DNA from: Coniferiporia sulphurascens
Lineage: Eukaryota; Basidiomycota; Agaricomycetes; Hymenochaetales; Hymenochaetaceae
Direction: 5' to 3'
DNA: 64,000 nucleotides
Assembly (NCBI GenBank): GCA_002794785.1
Contig: NBBA01000014.1
Location: forward strand, 1 to 64,000
Each line of letters starts with the position of its first letter. Position 1 is the stretch's first letter. The notes beneath the pieces are model-generated. The model searched no databases, was not told the origin of the DNA, and worked only from the letters and a program-made list of their open reading frames with translations. Positions 1 through 64,000 of the stretch are shown here, one piece after another. The translations under genes and the position numbers were made by a program.

Positions 1-72
1 AGGCGCCGCCACGGCCGCAAGACATGGAGCGACTGCCCCCACCACTCCCACCCCCAACCCCCCATGAACCAA

Positions 73-130
73 CGTCCTCACCAGACGTCCTCACCAGACG
101 TCCTCACCAGACGTCCTCACCAGACGTCCT
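73..130 (+). repeat. 13-bp tandem repeat in ORF1
   Basis: Four full units of CGTCCTCACCAGA plus a partial fifth lie inside the proline/threonine-rich part of LINE ORF1. The related minus-strand copy near 31262 has only one comparable unit, so the array expanded in this copy. A 13-bp unit changes the reading frame. Confidence 0.85.
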
Positions 131-385
131 GGCCCCCCCCCCGCCATTGGCGACTCCCAATTGATATCGGCCTACGACTTCACCACCCAAGCACGCGTGG
201 AATCAAGGGCAGCATCCTGAGTCGGCTCCCCAGCTGTATTGGTAGGATCAATCCATGGCTCCATTGAAACCAGTGAGACAGCCCCAGAAATGGCGGCTGA
301 CCCCCATACCCCCCGCAATAGGTAGGAGGTGCAAGCCTCGGGCGGAAATGCTCCTCGGCCGCCATGTCGCCCCTCACACCGAGGG

Positions 386-942
386 TGTTACAATTTTCCT
401 TCACTTTCCCTTATGCGCTGACTCACTTCCTCTTCGTCATCATCAGTCAGCGCAACTCCCCCATTTCTCTGCCTTACTCATCCTTACTCGCCTTACGCCA
501 TAAGACGCCATGATGACGCCTTCTTGCACCATCATGACGTGCTTTGCTTACTGATAGTCCTACTTGTATTACCAAGGCATTCCTTGGGTTTCCATGACCT
601 TCCATAGTCTGGTAAACTACCCTACACAGGCCGCTACAGTAGTAAACACATAGAGTAGCATATAAGCATGTAACTTCGGTAGCACAAGCCCAAAGCTTGT
701 GCTCTTTGTTCATACAAGCCCATTATCTGCTACCACCAGTCTACTGTGTGCCTATTGGCCATTAGTCACTTCATCGTAACCCGACTCACTATAGAAGCTT
801 ACCATGTCTACATCGCCGATCAGGAAGCCCCATCGACGATCACCCTCGACTTACGACATCTAGGAAGCCCCGTTGCCGTACCATCAGTTCTGACGATCAG
901 GAAGCCCCGACGTCAATCATCGCGTAACCATTGAGCTTAACA
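386..942 (+). repeat. Solo LTR of the Ty3/gypsy chromovirus (TSD GAGGG)
   Basis: 557 bp from TGTTACA to TTAACA, matching the LTRs of the full elements in sense orientation. The 5-bp duplication GAGGG occurs at 381-385 and 943-947, and LINE ORF1 continues on both sides. This is an independent insertion reduced to one LTR by LTR-LTR recombination. Confidence 0.95.
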
Positions 943-2518
943 GAGGGGTCCCCCCGCCCAAAATCATGAACAGCACACCGCAGGGTTCATGTACTCCCTC
1001 ACCCATGCCTTGGACGACTTCGACCAGCAAACCAAGGACGCCACCACCAAAACAATCGACATCAAGGCAGCGCAGTTTGTGGGCGACCTCCTCTGGAACA
1101 TACAACAGATGCTGGTCAACATAGAGCAAGACAGGACATACCCCCAGAACATCATCTACCACAACACGGTGATGGCCTACAACTTTGTGAGGGAGGGGGC
1201 GGTAATCGCCCTCCTGGAACCCTTTGCCCCAGCTTGCCCCCCCCAAAGGGCCCTGGCCACCACCGGGACCCCCGGCACCGCCCCCATGACCCCAGAAATG
1301 AGGGCACTGACAGATTCAGTCAAGCGCCTGACAAACTGATGTGGCTTCTATTTCATGTCAGATGGCTTCCATCAGCTCTAGGCCCACCCCCCGACAACAG
1401 CAACAACAACAACAACAACAGCAGCCCGCCCCCCAGGCCGCCCCCACCTCCTACACACAAGTTGCAGCAGCAGTGGCCCCCCTGACAGTGACCAACCCAA
1501 CCCTGGTGGCCCCGGCCACCGGAGCGGTCATCAACCCAACACAGAAGAAGAAGAAGCACCAGAGGAAGGTGCCCCCACCCCCAACCATGTATGCCAAGGA
1601 TCCAACCTTGGTCCTCACCCCAACAGTCGGCATACAGGCCGAAAATCAGAAGTCAGCAATGGCCCTGACAAAAACGTCCCATGAGTTCTTCACTTCCCTT
1701 CCCACTGCAGACCAAGTCCTGGTCCTGTCCTCCTCCTACAACATAAAGGGGAACATCGTGACCATGTTTGTGGCATGCCCACCCTCGGCTAACCCGACCA
1801 TGGAAACGATTATTGATCGTCACTCCACGGCCTACGCCTCCCACATGCGCACAGAGTGCATCACAGCGGGAATTAACGTCCCGGCTGCCTTCTCCCTGAC
1901 CCCCTCCAGAGTCCGCCCCAGGTCCGCCCTATGCATCTCCATGGTGCCATGCAAGGACTTCCTGTTCGGCCAGAATGGACACACCATCACCGAGAGAGCC
2001 CTCATGGCTGAAATCCGGCATAACCCGGCACTCTGCAACCTCGACTTCGTAGTCACCCCCCACTTTGCCGCCACCGAGGACCACCTGCCAACACTCGACA
2101 GGTGCCCAGTGGTCTTCTCCTTTGTTGACACCGATGGGTCCATCCGCAAATGCCTCCTCAAGAGGCCATGCGTCTGGATGTTCAGTTCCGCCCTCCGCCT
2201 CTCAGTCCCACCTGTCCGCCCCACCCTCACCCAATGTGAGCGGTGCCAGGGACTCGGCCATGGGACCAAAGGATGCCGAGCCCAACCATGTTGCGCTGAC
2301 TGCGTGGGTGCCCATCTGACCCGCAATCACTGCAAATCATGTGCCCACTGTGCAACAGATGCAGTGCCTGAAGGCGACAATTGCCCCCACCCCCGCCTCT
2401 GCAACAACTGCAAAGGCGACCATCCTGCCACCCTGCCGGCCTGCCCCAAGAAGAGGCAATACCGCCAAATTGAAGAGGCCCTCGCCACCGACCCTACAGA
2501 TGACCAGATGGAGGAAAT

Positions 2519-5500
2519 ATGATAGAGACAATCTCTGTCATGCAGTGGAATGCTGCCCACTCCTTAGCGGCGATACACTCCCTAATCTCTGTCCTTACAA
2601 CTGACCCCTCCCCTCCACACCTAATTCTTATCCAGGAACCACCTTGGTACCAAATAGGCCTGCAGCCATCACTCACTGACCCAACCGGCACCCTGGTCTT
2701 CAACATACCCACAATCCCGGGCTACATACCCGTACTACTGCCAGAGACCCGCCCTCGAGTAGTCACATATGTATCCAGAACCCTCCCCCCCACCTCCTGG
2801 TCAATCCTCGAGCCGCATCCTATGGCACCGACGTACTGACAGTAGAGGTACAATCCCAACTCACCCTCCAGGTGTGCAACTATTACGGCATGCACCCCCC
2901 GGACCGAGAGAATGCCCTCCCACAGTACCCAGGTGAGTCCTTTTTAATCTCACTCCCCTCGGCACTAGCCAGCACGCTACTCGTGGCAGGCGACTTCAAC
3001 CATCGCCACCACATGTGGTCCGACTTCGCTGTCCCATGATGGGATGACTTGGGGGCGCAACCCCTTGACAACTTTTTTTGTGGGCATGGCCTAGCGCCTG
3101 CCCACCTTCCTGACTCTGACTCATGGCCCAATGGCAAGCGTCGCCGGTGCCCCATTGACATGATCTGGGCCCCACCCTTGGTCAACCCTGACTCTATATT
3201 AGATTCGGCCACATCCGACCCCTCACCTCTGTCCGACCACGCCATCTTATGTTGGTCAGTGCCATCTCGGCCCCCCCCTCCTGTCCTAAAGACACACCGG
3301 CTACTCCCAGCCAACAAGGAGGAATGGACCAACATCGCCTTCCCTCTCCTCAAAATAGCCTTCAGTCTTCTGGGGCATGACACCCATATGCTGGACATCA
3401 AAGCCAAGGCAGTTATCAACTCTATGGTCGCTGCCCTTCAGCCATTCACCCACCTCTCAAAGCCATCGAAAACGGAAGTCCCATGGTGGTCACCCCACTG
3501 CAAGACATTACTATCCGCCATTACAATGGCCACCACCCCCCTCCAGTGTGCAACAGCAAGAAGAGCCTTCAAAAGGGGCATACGGACGGCCAAACGGCAG
3601 TTCTATGCGGACCAGGCATCAGAAGCGGACGCCTCCAACATCTGGAGCTGGGCCAAACGCGGCCTCGGCAACCGACCTACCCCCATCCCATCGCTGAAAC
3701 GGCGAGATGGAACCTTCACCCAAACGGACGACGAGAAAGGTGAGCTCTTTTGCGAAACCTTCTTCATGCCCCCACCACCCCAGACAGCGGCCAACACCCT
3801 GCTGCCACCACCTCAACCAGCTGCCCCACCCATACTCCTTACAGAGCTCACAGGGGCACTGTCCAATACGTCAAACTTGTCGGCTCTGGGTCTCTCAGGA
3901 ATAGGTTACCACCCCCTGAAATGGGTGGTGGATGCCTACCCTGATGAGATTCTTACACTTTTCAACAACTGTCTATGCTTGGGGCACCACCCTGAGTGCT
4001 GGCGGGTGGCAAAGGTGGTGATGCTCCGGAAGCCAAACAAGAAAGACCCATTTTCGCCATGCTCATACCGGCCCATCACCCTTGAGGAGACCCTAGGGAA
4101 ACTCCTCAAAAAGATAATAGCTAACTGGCTACAGTACCTCGCGAACATGAGGAACTGGCTGCCACCTAACCAATATGGGGGGCGACAGGGTCATTCGGTC
4201 TATGACGCTGCCCAACACCTCTTACAGATAGCGGAACGCGCCCACTCAGAGGGCCTTGTGTGCTCGGTCCTCGCAGTCGACATCCAGGGTTTTTTCGACT
4301 CGGTGCACCCACACCTCCTCCACCGACAACTGTTGGACCTCAGTTGCGCGCCAGACATGGCCAACTGGTGTCTGTCCTTCATGACGGATAGGCAGGTCAC
4401 AGTCGCATTCGATGGCACCACCCTCCCAACCGCCCCTAAACCCGACTATGGCACCCCCCAGGGCTCACCAGTCTCCCCCATCCTGTCAACAATATTCGCA
4501 GGTGTGGTACTCTGGTGCTTTCACCAAGCCGGCACCATGGCCCTGGCTTATGTTGATGACCACTTACTTATATGCGTAGGACCCTCAGTAGCATCCAACT
4601 GCCACGAGCTTGCCAAAGCATACCAACAACTCGACACCCTCTTCGGCACCATCGGTCTCAACATCAAAGCAGCCAAGATGGAATGTCTCCACTTCCGCCC
4701 CCCCTGGTGATGAACCGGCTATAATGGCTGGGACACAGCCGGCGTACAGGTCGACCCCAACACCCTAATCTGCCCCTCAATCCCACTCCAGTGGTTGGGG
4801 ATATGGTGGGATCCAGGCCTCTCCTTCAAGCCCCACATTGAGCAGATGCGCTCCAAGGGGCTCTCCACCCTCGCCACACTCCGCATCCTGGGCAACACCC
4901 AACGCGGCATATCGGCCCTCCTCCTCCGCCGCCTGTATACCTCCTGTGTCTGCTCCATCCTGTCATGGGGAGTGCTGGTGTGGTACCACAGCCGCCGCAA
5001 AAAAACTCTGGTAAACCACCTACAGGCTGTGCAAAACACGGCCTGCTGCTGGATCCTGGGCATCTTCAAAGGTGCCTCCCCACATTCCACTAATTTTCTT
5101 TGCTCCGTTCCCCCTCTCTCTTTCTATTTCGAATATATAAAGACTACCCATTCCCTCCACCTCTGGCGAACCCCACACTCTGTTGGATGAAAAATTTATA
5201 AAAATGTAACTAATGGACCTTTCTCCCTTTCTATGCAGGTCCAAGCCCCCCGGGTTCAACAGGTCCCAGCATACACACATCCCCCATGGACGGACCCACT
5301 GGCATTTGCAAAAGGCCGGATCCGCTTTACCACCCCTACCACACCGGTTAGCGCTGACACCCGAAAATCCTTCGTGGCAGCCATGTGCCAACTAGGCTCC
5401 ACCCCCCATGTCCAGGTATTTACCGACAGCTCTCGCATTGACAATAAGTTGGGCTCGGCCATCTGCGCAATGCTGGGCCACACCAGACTCCAGTCACGAC

Positions 5501-6516
5501 GACTGGAATCCCCCACCTGTGCCACAGCCACGGACACCGAGGAGTTCTCCCTCGCAACGGCCTCCGGCTGGGTGGCACACCGCCTCCCAGCTCAACTGCG
5601 TGTCACATCAGACATCTTCTTCCTGTCCGATTCACTGACTGCTATACACCTTTTCCGTACCTGTGCTGCCACCCCCGGCGCCCACCTCCTGCACATCTGG
5701 AAAGCAGGTGTGGATACTCTTCTGGACTCGTACCCCCAGCTCATGATTCATTTCGTATGGTGCCCTGGTCACTCGGACATCCCTGGGAATGAATGGGCTG
5801 ACACAGAGGCGAAGCTAGCCACGGAGCTCCCCCCATCCGACCTTAAACCCTCCATCTCCACGCTAAAAGAGGTTGCCGTCCGCACCCTCATGGAGCGATG
5901 GACACTCTCACTAGCCCACCCCCTGGCCTCAACTGCCAATAAGTACCTTGCAGTTCATGGCCTCCCTTCATGACAACCAAGAAAGCTGCTCATGCACTTG
6001 GTCGACCACCCACGAAGCGAGCTTTCTGCAGTTGCGCAGGTCCTCTGCTGCACCGGTCCCTACGGGGGATACTGGCTGAGTTTTGACTCAGCCTACCATC
6101 GTAGGCATGGCCTGATTTCGCATTGCAGGTGGCACAACCACCCCCCCTGGCCCGTGCAGTCGACTGCCCACATCCTAGGTGGCTGCAGCACTTTCCACCC
6201 ATGGATACAACGCATGTGGCCACCTTGAGACCCTCTCCCAACCCACCACTCAGAGTGGGCTGATGAAAACCGCCTCCCGGTTTTGTGCCAATGGCTTAAG
6301 CTGATGGGGCACCTAAACCGCCTTTCTGACTGTGCTGCAGGCGCCATACGGCTCTCCTTCGCCACAATGGACCTAGATGGACACCCAACTGACGAGGATA
6401 TGGACCTGGACCTCCTATGGGATTACATGCATTGTATGCTCGGACCCCAAACCCAGGACTCGGACCCAGCCCTTTTAGAGCTCTCAGGTACACTCCCCCC
6501 CTTTCCGCTTGATTAG
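2519..6516 (+). pseudogene. LINE copy 1 ORF2 (APE endonuclease, RT, RNase H), decayed
   Basis: ORF2 protein would nick target DNA and reverse-transcribe LINE RNA. The N-terminus (2519-2839) has the APE-type QWNAA and IQEPPW motifs. A one-base deletion near 2815 shifts the frame, and GDFN (about 2991) and SDH (about 3235) follow. The RT lies in 3049-4710 with PQGSPVSP and YVDDH. A stop at 4708-4710 precedes the RT C-terminus (4795-5190). RNase H and its C-terminal region are in 5233-5973, with FTDSS, EEFSL, LSDSLTA and CPGHSDIPGNEWAD. The Cys/His C-terminus is split over 5992-6516 by more stops. It starts on the ATGA overlap with ORF1. Length matches the 49946-58810 copy. Confidence 0.9.
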
Positions 6517-6669
6517 GGCCTGCCTTTCGAGTTCCCTTGAATACATCTTGGCCAGCACTCTCGCCCCCCCTTTCCAATTCTAAGCTTCTTACTTTTACCT
6601 GCCCTTAACCACCCGGTTTGTTCATAGCGATATGTATTACTCCCTCTCCCCTTGCCTCCCTACTAAATA

Positions 6670-6785
6670 GGGGCTCTTCACACACTGGCACCCATCTAGG
6701 GAGCAGAGCCCCCGCCCAGTTTCATGCGATGCGCAATGACAGGCACCTCCGTTGTTATGTAGTTAGGGCCCCCCCTTCGGGGGGC
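6670..6785 (+). other. LINE 3' UTR hairpins
   Basis: GGGGCTCT at 6670-6677 pairs with AGAGCCCC at 6705-6712. A second GC-rich hairpin with a TTCG-type loop (GCCCCCC...GGGGGGC) lies at 6768-6785, shortly before the tail. Equivalent structures occur in the other LINE 3' ends. They are candidates for the RNA structure recognised by the LINE RT; function is inferred. Confidence 0.6.
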
Positions 6786-6843
6786 AGCTTGTAATTATGT
6801 AATACTGCAGGAATAATAATAAAAATAATAAAAATAATAAAAA

Positions 6844-7192
6844 AAGAGGGGGTCACAAGGTGGCCACACATGCCTTATCCACAGATGGAAGGTGCTACAG
6901 CTGCCGAGGATGTGAGCAGTCAACTGTGCGGGCCAGGGGGGGTGGTTGTGCCACCTGCAATGCGAAATCAGGCTGTGCCTGCATCGGTAGGCTGAGTCAA
7001 AACTCAGCCAGTAACCCCCATAGGGACCAGCCCAACAGAGGACCTGTGCAACTGCAGATAGCTCGCTGTGTGGGTGGTCAACTGAATGCATGAGCAGCTT
7101 TCTAGGTCGGCAGGAAGGGAGGCCATGTACCACCAAATATTTGTTGGTGGTGGAGGCAAGTGGGTGGGCAAGCGAGAGCATCCACCGGTCCA
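6844..7192 (-). pseudogene. LINE ORF2 C-terminal fragment
   Basis: On the minus strand this reads as the post-RNase H region (MDRWMLSLAHPLAS, then GPYGGYWLSFDSAY, then a CRWHNHPPWP block). It is inverted relative to copy 1, whose tail abuts it at 6843. It has no ORF start and no 3' end, so it is a relic. Confidence 0.85.
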
Positions 7193-7455
7193 TGACACCG
7201 ACCACCTCCTGTCATTCCCAGTGAAGGGTTCATGAGTAGGGGCCTGCCATCTCCCCTGAGGGCCCGTGGTGGCCTGTTGCTCTCGCATCGGCTGGTTATC
7301 ACCGACGACACCACGTGTTATGAGACCCCTATGTCCTTATAGCATCTAATGCCATCATCAGACACCCTTTTGGGAATTTGGGGAGGCAGTTCTTTGATAA
7401 GTCATGCCAAGGACTTCGTGGCCCCATGACCGAGGTCACTACCCGAGGGTACGCC
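7193..7455. other. Unassigned stretch
   Basis: About 260 bp matching neither the LINE, the chromovirus nor the ORF-bearing LTRs elsewhere in the window. It joins the 5' side (in LINE sense) of the minus-strand fragment at 6844-7192. It may be old host DNA, 5' UTR of the following LINE, or a foreign 5' module as seen at 13695. No coding signal was seen. Confidence 0.4.
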
Positions 7456-7813
7456 ATCCCTTCTTGACCTCTTACCACCACCATCTCCCTAGAGCAGGTG
7501 GCTCAAACTCCCCCATGGCAGATCGGTTTGGTGGTCGTCCCCTATGACCCACAGGCCTCTCCACTGCTAGTTCTACAGCATCGGGCATGGCCAATCCAGG
7601 CCGCTGTCAGTCGCCAACTGCCCCCCGCAGCCGCTCGCTGTCCCCACCAGCACGACTAACCACCCCCGACTACAACAACCTAATGGGAGTCACCCCCATC
7701 GGCAACCTAAACGAGTGGCCGCAAAGGGGGACTCAAACTGCCCTTGACGTCACCTTGGTCCAGCAAACCACCAACCAAGACACTGACGACCAGATGCAGG
7801 ACAACCCACAGAC

Positions 7814-8371
7814 TGTTACAAATTTCCTCTACTTTCCCTTATTGCACTGACTCACTTCCTCTTCGTCATCATCAGTCAGCGCAACTCCCCCATTTCTCTA
7901 TCTTACTCATCCTTATTCGCCTTGCGCCATAAGACGCCATGATGACGCCTTATTGCACCATCATGACGTGCTTTGCTTACTGATCACCGTACTTGTATTA
8001 CCAAGGCCTTCCTTGAGTTTCCATGACCTTCCATAGTCTGGTAAACATACCTAACCAAGTCACTACAGTAGCAAACACATAGAGTAGTATAAAAGCATGT
8101 AACTTCAGTAGCACAAGCCCTAAGCTTGTGCTCTTTGTTCATACAAGCCCATTATCTGCTACCACCAGTCTACTGTGTGCCACTTGGCCATTAGTTGCTT
8201 CGTCGTAACCCGACTCGCTATAGAAGCCTACTGCATCCACATCACCGATCAGGAAGCCCCACTGACGATCCCCCTCGACTTACGACATCTAGGAAGCCCC
8301 GTTGCCGTACCATCAGTTCCGACGATCAGGAAGCCCCGACGTCGATCACCGCATAACTGTTGAGCTTAACA
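7814..8371 (+). repeat. Solo LTR of the chromovirus (TSD CAGAC)
   Basis: 558 bp, TGTTACA to TTAACA, sense orientation. CAGAC flanks it at 7809-7813 and 8372-8376. It is inserted in ORF1 of LINE copy 2. Its TATA box reads TATAAAAG rather than CATATAAG. Confidence 0.95.
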
Positions 8372-8834
8372 CAGACACCCCCCCAGTCGACTGGCAAATG
8401 CAGAGCCAACGTCCTATCCCCCAAGACCCCCTGCAACCGACTGGTCACCTCAGAGTTCGTAAGAGCACTGACAGACTTCGCACCAAACACAGAAAGGGCC
8501 CTTGACAACCTCAAAGCTGACATCGAAAAGGCTGCCAGCTCCACATTGGTCGTACAGGCGACAGCAGCATTCCTGGGGAAACTAACAGCCCTCAGCCATG
8601 AAGCGCTCTCGACAACATACCAGATGCAAGATCGGGATGACCCGGAACACATTGCCACTCATGCAGCGGAGCAGGAATATGCCCAAGCCACGATGGGCAC
8701 AAGAATCTCACTCAGTGCACCATTCTCCTCAGCCATGAGAGCCCTGTTCACCTTCAGCACGAGGACTAACCAGCAGGCTCAAGCCCAACCTACTCCCCCT
8801 GACTCACAGATATCAGTGTTAGTGTTAGTAAACT

Positions 8835-8853
8835 GATGAAAATCATTTTCATC
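8835..8853. repeat. Palindrome 12 bp inside unit A
   Basis: GATGAAAAT, one central base, then ATTTTCATC: a perfect 9-bp inverted repeat. Unit C has the same structure at the same offset, and unit B has a different palindrome close to the same offset. Confidence 0.8.
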
Positions 8854-8878
8854 GGATCAACGGATTATCAAGATTGAC

Positions 8879-9529
8879 ATGGCAAGACCTGTAACTCTAA
8901 TCAATACCAGGAATCTATGCCAACGCTGTAAAGATGCAGATCAAGTAGCATGGAAAGCGTTTAACATTGCATGTGCAACAGTAGGACAGAATGCAGGATA
9001 TGACAACTGTCAAACTACATTTGATCATACTACAAGGGAACAACAAGTGGCGGAAAGGCTAGAAGTAATAATTGAACATAGAGCGACTATGTTCTCATAC
9101 CAATTGAATAGATATGTAATCAGCGCTTACACAAGAACCAAGATTTATAATCAGCCACATAATGAATTATGTTATCAAAGGGCAGTTATTACATCAACCG
9201 ATTATGCAGAAGTGGCACACCAAATAGTTCATACTATCAATAAACAATTATGAGAACAACTATTCACATACAAGGCCAACTTCATAGCCAAAGGACACAC
9301 AACAGTAGATCAAAAGGAACCAAATCTAAGACAGGAGTTAGTACCAATAGATAAAGAGATTATAATATGGTGGTTCAATGATGAACCGTCATATAGAGTT
9401 ACACCAGGGTATAGCAGGATAACAAATATAAACGCTATAGGGCCTGAGGTGCTCTTTATGCCAATAGACAATAGGACACCAGAACAAACCCCTTTTAATG
9501 ATATTATGGAAGGAATGACTCAATCTTAG
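8879..9529 (+). CDS. Unrecognised Cys-containing protein encoded in the U3 of unit A (in-frame TGA)
   Basis: I do not recognise this protein. The frame opens at ATG 8879, reads 124 codons to a TGA at 9251-9253, then stays open for 92 more codons to TAG 9527-9529. The N-terminal half has the pattern LC-x-RC, WKAFN, AGYDNCQ and DHT. The part after the TGA holds AKGHTT, PGYSRI and IDNRTP. Both halves align with unit B, whose DNA is otherwise very different, so the frame was selected as protein. Four cysteines suggest metal binding, which is speculative. The TGA may be a decayed CGA or a readthrough stop. There is no signal peptide or membrane segment. Confidence 0.65.
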
Positions 9530-9833
9530 TCTACGGTAATAAGCCACAACAAGATAAGATTAAGAAGGCTAGCATAATCGCTGAGCCACACAAGTATATC
9601 TAAGTGTTCAGCTAAGAACAGCTGATGGAAGCATGGCGATCAATTAGAAGACGCAATTGATGGGAGCCAAGTATAGCACATCGCACAGCAGAACCAATTA
9701 GGAAATAAGGAGAAGCATCATAGGTATAGTAGTATCCGAGAATGGTTAACTTAGGTATTATACTGTATGACTCAATGGAAACTCAGGGAAGGTTCTGGCA
9801 TAAGATAAAGATAGCACGGTAGGCTGTAGAATG

Positions 9834-9956
9834 TACCGGAATATGTAACTGACTCATAAGAAGCTAAGAATAGTAAAAAGCATGTACAGGATGGTACTGG
9901 AACATTCTTATGACTTATAAAGTGAGAGTAGTATGTTGTAGTATCTACTGGAACAT
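9834..9956 (+). promoter_or_regulatory. Three TACYGGAAYAT repeats in U3 of unit A
   Basis: TACCGGAATAT at 9834-9844 and TACTGGAACAT at 9895-9905 and 9946-9956. They lie 26-148 bp upstream of the TATA box, as expected for activator sites in U3. Function is inferred from position only. Confidence 0.45.
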
Positions 9957-9981
9957 GGTAAATAGACTACAACATGTAGGG

Positions 9982-9988
9982 TATAAAA
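9982..9988 (+). promoter_or_regulatory. TATA box of unit A
   Basis: TATAAAA, 184 bp before the 3' end. Units B and C have TATA boxes at about 180 and 185 bp from their 3' ends. Confidence 0.65.
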
Positions 9989-11449
9989 GCCCAACATAAA
10001 ATTGCAGTAAAAAGCAGTTTAATTCATCTCTTGTCTCTTACCACCATCATCAGCTCTAACACTCTAGTGAGTAGAGGGTAACAAGCCTACCCTAAACTAA
10101 CTAGCATTATTGTGTGAATCTGTTATTACTTGCTTCAATCCCTTAATCAAGGAGCGAATCTAACAGTTAGCAGACGTAGTGAAGCAGCTCTCAGTCGATG
10201 TGGGGAACCTCACCTGCCAGGTCTCCTCCCTGGCTTCACACCCTGCCCTGTGGCCTCAGCAGGCCCCACAGCAGACTCCCACCAACGTGGGAGGAACCAC
10301 CCCCGCCCCCACCACCATGGCAATGGTTGCCACAACCATCACTCCGGCACAGCTTGAGGCCGCAGCAAAAGTCGTGCCGGCTGGAGCCCCAATGACGTAC
10401 GCTCAGTTAGCGGCGATAGCAGCTAACCTCCCCCAGCCCCCCGCAGCCCAGACAGCCCCAGCAAAGAAGGTGAAGAAAGTCCGGCAACCACCACCCCCCC
10501 CCAAAATGTACACCAAGGAACCTACCTTGGTACTAACACTGCGGGACCTAGTCGCCCCTGCAGCTATGCATAAGTCAGGCACACCTCTCATGGAAATGGC
10601 CTGGGGTTTCTTCTGGGCCCTACCTACTGCTGACGTGGTCATCGTGCTGTCCTCCAAGTTCAACGTGAAGGGCAACCTGGTGACCACCTTTGCAGAAAGA
10701 CCCACCTCCTCCACTCCCACCACATCAGTGATCATTGACCGCCATGCGGATGCATTCACAAAGTACATGCGTGATTGCTGCCTAGCCCTCCCAGCGGACC
10801 AGCCCATTTCGGACCGATTCCAACTAACCCCCTCCAGAGTTCGCCCTAGATCGACATTACGCATCTCTATGGTGCCCTGCAGGGATGTCTTCTTTGGGCA
10901 AAACCCCCACCCCATCACCGAGGCGGCACTCCTCGCAGAAGTCCACCAAAACCCCTCCCTCAAGCACCTCGATTTCATGGTGCCACCCCACTATGCGACG
11001 GTTCTGGAAAAGCTTCCCGTCTTGGCGGCATGCCTGGTATCCTTCACCTTCGTTGACCCAGACAGGCAAACCCGAGCACACCTCCTCAAGAGAAACAGGG
11101 TTTACCTATTCGGATCCTCCCTCCGCCTTTCGGTCCCACCGGTCCAGCCCGGCCTCACCCAGTGTGAGCACTGCCAAGGACTCGGCCACAGAAAGAAGGG
11201 CTGCCAAGCCCAGGCTCGTTGCGCCAAATGTGCTGGACAGCACTTGACAGCCAACCATCATAAGTTGTGCACATACTGTGCAAATGATGCAGTCGAAGGA
11301 GACGCCTGCCCCCACCCCTGCCACTGTGCTAACTGCCAGAGTGACCACCCTGCCACCCTTCCCACCTGCCCGAAGAAGAAGCGCTTCTGCGTCATCGACT
11401 CCGCCCTCCAGGTTGAAGAGGACACTGATGCCTTCATGGAAGAGGACCA

Positions 11450-12039
11450 ATGAGTGCACAAATCCATGTACTGTCAATGGGGTCCCCTCCCGCCATCCCC
11501 GAAAGCTTATCATGCAGTCGGTGGACCACCCTCGCCATGAGCTCTCTGCAGTTGCTCAAGTCCTCTGCCACGCCAGTCCCTATGGGGGCTACTGGCTGAG
11601 TTTTGACTCAGCCTACCGACGCAGGCATGGCCTGATCTCACACTGTAGATGGCACAACCACCCCCCCTGGCCGGCCCAGTCAACTGCGCATGTTTTAGGC
11701 GGTTGCCTCACCTTCCGACCTTGGATACGAAAGATCTGGCCCCCCTGTGACCCCCTTCTGACCCACCACACTGAGTGGGCCGATGAAAACCGTCTCCAGG
11801 TTCTGCGCCGCTGGCTTAAGCTGACGGGGCACCTCAACCGCCTCTCAGACCGTACCTCGGCCACCATCTGCCTGGCCTTTGCTGTGATGGAGCTTGAGGG
11901 ACACCTGACTGACGAAGATATGGACTTGGACCTCCTCAGGGAATACATGAGTCATATGCTTGGAAGCCATACCCAGGACCCAGACCTGGCTCTCTTGGAG
12001 CTCTCAGGTGCGCTTCCTCCCTTTTCCTCTGGTCTATGA
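11450..12039 (+). pseudogene. LINE copy 2 ORF2, internally deleted
   Basis: ORF2 begins on the ATGA overlap (11450) and keeps only about ten codons. The sequence then jumps near 11475-11480 to the C-terminal region (MQSVDHPRHELSAVAQVL onward, with the CRWHNHPPWP and WADENRL blocks), in a different frame. Endonuclease, RT and RNase H are missing, so the copy cannot make its own RT. Confidence 0.8.
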
Positions 12040-12360
12040 CTGCCTTTCGGACTCTCCTGCATATGTCCTGGCTGGCGCTCTCGCCCTCCCTTTCCAATTC
12101 TAAGCTACCCCCATTTGCCTGATGTCATCCTTTTTGGCTTGGCCGTAGTTACATGTATTCCTCCCTCTTTCTTGGTTTTGTAACTAATAGGGGCCCTTCC
12201 CACTCTGGCACCCTTCAAGGAGCAGGGCCCCTGCCCAGTTTTGTGTGCTGTGCGATGATGGGCGCTTCTGTTGTTATGTAGTTAGGGCCCCCCCTTTGGG
12301 GGGCAGCTTGTAATTATGTAATACTGCAGGAATAATAAAAAAATAAAAAAATAAAAAAAC

Positions 12361-13440
12361 GAGGACATCCCTGGGAACGAATGGGCAGACTCTGAGGTGA
12401 AGTTAGCAACTGAGCTTCCCCCTGCCACCTTAGCCCCCTCTATCTCCGCTCTGAAGGAAGTCGCCACCCACACACTTAGCAGACGCTGGTCCCTTCAGCT
12501 GGCCTGCCCCCTGGCCTCCACCGCTGACAAATACTTGGCAGTAATGGGGCCTCCCACTCAACGACTGAGAAAACTCCTCACCATCTCAGTCGACCACCCC
12601 CGATCAGAGCTCACTGCAGTGGCGCAGGTCCTCTGTCGAGCCGGTCCCTACGGGGGCTACTGGTTGAGCTTTGACTCAGCTTACCAGCAAAGACATGGCC
12701 TGATCTCCCACTGCAGGTGGCACAACCACCCACCATGGCCGGCTCAGTCAACCTCCCACATCCTAGGTGGATGTGAAACATTCCAGCCCTGGATAAGACG
12801 AGTATGGCCAAGAAGCGACCCCCTCCCTGTCCACCATTCGGAATGGGCAGACGAAAACCACCTCCTGGTACTAAGGCGCTGGCTATGCCTCACAGGCCAC
12901 CTCAACTGAATGTCCAACTGCACAGCCAGAGCGATTCACCTCGCCTTCACAGTTATGGAATTAGACGGACTCCCCATGGACAATGACCTCGACTTGGACA
13001 CCCTCCGGGGTTATGTGCAAAGGTTGCTCGGATCCAGGACTCAGGACGCAGACCCAGCCCTCTTGGAGCTTTCAGGTACGCTCCCACCATTTCCCACTGA
13101 CTCTTGATTGCCCTTCAGATTCCCCATTGGTTTCTTCTATGGCACCTGCAGCCACTCCTTTCCTCTTCTAAGGGACTGCCTTTTCCTGATCTCGCTTTGA
13201 CTTGGTTGGGTTAGAAATAGTCGCAATATGTATGCCTCCCTCCCCCTTTTTCTCCTCTTTCCCCTAATAGGGTGTGTAAGCCCACTAGGCCTCCCTCAGG
13301 AGGCATGTGCCCTGCCCAGTTTCGCTCGATGAGTGATGACGGGCGCCTCGGTAGTTAGGTAGTTTACAGGCAGCCCCTACAGGGCCGCAGGTGTATTGTG
13401 TAGCTCAGTAGGAATAATAAAATTTAAAAAAAAAAAAAAA
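12361..13440 (+). pseudogene. 5'-truncated LINE of another subfamily (ORF2 C-terminus and 3' UTR)
   Basis: It starts inside the RNase H motif DIPGNEWAD and reads in frame to a TGA at 12907-12909, then resumes to 13107. The 3' UTR differs from the main family: the terminal hairpin is GCCCCTACAGGGC-like and the last bases are TGTATTGTGTAGCTCAGTAG before AATAATAAAATTT and poly(A). This suggests a separate subfamily with conserved architecture. Confidence 0.8.
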
Positions 13441-13694
13441 AAGGCCATGCCTGCAGTGGTAGGCTGAGTCGAAACTCAGCCAGTAGCCCCCATAGGAACC
13501 GGTGCGGCAGAGGACCTGAGTGACTGTGGTTAGCTCTTTGTGTGGGTGGTCAACCGAATGCATGAGTAGCTTTTGAGGTTGGTGTGATGGGAGGCCATGG
13601 ACTGCTAGGTACTTATTGGCAGTTGAGGCAAGAGGGCAGGCTAGCGAGAATGTCCATCGCTCCATGAGGGTGTGGACAGCGACCTCTTTTAGTG
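13441..13694 (-). pseudogene. LINE ORF2 C-terminal fragment fused to a non-LINE module
   Basis: The minus strand reads ALKEVAVHTLMERW through the GSYGGYWLSFDSAY block, then is cut at 13441 by the neighbouring LINE tail. On its 5' side it joins the 148-bp module at 13694/13695, in frame with an open frame through the module. The fusion is best read as a chimeric reverse transcript. Confidence 0.75.
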
Positions 13695-13842
13695 CCAGAA
13701 TTAAAGGGTACCCTTGTGGGGCCCCACTACGTGTGCACCTTCCTTGTGACATAGAAGCCTGACTGGTGGGACTTACACCCGACACGCTGTCCTCTACGAC
13801 ACGCTGGATTGGGAAGGGCGTGCCATGCCAGGGAGACATTCC
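13695..13842 (-). repeat. 148-bp non-LINE module, copy 1
   Basis: It matches 32097-32244 in reverse complement over its full length, with mostly single-base differences. Both copies sit 5' of a truncated LINE and end at the same module base (TTTAATTCTGG) but join LINE ORF2 at different positions. One frame stays open in both copies (MSPWHGTPFPIQ..., SQASMSQGRC), so it may be a piece of an unknown transcript. Confidence 0.8.
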
Positions 13843-14014
13843 GAGTGGGGGTTGCGGCGCTGTAGGCACTACCCCACCCATTGGGTGCCCCCCCTACCTT
13901 ACACATTCCCCCCCTTACCCTGCTTTCCATTGTAGAGTGCCACTTGTTTCTGGGAATCAACTTAAGCACGCAATAGGACTTACTCCTGAGTGTCTTGAGT
14001 GCAACATAAGCTGT
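13843..14014. other. Unassigned stretch beside the module
   Basis: About 170 bp matching no other sequence in the window. It may be more of the module's source sequence, missing from the second copy, or old host DNA. No coding signal was seen. Confidence 0.35.
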
Positions 14015-14643
14015 CTACCCAAGGAGTTGCGCCGCTGCCTGTTTGTGGCTTTCGCCGGGGGTGGTGTTGGCCACAGCTTCGAAGTAGCTGGAGCGCAGGT
14101 CGGTGATGGCGTCCAGGAATCTGTCCAGTGGGCTGCGAGCCATGCTTGGGCAGGGGCGGGGGGTGTGGGGCGACAGGGCCGTTGCGTCCCGCTTTTGTGA
14201 CATGGCAGGTGAGGGTGTCCGGTATGGGGGGTCTGAGTTCGGGAGGTAGTCCTCTTCGTTTCCAGTGTCATAGTTGTGGGGCTCTATGACATTGGAGGTG
14301 GCAGACAGGGGGCGGCTATTAAACTGTTCGAACATAGCTGTGAAGGCCGCATTCGAGACGCCTATAGCAGAGGAGGGAGCCAGGCAGAGGGCGTCTGGCG
14401 ACGATTCCGGGGTGGGTGTCTGGGCGGAGGGCTGGGCATAGGGTATGGGGGTCGTTTCACATTGAGCAGCAATGATAGCTTCGGCAGCCAGGTTGGTGGC
14501 CGTCTCAGTGGCCCTTGCTGCGGCTAGGCTAGCTGATGAGGATGAGGGGATGGTAGGTCTTGTGCGATGAAAAGCACCACGATAATCTGACATGGGGGAG
14601 TTTTAGCTGCCTGCACTAGTGAGATGGTGGTGGTTACTGGTCA
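14015..14643 (-). pseudogene. LINE 5' end with ORF1 N-terminus
   Basis: The 5' signature CATCCTTCTTGACCAGTAACC ends near 14643. ORF1 starts at ATG 14593 and reads 192 aa to a stop at 14015. It is rich in Ser, Thr, Pro and Ala and starts MSDYRGAFHRTRP. The zinc-knuckle part is absent. It is the cleanest ORF1 N-terminus in the window, and its sequence differs from copies 1 and 2. Confidence 0.75.
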
Positions 14644-16095
14644 AGAAGGATGAGCGTACCTGATAGCTCCAAGAGGGCTGGGTCCGAGTCCCGAGTTCTG
14701 GGTCCGAGCATAAGACACATGTATTCCTGTAGGAGGTCCAGGTCCATATCCTCATTGGTTGGGTGTCCATCTAGGTCCATTGCGGTGAAGGCCAGCCGAA
14801 TGGCGCCTGTGGCACGGTCAGAGAGGCGGTTTAGGTGCCCTGTCAGCCTTAGCCAATGGCACAAAACTGGGAGGTGGTTTTTGTCAGCCCACTCTGAGTG
14901 GTGGACTGGGAGAGGGTCCCGAGGTGGCCACACACGCTGTATCCATGGGTGGAAGGTGCTACAGCTGCCGAGGATGTGGGCGGTCGACTGCACGGGCCAG
15001 GGGGGGTGGTTGTGCCACCTGCAGTGCGAGATTAGGCCATGCCTGCAACGGTAGGCTGAGTCGAAGCTCAGCCAGTAGCCCCCGTAGGGACCGGCGCAGC
15101 AGAGGACCTGCGCAACTGCCGATAGCTCGCTGCGTGGGTGGTCGACCGAATGCATGAGCAGCTTTTGAGGTCGGTGTGAGGGGAGGCTGTGAACTGCCAG
15201 GTACTTGTCGGTGGTTGAGGCAAGGGGGTGGGCTAGCGAGGACGTCCATCGCTCCATGAGGGTGTGGATGGCGACCTCTTTTAGTGCGGAGGTGGAAGGT
15301 TTGAGGTTGGATGGGGGGAGCTCTGTTGCCAGCTTTGCTTCCATGTCAGCCCATTCATTGCCAGGGATGTCCAAGTGACTGGGACACAATACAAAATGAA
15401 TGGTGAGCTGGGGGTACGAATCCAGCAGAGTCTCAACACCCGCTTTCCAGATGTGGAGGAGGTGGGCACCAGGGGCGGCAGCCCAGGTATGGAAAAGGTG
15501 GAGGGCGGTCAGTGAATCGGATAGAAAGAAGATGTCTGATGCGATGTGCAGTTGTGCCAGGAGGCGGCATGCTACCCAGCCCAGGGCCGTGGTGAGGGAG
15601 AATTCCTCAGCGTCCATGGCTGTGGCACAGGTGGGGGACTCCAGTCGGCGGGACCAGAGTCGGGTGTGGCTGAGCATTGCGCAGATGGCTGAACCTGACT
15701 TATTGTCAATGCGGGAGCCGTCAGTGAATACCTGGACGTGGGGGGTGAGGCCTAGTTGGTGCGCTGCCGTTACAAATGATTTCTGGGTGTCGGCGCTAAC
15801 CGGGGTGATGGGAGTGGTGAAGAGGACTCGGCCTTTCGTGAAGGCCAGAGGATCCATCCATGGGGGATGCATGTATGCAGGGACCTGTTGAACCTGGGGG
15901 GCTTGGACCTGCAATGAAAGGGAGAAAGGTCTATTAGCTATGTTTTTAAAAAATTTTCAACCAATAGAGTGCAGGGTGCGCCAGAGATGCAGGGAATGGG
16001 TCGTCTTTATATACTCGAAATAGAAAGAGAGAGGGGGAACAGAGCAAAGAAAATTTGTGGAATGGGGGGAGGCGTCTTTGAAGACGCCCAGGATC
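14644..16095 (-). pseudogene. LINE ORF2 RNase H and C-terminal part
   Basis: A 426-codon frame (14634-15914) holds the end of the RT thumb region, RNase H (FTDGSRIDNKSG, DAEEFSL, LSDSLTALHL, GNEWADMEAKLA) and the C-terminal Cys/His region. LINE sequence continues to 16095 in another frame, where a chromovirus LTR cuts it at GGATC (16091-16095). The other half of this LINE is not found beyond 29764, so the locus has been rearranged. Confidence 0.85.
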
Positions 16096-16656
16096 TGTTA
16101 AGCTCAACGGTTACACGGTGATCGATGTCGGGGTTTCCTGATTGTCGGGACTGATGGTTACGGCAATGGGGCTTCCTAGATGTCGTAAGTCGAAGGTGAT
16201 CGTCGATGGGGCTTCCTGATCGACGATGTGGATGCGAGGTGCTTCTTAGCAGAGTCGGGTTATGACAAAGCAACTAATGGCCAAGTGGCACACAGTAGAC
16301 TGGTGGTAGCAGATAATGGGCTTGTATGAACAAAGAGCACAAGCTTAGGGCTTGTGCTACTGAAGTTACATGCTTATATGCTACTCTATGTGTTTGCTAC
16401 TGTAGCAACTTGGTTAGGTATGTTTGCCAGATGAAGGAAGGTCATGGAAACTCAAGGAAGGCCTTGGTAATACAAGTACGGTGATCAGTAAGCAAAGCAC
16501 ATCATGATGGTGCAATAAGGTGTCATCATGGTGTCTTATGGTGCAAGGCAAATAAGGATTAGTAAGGTAGAGGAATGGGGGAGTTGCGCTGACTGATGAT
16601 GATGAAGAGGAAGTGAGTCAGTGCAAATAAAGGGAAAGTAAGGGAAAATTGTAACA
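16096..16656 (-). repeat. 3' LTR of element 1
   Basis: 561 bp, TGTTAAG to TGTAACA on the plus strand. The left flank is LINE ORF2 ending GGATC; the inner side abuts a polypurine tract. Confidence 0.95.
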
Positions 16657-17143
16657 TTGCCTCCTATTTAGGATCGACAAGTCACTGAATTGTCAAAAAT
16701 AAAAATAAAATAAAAAAATAGAAGATGGGTAAAGGAAAGGAAATATAAGAATCCAAGTGTATCAAAATGCCGGCCTAGCAGGTCTTTAAGTGTAATGCTA
16801 GGTTCACCACAGAGTTTGTTACCATGCTCTTTGGTATCTAATCCAGGTCTTTCACCAATATTAATGGTATGATGTCCGAAGACAGTGAAAAAGCGGAAAA
16901 AGGATGCAAGAAGAATCCCTAACCCAGATTGCGAGTCATATTAGCCTATAGGGCCAAGTGAAGGCCAATAAACAATAAGGAAAAGGCAAGCTGCCAACAA
17001 AGACGATAACAAGCAGGGAAATGGGCGTAAAAAAGGATAAATTGAAAACGCACTAGTGGGCCTTTTAAGGTCATACCCAGGAGTAGTAGTTTAGGGTCGT
17101 TGCGGACACACACTAGTTTACTGTCATTGCGGACTAGAACTGC
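16657..17143 (-). other. Polypurine tract and 3' non-coding region of element 1
   Basis: Next to the 3' LTR the minus strand reads CTAAATAGGAGGCAA (16657-16671), a polypurine tract for plus-strand priming; element 3 has CTAAATGGGAGGCAA. The rest, to 17143, is AT-rich and nearly identical to 37580-38048. A 72-codon frame in element 3 (37597-37815) is disrupted here by a one-base loss, so I do not call it a gene. Confidence 0.6.
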
Positions 17144-18455
17144 CTAGTTAGACTGGTCATCATTGTTAGACCCCATATCAACATCGTCGAGGTTGATGCC
17201 GGCGGCGATGTCGTCCATGTATGACTGGAGAAGAACACGAGCCCCTAGGTCAGAGAGGCGTACCAAGCGTCTTCTGTTTGTTGTTGACGGGGGTCGATTC
17301 TCGTCTGGAGTAGATGCCGGTGCACTGGGGTTTGTCGGGGTTGCCTCCCATCCATGTTGTGGGCATTCGCTGGGGGGGTGGTGTGGCGCGTTCTTCTTGC
17401 ACCATGGGCACATATACTGTATGCAGTATGTTGTGAGGTGTGTGGGTGATAGACACACGGAGCAGTGTGTGCGCAAGGATGACGAGGACGATGACTGAGA
17501 CTGAGTTGGGGCTTCGACCGGAAGTGGCTCCGTTTGTGTTGCGGAGTTGCGACGAGTGGTTGTGGGCAAGGATGGGACCGTTGGGACGAGTGGTGGATCC
17601 GGTGTGGGGCGGTAGAGATGCACCTGAGGATGAAGAGGGATGAGTACTCGATGGATCCCTTCTTCTTCGAGTGCCTCATAGTCCGTGTTACGTAGTAGGC
17701 AGAGATCGTCGACCAGATTACTTATCCTCGAGTCCAGCATTTCCGTGATTTCCTGGGCCTGCCACACTAGACGTTGCATATCCTCCAGCGTCCGTAGGCA
17801 TTGTCACATCCTGTTGACTTGGTGGGCTCGTGGGTGGGATGCTAGTAGTCTGTTGATGTCCATATCCAGGTCTGGGGCTGCGAGTACGTGCTGGAGGATG
17901 GTACACGGGAGGAGGGGTGTGGTTGGCCGGTTCAGATCTGGGACCGGGTATCTGCGTCGGGTTGCCAGATGGTGATGGCGGCGGTATTCCACACTGGTCC
18001 CGCTGTTCCTGGGCTGCGAGTGCGAGTTCATGGAATAGAGTCGCTTGGTTGTGTAAATTGGCGAGGTGAAGGAGTAGGTCGATGGAGGGTGGGTCTGTGC
18101 GACTTAACTGATTTTCTAGGCCTTCTATCTCAAACTCAATTTCAGTGAGATCCGATGGTTGGATGAAATCCTCTGGGAAGGTGCGTCTTAGTTGTTCAAT
18201 GACGTCCTGGTGGGTAGGGGCAGTCCTGCATGGTTGATACTCCTGGTGGTGGATTTCGACTGGTGGGTTTTGAATAGGGAGAGTTGGAGAGAGTGGTCAG
18301 CGATTTGCGACAGTGGGGTAGCGTATGTGTGGGGTGCGATGAGTGTGGGTGCGGATGGTGGTGGTAAGTGCGCAAACGAAGACAAATAAACCGGTGGGTA
18401 TGGCGATGGCGAGATACCAGAGGTGATTGTCGGTGGTGATGTATGTGGTGGGCAT
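17144..18455 (-). pseudogene. Element 1 envelope-position ORFs (TM protein and Cys/His protein), broken
   Basis: Downstream of pol, ATG 18455 opens a frame with one hydrophobic helix (LWYLAIAIPTGLFVFV) followed by basic residues. A TGA about 52 codons in breaks it. The overlapping second frame (from 18031) continues through HHHLATRR and HVLAAPDLDMDINRLLASHPRA, stops at a TGA that is Arg in element 3, then reads 17144-17779. That part has a helical region (EMLDSRISNLVDDL) and the Cys/His cluster CSVC...YMCPWCKKNAPHH...ECPQH. I know no homologue. Position resembles env, but nothing shows an envelope function. Confidence 0.65.
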
Positions 18456-18485
18456 AGGAGGGGAACAAAGAGTGGGTGATGGGGT

Positions 18486-21400
18486 TTAGGTGATGTTTTT
18501 GAGGTTTTTATACGTGTCTAGGGTGTCAGAAGCATGTGAAAGGTCTTTTTCGGCAAGCCATTGGTTTTCGGAAGACGGGTATCCAGTCCACTTTACAAGG
18601 AAACGCCGTTGGTTCCTGGCGCCCTTGTGTGAGATGATGGCCTCTATTTCGTATTCCTGCTGATCTTCTATCAGGTCAGGCGGTGGTTGACTGAATGGAG
18701 GTCCGTGTGCATCGGTCTCCGAGTACGCTGAAAGAAGTGAGGCGTGGAAAACAGGGTGAATATGCCATGCCTCAGGTAATTTGAGGCGGTAATTCAGGGG
18801 TGATAGTACCTGAATTATGGGAAATGGTCCCTCCCGTTTAGGCAATAATTTGCGGGAGCGGTTGGGGAAGTGCAAATTAGTGGCTTCTAACCAAACTTTG
18901 TCACCAAGTTTGAATGGTTTGAAGCCTCGTGCTCCGAAACATGCCATATGGGTGCGTGCTAGGTCATGGGTGGCGAGCGCTTCTTTTCTGATTGATGAAA
19001 GAAGGCGCAGGCGCTGTGAGAGAGATGGGAGATCGGTATCTTCTATCACCACGGGTATGGGTATTGGGTTGTATCCTAGCATGACAGTGAATGGTGAAGT
19101 CTTGGTTACTGAATGGGTCTGGATATTGTGTGAGAATTCCAGGTCTGTGAGTGAGTCAGCCCAGGAATGGGGTGACATGCCGCAGTAAATGCGCAGATAA
19201 GCTTCTACTTCCTGATTGGCATGTTCCGTTTGTCCATCAGTTTGAGGATGATATGCCATTGACAGTTTTGATTTAATTCCGAGGCGTTTGCATAACGTCT
19301 GGAAAACCTGTGACACAAATTGAGGTCCTCTGTCCGAAATAATGCGTTTGGGAAGCCCGAAGCGTTGATAAACGTTGTCATGGTAACATTTTGCTGTTCC
19401 TAGCGCATCAATGGTCTTGTGGCAGGGAATAAGAACAATCCCTTTTGAAGAATCGTGGTCCACGACTACCATAATGGAGTCGTATCTGTTTGATGCGGGT
19501 AGGTCTGTGATGAAATCCATGGATACCGATTGGAATGGAAGCATGGATGCATCTGCGGGTATCGGAAGCATGGGCGGCTTGGTTGGGTGCGTGTTGATTT
19601 TCATCTGTTGGCATGCCGTGCATCCTTTGATATAATTCCCTACAAATACCATTAATCCGGGCCACCAATAGTGTTGTCGCACTAATTGGGAGGTTTTGAA
19701 TACCCCTGGATGGCCGAATGACAGAAGATCATGGAACATCATTAGAATTTCTCGTTTAATTTCCGTGTTGTCCGGTATATAGACCCGTTTCTGGTATCGG
19801 AGAAGGCCGGAATCGATGGACCAATCCTCAAGTGAGAATCTGAATGGAGATGGAATTCGTAGTGCTCGTGCATCCTGTGTTGTTTTCGCAAATGAATCCC
19901 CTTCTTGGGTGTCTCGGATGCGGTTCTGGAGGTCAACATTGATTGTTCCAATAAACAGAGTTTCTGGTAGCATAATACGTTCTTCTAGTGGTTCCTTGCC
20001 GTGATCAGGGCGTCTAGATAGTGCGTCTGCTCCCGGAATGGACTTTCCTGGGCGATGAGTGATTATGCAGTTGAACTGGGATAAAAATAGGTTCCACTGC
20101 GATTGTCTTGGTGTTAGGCGATGTTCCGATCTGAAGTAAGACAGATTTTTGTGATCGCACCAAATTGTGGTAGTATGTGGATTGCCAAGGAGGTAGTGTT
20201 GCCATGCTTCGAGGCCTTGTATTATCCCTAGGAGTTCTCTATCATAGACCTCATAGCGTTGTTGTGCTGGTCCAAATGTTTCCGAAATGTAACTGCAAGG
20301 TTGTAAATCGCCATTAGAGTTTGCCTGATAAAGTACCGCCCCCGAAGCCACTTTGGATGCGTCCGTTTCGAGGATGAATGGTTTAGTGGGGTCTGGTACA
20401 AGTAGAGCCGGTTTGTCTAGGAAGAGCATTTTAAGTTTCATGAACGCTTGGTCCCTTTCAGGTGTCCATTTCCATTGTTCATTTGTGCGGGTAAGTTCGT
20501 TGAGTGGGTATACGATATCCGAGAAACTGGGAATGAAACATCTGTAATAGTTGCAGAAACCCATAAAGCTTCTGAGCTGTTTAACAGTGTGGGGGGTAGG
20601 CCAATCAGCAATTCCAGCTAGTTTGACTGGGTCCATGTGGATGTTATCTGGGGTGATAATCATTCCCAAGAATTTGACGCTTTGTACCCCAAATAGGCAT
20701 TTCTCCGGTTTGCAATAAAGGTCATTGGCTGCGCATAGATCCAGGACATGGCACGTGCGCTGGTAGAGTTCTTCCATCGAGTTGGCCGGGATGAGTATGT
20801 CATCCATGTAGATCAGGGTTCCATCTTCTAAAATGACGAAGCAGAAAGTATTGTCCATGAACGCTTGAAATGTGGCAGGCGAGTTGCATAAGCCGAAAAA
20901 CATGACGGTAGGTTCGAATAATCCTCGAGGAGTTTTAAAAGCGGCTTTCCATTGATCGCCATCTTTTATTTGGATATTATTGTAGCCTGAGTGGAGGTCG
21001 AGTTTTGTGAAGTACTTTGCTCCTTTGAGTTTGTCCATAAGGTCACTGATCAGGGGTAGTGGGTACACGTTTTTAATGGTTCCTTCATTAAGTGCACAGT
21101 AATCTTGGGATCCCCGGAGACTTGTATCTTTCTTCCCAACAAAGAAGAAAGGGGAGGCCATTGGTGATTTGGATGGGCGGATGTAGCCCTTGCGCAGGTT
21201 TTCATCTAGGAATTCGTCGAGTGCTACCAGTTCTTTGGGTGCTAGTGGGTAGATTTTACAGTCATGTGGTATAAAATCAGGTTTGAGATCAATGGCGTGG
21301 TCATATGGTCTAGAGATTGGGAATTGTTCTGCCGATTTTTTGCGAAAAATGTCAAGGTACTGATGGTATTCAGGGGGAATCATTTGCTCTACCGGTTTTG

Positions 21401-21854
21401 TTTCTTTGACCTGTTCCTGAGTGAGTGAAGTTGTGGTGGTGACCTTTGCAATAGTGAGAGTGCCTTTCTGCCAATTTATAACCGGGTTGTGGTTTTTCAA
21501 CCATGGTAGACCAAGGATAACGTCTTCCTTGCCTAGGGAAGTTACAAGTAACTTTAGGGGGAGTGATTTTCCTTCTATGTGAACCAACCGCCAAGTGTAT
21601 TTGGTGATGGTTCCATGTTTGTTGGTGGATCCGTCCGCATTGAGAACCATAATGGGACGGGCAAGTGTTCGCGTGGGTATGTGATGCTTGATGACGAATT
21701 TGGCATCGATAAACTGGCCTTCCGCGCCAGAGTCAATGAGTGCATTGGTGGGGACGGTTTGGTCATAGACAATTATAGATATTGGGATCTTCATTGCGGG
21801 GAGTGAAGGATCGGAATTTACAATTGGAGACATGGTAATAGGAAGACTTAACAT
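18486..21854 (-). CDS. pol: Element 1 Pol polyprotein (PR-RT-RNase H-IN-chromodomain)
   Basis: 1,122 codons from the first ATG of the frame, uninterrupted. Protease has IDSGA with Asp41. RT spans about 215-390 with YMDD at 349-352. RNase H has Asp497, Glu540 and Asp567. Integrase has the HHCC finger His708, His715, Cys745, Cys748 and catalytic Asp780, Asp841 and Glu877 (D-x60-D-x35-E). A chromodomain (about 1067-1115, YEIEAI, FLVKWTGY, QWL) ends the protein; in chromoviruses this targets heterochromatin. The frame is -1 relative to gag and open back to the GGGTTTT at gag's end, so Pol is probably made as Gag-Pol. The ATG at 21854 is absent from elements 2 and 3. Catalytic residues are intact. 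Confidence 0.93.
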   Translation of the reverse strand: MLSLPITMSPIVNSDPSLPAMKIPISIIVYDQTVPTNALIDSGAEGQFIDAKFVIKHHIPTRTLARPIMVLNADGSTNKHGTITKYTWRLVHIEGKSLPLKLLVTSLGKEDVILGLPWLKNHNPVINWQKGTLTIAKVTTTTSLTQEQVKETKPVEQMIPPEYHQYLDIFRKKSAEQFPISRPYDHAIDLKPDFIPHDCKIYPLAPKELVALDEFLDENLRKGYIRPSKSPMASPFFFVGKKDTSLRGSQDYCALNEGTIKNVYPLPLISDLMDKLKGAKYFTKLDLHSGYNNIQIKDGDQWKAAFKTPRGLFEPTVMFFGLCNSPATFQAFMDNTFCFVILEDGTLIYMDDILIPANSMEELYQRTCHVLDLCAANDLYCKPEKCLFGVQSVKFLGMIITPDNIHMDPVKLAGIADWPTPHTVKQLRSFMGFCNYYRCFIPSFSDIVYPLNELTRTNEQWKWTPERDQAFMKLKMLFLDKPALLVPDPTKPFILETDASKVASGAVLYQANSNGDLQPCSYISETFGPAQQRYEVYDRELLGIIQGLEAWQHYLLGNPHTTTIWCDHKNLSYFRSEHRLTPRQSQWNLFLSQFNCIITHRPGKSIPGADALSRRPDHGKEPLEERIMLPETLFIGTINVDLQNRIRDTQEGDSFAKTTQDARALRIPSPFRFSLEDWSIDSGLLRYQKRVYIPDNTEIKREILMMFHDLLSFGHPGVFKTSQLVRQHYWWPGLMVFVGNYIKGCTACQQMKINTHPTKPPMLPIPADASMLPFQSVSMDFITDLPASNRYDSIMVVVDHDSSKGIVLIPCHKTIDALGTAKCYHDNVYQRFGLPKRIISDRGPQFVSQVFQTLCKRLGIKSKLSMAYHPQTDGQTEHANQEVEAYLRIYCGMSPHSWADSLTDLEFSHNIQTHSVTKTSPFTVMLGYNPIPIPVVIEDTDLPSLSQRLRLLSSIRKEALATHDLARTHMACFGARGFKPFKLGDKVWLEATNLHFPNRSRKLLPKREGPFPIIQVLSPLNYRLKLPEAWHIHPVFHASLLSAYSETDAHGPPFSQPPPDLIEDQQEYEIEAIISHKGARNQRRFLVKWTGYPSSENQWLAEKDLSHASDTLDTYKNLKNIT

Positions 21855-21871
21855 CCATCTAAGCTTCCTCT

Positions 21872-23152
21872 TTAAAAACCCTGTTTGTCTAGGATGTCAA
21901 AGATCTCATCCTTCTTTGCCTCGTCAAATTGGTTGAGCAGGTTGCATATGCTCGCAGCGATGTTCTCGGGAGCTTGGTTCTCTGGAATGGGCTCTGGTGT
22001 TTCGACAATTGGGAATGCGTTGTCGATGGTATGGACCATGCGTTGTTGGCTGGGTCCTTGCTGGTACTTGGTACAGTCACGAGCATTGTGGCCTTTCTCT
22101 CTACATGCCAGACAACGTCCTTCGTGCATGCATTTAGCCCGTTCCTCTTCCGAGAGGCATGGAGGACGACTGGTGGTGTTTCCCTGTGTCGCATGCTGGT
22201 TTGGCTGGTAGGGGCGATGCTGTTGGTTGTTTCCAAGGTTCCAGAATCGATTTTCTTGTTTAATGGGATTTTGTCCTGGGCTGCGGAGGGCCTTAAGTCG
22301 CTGGTAGACGGCGTCCTGTTTGGAGGCCTCTCGGTACCATTCCTCGATGGTAGTAGGGGTTTTGGCGCTTGCTAGAACACATGCTAGGAGGCCGTGCTTT
22401 AGGCCTTTCTCATAGATGGGGATGAGGTTGTTGTCCCCCGACATTCCAGCTCGTGTGACAAGAGACTGGAAGCGGCTGTTGTAGTCATTGGCCGATCCTG
22501 TTTGTTGGAGCATCATGATCTCTTGAGAGGCTTTGGCAACATCATCAGTGGTGATGAAAGTGTTGCGGAAATCACACTTGAAGTCTCCCCACGTGCCATA
22601 CCCGACGATGGTAGTGAGAGTCTTGCCATTTGTGTCTTTGGCGAAGGCCGATGTGAGTGTTTCTCGGTTAATAGCCCAATCCCCTGCAGTCCCTGTCTGC
22701 ATATAGGAGAGGACAAAGTTGACCTTCAGTTCATCGGTGGTGTACACGTGTCGGTTGATGTGGAGGTACGCCTTGCAACTAGACAAGAAGCATCGAGCGT
22801 ACTTGCGATCCCCATCAAAGGTGTTAGGACAGGCAAGGTTGATTTCCTTGGGTACTGGTGTTGACGACATCGGAGGTGGGGTCTGGGTCTTTGGGAAGAT
22901 ACTTCGGTAGTTGGGTACGTTTTGTATGAATGTGCTGCTAGCGTCTTCAGCGTCATTGGCTTTGAACCACTGGAAATCTCCATTTGTGTTTTCTAACCAC
23001 AAGTAGTAGTCGAAGTCGTTCGAGTTGGGTTGCTTTTTCTTAAAGCACTTGAGGTCGTGGTCCCAGGTTCCTCCGATGAGGGGGTAGACGGGCTGTGGGA
23101 TGGCTAGTTTCGACAGGTTGGGCAGAGGGTTGGTGCTTGGATGTTGGATACG
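21872..23152 (-). CDS. gag: Element 1 Gag with CCHC zinc knuckle
   Basis: Gag forms the particle and binds genomic RNA. The frame is open from 23152 (just after a TGA) to TAA at 21872-21874, 427 codons. The CCHC knuckle CLACREKGHNARDC lies near the C-terminus, preceded by a capsid-like region (PNTFDGDRKYARCFLSS, INRHVYTTDELKV). The first in-frame ATG is at 22870, but about 94 codons upstream are open and conserved as protein in all three elements (LSKLAIPQPVYPLIGGTW and others). The true start is unclear: a non-AUG start, a spliced leader exon or ATG 22870. Confidence 0.85.
   Translation of the reverse strand, partial: RIQHPSTNPLPNLSKLAIPQPVYPLIGGTWDHDLKCFKKKQPNSNDFDYYLWLENTNGDFQWFKANDAEDASSTFIQNVPNYRSIFPKTQTPPPMSSTPVPKEINLACPNTFDGDRKYARCFLSSCKAYLHINRHVYTTDELKVNFVLSYMQTGTAGDWAINRETLTSAFAKDTNGKTLTTIVGYGTWGDFKCDFRNTFITTDDVAKASQEIMMLQQTGSANDYNSRFQSLVTRAGMSGDNNLIPIYEKGLKHGLLACVLASAKTPTTIEEWYREASKQDAVYQRLKALRSPGQNPIKQENRFWNLGNNQQHRPYQPNQHATQGNTTSRPPCLSEEERAKCMHEGRCLACREKGHNARDCTKYQQGPSQQRMVHTIDNAFPIVETPEPIPENQAPENIAASICNLLNQFDEAKKDEIFDILDKQGF
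21875..21881 (-). promoter_or_regulatory. -1 ribosomal frameshift site GGGTTTT (gag-pol, element 1)
   Basis: Gag ends CAG GGT TTT TAA. The heptamer G GGT TTT fits X XXY YYZ. After slipping, the ribosome reads TTA AAG AGG AAG and on into Pol without a stop. Elements 2 (27895-27901) and 3 (42771-42777) have the same heptamer and open continuation. Confidence 0.8.
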
Positions 23153-23170
23153 TCAGCAAAAAATTTGGGA

Positions 23171-23181
23171 AAGCTTGTGCT
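23171..23181 (-). promoter_or_regulatory. Self-priming primer-binding site of element 1
   Basis: AGCACAAGCTT begins 2 nt after the 5' LTR. It is the exact complement of AAGCTTGTGCT inside the LTR (23424-23434), which starts 32 nt after the first T of TATAAG. No tRNA-type TGG start is present. The same arrangement occurs at 29192-29202 and 44069-44079. Confidence 0.75.
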
Positions 23182-23183
23182 AG

Positions 23184-23744
23184 TGTTAAGCTCAACGGTT
23201 ACGCGGTGATCGATGTTGGGGCTTCCTGATTGTTGGGACTGATGGTTACGGCAACGGGGCTTCCTAGATGTCGTAAGTCGAAGGTGATCGTCGATGGGGC
23301 TTCCTGATCGACGATGTGGACGCAAGGTGCTTCTTAGCGGAGTCGGGTTACGACAAAGCAACTAATGGCCAAGTGGCACACAGTAGACTGGTGGTAGCAG
23401 ATAATGGGCTTGTATGAACAAAGAGCACAAGCTTAGGGCTTGTGCTACTGAAGTTACATGCTTATATGCTACTCTATGTGTTTGTTACTGTAGCGACTTG
23501 GTTAGGTATGTTTGCCAGACGAAGGAAGGTCATGGAAACTCAAGGAAGGCCTTGGTAATACAAGTACGGTGATCAGTAAGCAAAGCACATCATGATGGTG
23601 CAAGAAGGCATCATCATGGCGTCTTATGGTGCAAAGCGAATAAGGATTAGTAAGGTAGAGGAATGGGGGAGTTGCGCTGACTGATGATGACGAAGAGGAA
23701 GTGAGTCAGTGCAAATAAAGGGAAAGTAAGGGAAAATTGTAACA
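23184..23744 (-). repeat. 5' LTR of element 1
   Basis: 561 bp. TATA box at 23461-23466 and the predicted transcript start near 23434, on the minus strand. AGTAA follows at 23745-23749. Confidence 0.95.
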
Positions 23745-23839
23745 AGTAAGGCAGAGAAATGGGGGAGTTGCACTGACTGATGATGACGAAAGGGAAGTGA
23801 GTCAGCGCAGTAAGGGAAACGTAAAGGAAAATTGTAACA
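23745..23839 (-). repeat. LTR fragment (remnant 3' LTR of element 2)
   Basis: 95 bp matching the TGTTACA-end portion of the LTR, from AGTAA to TGTAACA. Element 1 interrupted this LTR; the rest is gone. Confidence 0.85.
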
Positions 23840-23861
23840 CTCTCGGGTGGGTGGATATGAG

Positions 23862-24474
23862 TCAGTTGACGTCTGTATCCAGGTCTGGGGCTGCAAGAAC
23901 GTGTTGGAGGATGGTATGCGGGAGGAGGGGTGCGGTTTGCCAGTTCAGGTCATGGACTGGGTACCAGCGTCGTGTTGCCAGGTGGTGGTGGCGACGGTAT
24001 TCTGCACTGGTTCCGCTGTTCCTGGAAGTGGGCTGCGAGTGCAAGCTCATGGTGGATGATGGCCTGGTTGTGTAGATTGGCGAGGTGAAGGAGTAGGTCT
24101 ACAGAAGGTGGGTCTGTGCGACTTAGCTGGTTCTCGAGTCCTTCGATCTCGAACTCGATTTCAGTGAGGTCCGAGGGTTGGATGAAATCTTCTGGGAAGG
24201 TGCGTCGGAGTTGTTCGATGACGTCCTGGCGGGTGGGAGCGGATCTGCGGGGTTGGTATTCTTGGTGGCGGATTTTGACTGGGGGGTTTTGGATCGGAAG
24301 GGTTGGAGAGAGGGGTCGGTGGGTGGCGACGGTGGGGTACCGTATGTGTGGGGTGCGGTGGGTGCGGTGCCGGATGGTGGTGGTGATGGCGCAGATGAAG
24401 ATGAAGAGTCCACTGGGTATGGCGATGGCTAGGTACCAGAGGTGTTCATTGTTGGTGATGTAGGCAGTGGGCAT
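23862..24474 (-). pseudogene. Element 2 envelope-position ORF, 3'-truncated
   Basis: ATG 24474 opens 174 codons to a TGA at 23950-23952. Residues 12-34 (LWYLAIAIPSGLFIFI...) form one transmembrane helix followed by basic residues, which predicts a cytosolic C-terminus. A helical region rich in Glu and Leu follows (FEIEGLENQL, LLLHLANLHNQA). The overlapping frame from ATG 24050 begins MSLHSQPTSRNSG and carries the conserved YRRHHHLATRRW until the deletion near 23862. This is the best-preserved first half of the extra ORF. Confidence 0.7.
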
Positions 24475-27400
24475 ATGGGGATAGAAGAGGTGGGATGAAG
24501 AGAGTTAGGCGATTTTTTTTGAGGTTTTTATATGTTTCTAAGATGTCTGTAGCATGTGAAAGTTCTTTTTCGGCTAGCCATTGGTTTTCGGAAGACAGAT
24601 AGCCGGCCCACTTAACTAGGAAATGCCGTCTGTTCCCTGCGCCCTTGTGAGAGATGATGGCCTCAATCTCGTATTCCTGCTGATCTTCTATTAGGTCAGG
24701 CAGTGGTTGACTGAATGGAGGTCCGTGTGCGTCGGTCTCCGAATACGCCAAAAGAAGTGAGGCGTGGAAAACGGGGTGAATGCGCCATGCCTCGGGTAAT
24801 TTGAGGCGGTAATTCAGGGGTGACAGTACCTGAACTATGGGAAATGGTCCCTCCCATTTAGGTGATAATTTGCGGGAGCGATTGGGGAAATGCAAATTAG
24901 TGGCTTCTAACCAAACTTTGTCTCCAAGTTTGAATGGTTTGAAGCCTCGTGCACCGAAATGTGCCATGTGGGCACGGGCTAAGTCATGGGCGGCAAGCGC
25001 TTCTTTTCTGATGGATGACAGAAGGCGCAGGTGCTGTGAGAGAGACGGAAGATCAGTATCTTCTATCACCGAGGGGATGGGTATAGGGTTGTACCCTAGT
25101 ATGACGGTGAACGGCGATGTCTTGGTAACTGAATGGGTCTGGATGTTGTGTGAGAATTCCAGGTCCATGAGTGAGTCAGCCCAGGAGTGAGGTGATGTGC
25201 CGCAATAAATGTGCAGATAAGCTTCAACCTCTTGGTTGGTGCATTCAGTTTGCCCATCAGTTTGAGGGTGGTATGCCGTAGACAGTTTCGATTTAATCCC
25301 GAGGTGTTTGCATAACATCTGGAAGACTTGTGATGCGAATTGAGGTCCTCTATCCGATATGATGCGTTTGGGGAGGCTGAAACACCTATAGACATTGTCA
25401 TGGTAACACTTTGCCATTCCGAGTGCGTCAATGGTCTTGTGGCAGGGGATAAGAACTATTCCCTTGGAAGAGTCATGGTCCACTACTACCATGATTGAGT
25501 CATATCCCTTTGAAGCGGGTAGGTCCATGATAAAATCCATAGATACCGATTGGAATGGGAGCATGGATGTGTCTGCGGGTATTGGGAGCATGGGTGGCTT
25601 AGTTGGGTGTGTGTTGATTTTCATCTGTTGACATGCGGCACATCCTTTGACGTAATTTCCGACGAAGACGGTTAATCCAGGCCACCAATAGTGTTGTCGC
25701 ACCAATTGGGAGGTTTTGAATATTCCTGGGTGGCTGAATGAGGGAAGATCATGGAACATTGTTAGAATTTCCTGTTTAATTTCTGCGTTATCCGGTATAT
25801 AGACCCGTTTCTGATATCGGAGAAGACCGGAGTCGGTGGTCCAATCCTCAAGCGAGAATCGGAAAGGAGACAGGATTTTTAGGGTCCAAGCATCCTGGAT
25901 TGTTTTTGCAAATGAATCCCCTTCTTGGGCGTTTCGAATGCGATTTTGGAGGTCCACATTGATTGTTCCGATAAATAGAGTTTCTGGTAGCATAATATGT
26001 TCTTCTAGTGGTTCCTTGCCATGATCTGGGCGTCTAGATAGTGTGTCGGTGCCAGGGATGGACTTTCCTGGTTGGTGCGTGATTACACAATTGAACTGGG
26101 ACAAAAATAGGTTCCATCATGATTGTCTCGGGGTTAGACGACGTTCCGATCTGAAGTACGATAGGTTTTTGTGGTTGCACCAAATCGTGGTTGTATGCGG
26201 ATTGCCGAGGAGGTAGTGACGCCATGCTTCGAGGCCCCATATTACCCCTAGAAGTTCTCTATCATAGACCTTGTAGCGTTGTTGAGCCGGTCCGAATGTT
26301 TCCGAGATATACCCGCATGGTTGGAGATCGCCATTAGAGTTCGCTTGATAGAGTACAGCCCCAGAGGCCACTTTCGATGTGTCCATTTCAAGGATAAATG
26401 GTTTGGTGGGATCGGGTATGAGTAGTGCTGGTTTGTCAAGGAAAAGCATTTTGAGTTTAGTAAACGCCTGGTCTCTTTTGGGTGTCCATTTCCATTGTTC
26501 ATTTGTGTGCGTGAGTTCATTGAGTGGGTATACGATGTCCGAAAAACTGGGAATGAAATGTCTGTAATAGTTGCAGAAACCCATAAAACTTCGGAGCTGT
26601 TTAACGGTATGTGGGGTGGGCCAATCCGCGATTCCAGCAAGTTTAACAGGGTCCATGTGTATATTGTCCGGGGTGATAATCATTCCCAAGAATTCGACAC
26701 GTTGTACCCCAAATAGGCATTTCTCCGGTTTACAGTAGAGGTCGTTGGCTGCGCAAATGTCAAGAACTCGGCAGGTGCGTTGATAAAGTTCTTCCATTGA
26801 GTTGGCTGGGATGAGTATGTCATCCATGTAAATCATGGTTCCATCTTTGAGAATTACAAAGCGGAATGTGTCATCCATGAAAGCCTGAAATGTGGCAGGT
26901 GAATTGCATAAGCTGAAAAACATGACAGTAGGTTCGAATAGTCCTCTAGGAGTTTTAAAGGCGGCTTTCCATTGATCGCCATCCTTTATCTGAATGTTGT
27001 TATATCCCGATCTGAGGTCAAGTTTTGTAAAATACTTGGCTCCTTTGAGTTTGTCCATGAGATCGCTAATTAGGGGTAACGGGTATGCATTCTTGATGGT
27101 TCCCTCATTTAGAGCTCGGTAGTCTTGGCATCCTCGAAGACTAGTGTCCTTTTTTCCAACAAAGAAAAAGGGAGAAGCCATTGGTGATTTGGATGGGCGA
27201 ACGTAACCTTTGCATAGGTTTTCGTCTAAGAACTCATCAAGTGCTGCTAATTCTTTAGGTGCCAGTGGGTAGACTTTACAGTCGTGTGGTACAAAATCGG
27301 GTTTGAGATCGATGGCATGGTCATATGGTCTAGAGATTGGGAATCGTTCCGCCGATTTTTTGCGAAAAATATCAAGGTACCGATGGTATTCAGGGGGAAT

Positions 27401-27853
27401 CATTTGTTCCACAGGTTTTGTTTCTTTAACCTGTTCCTGAGCGAGTGAAGTAGCGGTAGTGACTTTTGCGATAGCGAGAGTGCCTTTTTGCCAATTTATA
27501 ACCGGGTTGTGGTTTTTTAACCATGGTAGGCCAAGGATAATGTCTTCCTTGCCTAGAGAAGTTACAAGTAACTTTAGGGGAAGCGATTTCCCTTCTATGT
27601 GGACCAATCGCCAAGTATATTTGGTGATGGTTCCATGTTTGTTGGTGGATCCGTCCGCATTGAGAACTGTAATGGGATGAGCAAGTGTTCGTGTAGGTAT
27701 GCGATGCTTGATGATGAATTTGGCATCGATAAATTGGCCTTCTGCGCCAGAATCGATGAGCGCGTTGGTGGGGACGGTTTGGTCATAGACAATTATAGAA
27801 ACTGGGATCTTCATTGCAGGGAGTGAAGGATTGGAATTTACAATTGGAGACAT
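24446..27853 (-). pseudogene. pol: Element 2 Pol, one in-frame stop
   Basis: The frame from ATG 27853 has the same domain order as element 1. A single TGA at 26117-26119 separates PR-RT-RNase H (578 codons) from the RNase H end, integrase and chromodomain (from 26104). HHCC and DDE motifs are readable downstream. A T-run expansion near 24513 removes the normal stop and extends the frame over the start of the next ORF. The start codon matches the second ATG of element 1; the first is ACG here, consistent with frameshift expression. Confidence 0.85.
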
Positions 27854-27891
27854 GGTAACAGGAAGACTTAACGTCCATCTAAGCTTCCTCT

Positions 27892-29172
27892 TTAAAAACC
27901 CTGTTTGTCCAGGATGTCAAAGATCTCGTCCTTCTTTGCCTCATCAAATTGGTTGAGCAGGTTGCATATGCTCGCAGTGATGTTTTCGGGAGTGTGGTTT
28001 TCCGGACTGGGTTCGGGTGTCTCGACAATTGGGAATGCATTGTCGATGGTACGGACTGTGTGCTGTTGGTTGGGTCCTTGCTGGTACTTGGTACAGTCAC
28101 GAGCATTGTGGCCTTTCTCCCTACAAGCAAGACAACGTCCTTCGCACATGCACTTAGCTTGTTCTTCCTCCGAGAGGTGTGGAGGACGACTGGTGTTTGT
28201 TCCCTGTGTAGCACGCTGGCTGGGTTGATAGGGACGACGCTGTTGGTTGGTTCCGAGGTTACGGAATCGATTCTCTTGTTTAATGGGAGTTTGTCCCGGG
28301 CCGCGTAGGGCCTTGAGTCGTTGGTAGACGGTGTCCTGCTTGGAGGCCTCTCGGTACCATTCCTCAATGGTAGTAGGCGTCTTGGCACTTGCCAGAACGC
28401 ATGCTAGAAGGCCATGCTTTAGGCCTTTCTTGTAGATGGGAATGAGGTTGTTGTCCCCCGACATCCCTGCTCGTGTGACGAGTGATTGGAAACGACTATT
28501 GTAGTCGTCCGTGGATCCCGTTTGTTGGAGTGTCATGATCTCCTGAGAAGCTTCGGCAACGTCATCCATAGTGATGAACGTGTTGCGGAAGTCGCACTTG
28601 AAGTCGCCCCATGTACCGTATCCGACGATGGTGGTGAGGGTCTTTCCGTTGGGGTCTTTGGCGAAAGCTGATGCAAGTGTTTTGCGGTTAATGGCCCAAT
28701 CTCCTGCAGTCCCTGTCTGCATGTAGGAGAGGACAAAGTTGACTTTCAACTCATCAGTGGTGTAAATGTGACAGTTGATGTGTAGGTACGCCTCGCAACT
28801 GGATAGGAAGTGACAGGCGTACTTGTGGTCCCCATCGAAAGTGTTGGGACGGGCAAGGTTGATTTCCTTGGGTGCTGGTTGCGACATTTGGGGAAGTGGT
28901 GTCCGAGTTTTCGGAAAGATGGTTCGGTATTCGGGTACGTTTTGTTCGAAGGTTAGATGTGCATCTTCAGCGTCGTTAGCCTTGAACCACTGAAAGTCTC
29001 CATTGGTGTTCTCTAACCACGAGTAGTAGTCATAGTCGTTTGAGTTGGTTTGCTTTTTCTTAAAGCACTTGAGGTCGTGGTCCCAGGTTCCTCCAACTAG
29101 GGGGTAGATGGGCTGGGGGATGGCTAGTTTTGACAGGTTGGGCAGAGGGTTGGTGCTTGGACGTTGGATACG
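27892..29172 (-). CDS. gag: Element 2 Gag with CCHC zinc knuckle
   Basis: 427 open codons, the same length as the other two elements. The knuckle CLACREKGHNARDC is intact. The first ATG is at 28887; the 95 codons before it are open, lack ATG and differ from elements 1 and 3 mostly by synonymous or conservative changes. The frame ends in GGGTTTTTAA, the frameshift signal. No disabling mutation was seen. Confidence 0.83.
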   Translation of the reverse strand, partial: RIQRPSTNPLPNLSKLAIPQPIYPLVGGTWDHDLKCFKKKQTNSNDYDYYSWLENTNGDFQWFKANDAEDAHLTFEQNVPEYRTIFPKTRTPLPQMSQPAPKEINLARPNTFDGDHKYACHFLSSCEAYLHINCHIYTTDELKVNFVLSYMQTGTAGDWAINRKTLASAFAKDPNGKTLTTIVGYGTWGDFKCDFRNTFITMDDVAEASQEIMTLQQTGSTDDYNSRFQSLVTRAGMSGDNNLIPIYKKGLKHGLLACVLASAKTPTTIEEWYREASKQDTVYQRLKALRGPGQTPIKQENRFRNLGTNQQRRPYQPSQRATQGTNTSRPPHLSEEEQAKCMCEGRCLACREKGHNARDCTKYQQGPNQQHTVRTIDNAFPIVETPEPSPENHTPENITASICNLLNQFDEAKKDEIFDILDKQGF

Positions 29173-29204
29173 TCAGCAGAAAATTTTGAGAAAGCTTGTG
29201 CTAG

Positions 29205-29764
29205 TGTTAAGCTCAACGGTTACATGGTGATTGATGTCGGGGCTTCCTGATCGTCGGGGCTGGTAGTTACGGCAACGGGGCTTCCTAGATGTCGTAAGTT
29301 GGGGAGGATCATCGAGGGGCTTCCTGATCGGCAATGTGGACGCGGTAGGCTTCTTATAGTGAGTCGGGTTACAACGAAGTGACTGATGGCACAGCGGCGC
29401 ACAGTAGACTGGTGGTAGCAGATAATGAGCTTGTATGAACAAAGAGCACAAGCTTAGGGCTTGTGCTACTGAAGTTACATGCTTATATGCTACTCTATGT
29501 GTTTGCTACTGTAGCAACTTGGTTAGGTGTGTTTGCCAGCCTAAGGAAGGTCATGGAAACTCAAGGAAGGCCTTGGTAATACAAGTACGGTGATCAGTAA
29601 GCAAAGCACGTCATGATGGTGCAATAAGGTGTCATCATGGCGTCTTATGGCACAAGGTGAATAAGGATGAGTAAGGCAGAGAAATGGGGGAGTTGTGCTG
29701 ACTGATGATGACGAAGAGGAAGTGAGTCAGCGCAGTAAGGGGAAAGTAAAGGAAAATTGTAACA
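29205..29764 (-). repeat. 5' LTR of element 2
   Basis: 560 bp, TGTTAAG to TGTAACA. The PBS-complementary start AGCACAAGCTT (plus strand) is at 29445-29455. The right flank is LINE 3' UTR. Confidence 0.95.
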
Positions 29765-30052
29765 TCAGCCAGCGCTCTCGCCTACCCTTTCCACTTCTAA
29801 GCTTCTTACTTTAAACCTGCCCTTAACTGCGTGGTTTGTTTGTAGCGATATGTATTCCTCCCTCTCACTTTCTTCTTACTAAATAGGGGCTCTTCACACT
29901 TCGGCACCCCTTGGGGAGCAGAGCCCCCACCCAGTTTTGTGCAATGCACAATGACAGGTGCCTCCATGGTTACGTAGTTAGGGCCCCCCCCGAAGGGGGG
30001 GGCAGCTTGTAATTATGTAATACTGCAGGAATAATTAAAAAAAAAAAAAAAG
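29765..30052 (+). other. LINE 3' UTR and poly(A) tail
   Basis: It contains the paired GGGGCTCT/AGAGCCCC stem, the GC hairpin and GCAGGAATAATT followed by about 15 A. The rest of this LINE is lost at the chromovirus boundary. Confidence 0.85.
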
Positions 30053-32090
30053 GTCGGGATGGTGATTTCCACCACGATGCACTCATTGCGCATGTGGGAA
30101 GCATAGGCTACGGAGTGATGATCAATGATCATTTCCATGGTCGGGTTAGCTGAGGACAGTCACATCACAAACATGGTCATGATGTTCCCCTTCACATTAA
30201 ATGAAGAGGAGAGGACTGGGACTTGGTCTGCAGTGGGGAGGGAGGCGAAGAACTCACGGGATGTCTTGGTCAGGGCCATTGCTGACTTCTGGTTTTCAGC
30301 CTGTATGCTGATGGTGGGGGTGAGGACCAAGGTTGGATCCTTGGTGTACATTGTGGGAGGGGGGGGCACCTTACACTGGCGCTTTCTCTTCTTCTGCACC
30401 AGGTTGATGACTGCTCCTGCAGCCAGGGCCACTGGAGATGGGTTAGCGGTTGTTGGGGGGGCTGCTGCTGTGGCCACTTGGGCATAGGAGGTGGGGGAGG
30501 CCTGGGTGGCAACCTGGGGGGTGGGTTGTTGTTGTTGTTGTTGTTGCTGTTGTTGCTGGGTGGGCCTAGAGCTGATGGAAGCCATCTGACATGAGATAGA
30601 AGCTACATCAGTAGTCAGGTGCTTGACTGCATCAGTCAGCACTGTCATTTCTGGGGTCACAGGGGCGGTGCCAGGGGTTCCGGTGGTGGCCGGGGCCCTT
30701 TGGGGGGGGTGAGCTGGGGCGAAGGGTTCCAGGAGGGCAATTTCCACCCCCTCCCTCGCAAAGTTGTAGGCCATGACCACATTGCGGTAAATGATGTGTT
30801 GGGGGTCTTTCCTTTCTTGCACAATTTTGGCCAGCGTTATTTGGACATTCCAGAGGAGATCACCAACAAACTGTGCCGCCTTGATGTCGATGTCGGTGGT
30901 GGAGGCGTCCGCTGTGTCCTTGTCGAAGTCTTCCAGGGCATGTGAGAGGGAGTACATGAAACCCGTGGTATGGGGTTCATGTTGAGCCTGGGCAGGGGGT
31001 CCTCTCGGGGTGAGAGGCGACATGGCGGCTGAGGAGTGTTTCCGCCCGAGGCTTGCGCCTCCCACCTGTTGTGGGGAGGTATGGGGGTCAACCACCATTT
31101 CTGGGGCGGTCTTGCCAAATTCGTTGGAGCCATGTATTGATCCTACCGAGGCGGCTGGGGAGCCGGCTCGGGATGCCTGCCTAGATTCTGTGCGTGCCTG
31201 GGTGGTGAAGTTGTAGGCCGAGATCAGTTGGGAGTCGCCAATGGCTGGGGATGGGGTGAGGATGTCTGGGGAGGAGGTCGGTGCTTGGATTTGAGCATAG
31301 GTGTTACAATTTTCCTTTACTTTCACCTTACTGTGCTGACTCACTTCCTATTCATCATCATCAGTCAGCGCACCTCCCCCATTTCTCTGCCTTACTCATC
31401 ATTATTCGCCTTGTGCCATAAGACGCCATGATGACACCTTATTGCAACATCATGACGTGCTTTGCTTACTGATAGCCCTACTTGTATTACCAAGGCATTC
31501 CTTGGGTTTCCATGACCTTCCATAGTCTGGTAAACTACCTTACACAGGCCGCTACAGTAGTAAACACATAGAGTAGCATATAAGCATGTAACTTCAGTAG
31601 CACAAGCCCTAAGCTTGTGCTCTTTGTTCATACAAGCCCATTATCTGCTACCACCAGTCTACTGTGTGCCTCTTGGCCAATAGTCGCTTTGTCGTAACCT
31701 GACACTGCTAAGAAGCATTTTGCATCCACATCATCGATCAGGAAGCCCCGCCGACGATCACCTTCGACTTATGACATCTAGGAAGCCCCGTTGCCGTAAC
31801 CATCAGCCTTGACGATCAGGAAGCCCCGACGTCGATCACCGCGTAACTGTTGAGCTTAACAATAGGGGGTGGGCATCGTCTCGCACATGGTGGAGGCAGA
31901 GGCTTCAGCGGCCATGGTGGCGGCCACTTTGGTGGCTCTTGCAGCGGCTAGGCTAGCCAACGAGGAGGAGGGGACGGTGGGTCAAGTGCGACAAAGAGCA
32001 TTCCAGTAATCACTGTTGGTTGACATGGGGGAGTTTTAGCTGCCCACACTAGTTGATGGTGGTGGTTACTGGTCAAGAAGGATGCCACAG
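30053..32090 (-). pseudogene. LINE ORF1 with 5' end, 3'-truncated and LTR-split
   Basis: The 5' signature ends near 32086 and ORF1 starts at ATG 32026. An early TGA (RT*P) and the solo LTR at 31302-31861 interrupt it. The block 30160-31344 reads about 390 codons with the AAQFVGDLLWN segment and an 11-residue poly-Gln tract. The zinc-knuckle part is missing beyond 30160. It is the closest relative of copy 1 ORF1 and allows that copy's frameshift to be placed. Confidence 0.85.
31302..31861 (+). repeat. Solo LTR of the chromovirus (TSD ATAGG)
   Basis: 560 bp. ATAGG flanks it at 31297-31301 and 31862-31866. It is inserted in LINE ORF1. Confidence 0.95.
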
Positions 32091-32096
32091 AGAGAA

Positions 32097-32244
32097 GGAA
32101 TGTCTCCCTGGTGCGGCACGCCCTTCCCAATCCAGCATGTCGTAGAGGACAGCATGTCGGGTGTAAGTCCTACTGGTCAGGCTTCTATGTCACAAGGAAG
32201 GTGCACATGTAGTGGGGCCCCACAAGGGTGCTCTTTAATTCTGG
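32097..32244 (+). repeat. 148-bp non-LINE module, copy 2
   Basis: Second copy of the module at 13695-13842, here 5' of a plus-strand LINE fragment. It ends at TTTAATTCTGG, as copy 1 does, then joins LINE ORF2 at the 'CCAGGCTGTGCAAAACATGG' region, a different LINE position from copy 1. Confidence 0.8.
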
Positions 32245-34073
32245 CCTCCAGGCTGTGCAAAACATGGCTTGCCACTGGATATTGGGCATCTTCAAAGGCA
32301 CCTCCCCCCATTCCACCAATTTCCTTTGCTCTGTTCCCCCTCTCTCTTTCTACTTTGAGTATATAAAGACAACCCATTCTCTGCACCTTTGGCGCACCCC
32401 TCACTCTATTGGCCACAAATTATTTAAAAACATAGCTAACAGACCTTTTTCCCTTTCATTGCAGGTCCGAGCCCCCCAGGTTCAACAGGTCCCTGCATAC
32501 ATGCATCCCCCATGGATGGACCCCCTGGCCTTCACCAAGGGCCAAGTCCACTTCACCACCCCCATCACCCTGGTCAGTGCCAACACTCACAAACAATTTG
32601 TGAGCACCACATGGGCCCTAGGCTCCACCCCTCATGTCCAGGTATTCACAGATGGCTCCCACATTGACGAAAAGTCGGGGTTGGCCATCTGTGCCATGCT
32701 AGGCCCCACCCGCCTCCGGTCATGCCGACTGGAGTCCCCCACCTGTGCCACCACCACGGATGCCGAGGAGTTCTCCCTCGCCACGGCCCCAGGCTGGGTA
32801 GCATGCCGCCTCCCTGCACAACTGCATGTTGCATCAGACATTTTCTTCCTGTCTGATTCACTGACTGCACTTCACCTTTTTCACATGTGGGCTGCTGCCC
32901 CCAGTGCCCACCTCCTTCATATCTGGAAAGCGGGTGTGGAGACTCTGCTGGACTCATACCCCCAGCTCACCATTCATTTCATATGGTGCCCTGATCACTC
33001 AGACATCCCTGGCAATGAATGGGCTGACACAGAAGCGAAAATGGCAACAGAGCTCCCTCCATCTGACCTAAAGCCCTCTACCTCCACACTAAAAGAAGTC
33101 GCCATCCACACCCTCATGAACTGGTGGATGCTCTCACTTGCCCACCCACTTGCCTCCACCACTGACAAATATTTGGTGGTACACAGCCTCCCTTCCCACC
33201 GACCTAGAAAGCTGCTCATGCATTCAGTTGACCACCCACACAGCAAGCTATCTGCAGTTGCACAGGTCCTCTGTTGGGCCGGTCCCTATGGGGGTTACTG
33301 GCTGAGTTTTGACTCAGCCTACTGATGCAGGCATGGCCTGATTTCGCATTGCAGGTGGCACAACCACCCCCCCTGGCCCACGCAGTCGACTGCCCACATT
33401 CTAGGTGGCTGCAGCACCTTCCACTCATGGATACGGCACATATGGCCACCTTGGGACCCTCTCCCAGTCCATCACTCAGAGTGGGCTGACAAAAACCGCC
33501 TCCTGGTTTTGCGCCACTAGCTAAAGCTGATGGGGCACCTAAACCGCCTCTCTGACCATGCCACAGGCACCATCCAGCTTTCTTTTGCTGCAATGGACCT
33601 AGATGGCCACCTAACTGACAAGGATATGGACTTGGACCTCCTAAGGAACTACATGCATTGTATGCTTGGACCATGAACCCAGGACTTGGACCCAGCCCTT
33701 TTGGAGCTCTCAGGTACGCTCCCTCCCTTTCCCTCTGATTAGCACCCATCTTTTGAATTCCTACAGATACATCTCGGCCAGCGCTCTCACCTCCCCATTC
33801 CCACTTCTAAGCTTCCTACTTTAACCTGTCCTCATCAGTTTGGTTCGTTCATAGCAATATGTATCCCTCCTTCTCGGGTTTCCTCTTTTTCACTCAATAG
33901 GGGCTCTCCACACTTTGGCACCCTTCGGGGAGCAGAGCCCCCACCCAGTTTTGTGCGATGCACAATGACAGGTGCCTCTGTTGTTATGTAGTTAGGGCCC
34001 CCCCTTTGGGGGGGCAGCTTGTAATTATGTAATACTGCAGGAATAATAATAATAATAATAATTTAAAAAAAAG
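32245..34073 (+). pseudogene. 5'-truncated LINE (RT end, RNase H, C-terminus, 3' UTR)
   Basis: The frame runs from the end of the RT through RNase H (FTDGSHIDEKSG, DAEEFSL, LSDSLTALHL, GNEWADTEAKMA) to a TGA at 33323-33325, where other copies have CGA. The C-terminal region and 3' UTR follow, with hairpins and an (AATAA)n tail near 34073. The 5' end is fused to the module at 32244. Confidence 0.85.
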
Positions 34074-34356
34074 GAGGGGGCGAGACAGAGGGTGTCTGGG
34101 GACGATTCCAGGAGGCCTGGATCGATGTGGGCGGGGGTGGGGGTCGTGCCGTGGAGTGCAGCAGCAGTAGCGCCAGTGGCCACCCAGTTGGCGGTGGCCC
34201 TGGCAGCCCGGTCGGCATCGGCACTGGCCGATGAGGGGGGTGGGAGGGGTGGTCGAGTCAAACGTAGAGCATTCCTGTATCCACTGGGGTTCAACATGGG
34301 GGAGTTTTAGCTGCCTGCACTAGTTGATGGTGGTGGTTACTGGTCAAGAAGGATGC
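34074..34356 (-). pseudogene. LINE 5' end with ORF1 N-terminus
   Basis: It carries the LINE 5' signature near 34356 and an ORF1 start at ATG 34297 (MLNPSGYRNALRL), closely related to the 50003 copy. It is cut by the tail of the preceding LINE after about 75 codons. Confidence 0.75.
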
Positions 34357-34740
34357 ATGCGCCAACAGGCTGGGTGGTGACCCAGTTGCAGGCAGTTGTT
34401 GAAAAGTGCAAGTACCTCATCCAGGTAGGTGTCAACCACCCACTTAAGGGGGCAATACCCAATCCCTGAAGGGCCCGGAGCCAACAAGTTGGATGTGTTG
34501 GCCAGTGCACCTGTGAGCTCAGAAAAGAGTAGTGGTGGTGCAGCTGGGGTAGGAGGAGGCAGGGGGCTGAGGCCTGCAGCCGGGAGTGGGGGGGGGCAGC
34601 GGAAAGAATGTTGATCTGAAAAGCTCACCTTTCTCTTCATTGGTCTGGGTGAAGGTGCTGTCCCTATGCTTGAGTGAGGGCACTTGTGTTGGGTGGATGC
34701 CAAGGCTATGCTTGGCCCACAACCAGATGTTAGAGGGGTC
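34357..34740 (-). pseudogene. LINE ORF2 fragment between endonuclease and RT
   Basis: The minus strand matches the linker and early RT region (LPSLKHRDSTFTQTNEEKGELF, GPSGIGYCPLKWVVDTY). Both ends are junctions with other LINE pieces. Confidence 0.75.
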
Positions 34741-35570
34741 GGCCTCTTTTTTTTATTTTTATTTTCATTTTTTTAAAATTATTCCTGCAGTATTACATAA
34801 TTACAAGCTGCCCCCCCAAAGGGGGGGCCCTAACTACATAACAACAGAGGCACCTGTCATTGTGCATCGCACAAAACTGGGTGGGGGCTCTGCTCCTGGA
34901 GGGGTGCCGAAGTGTGAAGAGCCCCTATTTAGTAGGAGGGACACAAGAGGGAGGGATACATATCACTACAAACAAACCATGTGGTTAAGGGCAGGTTAAA
35001 GTAAGAAGCTTAGAAAAGGAAAGGGAGGGCAAGAGCGCCAGCCGAGATGTATCTTGTAGGAATCTGAAAGGCAGGCTTTACTCAGGTGGGAAGGGAGGGA
35101 GTGTACCTGATAGCTCCAAAAGGGCTTGGTCCGAGTCCCGAGTTCAAGGTCCAAGCATATGGCGCATGTAATCCCTTAGGAGGTCCAGGTCCATATCTTC
35201 GTCAGTTGGGTGTCCGTCTAGGTCCATCGCAGTGAAAGATAGCCGGATGGCGCCCACGGCGTGGTCAGAAAGGTGGTTTAGGTGCCCCATCAGCTTTAAC
35301 CAATGGCACAGAACCAGGAGGCAGTTTTCATCAGCCCACTCTGAGTGGTGGACTAGGAGAGGGTCCTGAGGTGGCCACATGCACTGTATCCACAGGTGGA
35401 AGGTACTACAGCTGCCGAGGATGTGGGCGGTCAACTGCGTGGGCCATGGGGGGTGGTTGTGCCACCTGCAGTGTGAGATCAGGCCATGCCTGTGCCGGTA
35501 GGCTGAGTCGAAGCTCAGCCAGTAGCCCCCATAGGGACCGGCGTGGCAGAGAATGTTAGGAATTGATGAA

Positions 35571-35590
35571 TAAGCTTGCTTACAAGCTTA
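35571..35590. repeat. Palindrome 17 bp inside unit B
   Basis: TAAGCTTG, CTTA loop, CAAGCTTA. Its sequence differs from the palindrome of units A and C, but it lies at nearly the same place after the shared TGATGAA. Confidence 0.75.
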
Positions 35591-35658
35591 GACAACGATA
35601 CCAGTGACTACCAATACAGGAAGGGACTCCCACAGAGACTATCCAGCGATCATTCAAC

Positions 35659-36324
35659 ATGGGGATGGAACTAACTAGAAAACCAGGACTTCTTGGGAAC
35701 ATCAGGCCAATCATGATGCTCAAGCGACCGCTAAAGACTCTTGACCCGTCAAGACTCTGCCACCGATGCCGGACCGCATACAATCAATCATGGGAAGCAT
35801 TTAACATGGTAATAACCGAATGCTTTTACATGGCAGGGTACACGAACTGCCAGGTAACTACAGATCACACTGTAGACCCTATAGGCGATGGCACGGAGGT
35901 CAGGGTAATGCACATGATACAAATGTACATCTTCAATGTACAGGAGTTTTTGCACAACATCCATGTCCAGACGATAGTGAACCCGCACATACATGACAAG
36001 GAATGTGACCTACAAGTGGTCTCAGGATCCTTCCCATACAGGACATTGCAGGATAACACATTCCTAGCTAATGCTCACTGATTACGTGCAAAGGTAATCA
36101 CCCTCTTCGAGAATCTATCAGCAAAGGGATCGACGACCGCCAATCAACAGATCGGCAATGTTAATCTTTACGTGATAACACTATGGTTATCAAATGGATC
36201 ACCCCCAGCACCACCTCCAGGATACACGTGACATATCGCTAGGATAAACCACATTAACAAACCGCCAGACAATGTGATCGATGACAGGACACCAACCGAA
36301 AGGTACCCGCCTATGGACCTTTAG
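35659..36324 (+). pseudogene. Unit B homologue of the U3-encoded protein (two TGA)
   Basis: From ATG 35659, 140 codons to TGA 36079-36081, then open to a second TGA at 36229-36231 and to TAG 36322-36324. It shares the spacing of LC-x-RC, W-x-AFN, AGY-x-NCQ and DHT with unit A, and after the first TGA keeps AKGSTT, PGY, RIN and RTP. The first TGA aligns within a few codons of the TGA in units A and C. The second, next to a CpG-like context, looks like decay. The N-terminus is about 18 residues longer than in unit A. Function unknown. Confidence 0.6.
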
Positions 36325-36616
36325 CCGATATCGCATTACACGATTAAGCCACACTCGGCAGGAACCGAAGCGCTTACGGAAGCCAGCCACAAACTCTAAA
36401 TGGCGAAGTGTCCAATATGACAAGACAACATGGAGGAACCAGTACAGGAGGCCAACAAGACAAGTTAACGACTTACCAATCATCAAGCTGTTAGGCAGCA
36501 TCTTAACAAGAAGCCACTGGCACATAAGACTACAGGGTAGCATGCAGAACAGTGGGGCGACACACACAGCCTAAGCGTCATGGTGAAGTCATTATGATAC
36601 CATATGACGTCCCTAT

Positions 36617-36840
36617 GAGCTCAGTGGAGCCTAGTGGAGCATAGTGGAGCACATGACATGCAGTGGAGCTCAGTGGAGCACCAATGGCCAATCATAGATA
36701 GTTATTTCTCATATGATCCTCTAATGAGGTCATTTGCACTGGTATGCAGCTCCAAGTCAGTGGAGCTTATGACAACACTGTGAGGCATCATAGCTCCAAC
36801 TGCAGAGCCTTGTGGAGCGTCCACTTTCAAGCGGAGCTTC
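36617..36840 (+). promoter_or_regulatory. AGTGGAGC repeats in U3 of unit B
   Basis: AGTGGAGC occurs about six times between 36617 and 36680, again near 36760, with looser copies to 36840, just upstream of TATATAAG at 36850. Position suggests activator binding sites; spread by slippage is also possible. Confidence 0.45.
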
Positions 36841-36849
36841 TTCTTCATG

Positions 36850-36857
36850 TATATAAG
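36850..36857 (+). promoter_or_regulatory. TATA box of unit B
   Basis: TATATAAG, about 180 bp from the end of the unit after removing element 3. This matches units A and C. Confidence 0.65.
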
Positions 36858-37019
36858 GAGGGCCTAGACCAGCCTAGACCCCCAGTTTAATTCACCTTCT
36901 CAATTCTCTCAGACTTCTCCTGAGCGAAGTACCAACATCTACCAACTTATTCTTGACTCAATCACATGCCTCAACTCTATCTCAACTACTTGTTCCATCG
37001 GCTAACCACGGTTACCCTT

Positions 37020-37579
37020 TGTTAAGCTCAACGGTTACGTGGTGATCGATGTTGGGGCTTCCTGATCGTCGAGGCTGATGGTTATGGCAATGGGGCTTCC
37101 TAGATGTCGTAAGTCAAAGGTGATCATCGGCGGGGCTTCCTGATCGACGATGTGGACACGAGGTGCTTCTTAGCGATGTCGGGTTACGACGAAGTGACTA
37201 ATGGCCGAGTGGCACACAGTAGACTGGTGGTAGCAGATAATGGGCTTGTATGAACAAAGAGCACAAGCTTAGGGCTTGTGCTACTGAAGTTACATGCTTA
37301 TATGCTACTCTATGTGTTTACTACCGTAGCGGCCTGTGTAAGGTAGTTTACCAGACTATGGAAGGTCATGGAAACCCAAGGAATGCCTTGGTAATACAAG
37401 TAGGGCTATCAGTAAGCAAAGCACATCATGATGGTGCAATAAGGTGTCATCATGGCGTCTTATGGCGCAAGGTGAATAATGATGAGTAAGGCAGAGAAAT
37501 GGGGGAGGTGCGCTGACTGATGATGATGAATAGGAAGTGAGTCAGCACAGTAAGGTGAAAGTAAAGGAAAATTGTAACA
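37020..37579 (-). repeat. 3' LTR of element 3
   Basis: 560 bp. CCCTT precedes it and a PPT (CTAAATGGGAGGCAA on the minus strand) follows. Confidence 0.95.
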
Positions 37580-38048
37580 TTGCCTCCCATTTAGGATCAA
37601 CAAGTCACCAAATTGTCAATAAAATATAAAACGAGTAAATGAAAGAAAAATAATAATCCAAGTGTATCAAAATGCCGGCCTAGCAGGTCTTTAAGTGTAG
37701 TGCTAGGTTCACCACAGAGTTTGTTACCGTGCTCTTTGGTACCTAATCCTGGTCTTTCACCAATATTAATGGTATGATGTCCTGAAGATGGTGAAAAAGC
37801 GGAAAATAGATGCAAGAAGAATCCCTAACCCGGATTGCGAGTCATATTAGCCTATAGGGCCAAGTGAAGGCCAATAAACGATAAGGAAAAGGCAAGCTGC
37901 CAACAAGGACGATAACAAGCAGGGAAATGGGCGTAAAAAATATAAAGTGAAAACGCACTAGTGGGCCTTTTAAGGTCATACCCAGGAGTAGTAGTTTAGG
38001 GTCGTTGTGGACACACATTAGTTTTCTGTCATTGCGGACTAGGAACGC

Positions 38049-39351
38049 CTAGTTAGACTGTTCGTCGTTGTTAGACCCCATATCGATGTCGTCGAGATTA
38101 ATCCCAGCAGCTATGTTGTCCATGTACGACTGAAGGAGGACACGGGCCCCTAGATCGGAGAGGCGTACTGTGCGTCTTCTGTTTGATGTGTTTGGTGGAG
38201 ACAGTGGTCTGTTCTCGTCAGTGGCGAGTTCTTCTCCTTGTCCGTGTTGTGGGCATTCCCCCGGAGGATGGTGGGGAGCGGCCCTCTTGCACCATGGACA
38301 AGTGTACTGGACACAGTACGTGGTGAGATGAGCAGGTGACAGACACACAGAGCAGTGTGTGCGCAAGGATGACGGGGACGATTCCTGAGATGGGGGTGGA
38401 GCTTGGACCGGGAGTGGTTCGGTTTGGGTTGCCGAGTTGCGACAAGTGACCACAGGTGACGAGGGGACAGTTGGAACGATCGGAGGAGCAGGTGTCGGGC
38501 GGTAAAGATGCGCTTGAGGATGAAGAGGAATGAGTACTTGGTGAATACCTTCTTCCTCTAGTGCCTCGTAATCCGTGTTCCGTAGCAGGCGGAGATCGTC
38601 AACCAGATTACTTAACCGTGAGTCAAGCATCTCCGTGATCTCCTGAGCATGCCATGCCAGGTGTTGCATGTCCTCCAGGGTCTGTAGGCGTTGCCGCATC
38701 CTGTTGACCTGGCGAGCTCGTGGGTGAGATGCTAGAAGTCGGTTGACGTCTGCGTCCAGGTCGGGGGCTGCGAGTACATGTTGGAGGATGGTACGCGGGA
38801 GGAGGGGTGCGGTTTGCCGGTTCAGGTCGTGGACCGGGTATCAGCGACGGGTTGCCAGGTGGTGACGGCAACGGTATTCTGTGCTAGTTCCGCTGCTCCT
38901 GGAGTTGTGCTGCGAGTGCGAGCTCATGGTAGATGACGGCCTGGTCGTGTAGATTGGCGAGGTGAAGGAGTAGGTCAACCGAGGGTGGATCAGATTGACT
39001 TAGCTGGTTTTCGAGTCCTTCGATCTCAAATTCGATTTCAGTGAGGTCCGAGGGCTGGATGAAGTCTTCAGGAAAGGTGCGTCTGAGTTGCTCGATGACA
39101 TCCTGGCGGGTAGGAGCGGATCTGCGAGGTTGGTATTCCCGGTGGCGAATCTCGACCGGGGGGTTCTGGATAGGGAGAGTTGGAGAGAGAGGTTGGCGGT
39201 TGGCGACTGTGGGGTAGCGGATGTGTGGAGTGCGGTGGGTGTGGTGACAGATGGTGGAGGTGATGGCACAGACGAAGACGAAGAGGCCGCTGGGTATGGC
39301 GATCGCTAGATACCAAAGGTGGTTGTTGTTGGTGATGTAGGCGGTGGGCAT
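38049..39351 (-). pseudogene. Element 3 envelope-position ORFs (TM protein overlapping Cys/His protein)
   Basis: ATG 39351 lies 30 nt after the pol stop. The first frame (155 codons to a TAG at 38884) has a transmembrane helix at residues 12-34, then basic residues and an acidic helical region; the TAG is CAG in element 2. The second frame overlaps it in +1, is open from before 38820 apart from one TGA, and continues as 38049-38699 (216 codons). That contains RLQTLEDMQHLAWHAQEI, CSVCLSPAHLTTYCVQYTC, CPWCKRAAPHHPPGECPQHG and an acidic C-terminus. The product could be two proteins or one joined by frameshifting. Family unknown to me. Confidence 0.65.
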
Positions 39352-39381
39352 AGAAGACGATGTGGGTTGGATGAGGGATCT

Positions 39382-42300
39382 TTATGTGATGTTTTTGAGG
39401 GTTTTATACGTTTCTAGGATATCGGAAGCATGTGAAAGGTCTTTCTCGGCGAGCCATTGATTTTCGGAGGACGGGTATCCATTCCACTTTACGAGGAAAC
39501 ACTGTCTGTTCCCGGCGCCCTTGTGTGAGAGAATTGCCTCGATTTCGTATTCCTGCTGATCTTCTATCAGGTCAGGTGGTGGTTGACTGAATGGAGGTCT
39601 GTGTGCGTCGGTCTCCGAGTATGCCGAAAGAAGTGAGGCGTGGAAAACAGGGTGAATGCGCCATGCATTGGGTAATTTGAGGTGATAATTCAGGGGTGAT
39701 AGTACCTGAACTATGGGAAATGGTCCCTCCCGTTTAGGTGATAATTTGTGGGAGCGGTTGGGGAAATGCAAATTAGTGGCTTCTAACCAAACTTTGTCAC
39801 CAAGTTTGAATGGTTTGAAGCCTCATGCACTGAATCATGCCATATGAGCTCGGGTGAGGTCATGGGTGGTGAGCGCTTCTTTTCTGATTGATGAAAGAAG
39901 ACATAGGCGTTGTGAGAGGGACGGAAGATTGGTATCTTCTATTACCGTGGGGATGGGTATAGGGTTATACCCTAGCATGACAGTGAACGGCGAAGTCTTG
40001 GTGACTGAATGGGTCTGGATATTGTGTGAGAATTCCAGATCCGTGAGTGAGTCAGCCCAGGAATGAGGTGATGTGCCACAATAAATGCGCAGATAAGCTT
40101 CGACCTCCTGATTGGCGCATTCAGTTTGTCCATCTGTTTGAGGATGATACGCCATTGACAGTTTAGACTTAATTCTGAGGCGTTTGCACAGTGTCTGGAA
40201 AACCTGTGATGCGAATTGGGGTCCTCTATCCGATATGATGCGTTTGGGAAGTCCGAACCGCCGATAAACATTATTGTGGTAGCATTTCGCCGTTCCGAGT
40301 GCGTCAATGGTCTTGTGGCAAGGAATAAGAACGATCCCTTTAGAAGAGTCATGATCCACGACTACCATAATGGAGTCGTATCCGTTTGATACGGGTAGGT
40401 CCGTGATAAAATCCATGGACACCGATTGAAATGGTAGCATGGATGCGTCCACAGGTATCAGGAGCATGGGCGGTTTGGTCGGGTGTGTGTTGATTTTCAT
40501 CTGTTGACACGCCGCACATCCTTTGACGTAATTCCCTATGAAGACCGTTAATCCGGGCCACCAATAGTGTTGTCGCACTAATTGGGAAGTTTTGAATACT
40601 CCTGGATGGCCGAACGATGGGAGATCATGAAACATTTGTAGGATTTCCCATTTGATTTCCGCATTGTCTGGTATATAAACCCATTTCTGGTATCGGAGAA
40701 GGCCGGAGTCAATAGTCCAGTCATCCAGCGAGAATCTGAATGGTGATGGAATTTTTAACACTCGTGCATCCTGGATGGTTCTTGCAAACGAATCCCCTTC
40801 TTGGGCATCTCGGATGCGGTTCTGGAGATCCATATTGATGGTTCTGATAAACAGTGTTTCTGGTAACATGATACATTCTTCTAGTGGTTCCTCGCTGTGG
40901 TCAGGGCGTCTGGATAGTGCATCCGCACCAGGAATAGACTTTCCCGGGCAGTGTGAGATTACACAATTGAATTGGGATAAGAATAGGTTCCATTGTGATT
41001 GTCTCGGGGTTAGACGATGTTCGGATCTAAAGTACGATAGGTTTTTGTGGTCACACCAAATTGTGGTTGTGTGCGGGTTGCCAAGGAGGTAGTGACGCCA
41101 TGCTTCGAGGCCACGTATTATCCCTAGAAGTTCTCTATCATAGACCTCGTAGCGTTGTTGAGCGGGTCTGAACGCTTCTGAAATATACCCGCAAGGCTGT
41201 AGATCGCCATTTGAGTTTGCCTGATAGAGTACCGCCCCCGAAGCCACTTTTGATGCATCTGTTTTGAGGATGAATGGCTTCGTGGGGTCAGGTACTAATA
41301 GAGCCGGTTTGTCTAAGAAGAGCATTTTGAGTTTTGTAAACGCTTGGTCTCTTTCAGGTGTCCATTTCCATTGTTCGTTTGTGCGAGTGAGTTCATTGAG
41401 AGGATACACAATGTCCGAAAAACTAGGGATGAAGCATCTGTAGTAATTGCAGAATCCCATAAAGCTTCGTAGCTGTTTGACGGTGTGGGGAGTAGGCCAA
41501 TTGGCAATTCCCGCAAGTTTGACAGGGTCCATGTGTATATTGTCCGGGGTGATGATCATGCCCAGAAATTCGATGTGTTGTACTCCAAATAAGCATTTCT
41601 CTGGTTTGCAATAGAGATCATTGGCTGCACATATATCCAGTACGCGACACGTGCATTGGTGAAGTTCTTCCATCAAGTTGGCAGGAATGAGTACGTCATC
41701 CATGTATATCAGGGTTCCATCTTCTAGAATTACGAAGCGGAATGTGTCATCCATGAAGGCTTGAAACATGGCTGGTGAATTGCACAGGCCAAAAAACATA
41801 ACCGTGGGCTCGAATAGTCCTCGAGGAGTTTTAAAAGCGGCTTTCCATTGATTGCCATCTTTTATTTGAATGTTGTTGTAACCTGAGCGAAGATCGAGTT
41901 TTGTGAAATATTTTGCTCCTTTGAGTTTGTCCATAAGGTCACTGATCAAGGGTAATGGGTACGCGTTTTTAATGGTTCCTTCATTAAGCGCACAATAATC
42001 CTGGCATCCACGAAGGCTAGTATCCTTCTTCCCGACAAAGAAGAAAGGAGATGCCATTGGTGATTTGGATGGGCGAATGTAGCCTTTGCACAGGTTTTTG
42101 TCTAGGAATTCGTTGAGTGCTGCCAGTTCTTTGGGTGCCAGTGGGTAGACTTTACAGTCATGTGGTATGAAATCAGGTTTGAGATCAATGGCGTGGTCAT
42201 ATGGTCTAGAGATCGGGAATCGTTCCGCCGATTTTTTGCGAAAAATATCGAGGTATCGATGGTATTCAGGGGGAATCATTTGTTCCACAGGTTTTGTTTC

Positions 42301-42729
42301 TTTAACCTGTTCCTGAGCGAGTGAGGTTGCGGTGGTGACCTTTGCGATAGCGAGAGTGCCTTTCTGCCAATTTATAACCGGGTTATGGTTTTTTAACCAT
42401 GGTAGGCCAAGGATAACGTCTTCCTTGCCTAGAGAAGTTACAAGTAACTTTAAAGGGAGCAATTTCCCTTCAATGCAAATTAGTCTCCAAACGTATTTGG
42501 TGATGGTTCCGTGTTCGTTGGTGGATCCGTCCGCATTAAGAACCATAATGGGGCGAGCCAATGTTCACGTGGGTATGCGATGCTTGATGACGAATTTGGC
42601 GTCAATAAACTGGCCTTCAGCGCCAGAGTCAATGAGTGCATTGGTAGGGACGGTTTTGTCATAGACAATCATAGAAATTGGGATCTTCATTGCAGGGAGT
42701 GAAGGATCGGAATTTACAATTGGAGACAT
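39382..42729 (-). pseudogene. pol: Element 3 Pol, with TGA stops
   Basis: It starts at ATG 42729, matching element 2, or continues by frameshift from the GGGTTTT at 42771-42777. A TGA replaces CGA in IPTRTLA before 42561. The next 908 codons (39835-42561) are open through PR end, RT (YMDD), RNase H and most of integrase. Two more TGA occur just after HMA (about 39820-39835), then the integrase end and chromodomain finish at 39382. All breaks I found are TGA. Confidence 0.85.
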
Positions 42730-42767
42730 GGTAACAGGAAGACTTAATGTCCATCTAAGCTTCCTCT

Positions 42768-44048
42768 TTAAAAACCCTGCTTGTCCAGGATGTCAAAGAT
42801 CTCATCCTTCTTTGTCTCGTCGAATTGGTTGAGCAGGTTACAGATGCTAGCCGCGATGTCCTCGGGAGCTTGGTTCTCTCCAGTGGGCTCTGGTGTCTCG
42901 ACAATTGGGAACGCATTATCAATGGTACGGACCGTACACTGTTGGCTGGGTCCTTGCTGGTACTTGGTACAGTCACGAGCATTGTGTCCCTTCTCTCTAC
43001 AGGCTAGACAGCGTCCTTCGCACATGCACCTGGCACATTCTTCCTCCGAAAGACGTGGAGGGCGACTGGAGTTTGTTCCTTGAGTAGCCCGTTGACTTGG
43101 CTGGTACGGCCGACATTGTTGGTTGTTTCCGAGGTTATGGAAACGGTTTTCTTGTTTAGTGGGGGTTTGCCCCGGGCCGCGGAGGGCCTTGAGTCGTTGG
43201 TAGATGGCATCCTGTTTGGAGGCCTCTCGGTACCATTCCTCAATGGTGGTAGGAGTCTTGGCACTTGCCAGAACGCATGCTAGAAGGCCATGCCTTAGTC
43301 CTTTCTCATAGATGGGGATGAGGTTGTTGTCCCCAGACATCCCTGCTCGTGTGACGAGGGATTGGAAGCGACTATTGTAGTCGTCTGCGGATCCCATTTG
43401 TTGGAGTGTCATAATCTCCTGAGATGCTTCGGCAACGTCATCCGTAGTGATGAACATGTTGCGGAAGTCGCACTTGAAGTCGCCCCATGTACTGTATCCG
43501 ACGATGGTAGTGAGGGTCTTGCTGTTGGCGTCCTTGGCAAAGGCTGATGCAAGCATTTCGCAGTTGATGGCCCAGTCTCCTGCAGTCCCTGTCTGCATAT
43601 AGGAGAGGACAAAGTTGACTTTCAACTCATTGGTGGTGTACACGTGGCGGTTAATGTGGAGGTACACCTTGCAGCTGGATAGGAAGCGACAGGCATACTT
43701 GCGGTCTCCATCAAAGGTGTTGGGCCGGGCAAGGTTGATCTCCTTGGGTGCCAGTGTTGACGACATTGGAGGTGGGGTCTGGGTCTTTGGGAAGATGGTT
43801 CGGTAGTTGGGTACGTTTTGTACGAATGTGCTGCTAGCGTCTTCAGCGTCATTGGCTTTGAACCACTGAAAATCTCCGTTTGTGTTTTCTAACCACAAGT
43901 AGTAGTTGAATTCGTTCGAGTTGGGTTGCTTTTTCTTAAAGCACTTGAGGTCGTGGTCCCAGGTTCCTCCGATGAGGGGGTAGATGGGCTGCGGGATGGC
44001 TAATTTCGACAGGTTGGGCAGAGGGTTGGTGCTTGGATGTTGGATACA
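42768..44048 (-). CDS. gag: Element 3 Gag with CCHC zinc knuckle
   Basis: 427 open codons, from just after a TGA at 44049-44051 to the TAA at 42768. The first in-frame ATG is 43766; the upstream part lacks ATG but keeps the conserved protein sequence seen in the other elements. The knuckle CLACREKGHNARDC is intact. It ends with CAG GGT TTT TAA. Confidence 0.83.
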   Translation of the reverse strand, partial: CIQHPSTNPLPNLSKLAIPQPIYPLIGGTWDHDLKCFKKKQPNSNEFNYYLWLENTNGDFQWFKANDAEDASSTFVQNVPNYRTIFPKTQTPPPMSSTLAPKEINLARPNTFDGDRKYACRFLSSCKVYLHINRHVYTTNELKVNFVLSYMQTGTAGDWAINCEMLASAFAKDANSKTLTTIVGYSTWGDFKCDFRNMFITTDDVAEASQEIMTLQQMGSADDYNSRFQSLVTRAGMSGDNNLIPIYEKGLRHGLLACVLASAKTPTTIEEWYREASKQDAIYQRLKALRGPGQTPTKQENRFHNLGNNQQCRPYQPSQRATQGTNSSRPPRLSEEECARCMCEGRCLACREKGHNARDCTKYQQGPSQQCTVRTIDNAFPIVETPEPTGENQAPEDIAASICNLLNQFDETKKDEIFDILDKQGF

Positions 44049-44081
44049 TCAGCAAAAAAAATTTGGGAAAGCTTGTGCTAG

Positions 44082-44641
44082 TGTTAAGCTCAACAGTTAT
44101 GCGGTGATCGACATCGGGGCTTCCTGATCGTCGAGGCTGATAGTTACAGCAACGGGGCTTCCTAGATGTCGTAAGTTGAAGGTGATCGTCGGCGGGGCTT
44201 CCTGATCAACGATGTGGACACGAGGTGCTTCTTAGCGATGTCGGGTTACAACGAAGCGACTAATGGCCGAGTGGCACACAGTAGACTGGTGGTAGCAGAT
44301 AATGGGCTTGTATGAACAAAGAGCACAAGCTTGGGGCTTGTGCTACTGAAGTTACATGCTTATATGCTACTCTATGTGTTTACTACTGTAGCAGCCTGTG
44401 TAGGGTAGTTTACCAGACTATGGAAGGTCATGGAAACCCAAGGAATGCCTTGGTAATACAAGTAGGGCTATCAGTAAGTAAAGCACGTCATGATGGTGCA
44501 ATAAGGCATCATCATGGCGTCTTATGGCACAAGGCGAATAATGATGAGTAAGGCAGAGAAATGGGGGAGGTGTGCTGACTGATGATGATGAATAGGAAGT
44601 GAGTCAGTGCAGTAGGGTGAAAGTAAAGGAAAATTGTAACA
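44082..44641 (-). repeat. 5' LTR of element 3
   Basis: 560 bp. TATA box at about 44359-44365 and the PBS-complementary sequence at 44322-44332, on the minus strand. CCCTT follows. Confidence 0.95.
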
Positions 44642-44656
44642 CCCTTGGTCCTAACA

Positions 44657-47600
44657 GAGAACCTGCGCAACTGCCGCTAGCTCATTGCGTGAGTGGTCAA
44701 CCAATTGCATAAGCAGCTTTCATGGTTGGAGTGAAGGGAGGCCATGAACTGCCAAGTACTTGTCAGCGGTTGAGGCGAGGGGGTGGGCTAGCGAGAACGT
44801 CCATTGCTCCATGAGGGTGCGAATGGCGACCTCTTTTAGTGCGGAGGTGGAAGGTTTAAGGTCAGATGGGGGGAGCTCCATCGCCAGCTTCGCTTCTGTG
44901 TCAGCCCATTCATTGCTGGGGATGTCTGAGTGACCTGGACACCATACAAAATGAATGGTGAGCTGGGGGTACGAGTCCAGGAGAGTCTCCACACCCACTT
45001 TCCAGATGTGGAGGAGGTGGGCGCCAGGGGTGGCGGCCCAAGTGTGGAAAAGGTGGAGGGCGGTCAGTGAATCAAACAAAAAGAAGATGTCCAATGCAAC
45101 ATGCAGTTGTGCCAGGAGGCGGCATGCTACCCAGCCCAGGGCTGTGGTGAGGGAGAATTCCTCGGCGTCCGTGGCTGTGGCACAGGTGGGGGACTCCAGT
45201 CGGCAGGACCGGAGTCGGGTGTAGCCGAGCATTGCGCAGATGGCTGAGCCCGACTTATTGTCTATGTGGGAGCCATCTGTGAATACCTGGATGTGGGGGG
45301 TGAGGCCTAGTTGGCGTGTGGCTGTTATGAATGATTTTCAGGTGTCGGCGCTAACTAGTGTGGTGGGTGTGGTGAAGCGGACTCGGCCTTTTGTGAAGGC
45401 TAGGGGATCCGTCCATGGGGGATGTGTGTATGCAGGGACTTGTTGAACCCGGGGGGCTCGGACCTGCAAAGAAAGGGAGAAGGGTCTATTAGCTACGTTT
45501 TTAAAAAGTTTCCGACCAATAGAGTGCAGGGTGCACCAGAGGCACAGGGAATGGGTTGTCTTTATATATTCAAAGTAGAAAGAGAGAGGGGGAACAGAGC
45601 AGAGGAAATTAGTGGAATGGGGGGAGGCACCTTTAAAGATGCCCAGAATCCATTGGCAGGCCGTGTTTTGCACAGCCTGCAGGCAGGTTACCAAAGTTTT
45701 TTGGCGGCAGCCATGGTACCAGACTGGTGCCCCCCAAGAAAGGACCGAGTGGATGCAGGAGGTGTATAGGCAGCGGAGGAGGAGGGCTGAGATACCATGT
45801 TGTGTGTTGCCTAAAATGCAGAGAGTGATGAGGGTGGAGAGCCCTTTAGAGCGCATGCACTCAACATGGGGCTTGAAAGAGAGACCTGGGTCCCACCATA
45901 TCCCTAGCCACCAGAGGGGGATTGAGGGGCAGATCAGGGTGTTGGGGTCAACCTGGATGCTGGCGGTGTCCCAGCTGTCATAGCCGGTGTGTCGCCATGG
46001 GGGGTGAAAGTGGAGGCATTCCATTTTGGCAGCTTCAATGTTGAGACCGATGGTGCCGAAGAGGGTGTTGAGTTGCTGGTATGCACAGGCTAGAGCGCGG
46101 CAGTTGGATGCCACTGAGGGGCCTACACAAATTAGTAAGTGGTTGTCAACATATGCCAAAGCAGTGGTTCCAGCTTGGTGAAAGTGCCAGAGGACCACCC
46201 CTGCGAATATAGTTGACAGGATGGGGGAGACCGGCGATCCCTGTGGGGTGCCGAAATCGGGTTTGGGGGCGGTGGGGAAGGTGGTGCCATCGAAAGCGAT
46301 GGCGACCTGCCGATCCATCATGAAGGATAAGCACCAGTTGGCCACATCTGGGGTGCAACCGAGATCCAACAGTTGTTGGTGGAGGAGTCTAGGGTGCACT
46401 GAGTCGAAGAAGCCTTGGATGTCGACCGCTAGGACCGAACAGACAAGGCCCTCTGAGTGGGCATGCTCCGCAATCTGTAGAAGGTGTTGGGGGGCATCGT
46501 AGACCGAATGGCCTTGGCGCCCCCCATACTGGTTAGGTGGCAACCAGCCCCATGAGTTGGCGAGGTACTGGAGCCAGTTAGCTATAATCTTTTCAAGGAG
46601 TTTCCCTAGGGTCTCCTTGAGGGTGATGGGCCAGTATGAACGCAGTGAGAATGGGTCCTTCTTGTTCAGCTTCTGGAGCATTATGACTTTTGCTGTCCGC
46701 CAGCACTCAGGGTGGTGCCCCAGGTGCAGACAGTCGTTGAAAAGTGTAAGTATCTCATCGGGGTAGGTGTTAAGCTCAACGGTTACGCGGTGATCGATGT
46801 CGGGGCTTCCTGATTGTCGGGACTGATGGTTATGGCAACGGGGCTTCCTAGATGTCGTAAGTCGAAGGTGATCGTCGATGGGGCTTCCTGATCGACGATG
46901 TGGACGTGAGGTGCTTCTTAGCGGAGTCAGGTTACGACAAAGCAACTAATGGCCAAGTGGCACACAGTAGACTGGTGGTAGCAGATAATGGGCTTGTATG
47001 AACAAAGAGCACAAGCTTAGGGCTTGTGCTACTGAAGTTACATGCTTATATGCTATTCTATGTGTTTGCTACTGTAGCGACTTGGTTAGGTATGTTTGCC
47101 AGATGAAGGAAGGTCATGGAAACTCAAGGAAGGCCTTGGTAATACAAGTAGGGCTATCAGTAAGCAAAGCACATCATGATGGTGCAATAAGGCGTCATCA
47201 TGGCATCTTATGGTGCAAGGCGAATAAGGATGAGTAAGGTAGAGGAATGGGGGAGTTGTGCTGACTGATGATGACGAAGAGGAAGTGAGTCAGCGCAAAT
47301 AAAAGGAAAGTAAAGGAAAATTGTAACAGTAGGCATCCACCACCCATTTCAGGGGGCGGTAGCCTATTCCCGAGAGGCCCGGGGCCGACAGGTTGGATGT
47401 GTCGGTCAGTGCCCCCATAAGCTCTGCATGGAGGATGGGCAGGGCAGCTGGTTGTGTAGGTGGCAGTGGGGGGTCGGCTGTTTCCTGTGGTGGGGGGGAC
47501 ATGAAGAAGGTTTCTCTGAAGAGCTCACCTTTCTCATCATCCGTCTGGGTGAAGGAGCCATCTTGCCGTTTGAGCGAGGGGATGGGGGTAGGTCGGTTGC

Positions 47601-48150
47601 CTAGGCCTCGTTTGGCCCAGCTCCAGATGTTGGATGTGTCAGCTTCTGCTGCTTGGTCGGCATAGAACTGCCGTTTGGCTGTCCTCACGCCTCTTTTGAA
47701 GGCGTGTCGAGCTGAGGAGTGCTGGAGGGGGGTGGTGGCCATCGTGATGGCGGATAGGAGGGTCTTGCAGTGGGGGGACCACCATGGGACTTCCGTTTTC
47801 GACAGCTTGGTGAGGTGGGTGAACAGCTGGAGGGTGGCGACCATGGAGTCGATGACCGCCTTTGCTTTAATGTCCAGTGCTTGGGTGTTGAGCCCTGGGA
47901 GCCGGAAGGCTTCTTCAAGTAGAGGGAAGGTGATGTTGGACCATTCTTCCTTGTCAGCTGGTAGCAGCCGGCGTGTCTTTAGGACCAGAGGAGGGGGCCG
48001 AAATGGCAACAACCAGCGCAGTATGGTGTGGTCAGACAGTGGTGAGGGGTTGGATGTGGCTGAGTCTAAAATAGAGTCGGGGTTGATTGCAGGTGGGGCC
48101 CAAATCATGTCAATAGGGCACTGACAGCGGTTGCCATTGGGCCATGAGTC
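44657..48150 (-). pseudogene. ORF2 body of the 34741-48168 LINE
   Basis: In coding order: 48108-47329 has the end of the endonuclease (PPAINPDSILD, SDHTIL) and the linker (TQTDDEKGELF). A solo LTR interrupts at 46768-47328. Next comes RT (DIQGFFDSVHP, GTPQGSPVSPILS, ALAYVDNHLL, with Asn where other copies have the second Asp) ending near 45338. RNase H is at 44720-45232 with LFDSLTALHL and HFVWCPGHSDIP. A frameshift near 45340 separates RT from RNase H. The YVDN change removes a catalytic Asp. Confidence 0.85.
46768..47328 (-). repeat. Solo LTR of the chromovirus (TSD GTAGG)
   Basis: 561 bp, TGTTAAG to TGTAACA. GTAGG flanks it at 46763-46767 and 47329-47333. It is inserted in LINE ORF2. Confidence 0.95.
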
Positions 48151-48168
48151 AGAGTCAGGGATATGGGT

Positions 48169-49581
48169 GGGGGGGTGCCGAAGTGTGAAGAGCCCCTATT
48201 TAGTAGGGAAAAATGTGAGAGAGAGGAATACATATCGCTACAAACAGGCTCTGTGGGTGAGGGCAGGTTAAAGTAAGAAGCTTAGAATAGGAAAGGGGGG
48301 GTGAGAGTGCCGGCCGAGACGTATCTTGTGGGAATCCGAAAGGCAGGCTTTACTCGAGTGGGAAGGGAGGGAGCATACCTGATAGCTCCAAAAGGGCTGG
48401 GTCCGAGTCCTGGGTTCGAGGTCCGAGCATACAGTGCATGTAATCCCATAGGAGGTCCAGGTCCATATCCTCGTCGGTTGGGTGTCTGTCTAGGTCCATC
48501 ACGGTGAAAGACAGCCGGATGGCGCCTGCGGTGTGGTCAGAAAGGCGGTTTAGGTGCCCCGTCAGTTTTAGCCAACAGTGCAAAACCAGGAGATGGTTTT
48601 TGTCAGCCCACTCTGAGTGGTGGACTGGGAGAGGGTCCCGGGGTGGCCATACACGTCGTATCCATGAGTGGAAGGTACTACAGCCGCCGAGGATGTGGGC
48701 GGTCGACTGCGTGGGCCAGGGGGGGTGGTTGTGCCACCTGCAGTGTGAGATCAGGCCATGTCTACGCTGGTAGGCCGAGTCAAAGCTCAGCCAGTAGCCC
48801 CTGTAGGGACCGGCGCAGCATAGGACCTGTGCTACTGCAGATAGCTCGCTGTGTGGATGGTTGACCGATTGCATGAGCAGCTTTCGAGGTCGGCGTGAGG
48901 GGAGGCCATGGACTGCCAAGTACTTGTCGGCAGTTGAGGCAAGGGGGTGGGCTAGCGAGAACGTCCATCGCTCCATGAGGGTGCGGATGGCGACCTCTTT
49001 TAGTGCGGAGGTGGAAGGTTTGAGGTTGGATGGGGGGAGCTCCGTCACCAGCTTTGCTTCCGTGTCAGCCCATTCATTGCTGGGGATGTCTGAGTGACCA
49101 GGACACCATACGAAATGGACGGTGAGCTGGGGGTACGAGTCCAGCAGGGTCTCCACACCCGCTTTCCAAATGTGGAGGAGGTGGGCACCAGGGGCAGTGG
49201 CCCAGGTGCAGAACAGGTGGAGGGTGGTCAGCAAATCGGACAGGAAGAAGATGTCCGATGCGATGTGCAGTTGTGCTGGGAGGCGGCATGCTACCCAGCC
49301 CAGGGCCGTGGCGGGGGAGAATTCCTCGGTGTCCATGGCTGTGGCACAGGTGGGAGACTCCAATCGGCGGGATCGGAGTCAGGTGTGGCCGAGCATTGCA
49401 CAGATGGCTGAACCCGACTTATTGTCGATGCGGGAGCCATTGGTGAATACTTGGATGTGGGGGGTGCTGCCTAGTTGGCGCACGGCCGTTATGAATGCTT
49501 TTCGGGTGTCAGCGCTGACTGGGGTGGTGGGAGTGGTGAAGCGGACACGACCTTTCGTGAAGGCCAGAGGATCCATCCATG
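48169..49581 (-). pseudogene. LINE ORF2 RNase H and C-terminal part (host of a LINE insertion)
   Basis: Starts in the 3' UTR and reads on the minus strand through the C-terminal region and RNase H (48350-49363, then 49379-49580). It stops at ATCCATCCATG (49571-49581). The same LINE resumes at 63365 with ATCCGTCCATG, so the 49582-63364 block was inserted here with an 11-bp duplication. Confidence 0.8.
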
Positions 49582-50002
49582 TGGCACCTGCCCACCTTCC
49601 TGACTCTGACTCACGGCCTGACGGCATTTGTCGTTGGTGCCCCATTGACATGATCTGGGTCCCACCTGTGGTCAACCCTGACTCTATTCTAGACCCTCCC
49701 CCCCGCACCCAATCCTTATTCAGGAACCACCCTGGTATCAAATAGGCTTGCAACCCTCGCCCTCCGACCCGACTGGCATCCTGGTCCTGAATGTCCCAAC
49801 CATCCCAGGCTACATACCAGTCTTACCACCAGAGGTTCGTCCTCGGGTGGTCACATATGTATCCAGGGCCCTCCCCCCCACCTCCTGGTCGATCCTCGGA
49901 GCCACATCCCACAGCACTGATGTATTGACAGTGGAAGTACAATCCATCCTTCTTGACCAGTAACCACCACCATCAACTAGTGCGGGCAGCTAAAACTCCC
50001 CC

Positions 50003-52575
50003 ATGTCGAACCCCAGTGGATACAGGAATGCTCTACATTCGACTTGACCACCCCTCCCACCTCCCTCATCGGCCAGTGCCGATGCTGACAGGGCCACCAG
50101 GGCCGCCACCAACTGGGTGGCTGCTGGCAACACTGCTGCCGCAGTACACAGCACGACCCCCACCCCCACCCAAATCGACCCAGGCCTCCCAGCATCATCG
50201 CCAGATGCTCTCCGCCTCGCCCCATCCCCTGTAATTGGAGTCTCGAACACCGAGTTTACTCATGCATTCGAGCATGTCAGCCGCCCCCCCTCAGTAGGTT
50301 CCAACACCTTGGAAGAAGTCCAAGGTTGCGAAATGGAGGACATCCTCGAGAACCCACACACTCCCTCGCTGCCGCTCACCCACAAACGGTCGTCCAAGAA
50401 CCTATCCCCTCACACCCCCTGACCCCGCCCTTGAGACCAGTTCGAGCTGCACATGTTGGGCTTCATGTACTCCCTCTCCCGAGCACTAGAGGACTTCGAC
50501 TGGAAGACCCACCGCTCCGGCTCCGCAGAGACCGACCGAGCAGCTGCTCAGTTTGTTGGAGACCTCCTTTGGAATGTCCAACAGACCATTGCCGGTGTTT
50601 TTAGGGACAAGAAGGACCCCCAGCACATCATCTCCCACAATTTGGAGATGGCCTATAACTTTGCAAGAGAGGGGGCAGAAGCCTCCCTGCCAGCGCCCTT
50701 CACCCCAGCTCGCCCCCAACAAAGGACCCCGACCACCACCACCCAACCCTCCGCCCCAATAAGGACCTCTGGAACTGCCAACATGTCGCCTGATGTGGCT
50801 GCGCTGACTAACATTGTCAAACAGCTATCCACAGAAGTCGCCACCATCTCTAGGCAAGTCTCCATGCTTGTCAACTGGCCTGCACCCCATGCCCCACAGG
50901 CCCAGAAAGCCCAGGCCCCCACCACCACCACCACCCAGGCCACCATCAATGCAGCGCCAACCTCCTATGCCCAGGTGGAGGCCGCCCTGGCCCCACCCAC
51001 CACCTCCAACCCCAACCCAGCAGCCCCAGCTCTGGGCACAGTCTTCACAATGGTGACCCACAAGAAAAAGAAGAAGCAGCGCCAGGTACCACCCCTGCCC
51101 CCGATGTATGCCAAGGACCCGACCCTGGTCCTCCTGCCGACCATTGCAATCAAGTCCGAAGTCCAGCTCCCGGCCATGCGCCTCACTGCCACAGCCCGTG
51201 AGTTCTTCTCCTCCCTTCCCACTGCTGACCAGGTCACAGTACTGGTGTCCTCTTTCAACATAAAGGGGAACCTCATGACTTCTTTCGCTGAGTGCCCCTC
51301 CTCTGCCACCCCGGCCACAGATACAATCATTGATCGGCATTCCGCGGCCTTCGCAGCCCATATGCGTGAAAGGAGCCTGTCCCTGGAGGTCAACAAGATC
51401 CCCAAGACGTTCTCCTTCAACCCTGTCCATGTCCACCCCCAGTCCGCACTCCACATCTCCATGGTGCCATGCAAGGACTACCTCTTCGGCCAAAACGGCC
51501 ACACCATCAACATGAAGGCCCTCATGGCCGAAGTCCGGCACAACCTGGCTGTTAAGCTCAATGGTTACGCGATGATCGACGTTGGGGCTTCCTGATCATC
51601 AGGGCTGGTAGTACGGCAACGGGGCTTCCTAGATGTCGTAAATCGAAGGTGATCGGCGATGTGGACGTGGTAGGCTTCTGTGGCGAGTCGGGTTATGACG
51701 AAGCGACTAGTGGCACACTGGTGCACAGTAGATTGGTGGTAGCAGATAATGGGCTTGTATGAACAAAGAGCACAAGCTTAGGGCTTGTGCTACTGAAGTT
51801 ACATGCTTATATGCTACTCTATGTGTTTGCTACTGTGGCGACTTGGTTAGGTGTGTTTACCAGCCTTTGGAAGGTCATGGAAACTCAAGGAAGGCCTTGG
51901 TAATACAAGTGCGGTGATCAGTAAGCAAGGCACGTCATGATGGTGCAGTAAGGCGTCATCATGGCATCTTATGGCGCAAAGCGAATAAGGATGAGTAAGG
52001 TAGAGAAATGGGGGAGTTGCACTGACTGATGATGATGAAGAGGAAGTAAGTCAGCGCAGTATGGAAAAGTAAAGGAAAATTGTAACACTGGCTCTCCACA
52101 ACCTCGACTTCGTTGTCGACCCACACTTTGCCGCCACCGACGACCACCTGCCAACCCTCGATAGGTGCCCTGTGGCATTCTCCTTCTCTGACCCTGACAG
52201 ATCCATCCGCACGCAGCTCCTCAAGCACCCGCAAGTATGGATGTTCGGTGCCTCCCTCTCCCTCTCGGTCCCCCCCTTCCGCCCCAGCCTCACCCAATGT
52301 GAGTGTTGCCAGGGCCTAGGACATGGAACGAAAGGATGCCGAGCCCAGCCCTGTTGCGCCAAATGTGGAGGCCACCTCTCCCACAACCACCATAAGTCGT
52401 GCGCACACTGTGCCACTGAAGCCTTCGAGGGCGACCACTGCCCTCACACTCACTACTGCACAAACTGCAAGGGCGACCATCCCCCACCTACCCTCAATGC
52501 CCCAAGAAATGGCGATACCGCCAGATCGAGGCCGCCATTGAAGGACCCAAAGATGAAACAATGGAGGACTCATGA
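50003..52575 (+). pseudogene. ORF1 of the nested LINE
   Basis: ATG 50003 follows 'AAAACTCCCCC'. TGA codons occur at codon 15 and at 50420-50422; the frame otherwise continues to 51549, is cut by a solo LTR, and resumes in phase at 52093. It contains the AAQFVGDLLWN block, a Lys-rich stretch (VTHKKKKKQRQ), and the zinc-knuckle array CECCQGLGHGTKGC with further C-x2-C pairs. A small indel near 52490 shifts the last codons. The stop overlaps ORF2 as ATGA (52572-52575). Confidence 0.85.
51550..52087 (-). repeat. Solo LTR of the chromovirus, short variant (TSD CTGGC)
   Basis: 538 bp. CTGGC flanks it at 51545-51549 and 52088-52092. It lacks one of the GGGGCTTCCTGATCG units present in the 560-bp LTRs. 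Confidence 0.95.
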
Positions 52576-54103
52576 ATAGAGACATCTCTATCCTGCAGTG
52601 GAATGCTGCCCGCTCTCTAGCCGCGGTCCATTCCCTTATTCCGATCCTTACCACTGACCCATCCCCACCCACCATCATTTTAATCCAGGAACCACCCTGG
52701 TACCAAATCAGTCTCCAACCCTCACTCACTGACCCCACCGGCACCCCAGTCCTCAACGTCCCATCCCTCCTGGGATACATGGCAGTTCTCCCCCCGGCCA
52801 CCCGGCCAAGGGTAGTCACCTACATATCCCAAACCATCCCCTCCACTCAATGGTCCGTCCTTGGAGCCGCCTCCTCTGGCACCAACATCCTCACCATCGA
52901 AATCCGATCACACCTGACGATCCGCCTGTGCAACTACTACAGCATGCATGCACCACACCGCACCACTGCCACCCCCCTCTACCCAGGTGAGTCATTCCTC
53001 TTTACAATCCCACCGGCATTGGCCTCCACACTACTTGTGGCCAGCGACTTCAACTGTTGCCACCATTCGTGGTCTGAACTCCTTGCCTCGCAGCAGGAGG
53101 ACTTGAGGGCGCAACCCCTCGACGACTTCTTCCGGGAGCATGGCCTTGCGCCAGCCCACCTCCCGGATTCTGACTCACGGCCCATCGACAATTGTTGTTG
53201 GTGTCCAATTGACATGATCTGGTCCCCCCCCATGATTAACCCCAACACAATAATAGATTCGGGCTCCTCAGCCATCTCACCACTGTCCGACCATGCCATG
53301 TTGTGATGGTCCTTGCCTTTTTGGCCCCCACCCCCCGTCATTAAAACATGCCAGCTGCTCCCGGCAGACAGGGAGGAATGGTCCAAGATCGCCTTCCCCC
53401 TACTAGAATCCACCTTCTCACTACCAGTGGACAACTCCCTCACCCTTGATAAGAAAGCGCAGGCAGTGGTTGACTCTATGATCACTGCCCTCACTCCCTT
53501 CACCAGGCTCGCAAAGCCATCCAAGTCCGAAGTCCCCTGGTGGACCCCAACATGTAAGTCACTCCTCCAGGCGATCTCGACAGCCACCACCCCCCTTCAG
53601 TGATCAGCAGCATGCCACGCCTTCAAACGCGGCGTTCGAGCGGCCAAATGGCACTTTTATGCTGAACAGGCTGACCAAGTGGACGCCTCCAACATCTGGA
53701 GCTGGGCCAAGCGCAGTCTCGGCAACCGCCCCACCCCAATCCCATCACTCAAGAAGAGTGACGGCACCTTCACCCAATCAGATGATGAGAAAGGTGAGCT
53801 GTTCCACTCCACGTTCTTCATGCCTCCACCACCCCAACCAGCGGCCGACACACCACTGCCTCCCCCCCAACCTGCTGCCCCGCCCATACTCCTCTCGGAG
53901 CTTATGGGGGCACTGTCTGACACCTCCAACTTGTCAGCTCCGGGCCTCTTGGGGATCAGCTATCACCCACTCAAATGGGTGATAGACACCTACCCTGATG
54001 AGATCCTCACTCTTTTCAACAACTGCTTGCACATGGGGCACCACCCCAAGTGCTGGCGGGTGGCAAAAGTGGTGATGCTCAGGAAGCCCAACAAGAAGGA
54101 TCC

Positions 54104-55447
54104 TGTTAGATTTGCTCCCTGAATAAGGGATTGAAGCAAGTGATAACAGATTCACACAAATAATACTAGTTAGTTTAGGGTAGGCTTTATACCCTTCACT
54201 CGCTAGAGTGTTAGAGCTGATGATGGTGGTAAGAGACAAGAGATGAATTAAACTGCTTTTTACCACAATTTTACATTGGGCTTTTATACTCTACATGTTG
54301 TAGTCTATTTACTATGTTCCGGTAGATACTACAACATACTACTCTCACTTTATAAGTCATAAGAATGTTCCAGTACCATCCTGTACATGCTTTTTACTAT
54401 TCTTAGCTTCTTATGAGTCAGTTACATATTCCGGTACATTCTACAGCCTACTGTGCTATCTTTATCTTATGCCAGAACCTTCCCTGAGTTTCCATCAAGT
54501 CATACAGTATAATACCTAAGTTAACCATTCTCAGATACTACTATACCTATGATGCTTCTCCTTATTTCCTAATTGGTTCTGCTGTGCGATGTGCTATACT
54601 TGGCTCCCATCAATTGCGTCTTCTAATTGATCGCCATGCTTCCATCAGCTGTTCTTAGCTGAACACTTAGATATACTTGTGTGGCTCAGCGATTATGCTA
54701 GCCTTCTTAATCTTATCTTGTTGTGGTTTATTACCATAGACTAAGATTGAGTCATTCCTTCCATAATATCATTAAAAGGGGTTTGTTCTGGTGTCCTATT
54801 GTCTATTGGAATAAAGAGCACTTCAGGCCCTATAGCATTTATATTTGTTATCCTGCTATACCCTGGTGTAACTCTATATGACAGTTCATCATTGAACCAC
54901 CATATTATAATCTCCTTATCTATTGGTACTAGCTCCTGTCTTTGATTGGGTTCCTTTTGATCTACTGTTGTGTGTCCTTTGGCTATGAAGTTGGCCTTGT
55001 ATGTGAATAGTTGTTCTCATAATTGTTTATTGATAGTATGAACTATTTGGTGTGCCGCTTCTGCATAATCGGTTGATGTAATAACTGCCCTTTGATAACA
55101 TAATTCATTATGTGGCTGATTATAAATCTTGGTTCTTGTGTAAGCGCTGATTACATATCTATTCAATTGGTATGAGAACATAGTCGCTCTATGTTCAATT
55201 ATTACTTCTAGCCTTTCCACCACTTGTTGTTCCCTTGTAGTATGATCGAATGTAATTTGACAGTTGTCATATCCTGCATTCTGTCCTACTGTTGCACATG
55301 CAATGTTAAACGCTTTCCATGCTACTTGATCTGCATCTTTACAGCATTGGCATAGATTCCTGGTATCGATTAGAGTTATGGGTCTTGCCATGTCAATCTT
55401 GATAATCCGTTGATCCGATGAAAATGATTTTCATCAATTTACTAACA
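54104..55447 (-). mobile_element. ORF-bearing solo-LTR-like unit C (1,344 bp, TSD GATCC)
   Basis: On the minus strand it runs from TGTTAGTAAATTG to AATCTAACA. GATCC flanks it at 54099-54103 and 55448-55452, and the LINE ORF2 frame is restored across it. The TATA box (54282-54288) lies 185 bp from the 3' end, and the palindrome (55417-55435) starts 12 bp inside. It is nearly identical to unit A and contains the same ORF. Confidence 0.85.
54741..55391 (-). CDS. Unit C copy of the U3-encoded Cys-containing protein (in-frame TGA)
   Basis: 217 codons, the same length as in unit A. ATG 55391, TGA at 55017-55019 after 124 codons, then open to the TAG at 54741-54743. The few amino-acid differences from unit A include Thr to Ile and Gly to Glu-type changes, and no frameshift separates the copies. 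LC-x-CC replaces LC-x-RC near the N-terminus. The context TTA TGA GAA is the same as in unit A. Function unknown. Confidence 0.65.
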
Positions 55448-56175
55448 GATCCCTTCTTGCTGCATTCATACCGGCCCATTACCCTCGAGGAGACCTTAGG
55501 GAAACTCCTGGAAAAAATTATTGCTAACCGGCTCCAGTTCCTTGCTAACATGAGAGACTGGCTGCCACCTAACCAATATGGGGGGTGTCAAGGACATTCT
55601 GTCTATGACGCCGCCCAGCACCTCCTACAGATTACAGAGCGCACCCATGCCGAGGGCCGTGTATGCTTGGTCCTAGCAGTCGACATACAGGGCTTCTTCG
55701 ACTCAGTACACCCGCAACTCCTCCACAGGCAACTGTTGGACCTCCAGTGCCCACCTGACCTGGCGGACTGGTGCTTGTCCTTCATGACGGATCGGCAGGT
55801 CACCATCGCTTTCGATGGCACCACCCTTCCAACAGCCCAAAAGCCAGACCTCGGCACCCCCCAAGGGTCCCCGGTGTCTCCGATCCTCTTGACCATATTC
55901 GTGGGTGTGGTCCTCCGGAAATTTCACCAGACCGGCACCACTGCCCTAGCATACGTCGATGACCATCTCCTGGTGTGCGTCGGATCCAGCGTGGCATCCA
56001 ACTGCCAGCAATTGTCCAACACCTACCATCAACTCAACGCCCACTTCAGTGCCATTGGTCTCAACATCGAAGCTGCCAAAACAGAGTGCCTACACTTCCA
56101 CCCACCCCGATGATGTTCAGACGCTTACACCGACTGGGATACCGCTGGGGTTTGGGTCGCCCCCACCACACTTAT

Positions 56176-56735
56176 TGTTACAATTTTCCTTTACTTTCAC
56201 CTTACTGCGCTGACTCACTTCCTATTCATCATCATCAGTCAGCGCACCTCCCCCATTTCTCTGCCTTACTCATCATTATTCGCCTTGTGCCATAAGATGC
56301 CATGATGACGCCTTATTGCACCATCATGACGTGCTTTGCTTACTGATAGCCCTACTTGTATTACCAAGGCATTCCTTGGGTTTCCATGACCTTCCATAGT
56401 CTGGTAAACTACCTTACACAGGCCGCTACAGTAGTAAACACATAGAGTAGCATATAAACATGTAACTTCAGTAGCACAAGCCCTAAGCTTGTGCTCTTTG
56501 TTCATACAAGCCCATTATCTGCTACCACCAGTCTACTGTGTGCCTCTTGGCCATTAGTCGCTTCATCATAACCCGACACTGCTAAGAAGCCCCTCGCGTC
56601 CACATCGTCGATCAGGAAGCCCCGCCGACGATCACCTTCGACTTACGACATCTAGGAAGCCCCGTTGCCATAACCATCAGCCTCGATGATCAGGAAGCCC
56701 CGACGTCGATCACCGCGTAACCGTTGAGCTTAACA
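56176..56735 (+). repeat. Solo LTR of the chromovirus (TSD CTTAT)
   Basis: 560 bp. CTTAT flanks it at 56171-56175 and 56736-56740. It is inserted in LINE ORF2, whose frame is restored on removal. Confidence 0.95.
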
Positions 56736-58810
56736 CTTATCCGACCCTCTATCCCGCTGCGCTGGCTGGGAATATGGTGGGACCCTGCCCTCACTTTCAA
56801 GGCCCACGTGGAATGTATGCGCTCCAAAGGTCTCTCCACCCTCACCGCCCTCCGCATTCTCGGCAACACCAAATGCGGTCTCTTGGCCCTCCTCCTCCGT
56901 CAACTGTACACAGCCTGTGTTCACTCAGTGCTCACATGGGGTGTGCCGGTATGGTATCATGGCCAATGCCAAAAAACACTAGTAAGCTGCCTGCAGGCTG
57001 TGCAAAACACGGCATGCAGATGGATTCTCGGCATCTATAAAGGCACCTCCCCCTTTTCAACAAATTTTCTTTGTTCCCTTCCCCCTCTCTCTTACTATTT
57101 CAAATATGCTAAGACCCTCCATTCTCTGCGCCTTTGGCGCACCCCGCACTCCATCGGTAGAAAACGATATTATAAAAACATAACTAACCGCCCCTTTTCC
57201 ACTTCTCTGCAGGTCCAGGTCCCTTGGGTTCAGCTGGTCCCAGCATACACTCATCCCCCATGGACGGACCCCTTGGCATTTACGAATGGAAGAGTCTCGT
57301 TTGCCACTCCTATCACTCTGGTCAGCAAGGACACCCACAACGAATTCATGGCTGCTGCATGCTCCCTGAGCACCCTCCCCCACCTCCAGGTCTTCACTGA
57401 TGGCTCTCGCATGGGTATGAAGTCCGGATCAGCCATCTGCGCCATGAGGGGCCTCACCCGCCTCAAATCCCGCTGGCTGGCCTCACCCACCTGCGCAACA
57501 GCTACGGACGCAGAGATTTTCTCCCTCACCTCTGCACCAAGCTGGGCCACACACCACTTACGGGAGCTTTTGCCCATCGCATCTGACATCTTTTTTCTGT
57601 CGGACTCGCTGACGGCACTCCACCTGATCCGAACATGGGCGCCCGTCCCTGGCGCACACCTCCTCCACCAATGGAAGGCAGGGGTCCAGACCCTACTGGA
57701 CTCATACCTGGATCTTTCCGTCCATTCCGTGTGGTGCCCGGGTCACTCCGACATCCCTGGGAATGAATGGGCCGACCACAAGGCGAAGTTCGCGACGAAC
57801 CTACCCCCGTCATCCCTCGCACCCTCCACCTCTGCACTGAAAGAGGCTGCTGTCAACACACTCATGGAGTGATGGTCCCTCTCACTCGCCCACCCACTTG
57901 CCTCGACAGCCGACAAATACCTGGCTGTAAATGGGGTCCCTTCCTGTCACCCCCAGAAGCTCATCATTCAGTCGGTTGACCACCCCTGCCGAGAGCTCTC
58001 TGTAGTTGCCCAGGTTCTCTGCCATGCCGGTCCCTACAGGGGCTACTGGCTGAGCTTCGACTCAGCTTACTGGCGCAGGCATGGCCTGATCTCGCACTGC
58101 AGATGGCACAACCACCCCCCCTGGCCGGCCCAGTCGACTGCCCATGTACTGGGTGGATGTCATACATTCCGACCATGGATCCGCAAGGTCTGGCCCCCCT
58201 GTGACCCACTTCCAACCCACCACACCGAGTGGGCTGACAAAAACTGTCTCCAGGTTCTGTGCCGCTGGCTGAAGCTGACAGGGCACCTTAACTGCCTCTC
58301 CGACCATACCTCTGGTGCTATCCACCTGGTGTTTGCCACAATGGAGCTGGAGGGACACCCGACTGACGAAGATATGGACCTGGACCTCCTCCAGGATTAC
58401 ATGAGTTGTATGCTTGGAACCCGTTCCCAGGACCCGGACCTGGCTCTCTTGGAGCTTTCAGGTGCACTTCCCCCCTTTTCCTCTGACTAGTGCCTGCCTT
58501 TCAGACTCCCCCTCATATGTCCCGGCCGGCGCTCTCGCCCCCCCTTTCCTATTCTAAACTACCCCTTGGTGCCTGATCTCATCCGTTTGGCTAAGCCGTA
58601 GTGATACGTATTCCTCCCTCCTTCCATTTCTTTTACTAATAGGGGCCCTCCACACCTTGGCACCCTTTGGGGAGCAGGGCCCCCACCCAGTTTTGTGTGA
58701 TGTGCGATGACGGGCGCCTCTGTTGTTATGTAGTTAGGGCCCCCCCTTCAGGGAGGCAGCTTGTAATTAGGTAATACTGCAGGAATAATAATAATAATAA
58801 TAATAAAAAA

Positions 58811-61800
58811 GTGGAAGTATGATCCCAACTCACCATCCAGGTATGCAACTTCTATGGTATGCACCCCCTGGACTGAGAGAACGCCTCCCCACAGTACCCA
58901 GGTGAGTCTTTCCTTTTTTCACTCCCCTCAGTGCTAGCCACCAATCCACTCATGGCAGGCGACTTCAACCATTGCCACCACATGTGGTCTGAACTCTCAG
59001 CCACACGGCAAGACGACTTGGGGGTGCAACCCCTCAACGACTTTTTCCGTGAGTGTTACAATTTTCCTTTACTTTCCTCTACTGCGCTGACTCACTTCCC
59101 ATTCGTCATCATCAGTCAGCGCAACTCCCCCATTTCTCTACCTTACTCATCCTTATTCGCCTTGCGCCATAAGACGCCATGATGACGCCTTATTGCACCA
59201 TCATGATGTGCTTTACTTACTGATAGCCCTACTTGTATTACCAAGGCATTCCTTGGGTTTCCATGACCTTCCATAGTCTGGTAAACTACCCTACACAGGC
59301 TGCTACAGTAGTAAACACATAGAGTAGCATATAAGCATGTAACTTCCATAGCACAAGCCCTAAGCTTGTGCTCTTTGTTCATACAAGCCCATTATCTGCT
59401 ACCACCAGTCTACTGTGTGCCTCGTGGCCATTAGTCGCTTCATCGTAACCCGACTTGCTATAAGAAGCCTACCGCGTCCACATCGCCGATCCCCCTCGAC
59501 TTACGACATCTAGGAAGCCCCGTTGCCGTACCATCAGACTAGACGATCAGGAAGCCCCGACGTCAATCATCGCGTAACCGTTGAGCTTAACAGTGAGCAT
59601 GGCCTGGCGCCTGCCCACCTTCCTGACTCTGACTCATGGCCCGATGGCATTCATCACCGGTGCCCCATTGACATGATCTGGGCCCCACCTGTGGTCAACC
59701 CCGACTCTATTCTAGATTCGGCTACCTCCGACCCTTCACCACTGTCAGACCACGCCATCCTGTGTTGGTCACTGCCATCTCACCCCCCCCCCACCTGTCC
59801 TAAAGACATGCCGACTACTCCCAGCCAACAAGGAGGAATGGACCGACATAGCCTTCCCCCTACTCAAAGAAGCCTTCTGTCTACCGGGGCTCAACACCCA
59901 TGCCCTGGACATCAAAGCTAAGGCGGTCATTGACTCCATGGTCACCACACTCCAGCCGTTCACCTGCCTCTCCAAGCCATCAAAAACAGAGGTCCCATGG
60001 TGGTCACCCCACACAAGACCCTTCTATCCGCCATTACAATGGCCACAACCCCCCTCCAGCATTCATCAGCGTGACGAGCCTTCAAAAGGGGCGTCAGAAC
60101 AGCCAAACGACAGTTCTATGCTGACCAGGCATCGGAAGCAGACGCATCCAACATCTGGAACTGGGCCAAGCGCGGCCTCAGCAACCGACCAACCCCTATC
60201 CCCTCGCTCAAAAAGCGAGACGGCACATTCACCCAGACAGACGACGAGAAAGGTGAGCTCTTTCGTGAGACCTTCTTCATGCCCCCCCCACCCCAGGCAG
60301 CGTTCGACAACCTGCCACCACCAACCCAACCAGCTGCCCCGCCCATACTCCTATCAGAGCTTATGGGGGCACTGGCTGACACATCCAACCTGTTGGCTCC
60401 GGGCCTCTCGGGAATAGGATATCACCCCCTGAAATGGGTGGTGGATGCCTACCCTGACGAGATACTCACACAACGACTGCCTCTGCTTGGGGCATCACCC
60501 TGAATGTTGGCGGGTGGCAAAAGTAGTAATGCTCCGGAAGCCTAACAAGAAGGACCCATTCTCACTGTGGTCATACTGACCCATCACCCTCGAGGAGACC
60601 TTAGGGAAACTCCTCGAAAAGATAATAGCTAACCGGCTCCAGTTCCTTGCTAACATGAGGGGATGGCTGCCACCCAACCAATATGGGGGATGCCAAGGCC
60701 ATTCGGTCTACGATGCTGCCCAACACCTGTTACAGATTGTGGAAAGTGCTCACTCAAAGGGCCTTGTCTGCTCGGTCCTTGTGGTCGACATTCAGGGATT
60801 CTTCGACTCAGTGCACCCCCAGCTCCTCCACCAACAACTGTTGGACCTTGGTTGCATGCCAGACATGGCCGACTGGTGCCTGTCCTTCATGACAGACCAG
60901 GAGGTTGCCGTTGCTTTCGATGGCACCACCCTCCCTACAGCCCCTAAACCCGACTTCGGCACCCCTCAAGGATCGCCAGTCTCCCCCATCCTGTCAACTA
61001 TATTCATGGGGGTGGTCCTCTGGTGCTTTCACCAAGCCGGAACCACCACCCTGGCATATGTTGACGACCACTTACTTATTTGCGTAGGCCCCTCAGTGGC
61101 ATCCAACTGCCATGCTCTCACCTGCACCTACCAACAACTCAACACCCTCTTCGGCACCATCAGTCTCAACATCGAAGCTGCCAAGACGGAGTGTCTCCAC
61201 TTCCACCCCCCTCAGCAATGCACCGGCTATGATGGCTGGGACACCACCGGCATCCAGGTCGACCCCAACACCCTGATCCACCCCTCCATTCCACTCCAGT
61301 GGTTGGGGATATGGTGGGACCCAGGCCTCTCCTTCAAACCCCACGTCGAGCACATGTGCTCCAAGGGGCTCTCCACCCTTGCCACACTCCACATCCTGGG
61401 CAACACACAATGCGGCATATCGGCCCTACTCCTCTGCCGCCTGTACACCTCCTGCGTCTGCTCTGTCCTGTCATGGGGGGCACCAGTATGGTACCATGGC
61501 CGCTGCCAAAAAACCCTGGTAAACTGCCTCCAGGCCATGCAAAACATGGCCTGCAGATGGATCTTGGGTGTCTTCAAAGGTGCCTCCCCCCACTCCACCA
61601 ATTTTCTTTGCTCTGTTCCCCCTCTCTCTTTTTACTTCGAATACATAAAGATGACCCATTCCCTGCATCTGTGGCGCACCCCTCACTCTATTGGTCGAAA
61701 ACTTTTTAAAAACGTAGCTAATAGACCCTTCACCCTTTCTTTGCAGGTCCGAGCCCCCCGGGTCCAACAGGTCCCTGCATACACACATCCCCCATGGACG

Positions 61801-63024
61801 GATCCCCTGGCCTTCACACGAGGTCGCATTCGGTTCACCACTCCTGCCACCCTGGTTAGCACCAACACCCAGAAATCATTTATAACGGCTGCATGCCAAC
61901 TAGGCCTCACCCCCCATGTCCAGGTATTCACAGACGGCTCCTGCATTGACAATAAGTTGGGCTCGGCCATCTGCACAATGCTTGGCCACACCCGACTCTG
62001 GTCCCGCCGACTGGTGTCCCCCACCTGCGCCACAGCCACAGATGCCGAGGAATTCTCCCTCACCACGGCCCCGGGCTGGGTAGCACACCGCCTCCTGGCG
62101 CAACTGCGTGTTGCATCGGACATCTTCTTTCTGTCCGATTCGCTGACCGCTCTCCACCTTTTCTGCACATGGACAGCCGCCCCTGGCACCCATCTCCTCC
62201 ACATTTGGAAAGCGGGTGTGGAGACTCTCCTGGACTCGTACCCCCAGCTCACCATTCATTTCATATGGTGCCCAGGCCACTCGGACATCCCCGGCAATGA
62301 ATGGGCTGACACGGAAGCAAAGCTGGCCACAGAGCTCCCCCCATCCGACCTCAAACCTTCCACCTCTGCACTAAAAGAGGTTGCCGTCTGCACCCTCATG
62401 GAGCGATGGACAATCTCACTAGCCCACCCCCTTGCCTCAACCACCAACAAGTACTTGGCAGTCCATGGCCTCCCCTCACACCAGCCACGAAAGCTGCTCA
62501 TGCATTTGGTCGACCACCCACACAATGAGCTATCTGCAGTCACACAGGTCCTCTGCTGCACCGGTCCCTACAGGGGATACTGGCTGAGTTTTGACTTGGC
62601 CTACTGCCACAGGCATGGCCTGATCTTGCATTGCAGGTGGCACAACCACCCCCCCTGGCCTGCACAGTCGACCACCCACATCCTTGGCAGCTGCAGTACC
62701 TTCCATTCGTGGATATGGTGCGTGTGGCCACCTCAGGACCCTCTCCCAGTCCACCACTCAGAGTGGGCTGACGAAAACTGCCTCCCGGTTTTGCGCCGCT
62801 GGCTGAAGCTAACGGGGCACCTAAACCGCCTTTCCGACCATGCCACGGGCACCATCCGGCTGGCCTTCGCCATGATGGAACTCGATGGACACCCAACCGA
62901 CAAGGATATGGACCTGGACCTCCTATGGGAATACATGCGTTGTATGCTCGGACCTTGAACCCGGGACTCGGACCCAGCCCTCTTGGAGCTATCAGGTATG
63001 CTCGCTCCCTTCCTGCTCGAGTAA
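58811..63024 (+). pseudogene. ORF2 of the outer plus-strand LINE
   Basis: Endonuclease pieces (GDFNHCHHMWSE, PIDMIWAPP, SDHAIL) lie on both sides of the LTR at 59054. Frameshifts and stops affect 59800-60650. The longest intact stretch is 60655-62958, 767 codons: RT with DIQGFFDSVHP, GTPQGSPVSPILS and YVDDHLL, RNase H with FTDGSCIDNKLG, DAEEFSL, LSDSLTALHL and GNEWADTEAKLA, and the Cys/His C-terminus. A TGA at 62956-62958 replaces a CGA near the end, and TAA follows at 63022-63024. RT and RNase H catalytic residues are all present here. Confidence 0.88.
59054..59592 (+). repeat. Solo LTR of the chromovirus, short variant (TSD GTGAG)
   Basis: 539 bp. GTGAG flanks it at 59049-59053 and 59593-59597. 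It lacks the same AGGAAGCCCC unit as the 51550 LTR. Confidence 0.95.
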
Positions 63025-63317
63025 AAGCCTGCCTTTCGGATTCCCACAAGATACATCTCGGCCAGTGCTCTTGCCCTCCCTTTCCATTTCTAAGCTACCT
63101 ACTTTAACCTGCCTTTGCCTGCTTGGTTTGTTCATAGCAATATGTATCCCTCTCTCTCGTGATCTTTCTAACAAATAGGGGCTCTCCACACACCAGCACC
63201 CCTCAGGGAGCAGAGCCCCTGCCCAGTTTTGTGCGATGTGCAATGACGGGCGCCTCCATTGTTATGTAGTTAGGGCTCCCCCTTCGGGGGGCAGCTTGTA
63301 ATTATGTAATACTGCAG

Positions 63318-63353
<36 letters not shown>

Positions 63354-63364
63354 TTAAAAAAAGT
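63025..63364 (+). other. LINE 3' UTR and (TAA)n tail
   Basis: It contains GGGGCTCT/AGAGCCCC pairing, a CCCCCTTCGGGGG hairpin and GCAGGAATAATAATAATAA before an A-rich end. No coding signal. Confidence 0.85.
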
Positions 63365-64000
63365 ATCCGTCCATGGGGGATGCATGTATGCAGGGACCTG
63401 TTGAACCCGGGGGGCTTGGGCCTGCAAAGAAAGGGAGAAGGGTCTATTAGCTACGTTTTTAAAAAGTTTTTGACCAATAGAATGCGGGGTGCGCCATAGG
63501 CACAGAGAATGGGTTGTCTTTATATATTTGAAATAGAAAGATAGGGGGGGAACAGAGCAAAGAAAATTTGTAGAATGGGGGGAGGTGCCTTTGTAGACAC
63601 CCAGAATCCAGCAGCAGGCCATGTTTTGTATGGCTTGTAGGTGGGTTACCAAGGTTTTTTGGCAGTGGCCGTGGTACCAGACTGGCGCCCCCCATGACAG
63701 GATGGAGCAGACACAGGAGGTATATAGGTGGTGGAGGAGAAGGGCCAAGATACCGCATTGTGTGTTGCCTAAAATGCAGAGAGCGGTGAGGGTGGAGAGC
63801 CCTTTAGAGCACATGCGCTCGACATGGGGCTTGAAAGAGAGACCTGGGTCCCACCATATCCCTAGCCACCAGAGGGGGATTGAGGGGCAGATCAGGGTGT
63901 TGGGGTCGACCTGGACCCCAGTGGTGTCCCAGCTGTTATAGCTGGTGCATCGCCAAGGGGGGTGAAAGTGGAGGCACTCTGTTTTGGCAGCTTTGATGTT
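63365..64000 (-). pseudogene. LINE ORF2 RT-thumb fragment (continues 48169-49581)
   Basis: The minus strand reads MCSKGLSTLTALCILGNTQCG, the VWYHGHCQKTL block and the start of the post-RT linker. It is the 5'-ward part of the LINE at 48169-49581, separated by the 13.8-kb insertion, and runs off the window. Confidence 0.85.

Follow-up and report, generated by a model that had tools for sequence, protein, structure and literature searches.

The sag open reading frame (ORF) of mouse mammary tumour virus (MMTV) lies inside U3 of the long terminal repeat (LTR). To our knowledge, a selected protein gene inside U3 is known only from a few vertebrate retroviruses, and no account of a protein ORF in the U3 of fungal LTRs was found in the open-access literature searched. 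TRIM and Cassandra-type elements possess two LTRs. The available portions of the reports on them describe non-autonomous LTR elements without gag-pol and, for Cassandra, an LTR that carries sequence of foreign origin (PMC3532108, PMC10886601). For crapaud of Podospora, the accessible text gives 150 full copies in seven genomes, with most terminal-repeat copies being solo or fragments; full copies are absent from some bursts, which contain just solo and fragment copies, and from some of the smaller subfamilies. U3 upstream of the TATA box diverges between crapaud subfamilies, and the rest of the LTR is conserved (PMC10787394, in the part available). LTR retrotransposons of bdelloid rotifers carry additional ORFs, according to the available section of that report (PMC5408684).

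We analyzed the first 64,000 nucleotides of contig C14 in the genome of Coniferiporia sulphurascens (39.3 Mb, 31 contigs); this whole stretch is referred to as the window. Three units in the window, A, B, and C, each start with TGTTAG and end with CTAACA. Unit A is LTR-like (8823-10165, + strand) and is flanked by the target duplication GTTAG at 8818-8822 and 10166-10170. Unit C (54104-55447, - strand) belongs to the A family, is 97% identical to unit A, and has the duplication GATCC (GGATC on its own strand) at 54099-54103 and 55448-55452. The main part of unit B (35554-37019, + strand) starts with TGTTAGGA, and its last 10 bp, GGTCCTAACA, lie at 44647-44656 (+ strand) beyond a nested Ty3 element; its duplication GAGAA is at 35549-35553 and 44657-44661. 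The nested element (37020-44641, - strand) is not part of the unit, has LTRs that are 94.6% identical, and carries its own target duplication, CCCTT. Units of the A and B types measure 1.35-1.48 kb. Their terminal inverted repeats are 6-8 bp; within A and B of the window, the ends carry no long repeats in either direct or inverted orientation.

A TATA box lies near the 3' end of each unit: at 9982-9988 in A (+ strand; start 183 bp from the 3' end), at 54282-54288 in C (- strand; 184 bp), and at 36850-36857 in B (TATATAAG, + strand; 179 bp). The 11-base motif AGTTTAATTCA, the presumed start of R, begins 34 bp past the TATA start in all 3 units (10016-10026 in A and 36884-36894 in B, both + strand; 54244-54254 in C, - strand). 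These are its 3 matches in the window, compared to 0.56 expected, and 3 of 100 shuffles reached that number; none occurred outside the units in the window, even when one mismatch was allowed. The TATA position and the shared motif together place a putative promoter in the 3' part of all 3 units, in the order U3-R-U5.

Upstream of the TATA box, each unit has an ORF: 8879-9529 in A (+ strand; 216 codons plus stop), 54741-55391 in C (- strand; 216 codons), and 35659-36324 in B (+ strand; 221 codons plus stop). The ORF starts 56 bp from the 5' end of unit A and 105 bp from that of unit B, and inspection by eye revealed no promoter ahead of it. All 3 frames are interrupted by TGA, once each in A and C and twice in B. 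A-type and B-type DNA have only short similar stretches in common (the best is 23 bp long, E = 0.008), whereas the encoded proteins are 31% identical. An earlier note on this DNA, made from the sequence alone, had described TG...CA ends with exact 5-bp duplications, a TATA box some 180 bp short of the 3' end, a frame of about 217 codons upstream of it, and near-identity of A and C alongside a B that is very different in DNA yet related in protein. The duplications GTTAG, GAGAA, and GATCC, the TATA distances of 179-184 bp, the 216 and 221 codons, and the DNA and protein identities of 97% and about 31% bear this description out; the TGA interruptions are an addition to it.

Several other features of the window were recorded. 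Direct repeats of a CAGTGGAGC-type unit at 36601-36820, upstream of the unit B TATA box, are possible regulatory repeats. An inverted repeat able to form a hairpin lies just inside the 5' end of unit A (8835-8853, 9-bp arms by eye) and of unit B (35559-35602), and the two hairpin sequences differ from each other. In-frame stops in Copia reverse transcriptase (RT) and in the unit ORFs are nearly all TGA, the kind of stop that CpG decay would give. Elements in the window include a Ty3 gag-pol with a chromodomain and a LINE-like reverse transcriptase. Ty3 elements have extra ORFs downstream of pol at 17144-17779 and 23950-24474 (- strand), and at 38049-38699 and 38884-39351; the products are 211 and 216 amino acids with Cys-rich motifs, and 174 and 155 amino acids with what by eye is a hydrophobic start. 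The two extra ORFs that were scanned had no Pfam match at E <= 0.01.

Copies of the two unit types, fragments included, are scattered through the genome and number well over 200. The A-type 5' end occurred 202 times at up to 2 mismatches, and the reversed control 0 times. A search with the A protein, in which 150 of 323 candidates were scored, had 27 of the 150 A-type matches free of stops in the matched part by hand count. The corresponding search with the B protein (150 of 317 candidates scored) returned about 80 B-like matches above 240 bits, some of them fragments; the matches listed below these were smaller fragments, followed by A-like sequences at 26-31% identity. Two features of a solo LTR, TG...CA ends and a target duplication of 4-6 bp, were found. 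The ends were present in all 21 A-type rows read with their flanks (20 A copies and one 79%-identical relative), in 12 B copies, and in unit C. An exact 5-bp duplication was seen in 13 of the 21 A-type copies, for a chance expectation of 21/1024, or about 0.02. In B, the script detected exact duplications in 8 of 12 copies, or 9 of 12 when unit B of the window was added by eye, since the nested Ty3 element splits that unit and hides it from the script. The misses at L013, L030, and L031 fit recombination, that at L011 was off by one base, and the others are unexplained. Divergence was 3.4% from the TATA box to the end compared to 6.8% in non-coding U3, both values being pooled over the A rows against one reference copy that is itself among the rows.

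A solo LTR is the best fit to the layout and behavior of these units. We consider it probable that they are solo LTRs of two old retrotransposon lineages with an accessory protein encoded in U3, and that the parents were lost by recombination between units. In a complete element, transcription would have started at the TATA box of the 5' unit, and the RNA would have passed through the inside of the element and terminated in the 3' unit. The U3 ORF would then be the 3'-most gene of the element RNA, like sag in MMTV, and we infer that its product would serve as an accessory protein that raised the element's own spread. Recombination between direct copies would have deleted the insides and left single units. 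A U3 that holds the 3'-most gene would account for the outward direction of the TATA box, the low variability downstream of it, the fact that no promoter is visible ahead of the ORF, and the selection on the ORF described below.

If elements bounded by the units survived, same-strand neighbors would be in excess. Within 15 kb, there were 17 same-strand pairs compared to 32 opposite-strand pairs for 169 A positions, and 2 compared to 7 for 80 B positions. Among the copies examined at these positions, no complete element with two units around gag-pol was found. Four of the 17 same-strand A pairs were read through and one more was read at its ends only; one of the 17 is probably a single unit counted twice. 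The L041 pair, in which LINE and Ty3 LTR sequence separates the two units and the outer flanks are mismatched, was rejected as an element. At L042 and L043, the units lie in nests together with Ty3 LTRs, further units, and further elements; in the L043 pair, unit two (L015) is flanked by a duplication of its own. Within the L042 sequence, positions 5062-6561 hold two long frames that resemble, by eye, a KDZ/Plavaka-type transposase.

Reverse transcriptase genes gave a similar picture. At least 150 Copia RT hits are present in the genome (150 of 191 candidates were scored), and, with 155 A and 80 B positions considered, 0 of 150 had same-strand units on both sides at a distance of up to 12 kb. 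For Ty3 RT, 85 of 87 hits were kept, the two weaker ones being dropped, and 1 of the 85 lay between same-strand A units. This candidate, C2:689610-702290, was rejected because no two of its flanks match (GAAAC at the 5' outer side, CTTAA, GGTGG, and CAGGC at the 3' outer side). No primer site was evident there, and another unit-like 3' end at C2:698815 suggests that the locus is a nest. The 5' flanks of 21 A copies fit a purine-run pattern at up to one mismatch, but no polypurine tract or other sequence is common to these flanks. A primer-site pattern search gave 18 matches, with sequence available for the earlier rows, and has little bearing on primer sites. Because a parent element was sought and none was found, the units are not placed in a named LTR family; in the other respects examined, they behave as solo LTRs do. 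The solo LTR of the earlier note therefore stands as to layout (ends, duplications, and TATA box), but its descent from a full element was not borne out: the two units around gag-pol that the note had proposed to look for did not turn up among the copies examined, whether in pairs, with Copia RT, or with Ty3 RT.

These results bear on a different reading, in which the unit is itself a mobile LTR-like element with its own selected gene, borrows the integrase of Ty3 or Copia, and never had an inside. The tests made, each covering part of the copies, revealed no complete element for the 202 A-type 5' ends or the roughly 80 matches of B type, and two families that are 31% alike both look single-unit. 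Selection also acted on the A ORF, something for which non-autonomous leftovers would have no need. The copies are also about as young as the surviving whole Ty3 elements: the median terminal branch was 0.034 in A (24 rows) and 0.024 in B (12 rows), and the half-LTR divergence of two Ty3 pairs in the window was 0.027 and 0.017, the second pair having no matching duplication shown. The A and B copies thus show no clear sign of being older than the Ty3 elements still present in full, which argues against easy loss of parents. However, the TATA box is directed outward through the 3' end, inspection by eye showed no promoter ahead of the ORF, the inverted ends are just 6-8 bp with no long terminal repeats inside A and B of the window, the ORF product has no Pfam domain, and a unit of this kind is not known to have any means of copying itself. 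We regard a unit that moves alone as unlikely.

The close pairs speak to another possibility, that the units are LTRs of TRIM-like miniature retrotransposons, in which two units around a very short non-coding inside were reduced to singles almost at once. Such an origin would account for the LTR layout as well as the absence of nearby gag-pol, and 4 same-strand A pairs do lie 1.5-1.9 kb apart. However, in L028, the one close pair examined (493 bp from unit to unit), each unit has a separate duplication, and identity to the reference copy is 79% for one unit and 93% for the other. The L028 units are separate insertions, and the pair was rejected as an element. An origin of this kind appears quite improbable.

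Loss of parents through recombination, as the solo LTR reading supposes, has a visible counterpart among the units. The 5' flank of unit L013 on C26 is that of C14:71332 (95.8% over 1,400 bp), and its 3' flank is that of unit C (96.5% over 518 bp). L013 bears two different duplication halves, GTTTC and GGATC, whereas both C14 units keep matched duplications. From these flanks, we read L013 as what remained when two direct copies, separated by 17 kb within a duplicated region, recombined and the DNA between them was deleted. In addition, two B units of opposite orientation on C14 (L030 and L031), 25 kb apart and 99.8% identical, have swapped duplications (GGGGG and TGATC), an arrangement that fits an inversion.

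Pairs of units with equal protein scores were counted over 150 A and 80 B positions, the score being a proxy, with DNA compared for L021/L022 and L030/L031. Of the 42 opposite-strand pairs lying no more than 30 kb apart, 11 had exactly equal scores (A 5/32, B 6/10), compared to 0 of 25 same-strand pairs (A 0/21, B 0/4) and 27 of 14,185 distant pairs (A 18/11,057, B 9/3,128); by this measure, neighbors in opposite orientation are often homogenized. The pairs were located on contigs C1, C2, C6, C7, C8, C14, C18, and C26. L021 and L022 were identical over 1,350 aligned positions, with zero branch length, and the duplication and flanks of each copy remain distinct. These patterns are most naturally explained by deletion in direct pairs and by conversion and inversion in inverted pairs. 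Deletion between direct pairs would provide a mechanism for the loss of whole elements. Parts of C14 and C26 are duplicates that are about 96% identical and have unit insertions in common, such as window positions 8700-10300 and C26:62481-66830 (L001/L003), and C14:54104, C14:71332, and C26:97507.

Selection on the ORF was assessed in 23 distinct A copies, after one identical duplicate was dropped and the 79% relative was kept apart. Sites touched by CpG in any copy were left out, and the neutral ratio of nonsynonymous to synonymous changes (N:S) was predicted from the observed mutation spectrum. Variants shared by at least 3 copies numbered 6 nonsynonymous and 28 synonymous, compared to a neutral ratio of 2.61:1 (p = 5e-11). 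Such variants did not necessarily arise independently of one another, and the counts leave aside those present in just two copies. By codon position, the shared variants numbered 5, 3, and 26 at positions 1, 2, and 3. Singletons comprised 35 nonsynonymous and 28 synonymous changes plus 4 stops, also below the neutral N:S (p = 0.005), and shared and singleton N:S differed (Fisher p = 0.0005). The singletons mostly reflect decay following insertion. The 79%-identical relative compared to the open A frame (201 codons) gave a dN/dS of 0.22. Taken together, the codon patterns indicate that purifying selection acted on the A ORF during the spread of the A family. The B ORF had 2 shared variants in 12 copies, both nonsynonymous and 0 synonymous, too few for power. 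Between the A family and the 79% relative, the proportion of synonymous differences (pS) was 0.50 compared to 0.16 in non-coding U3. At 4-fold sites the excess shrank (0.27 compared to 0.16), and a mosaic origin is not claimed.

Purifying selection on a conserved protein in family A argues that the ORF is not a chance capture, that is, a cellular or satellite gene that was caught in a defunct LTR family and does nothing for the element. All 3 window copies are interrupted and the product has no known domain, as such a capture would have it, but the A ORF was selected during spread, a homologous ORF sits in the same place in two families of different DNA, and relatives exist on two other public contigs; we consider a capture very improbable. 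The further claim that the gene serves the element is favored, for A, by selection during spread; a role in RNA packaging or in escape from silencing is speculation.

The relationship between the A and B proteins was evaluated with one A and one B copy from the genome outside the window, which gave a Smith-Waterman score of 202 compared to a maximum of 55 in 500 shuffles. Identity between one A and one B copy at codon positions 1, 2, and 3 was 0.46, 0.57, and 0.31 over 196 codons. Cys and His positions were invariant in 5 aligned rows, of which 3 were the window frames and one was a partial protein. Two public proteins (199 and 124 amino acids, 60% and 67% identical to A) sit on short contigs of 698 and 919 bp, and the family is therefore probably not limited to the C. 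sulphurascens genome. A profile search at E <= 1 added no homologue beyond these two, and no relative was present among 60 and 63 pattern matches in collections of viral and genome contigs. The ORF product had no Pfam match over the cut-off and no match in a sequence search of the PDB. Structure prediction, which had been suggested as a check, yielded low-confidence models with a helix, three to four strands, and a helix, and a fold comparison of these models gave no usable match. DNA transposons with terminal inverted repeats have a transposase or DDE integrase and repeats longer than about 10 bp, so that an element of this type (e.g., Ginger) was rejected for units with repeats of 6-8 bp, no long inverted arms, and no Pfam domain over the cut-off.

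LTRs are usually treated as regulatory ends. If the ORF is an accessory gene of fungal LTR elements, masking solo LTRs in annotation hides a gene family. Units that move on their own would instead call for a broader definition of what an LTR element is. The units also lend themselves to a natural assay of how repeats recombine in this genome, given how inverted neighbors differ from direct ones.

The unusual feature of the units is the gene in U3. Like MMTV sag, the A-family ORF is selected and, if the unit is an LTR, lies wholly in U3 upstream of the TATA box. Unlike sag, its product has no superantigen homology, as judged from the lack of a Pfam match over the cut-off and of a PDB sequence match; the host is a fungus, and no provirus was found here. 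Like TRIM and Cassandra elements as described in the available text, the units are of LTR type without gag-pol, and like Cassandra they carry cargo in the LTR, but the Cassandra cargo resembles 5S rRNA and is not a protein ORF (PMC3532108, PMC10886601). An extra ORF is shared with the bdelloid rotifer elements, in which no tie of the ORFs to the LTRs is seen in the available section (PMC5408684). With crapaud the units share a variable U3, a conserved part after the TATA box, and a predominance of solo copies, whereas the crapaud U3 is less than 200 bp, a U3 ORF goes unmentioned in the accessible part of that report, and full copies exist (PMC10787394). By analogy, crapaud would be a good fungal precedent for lineages reduced to solo LTRs.
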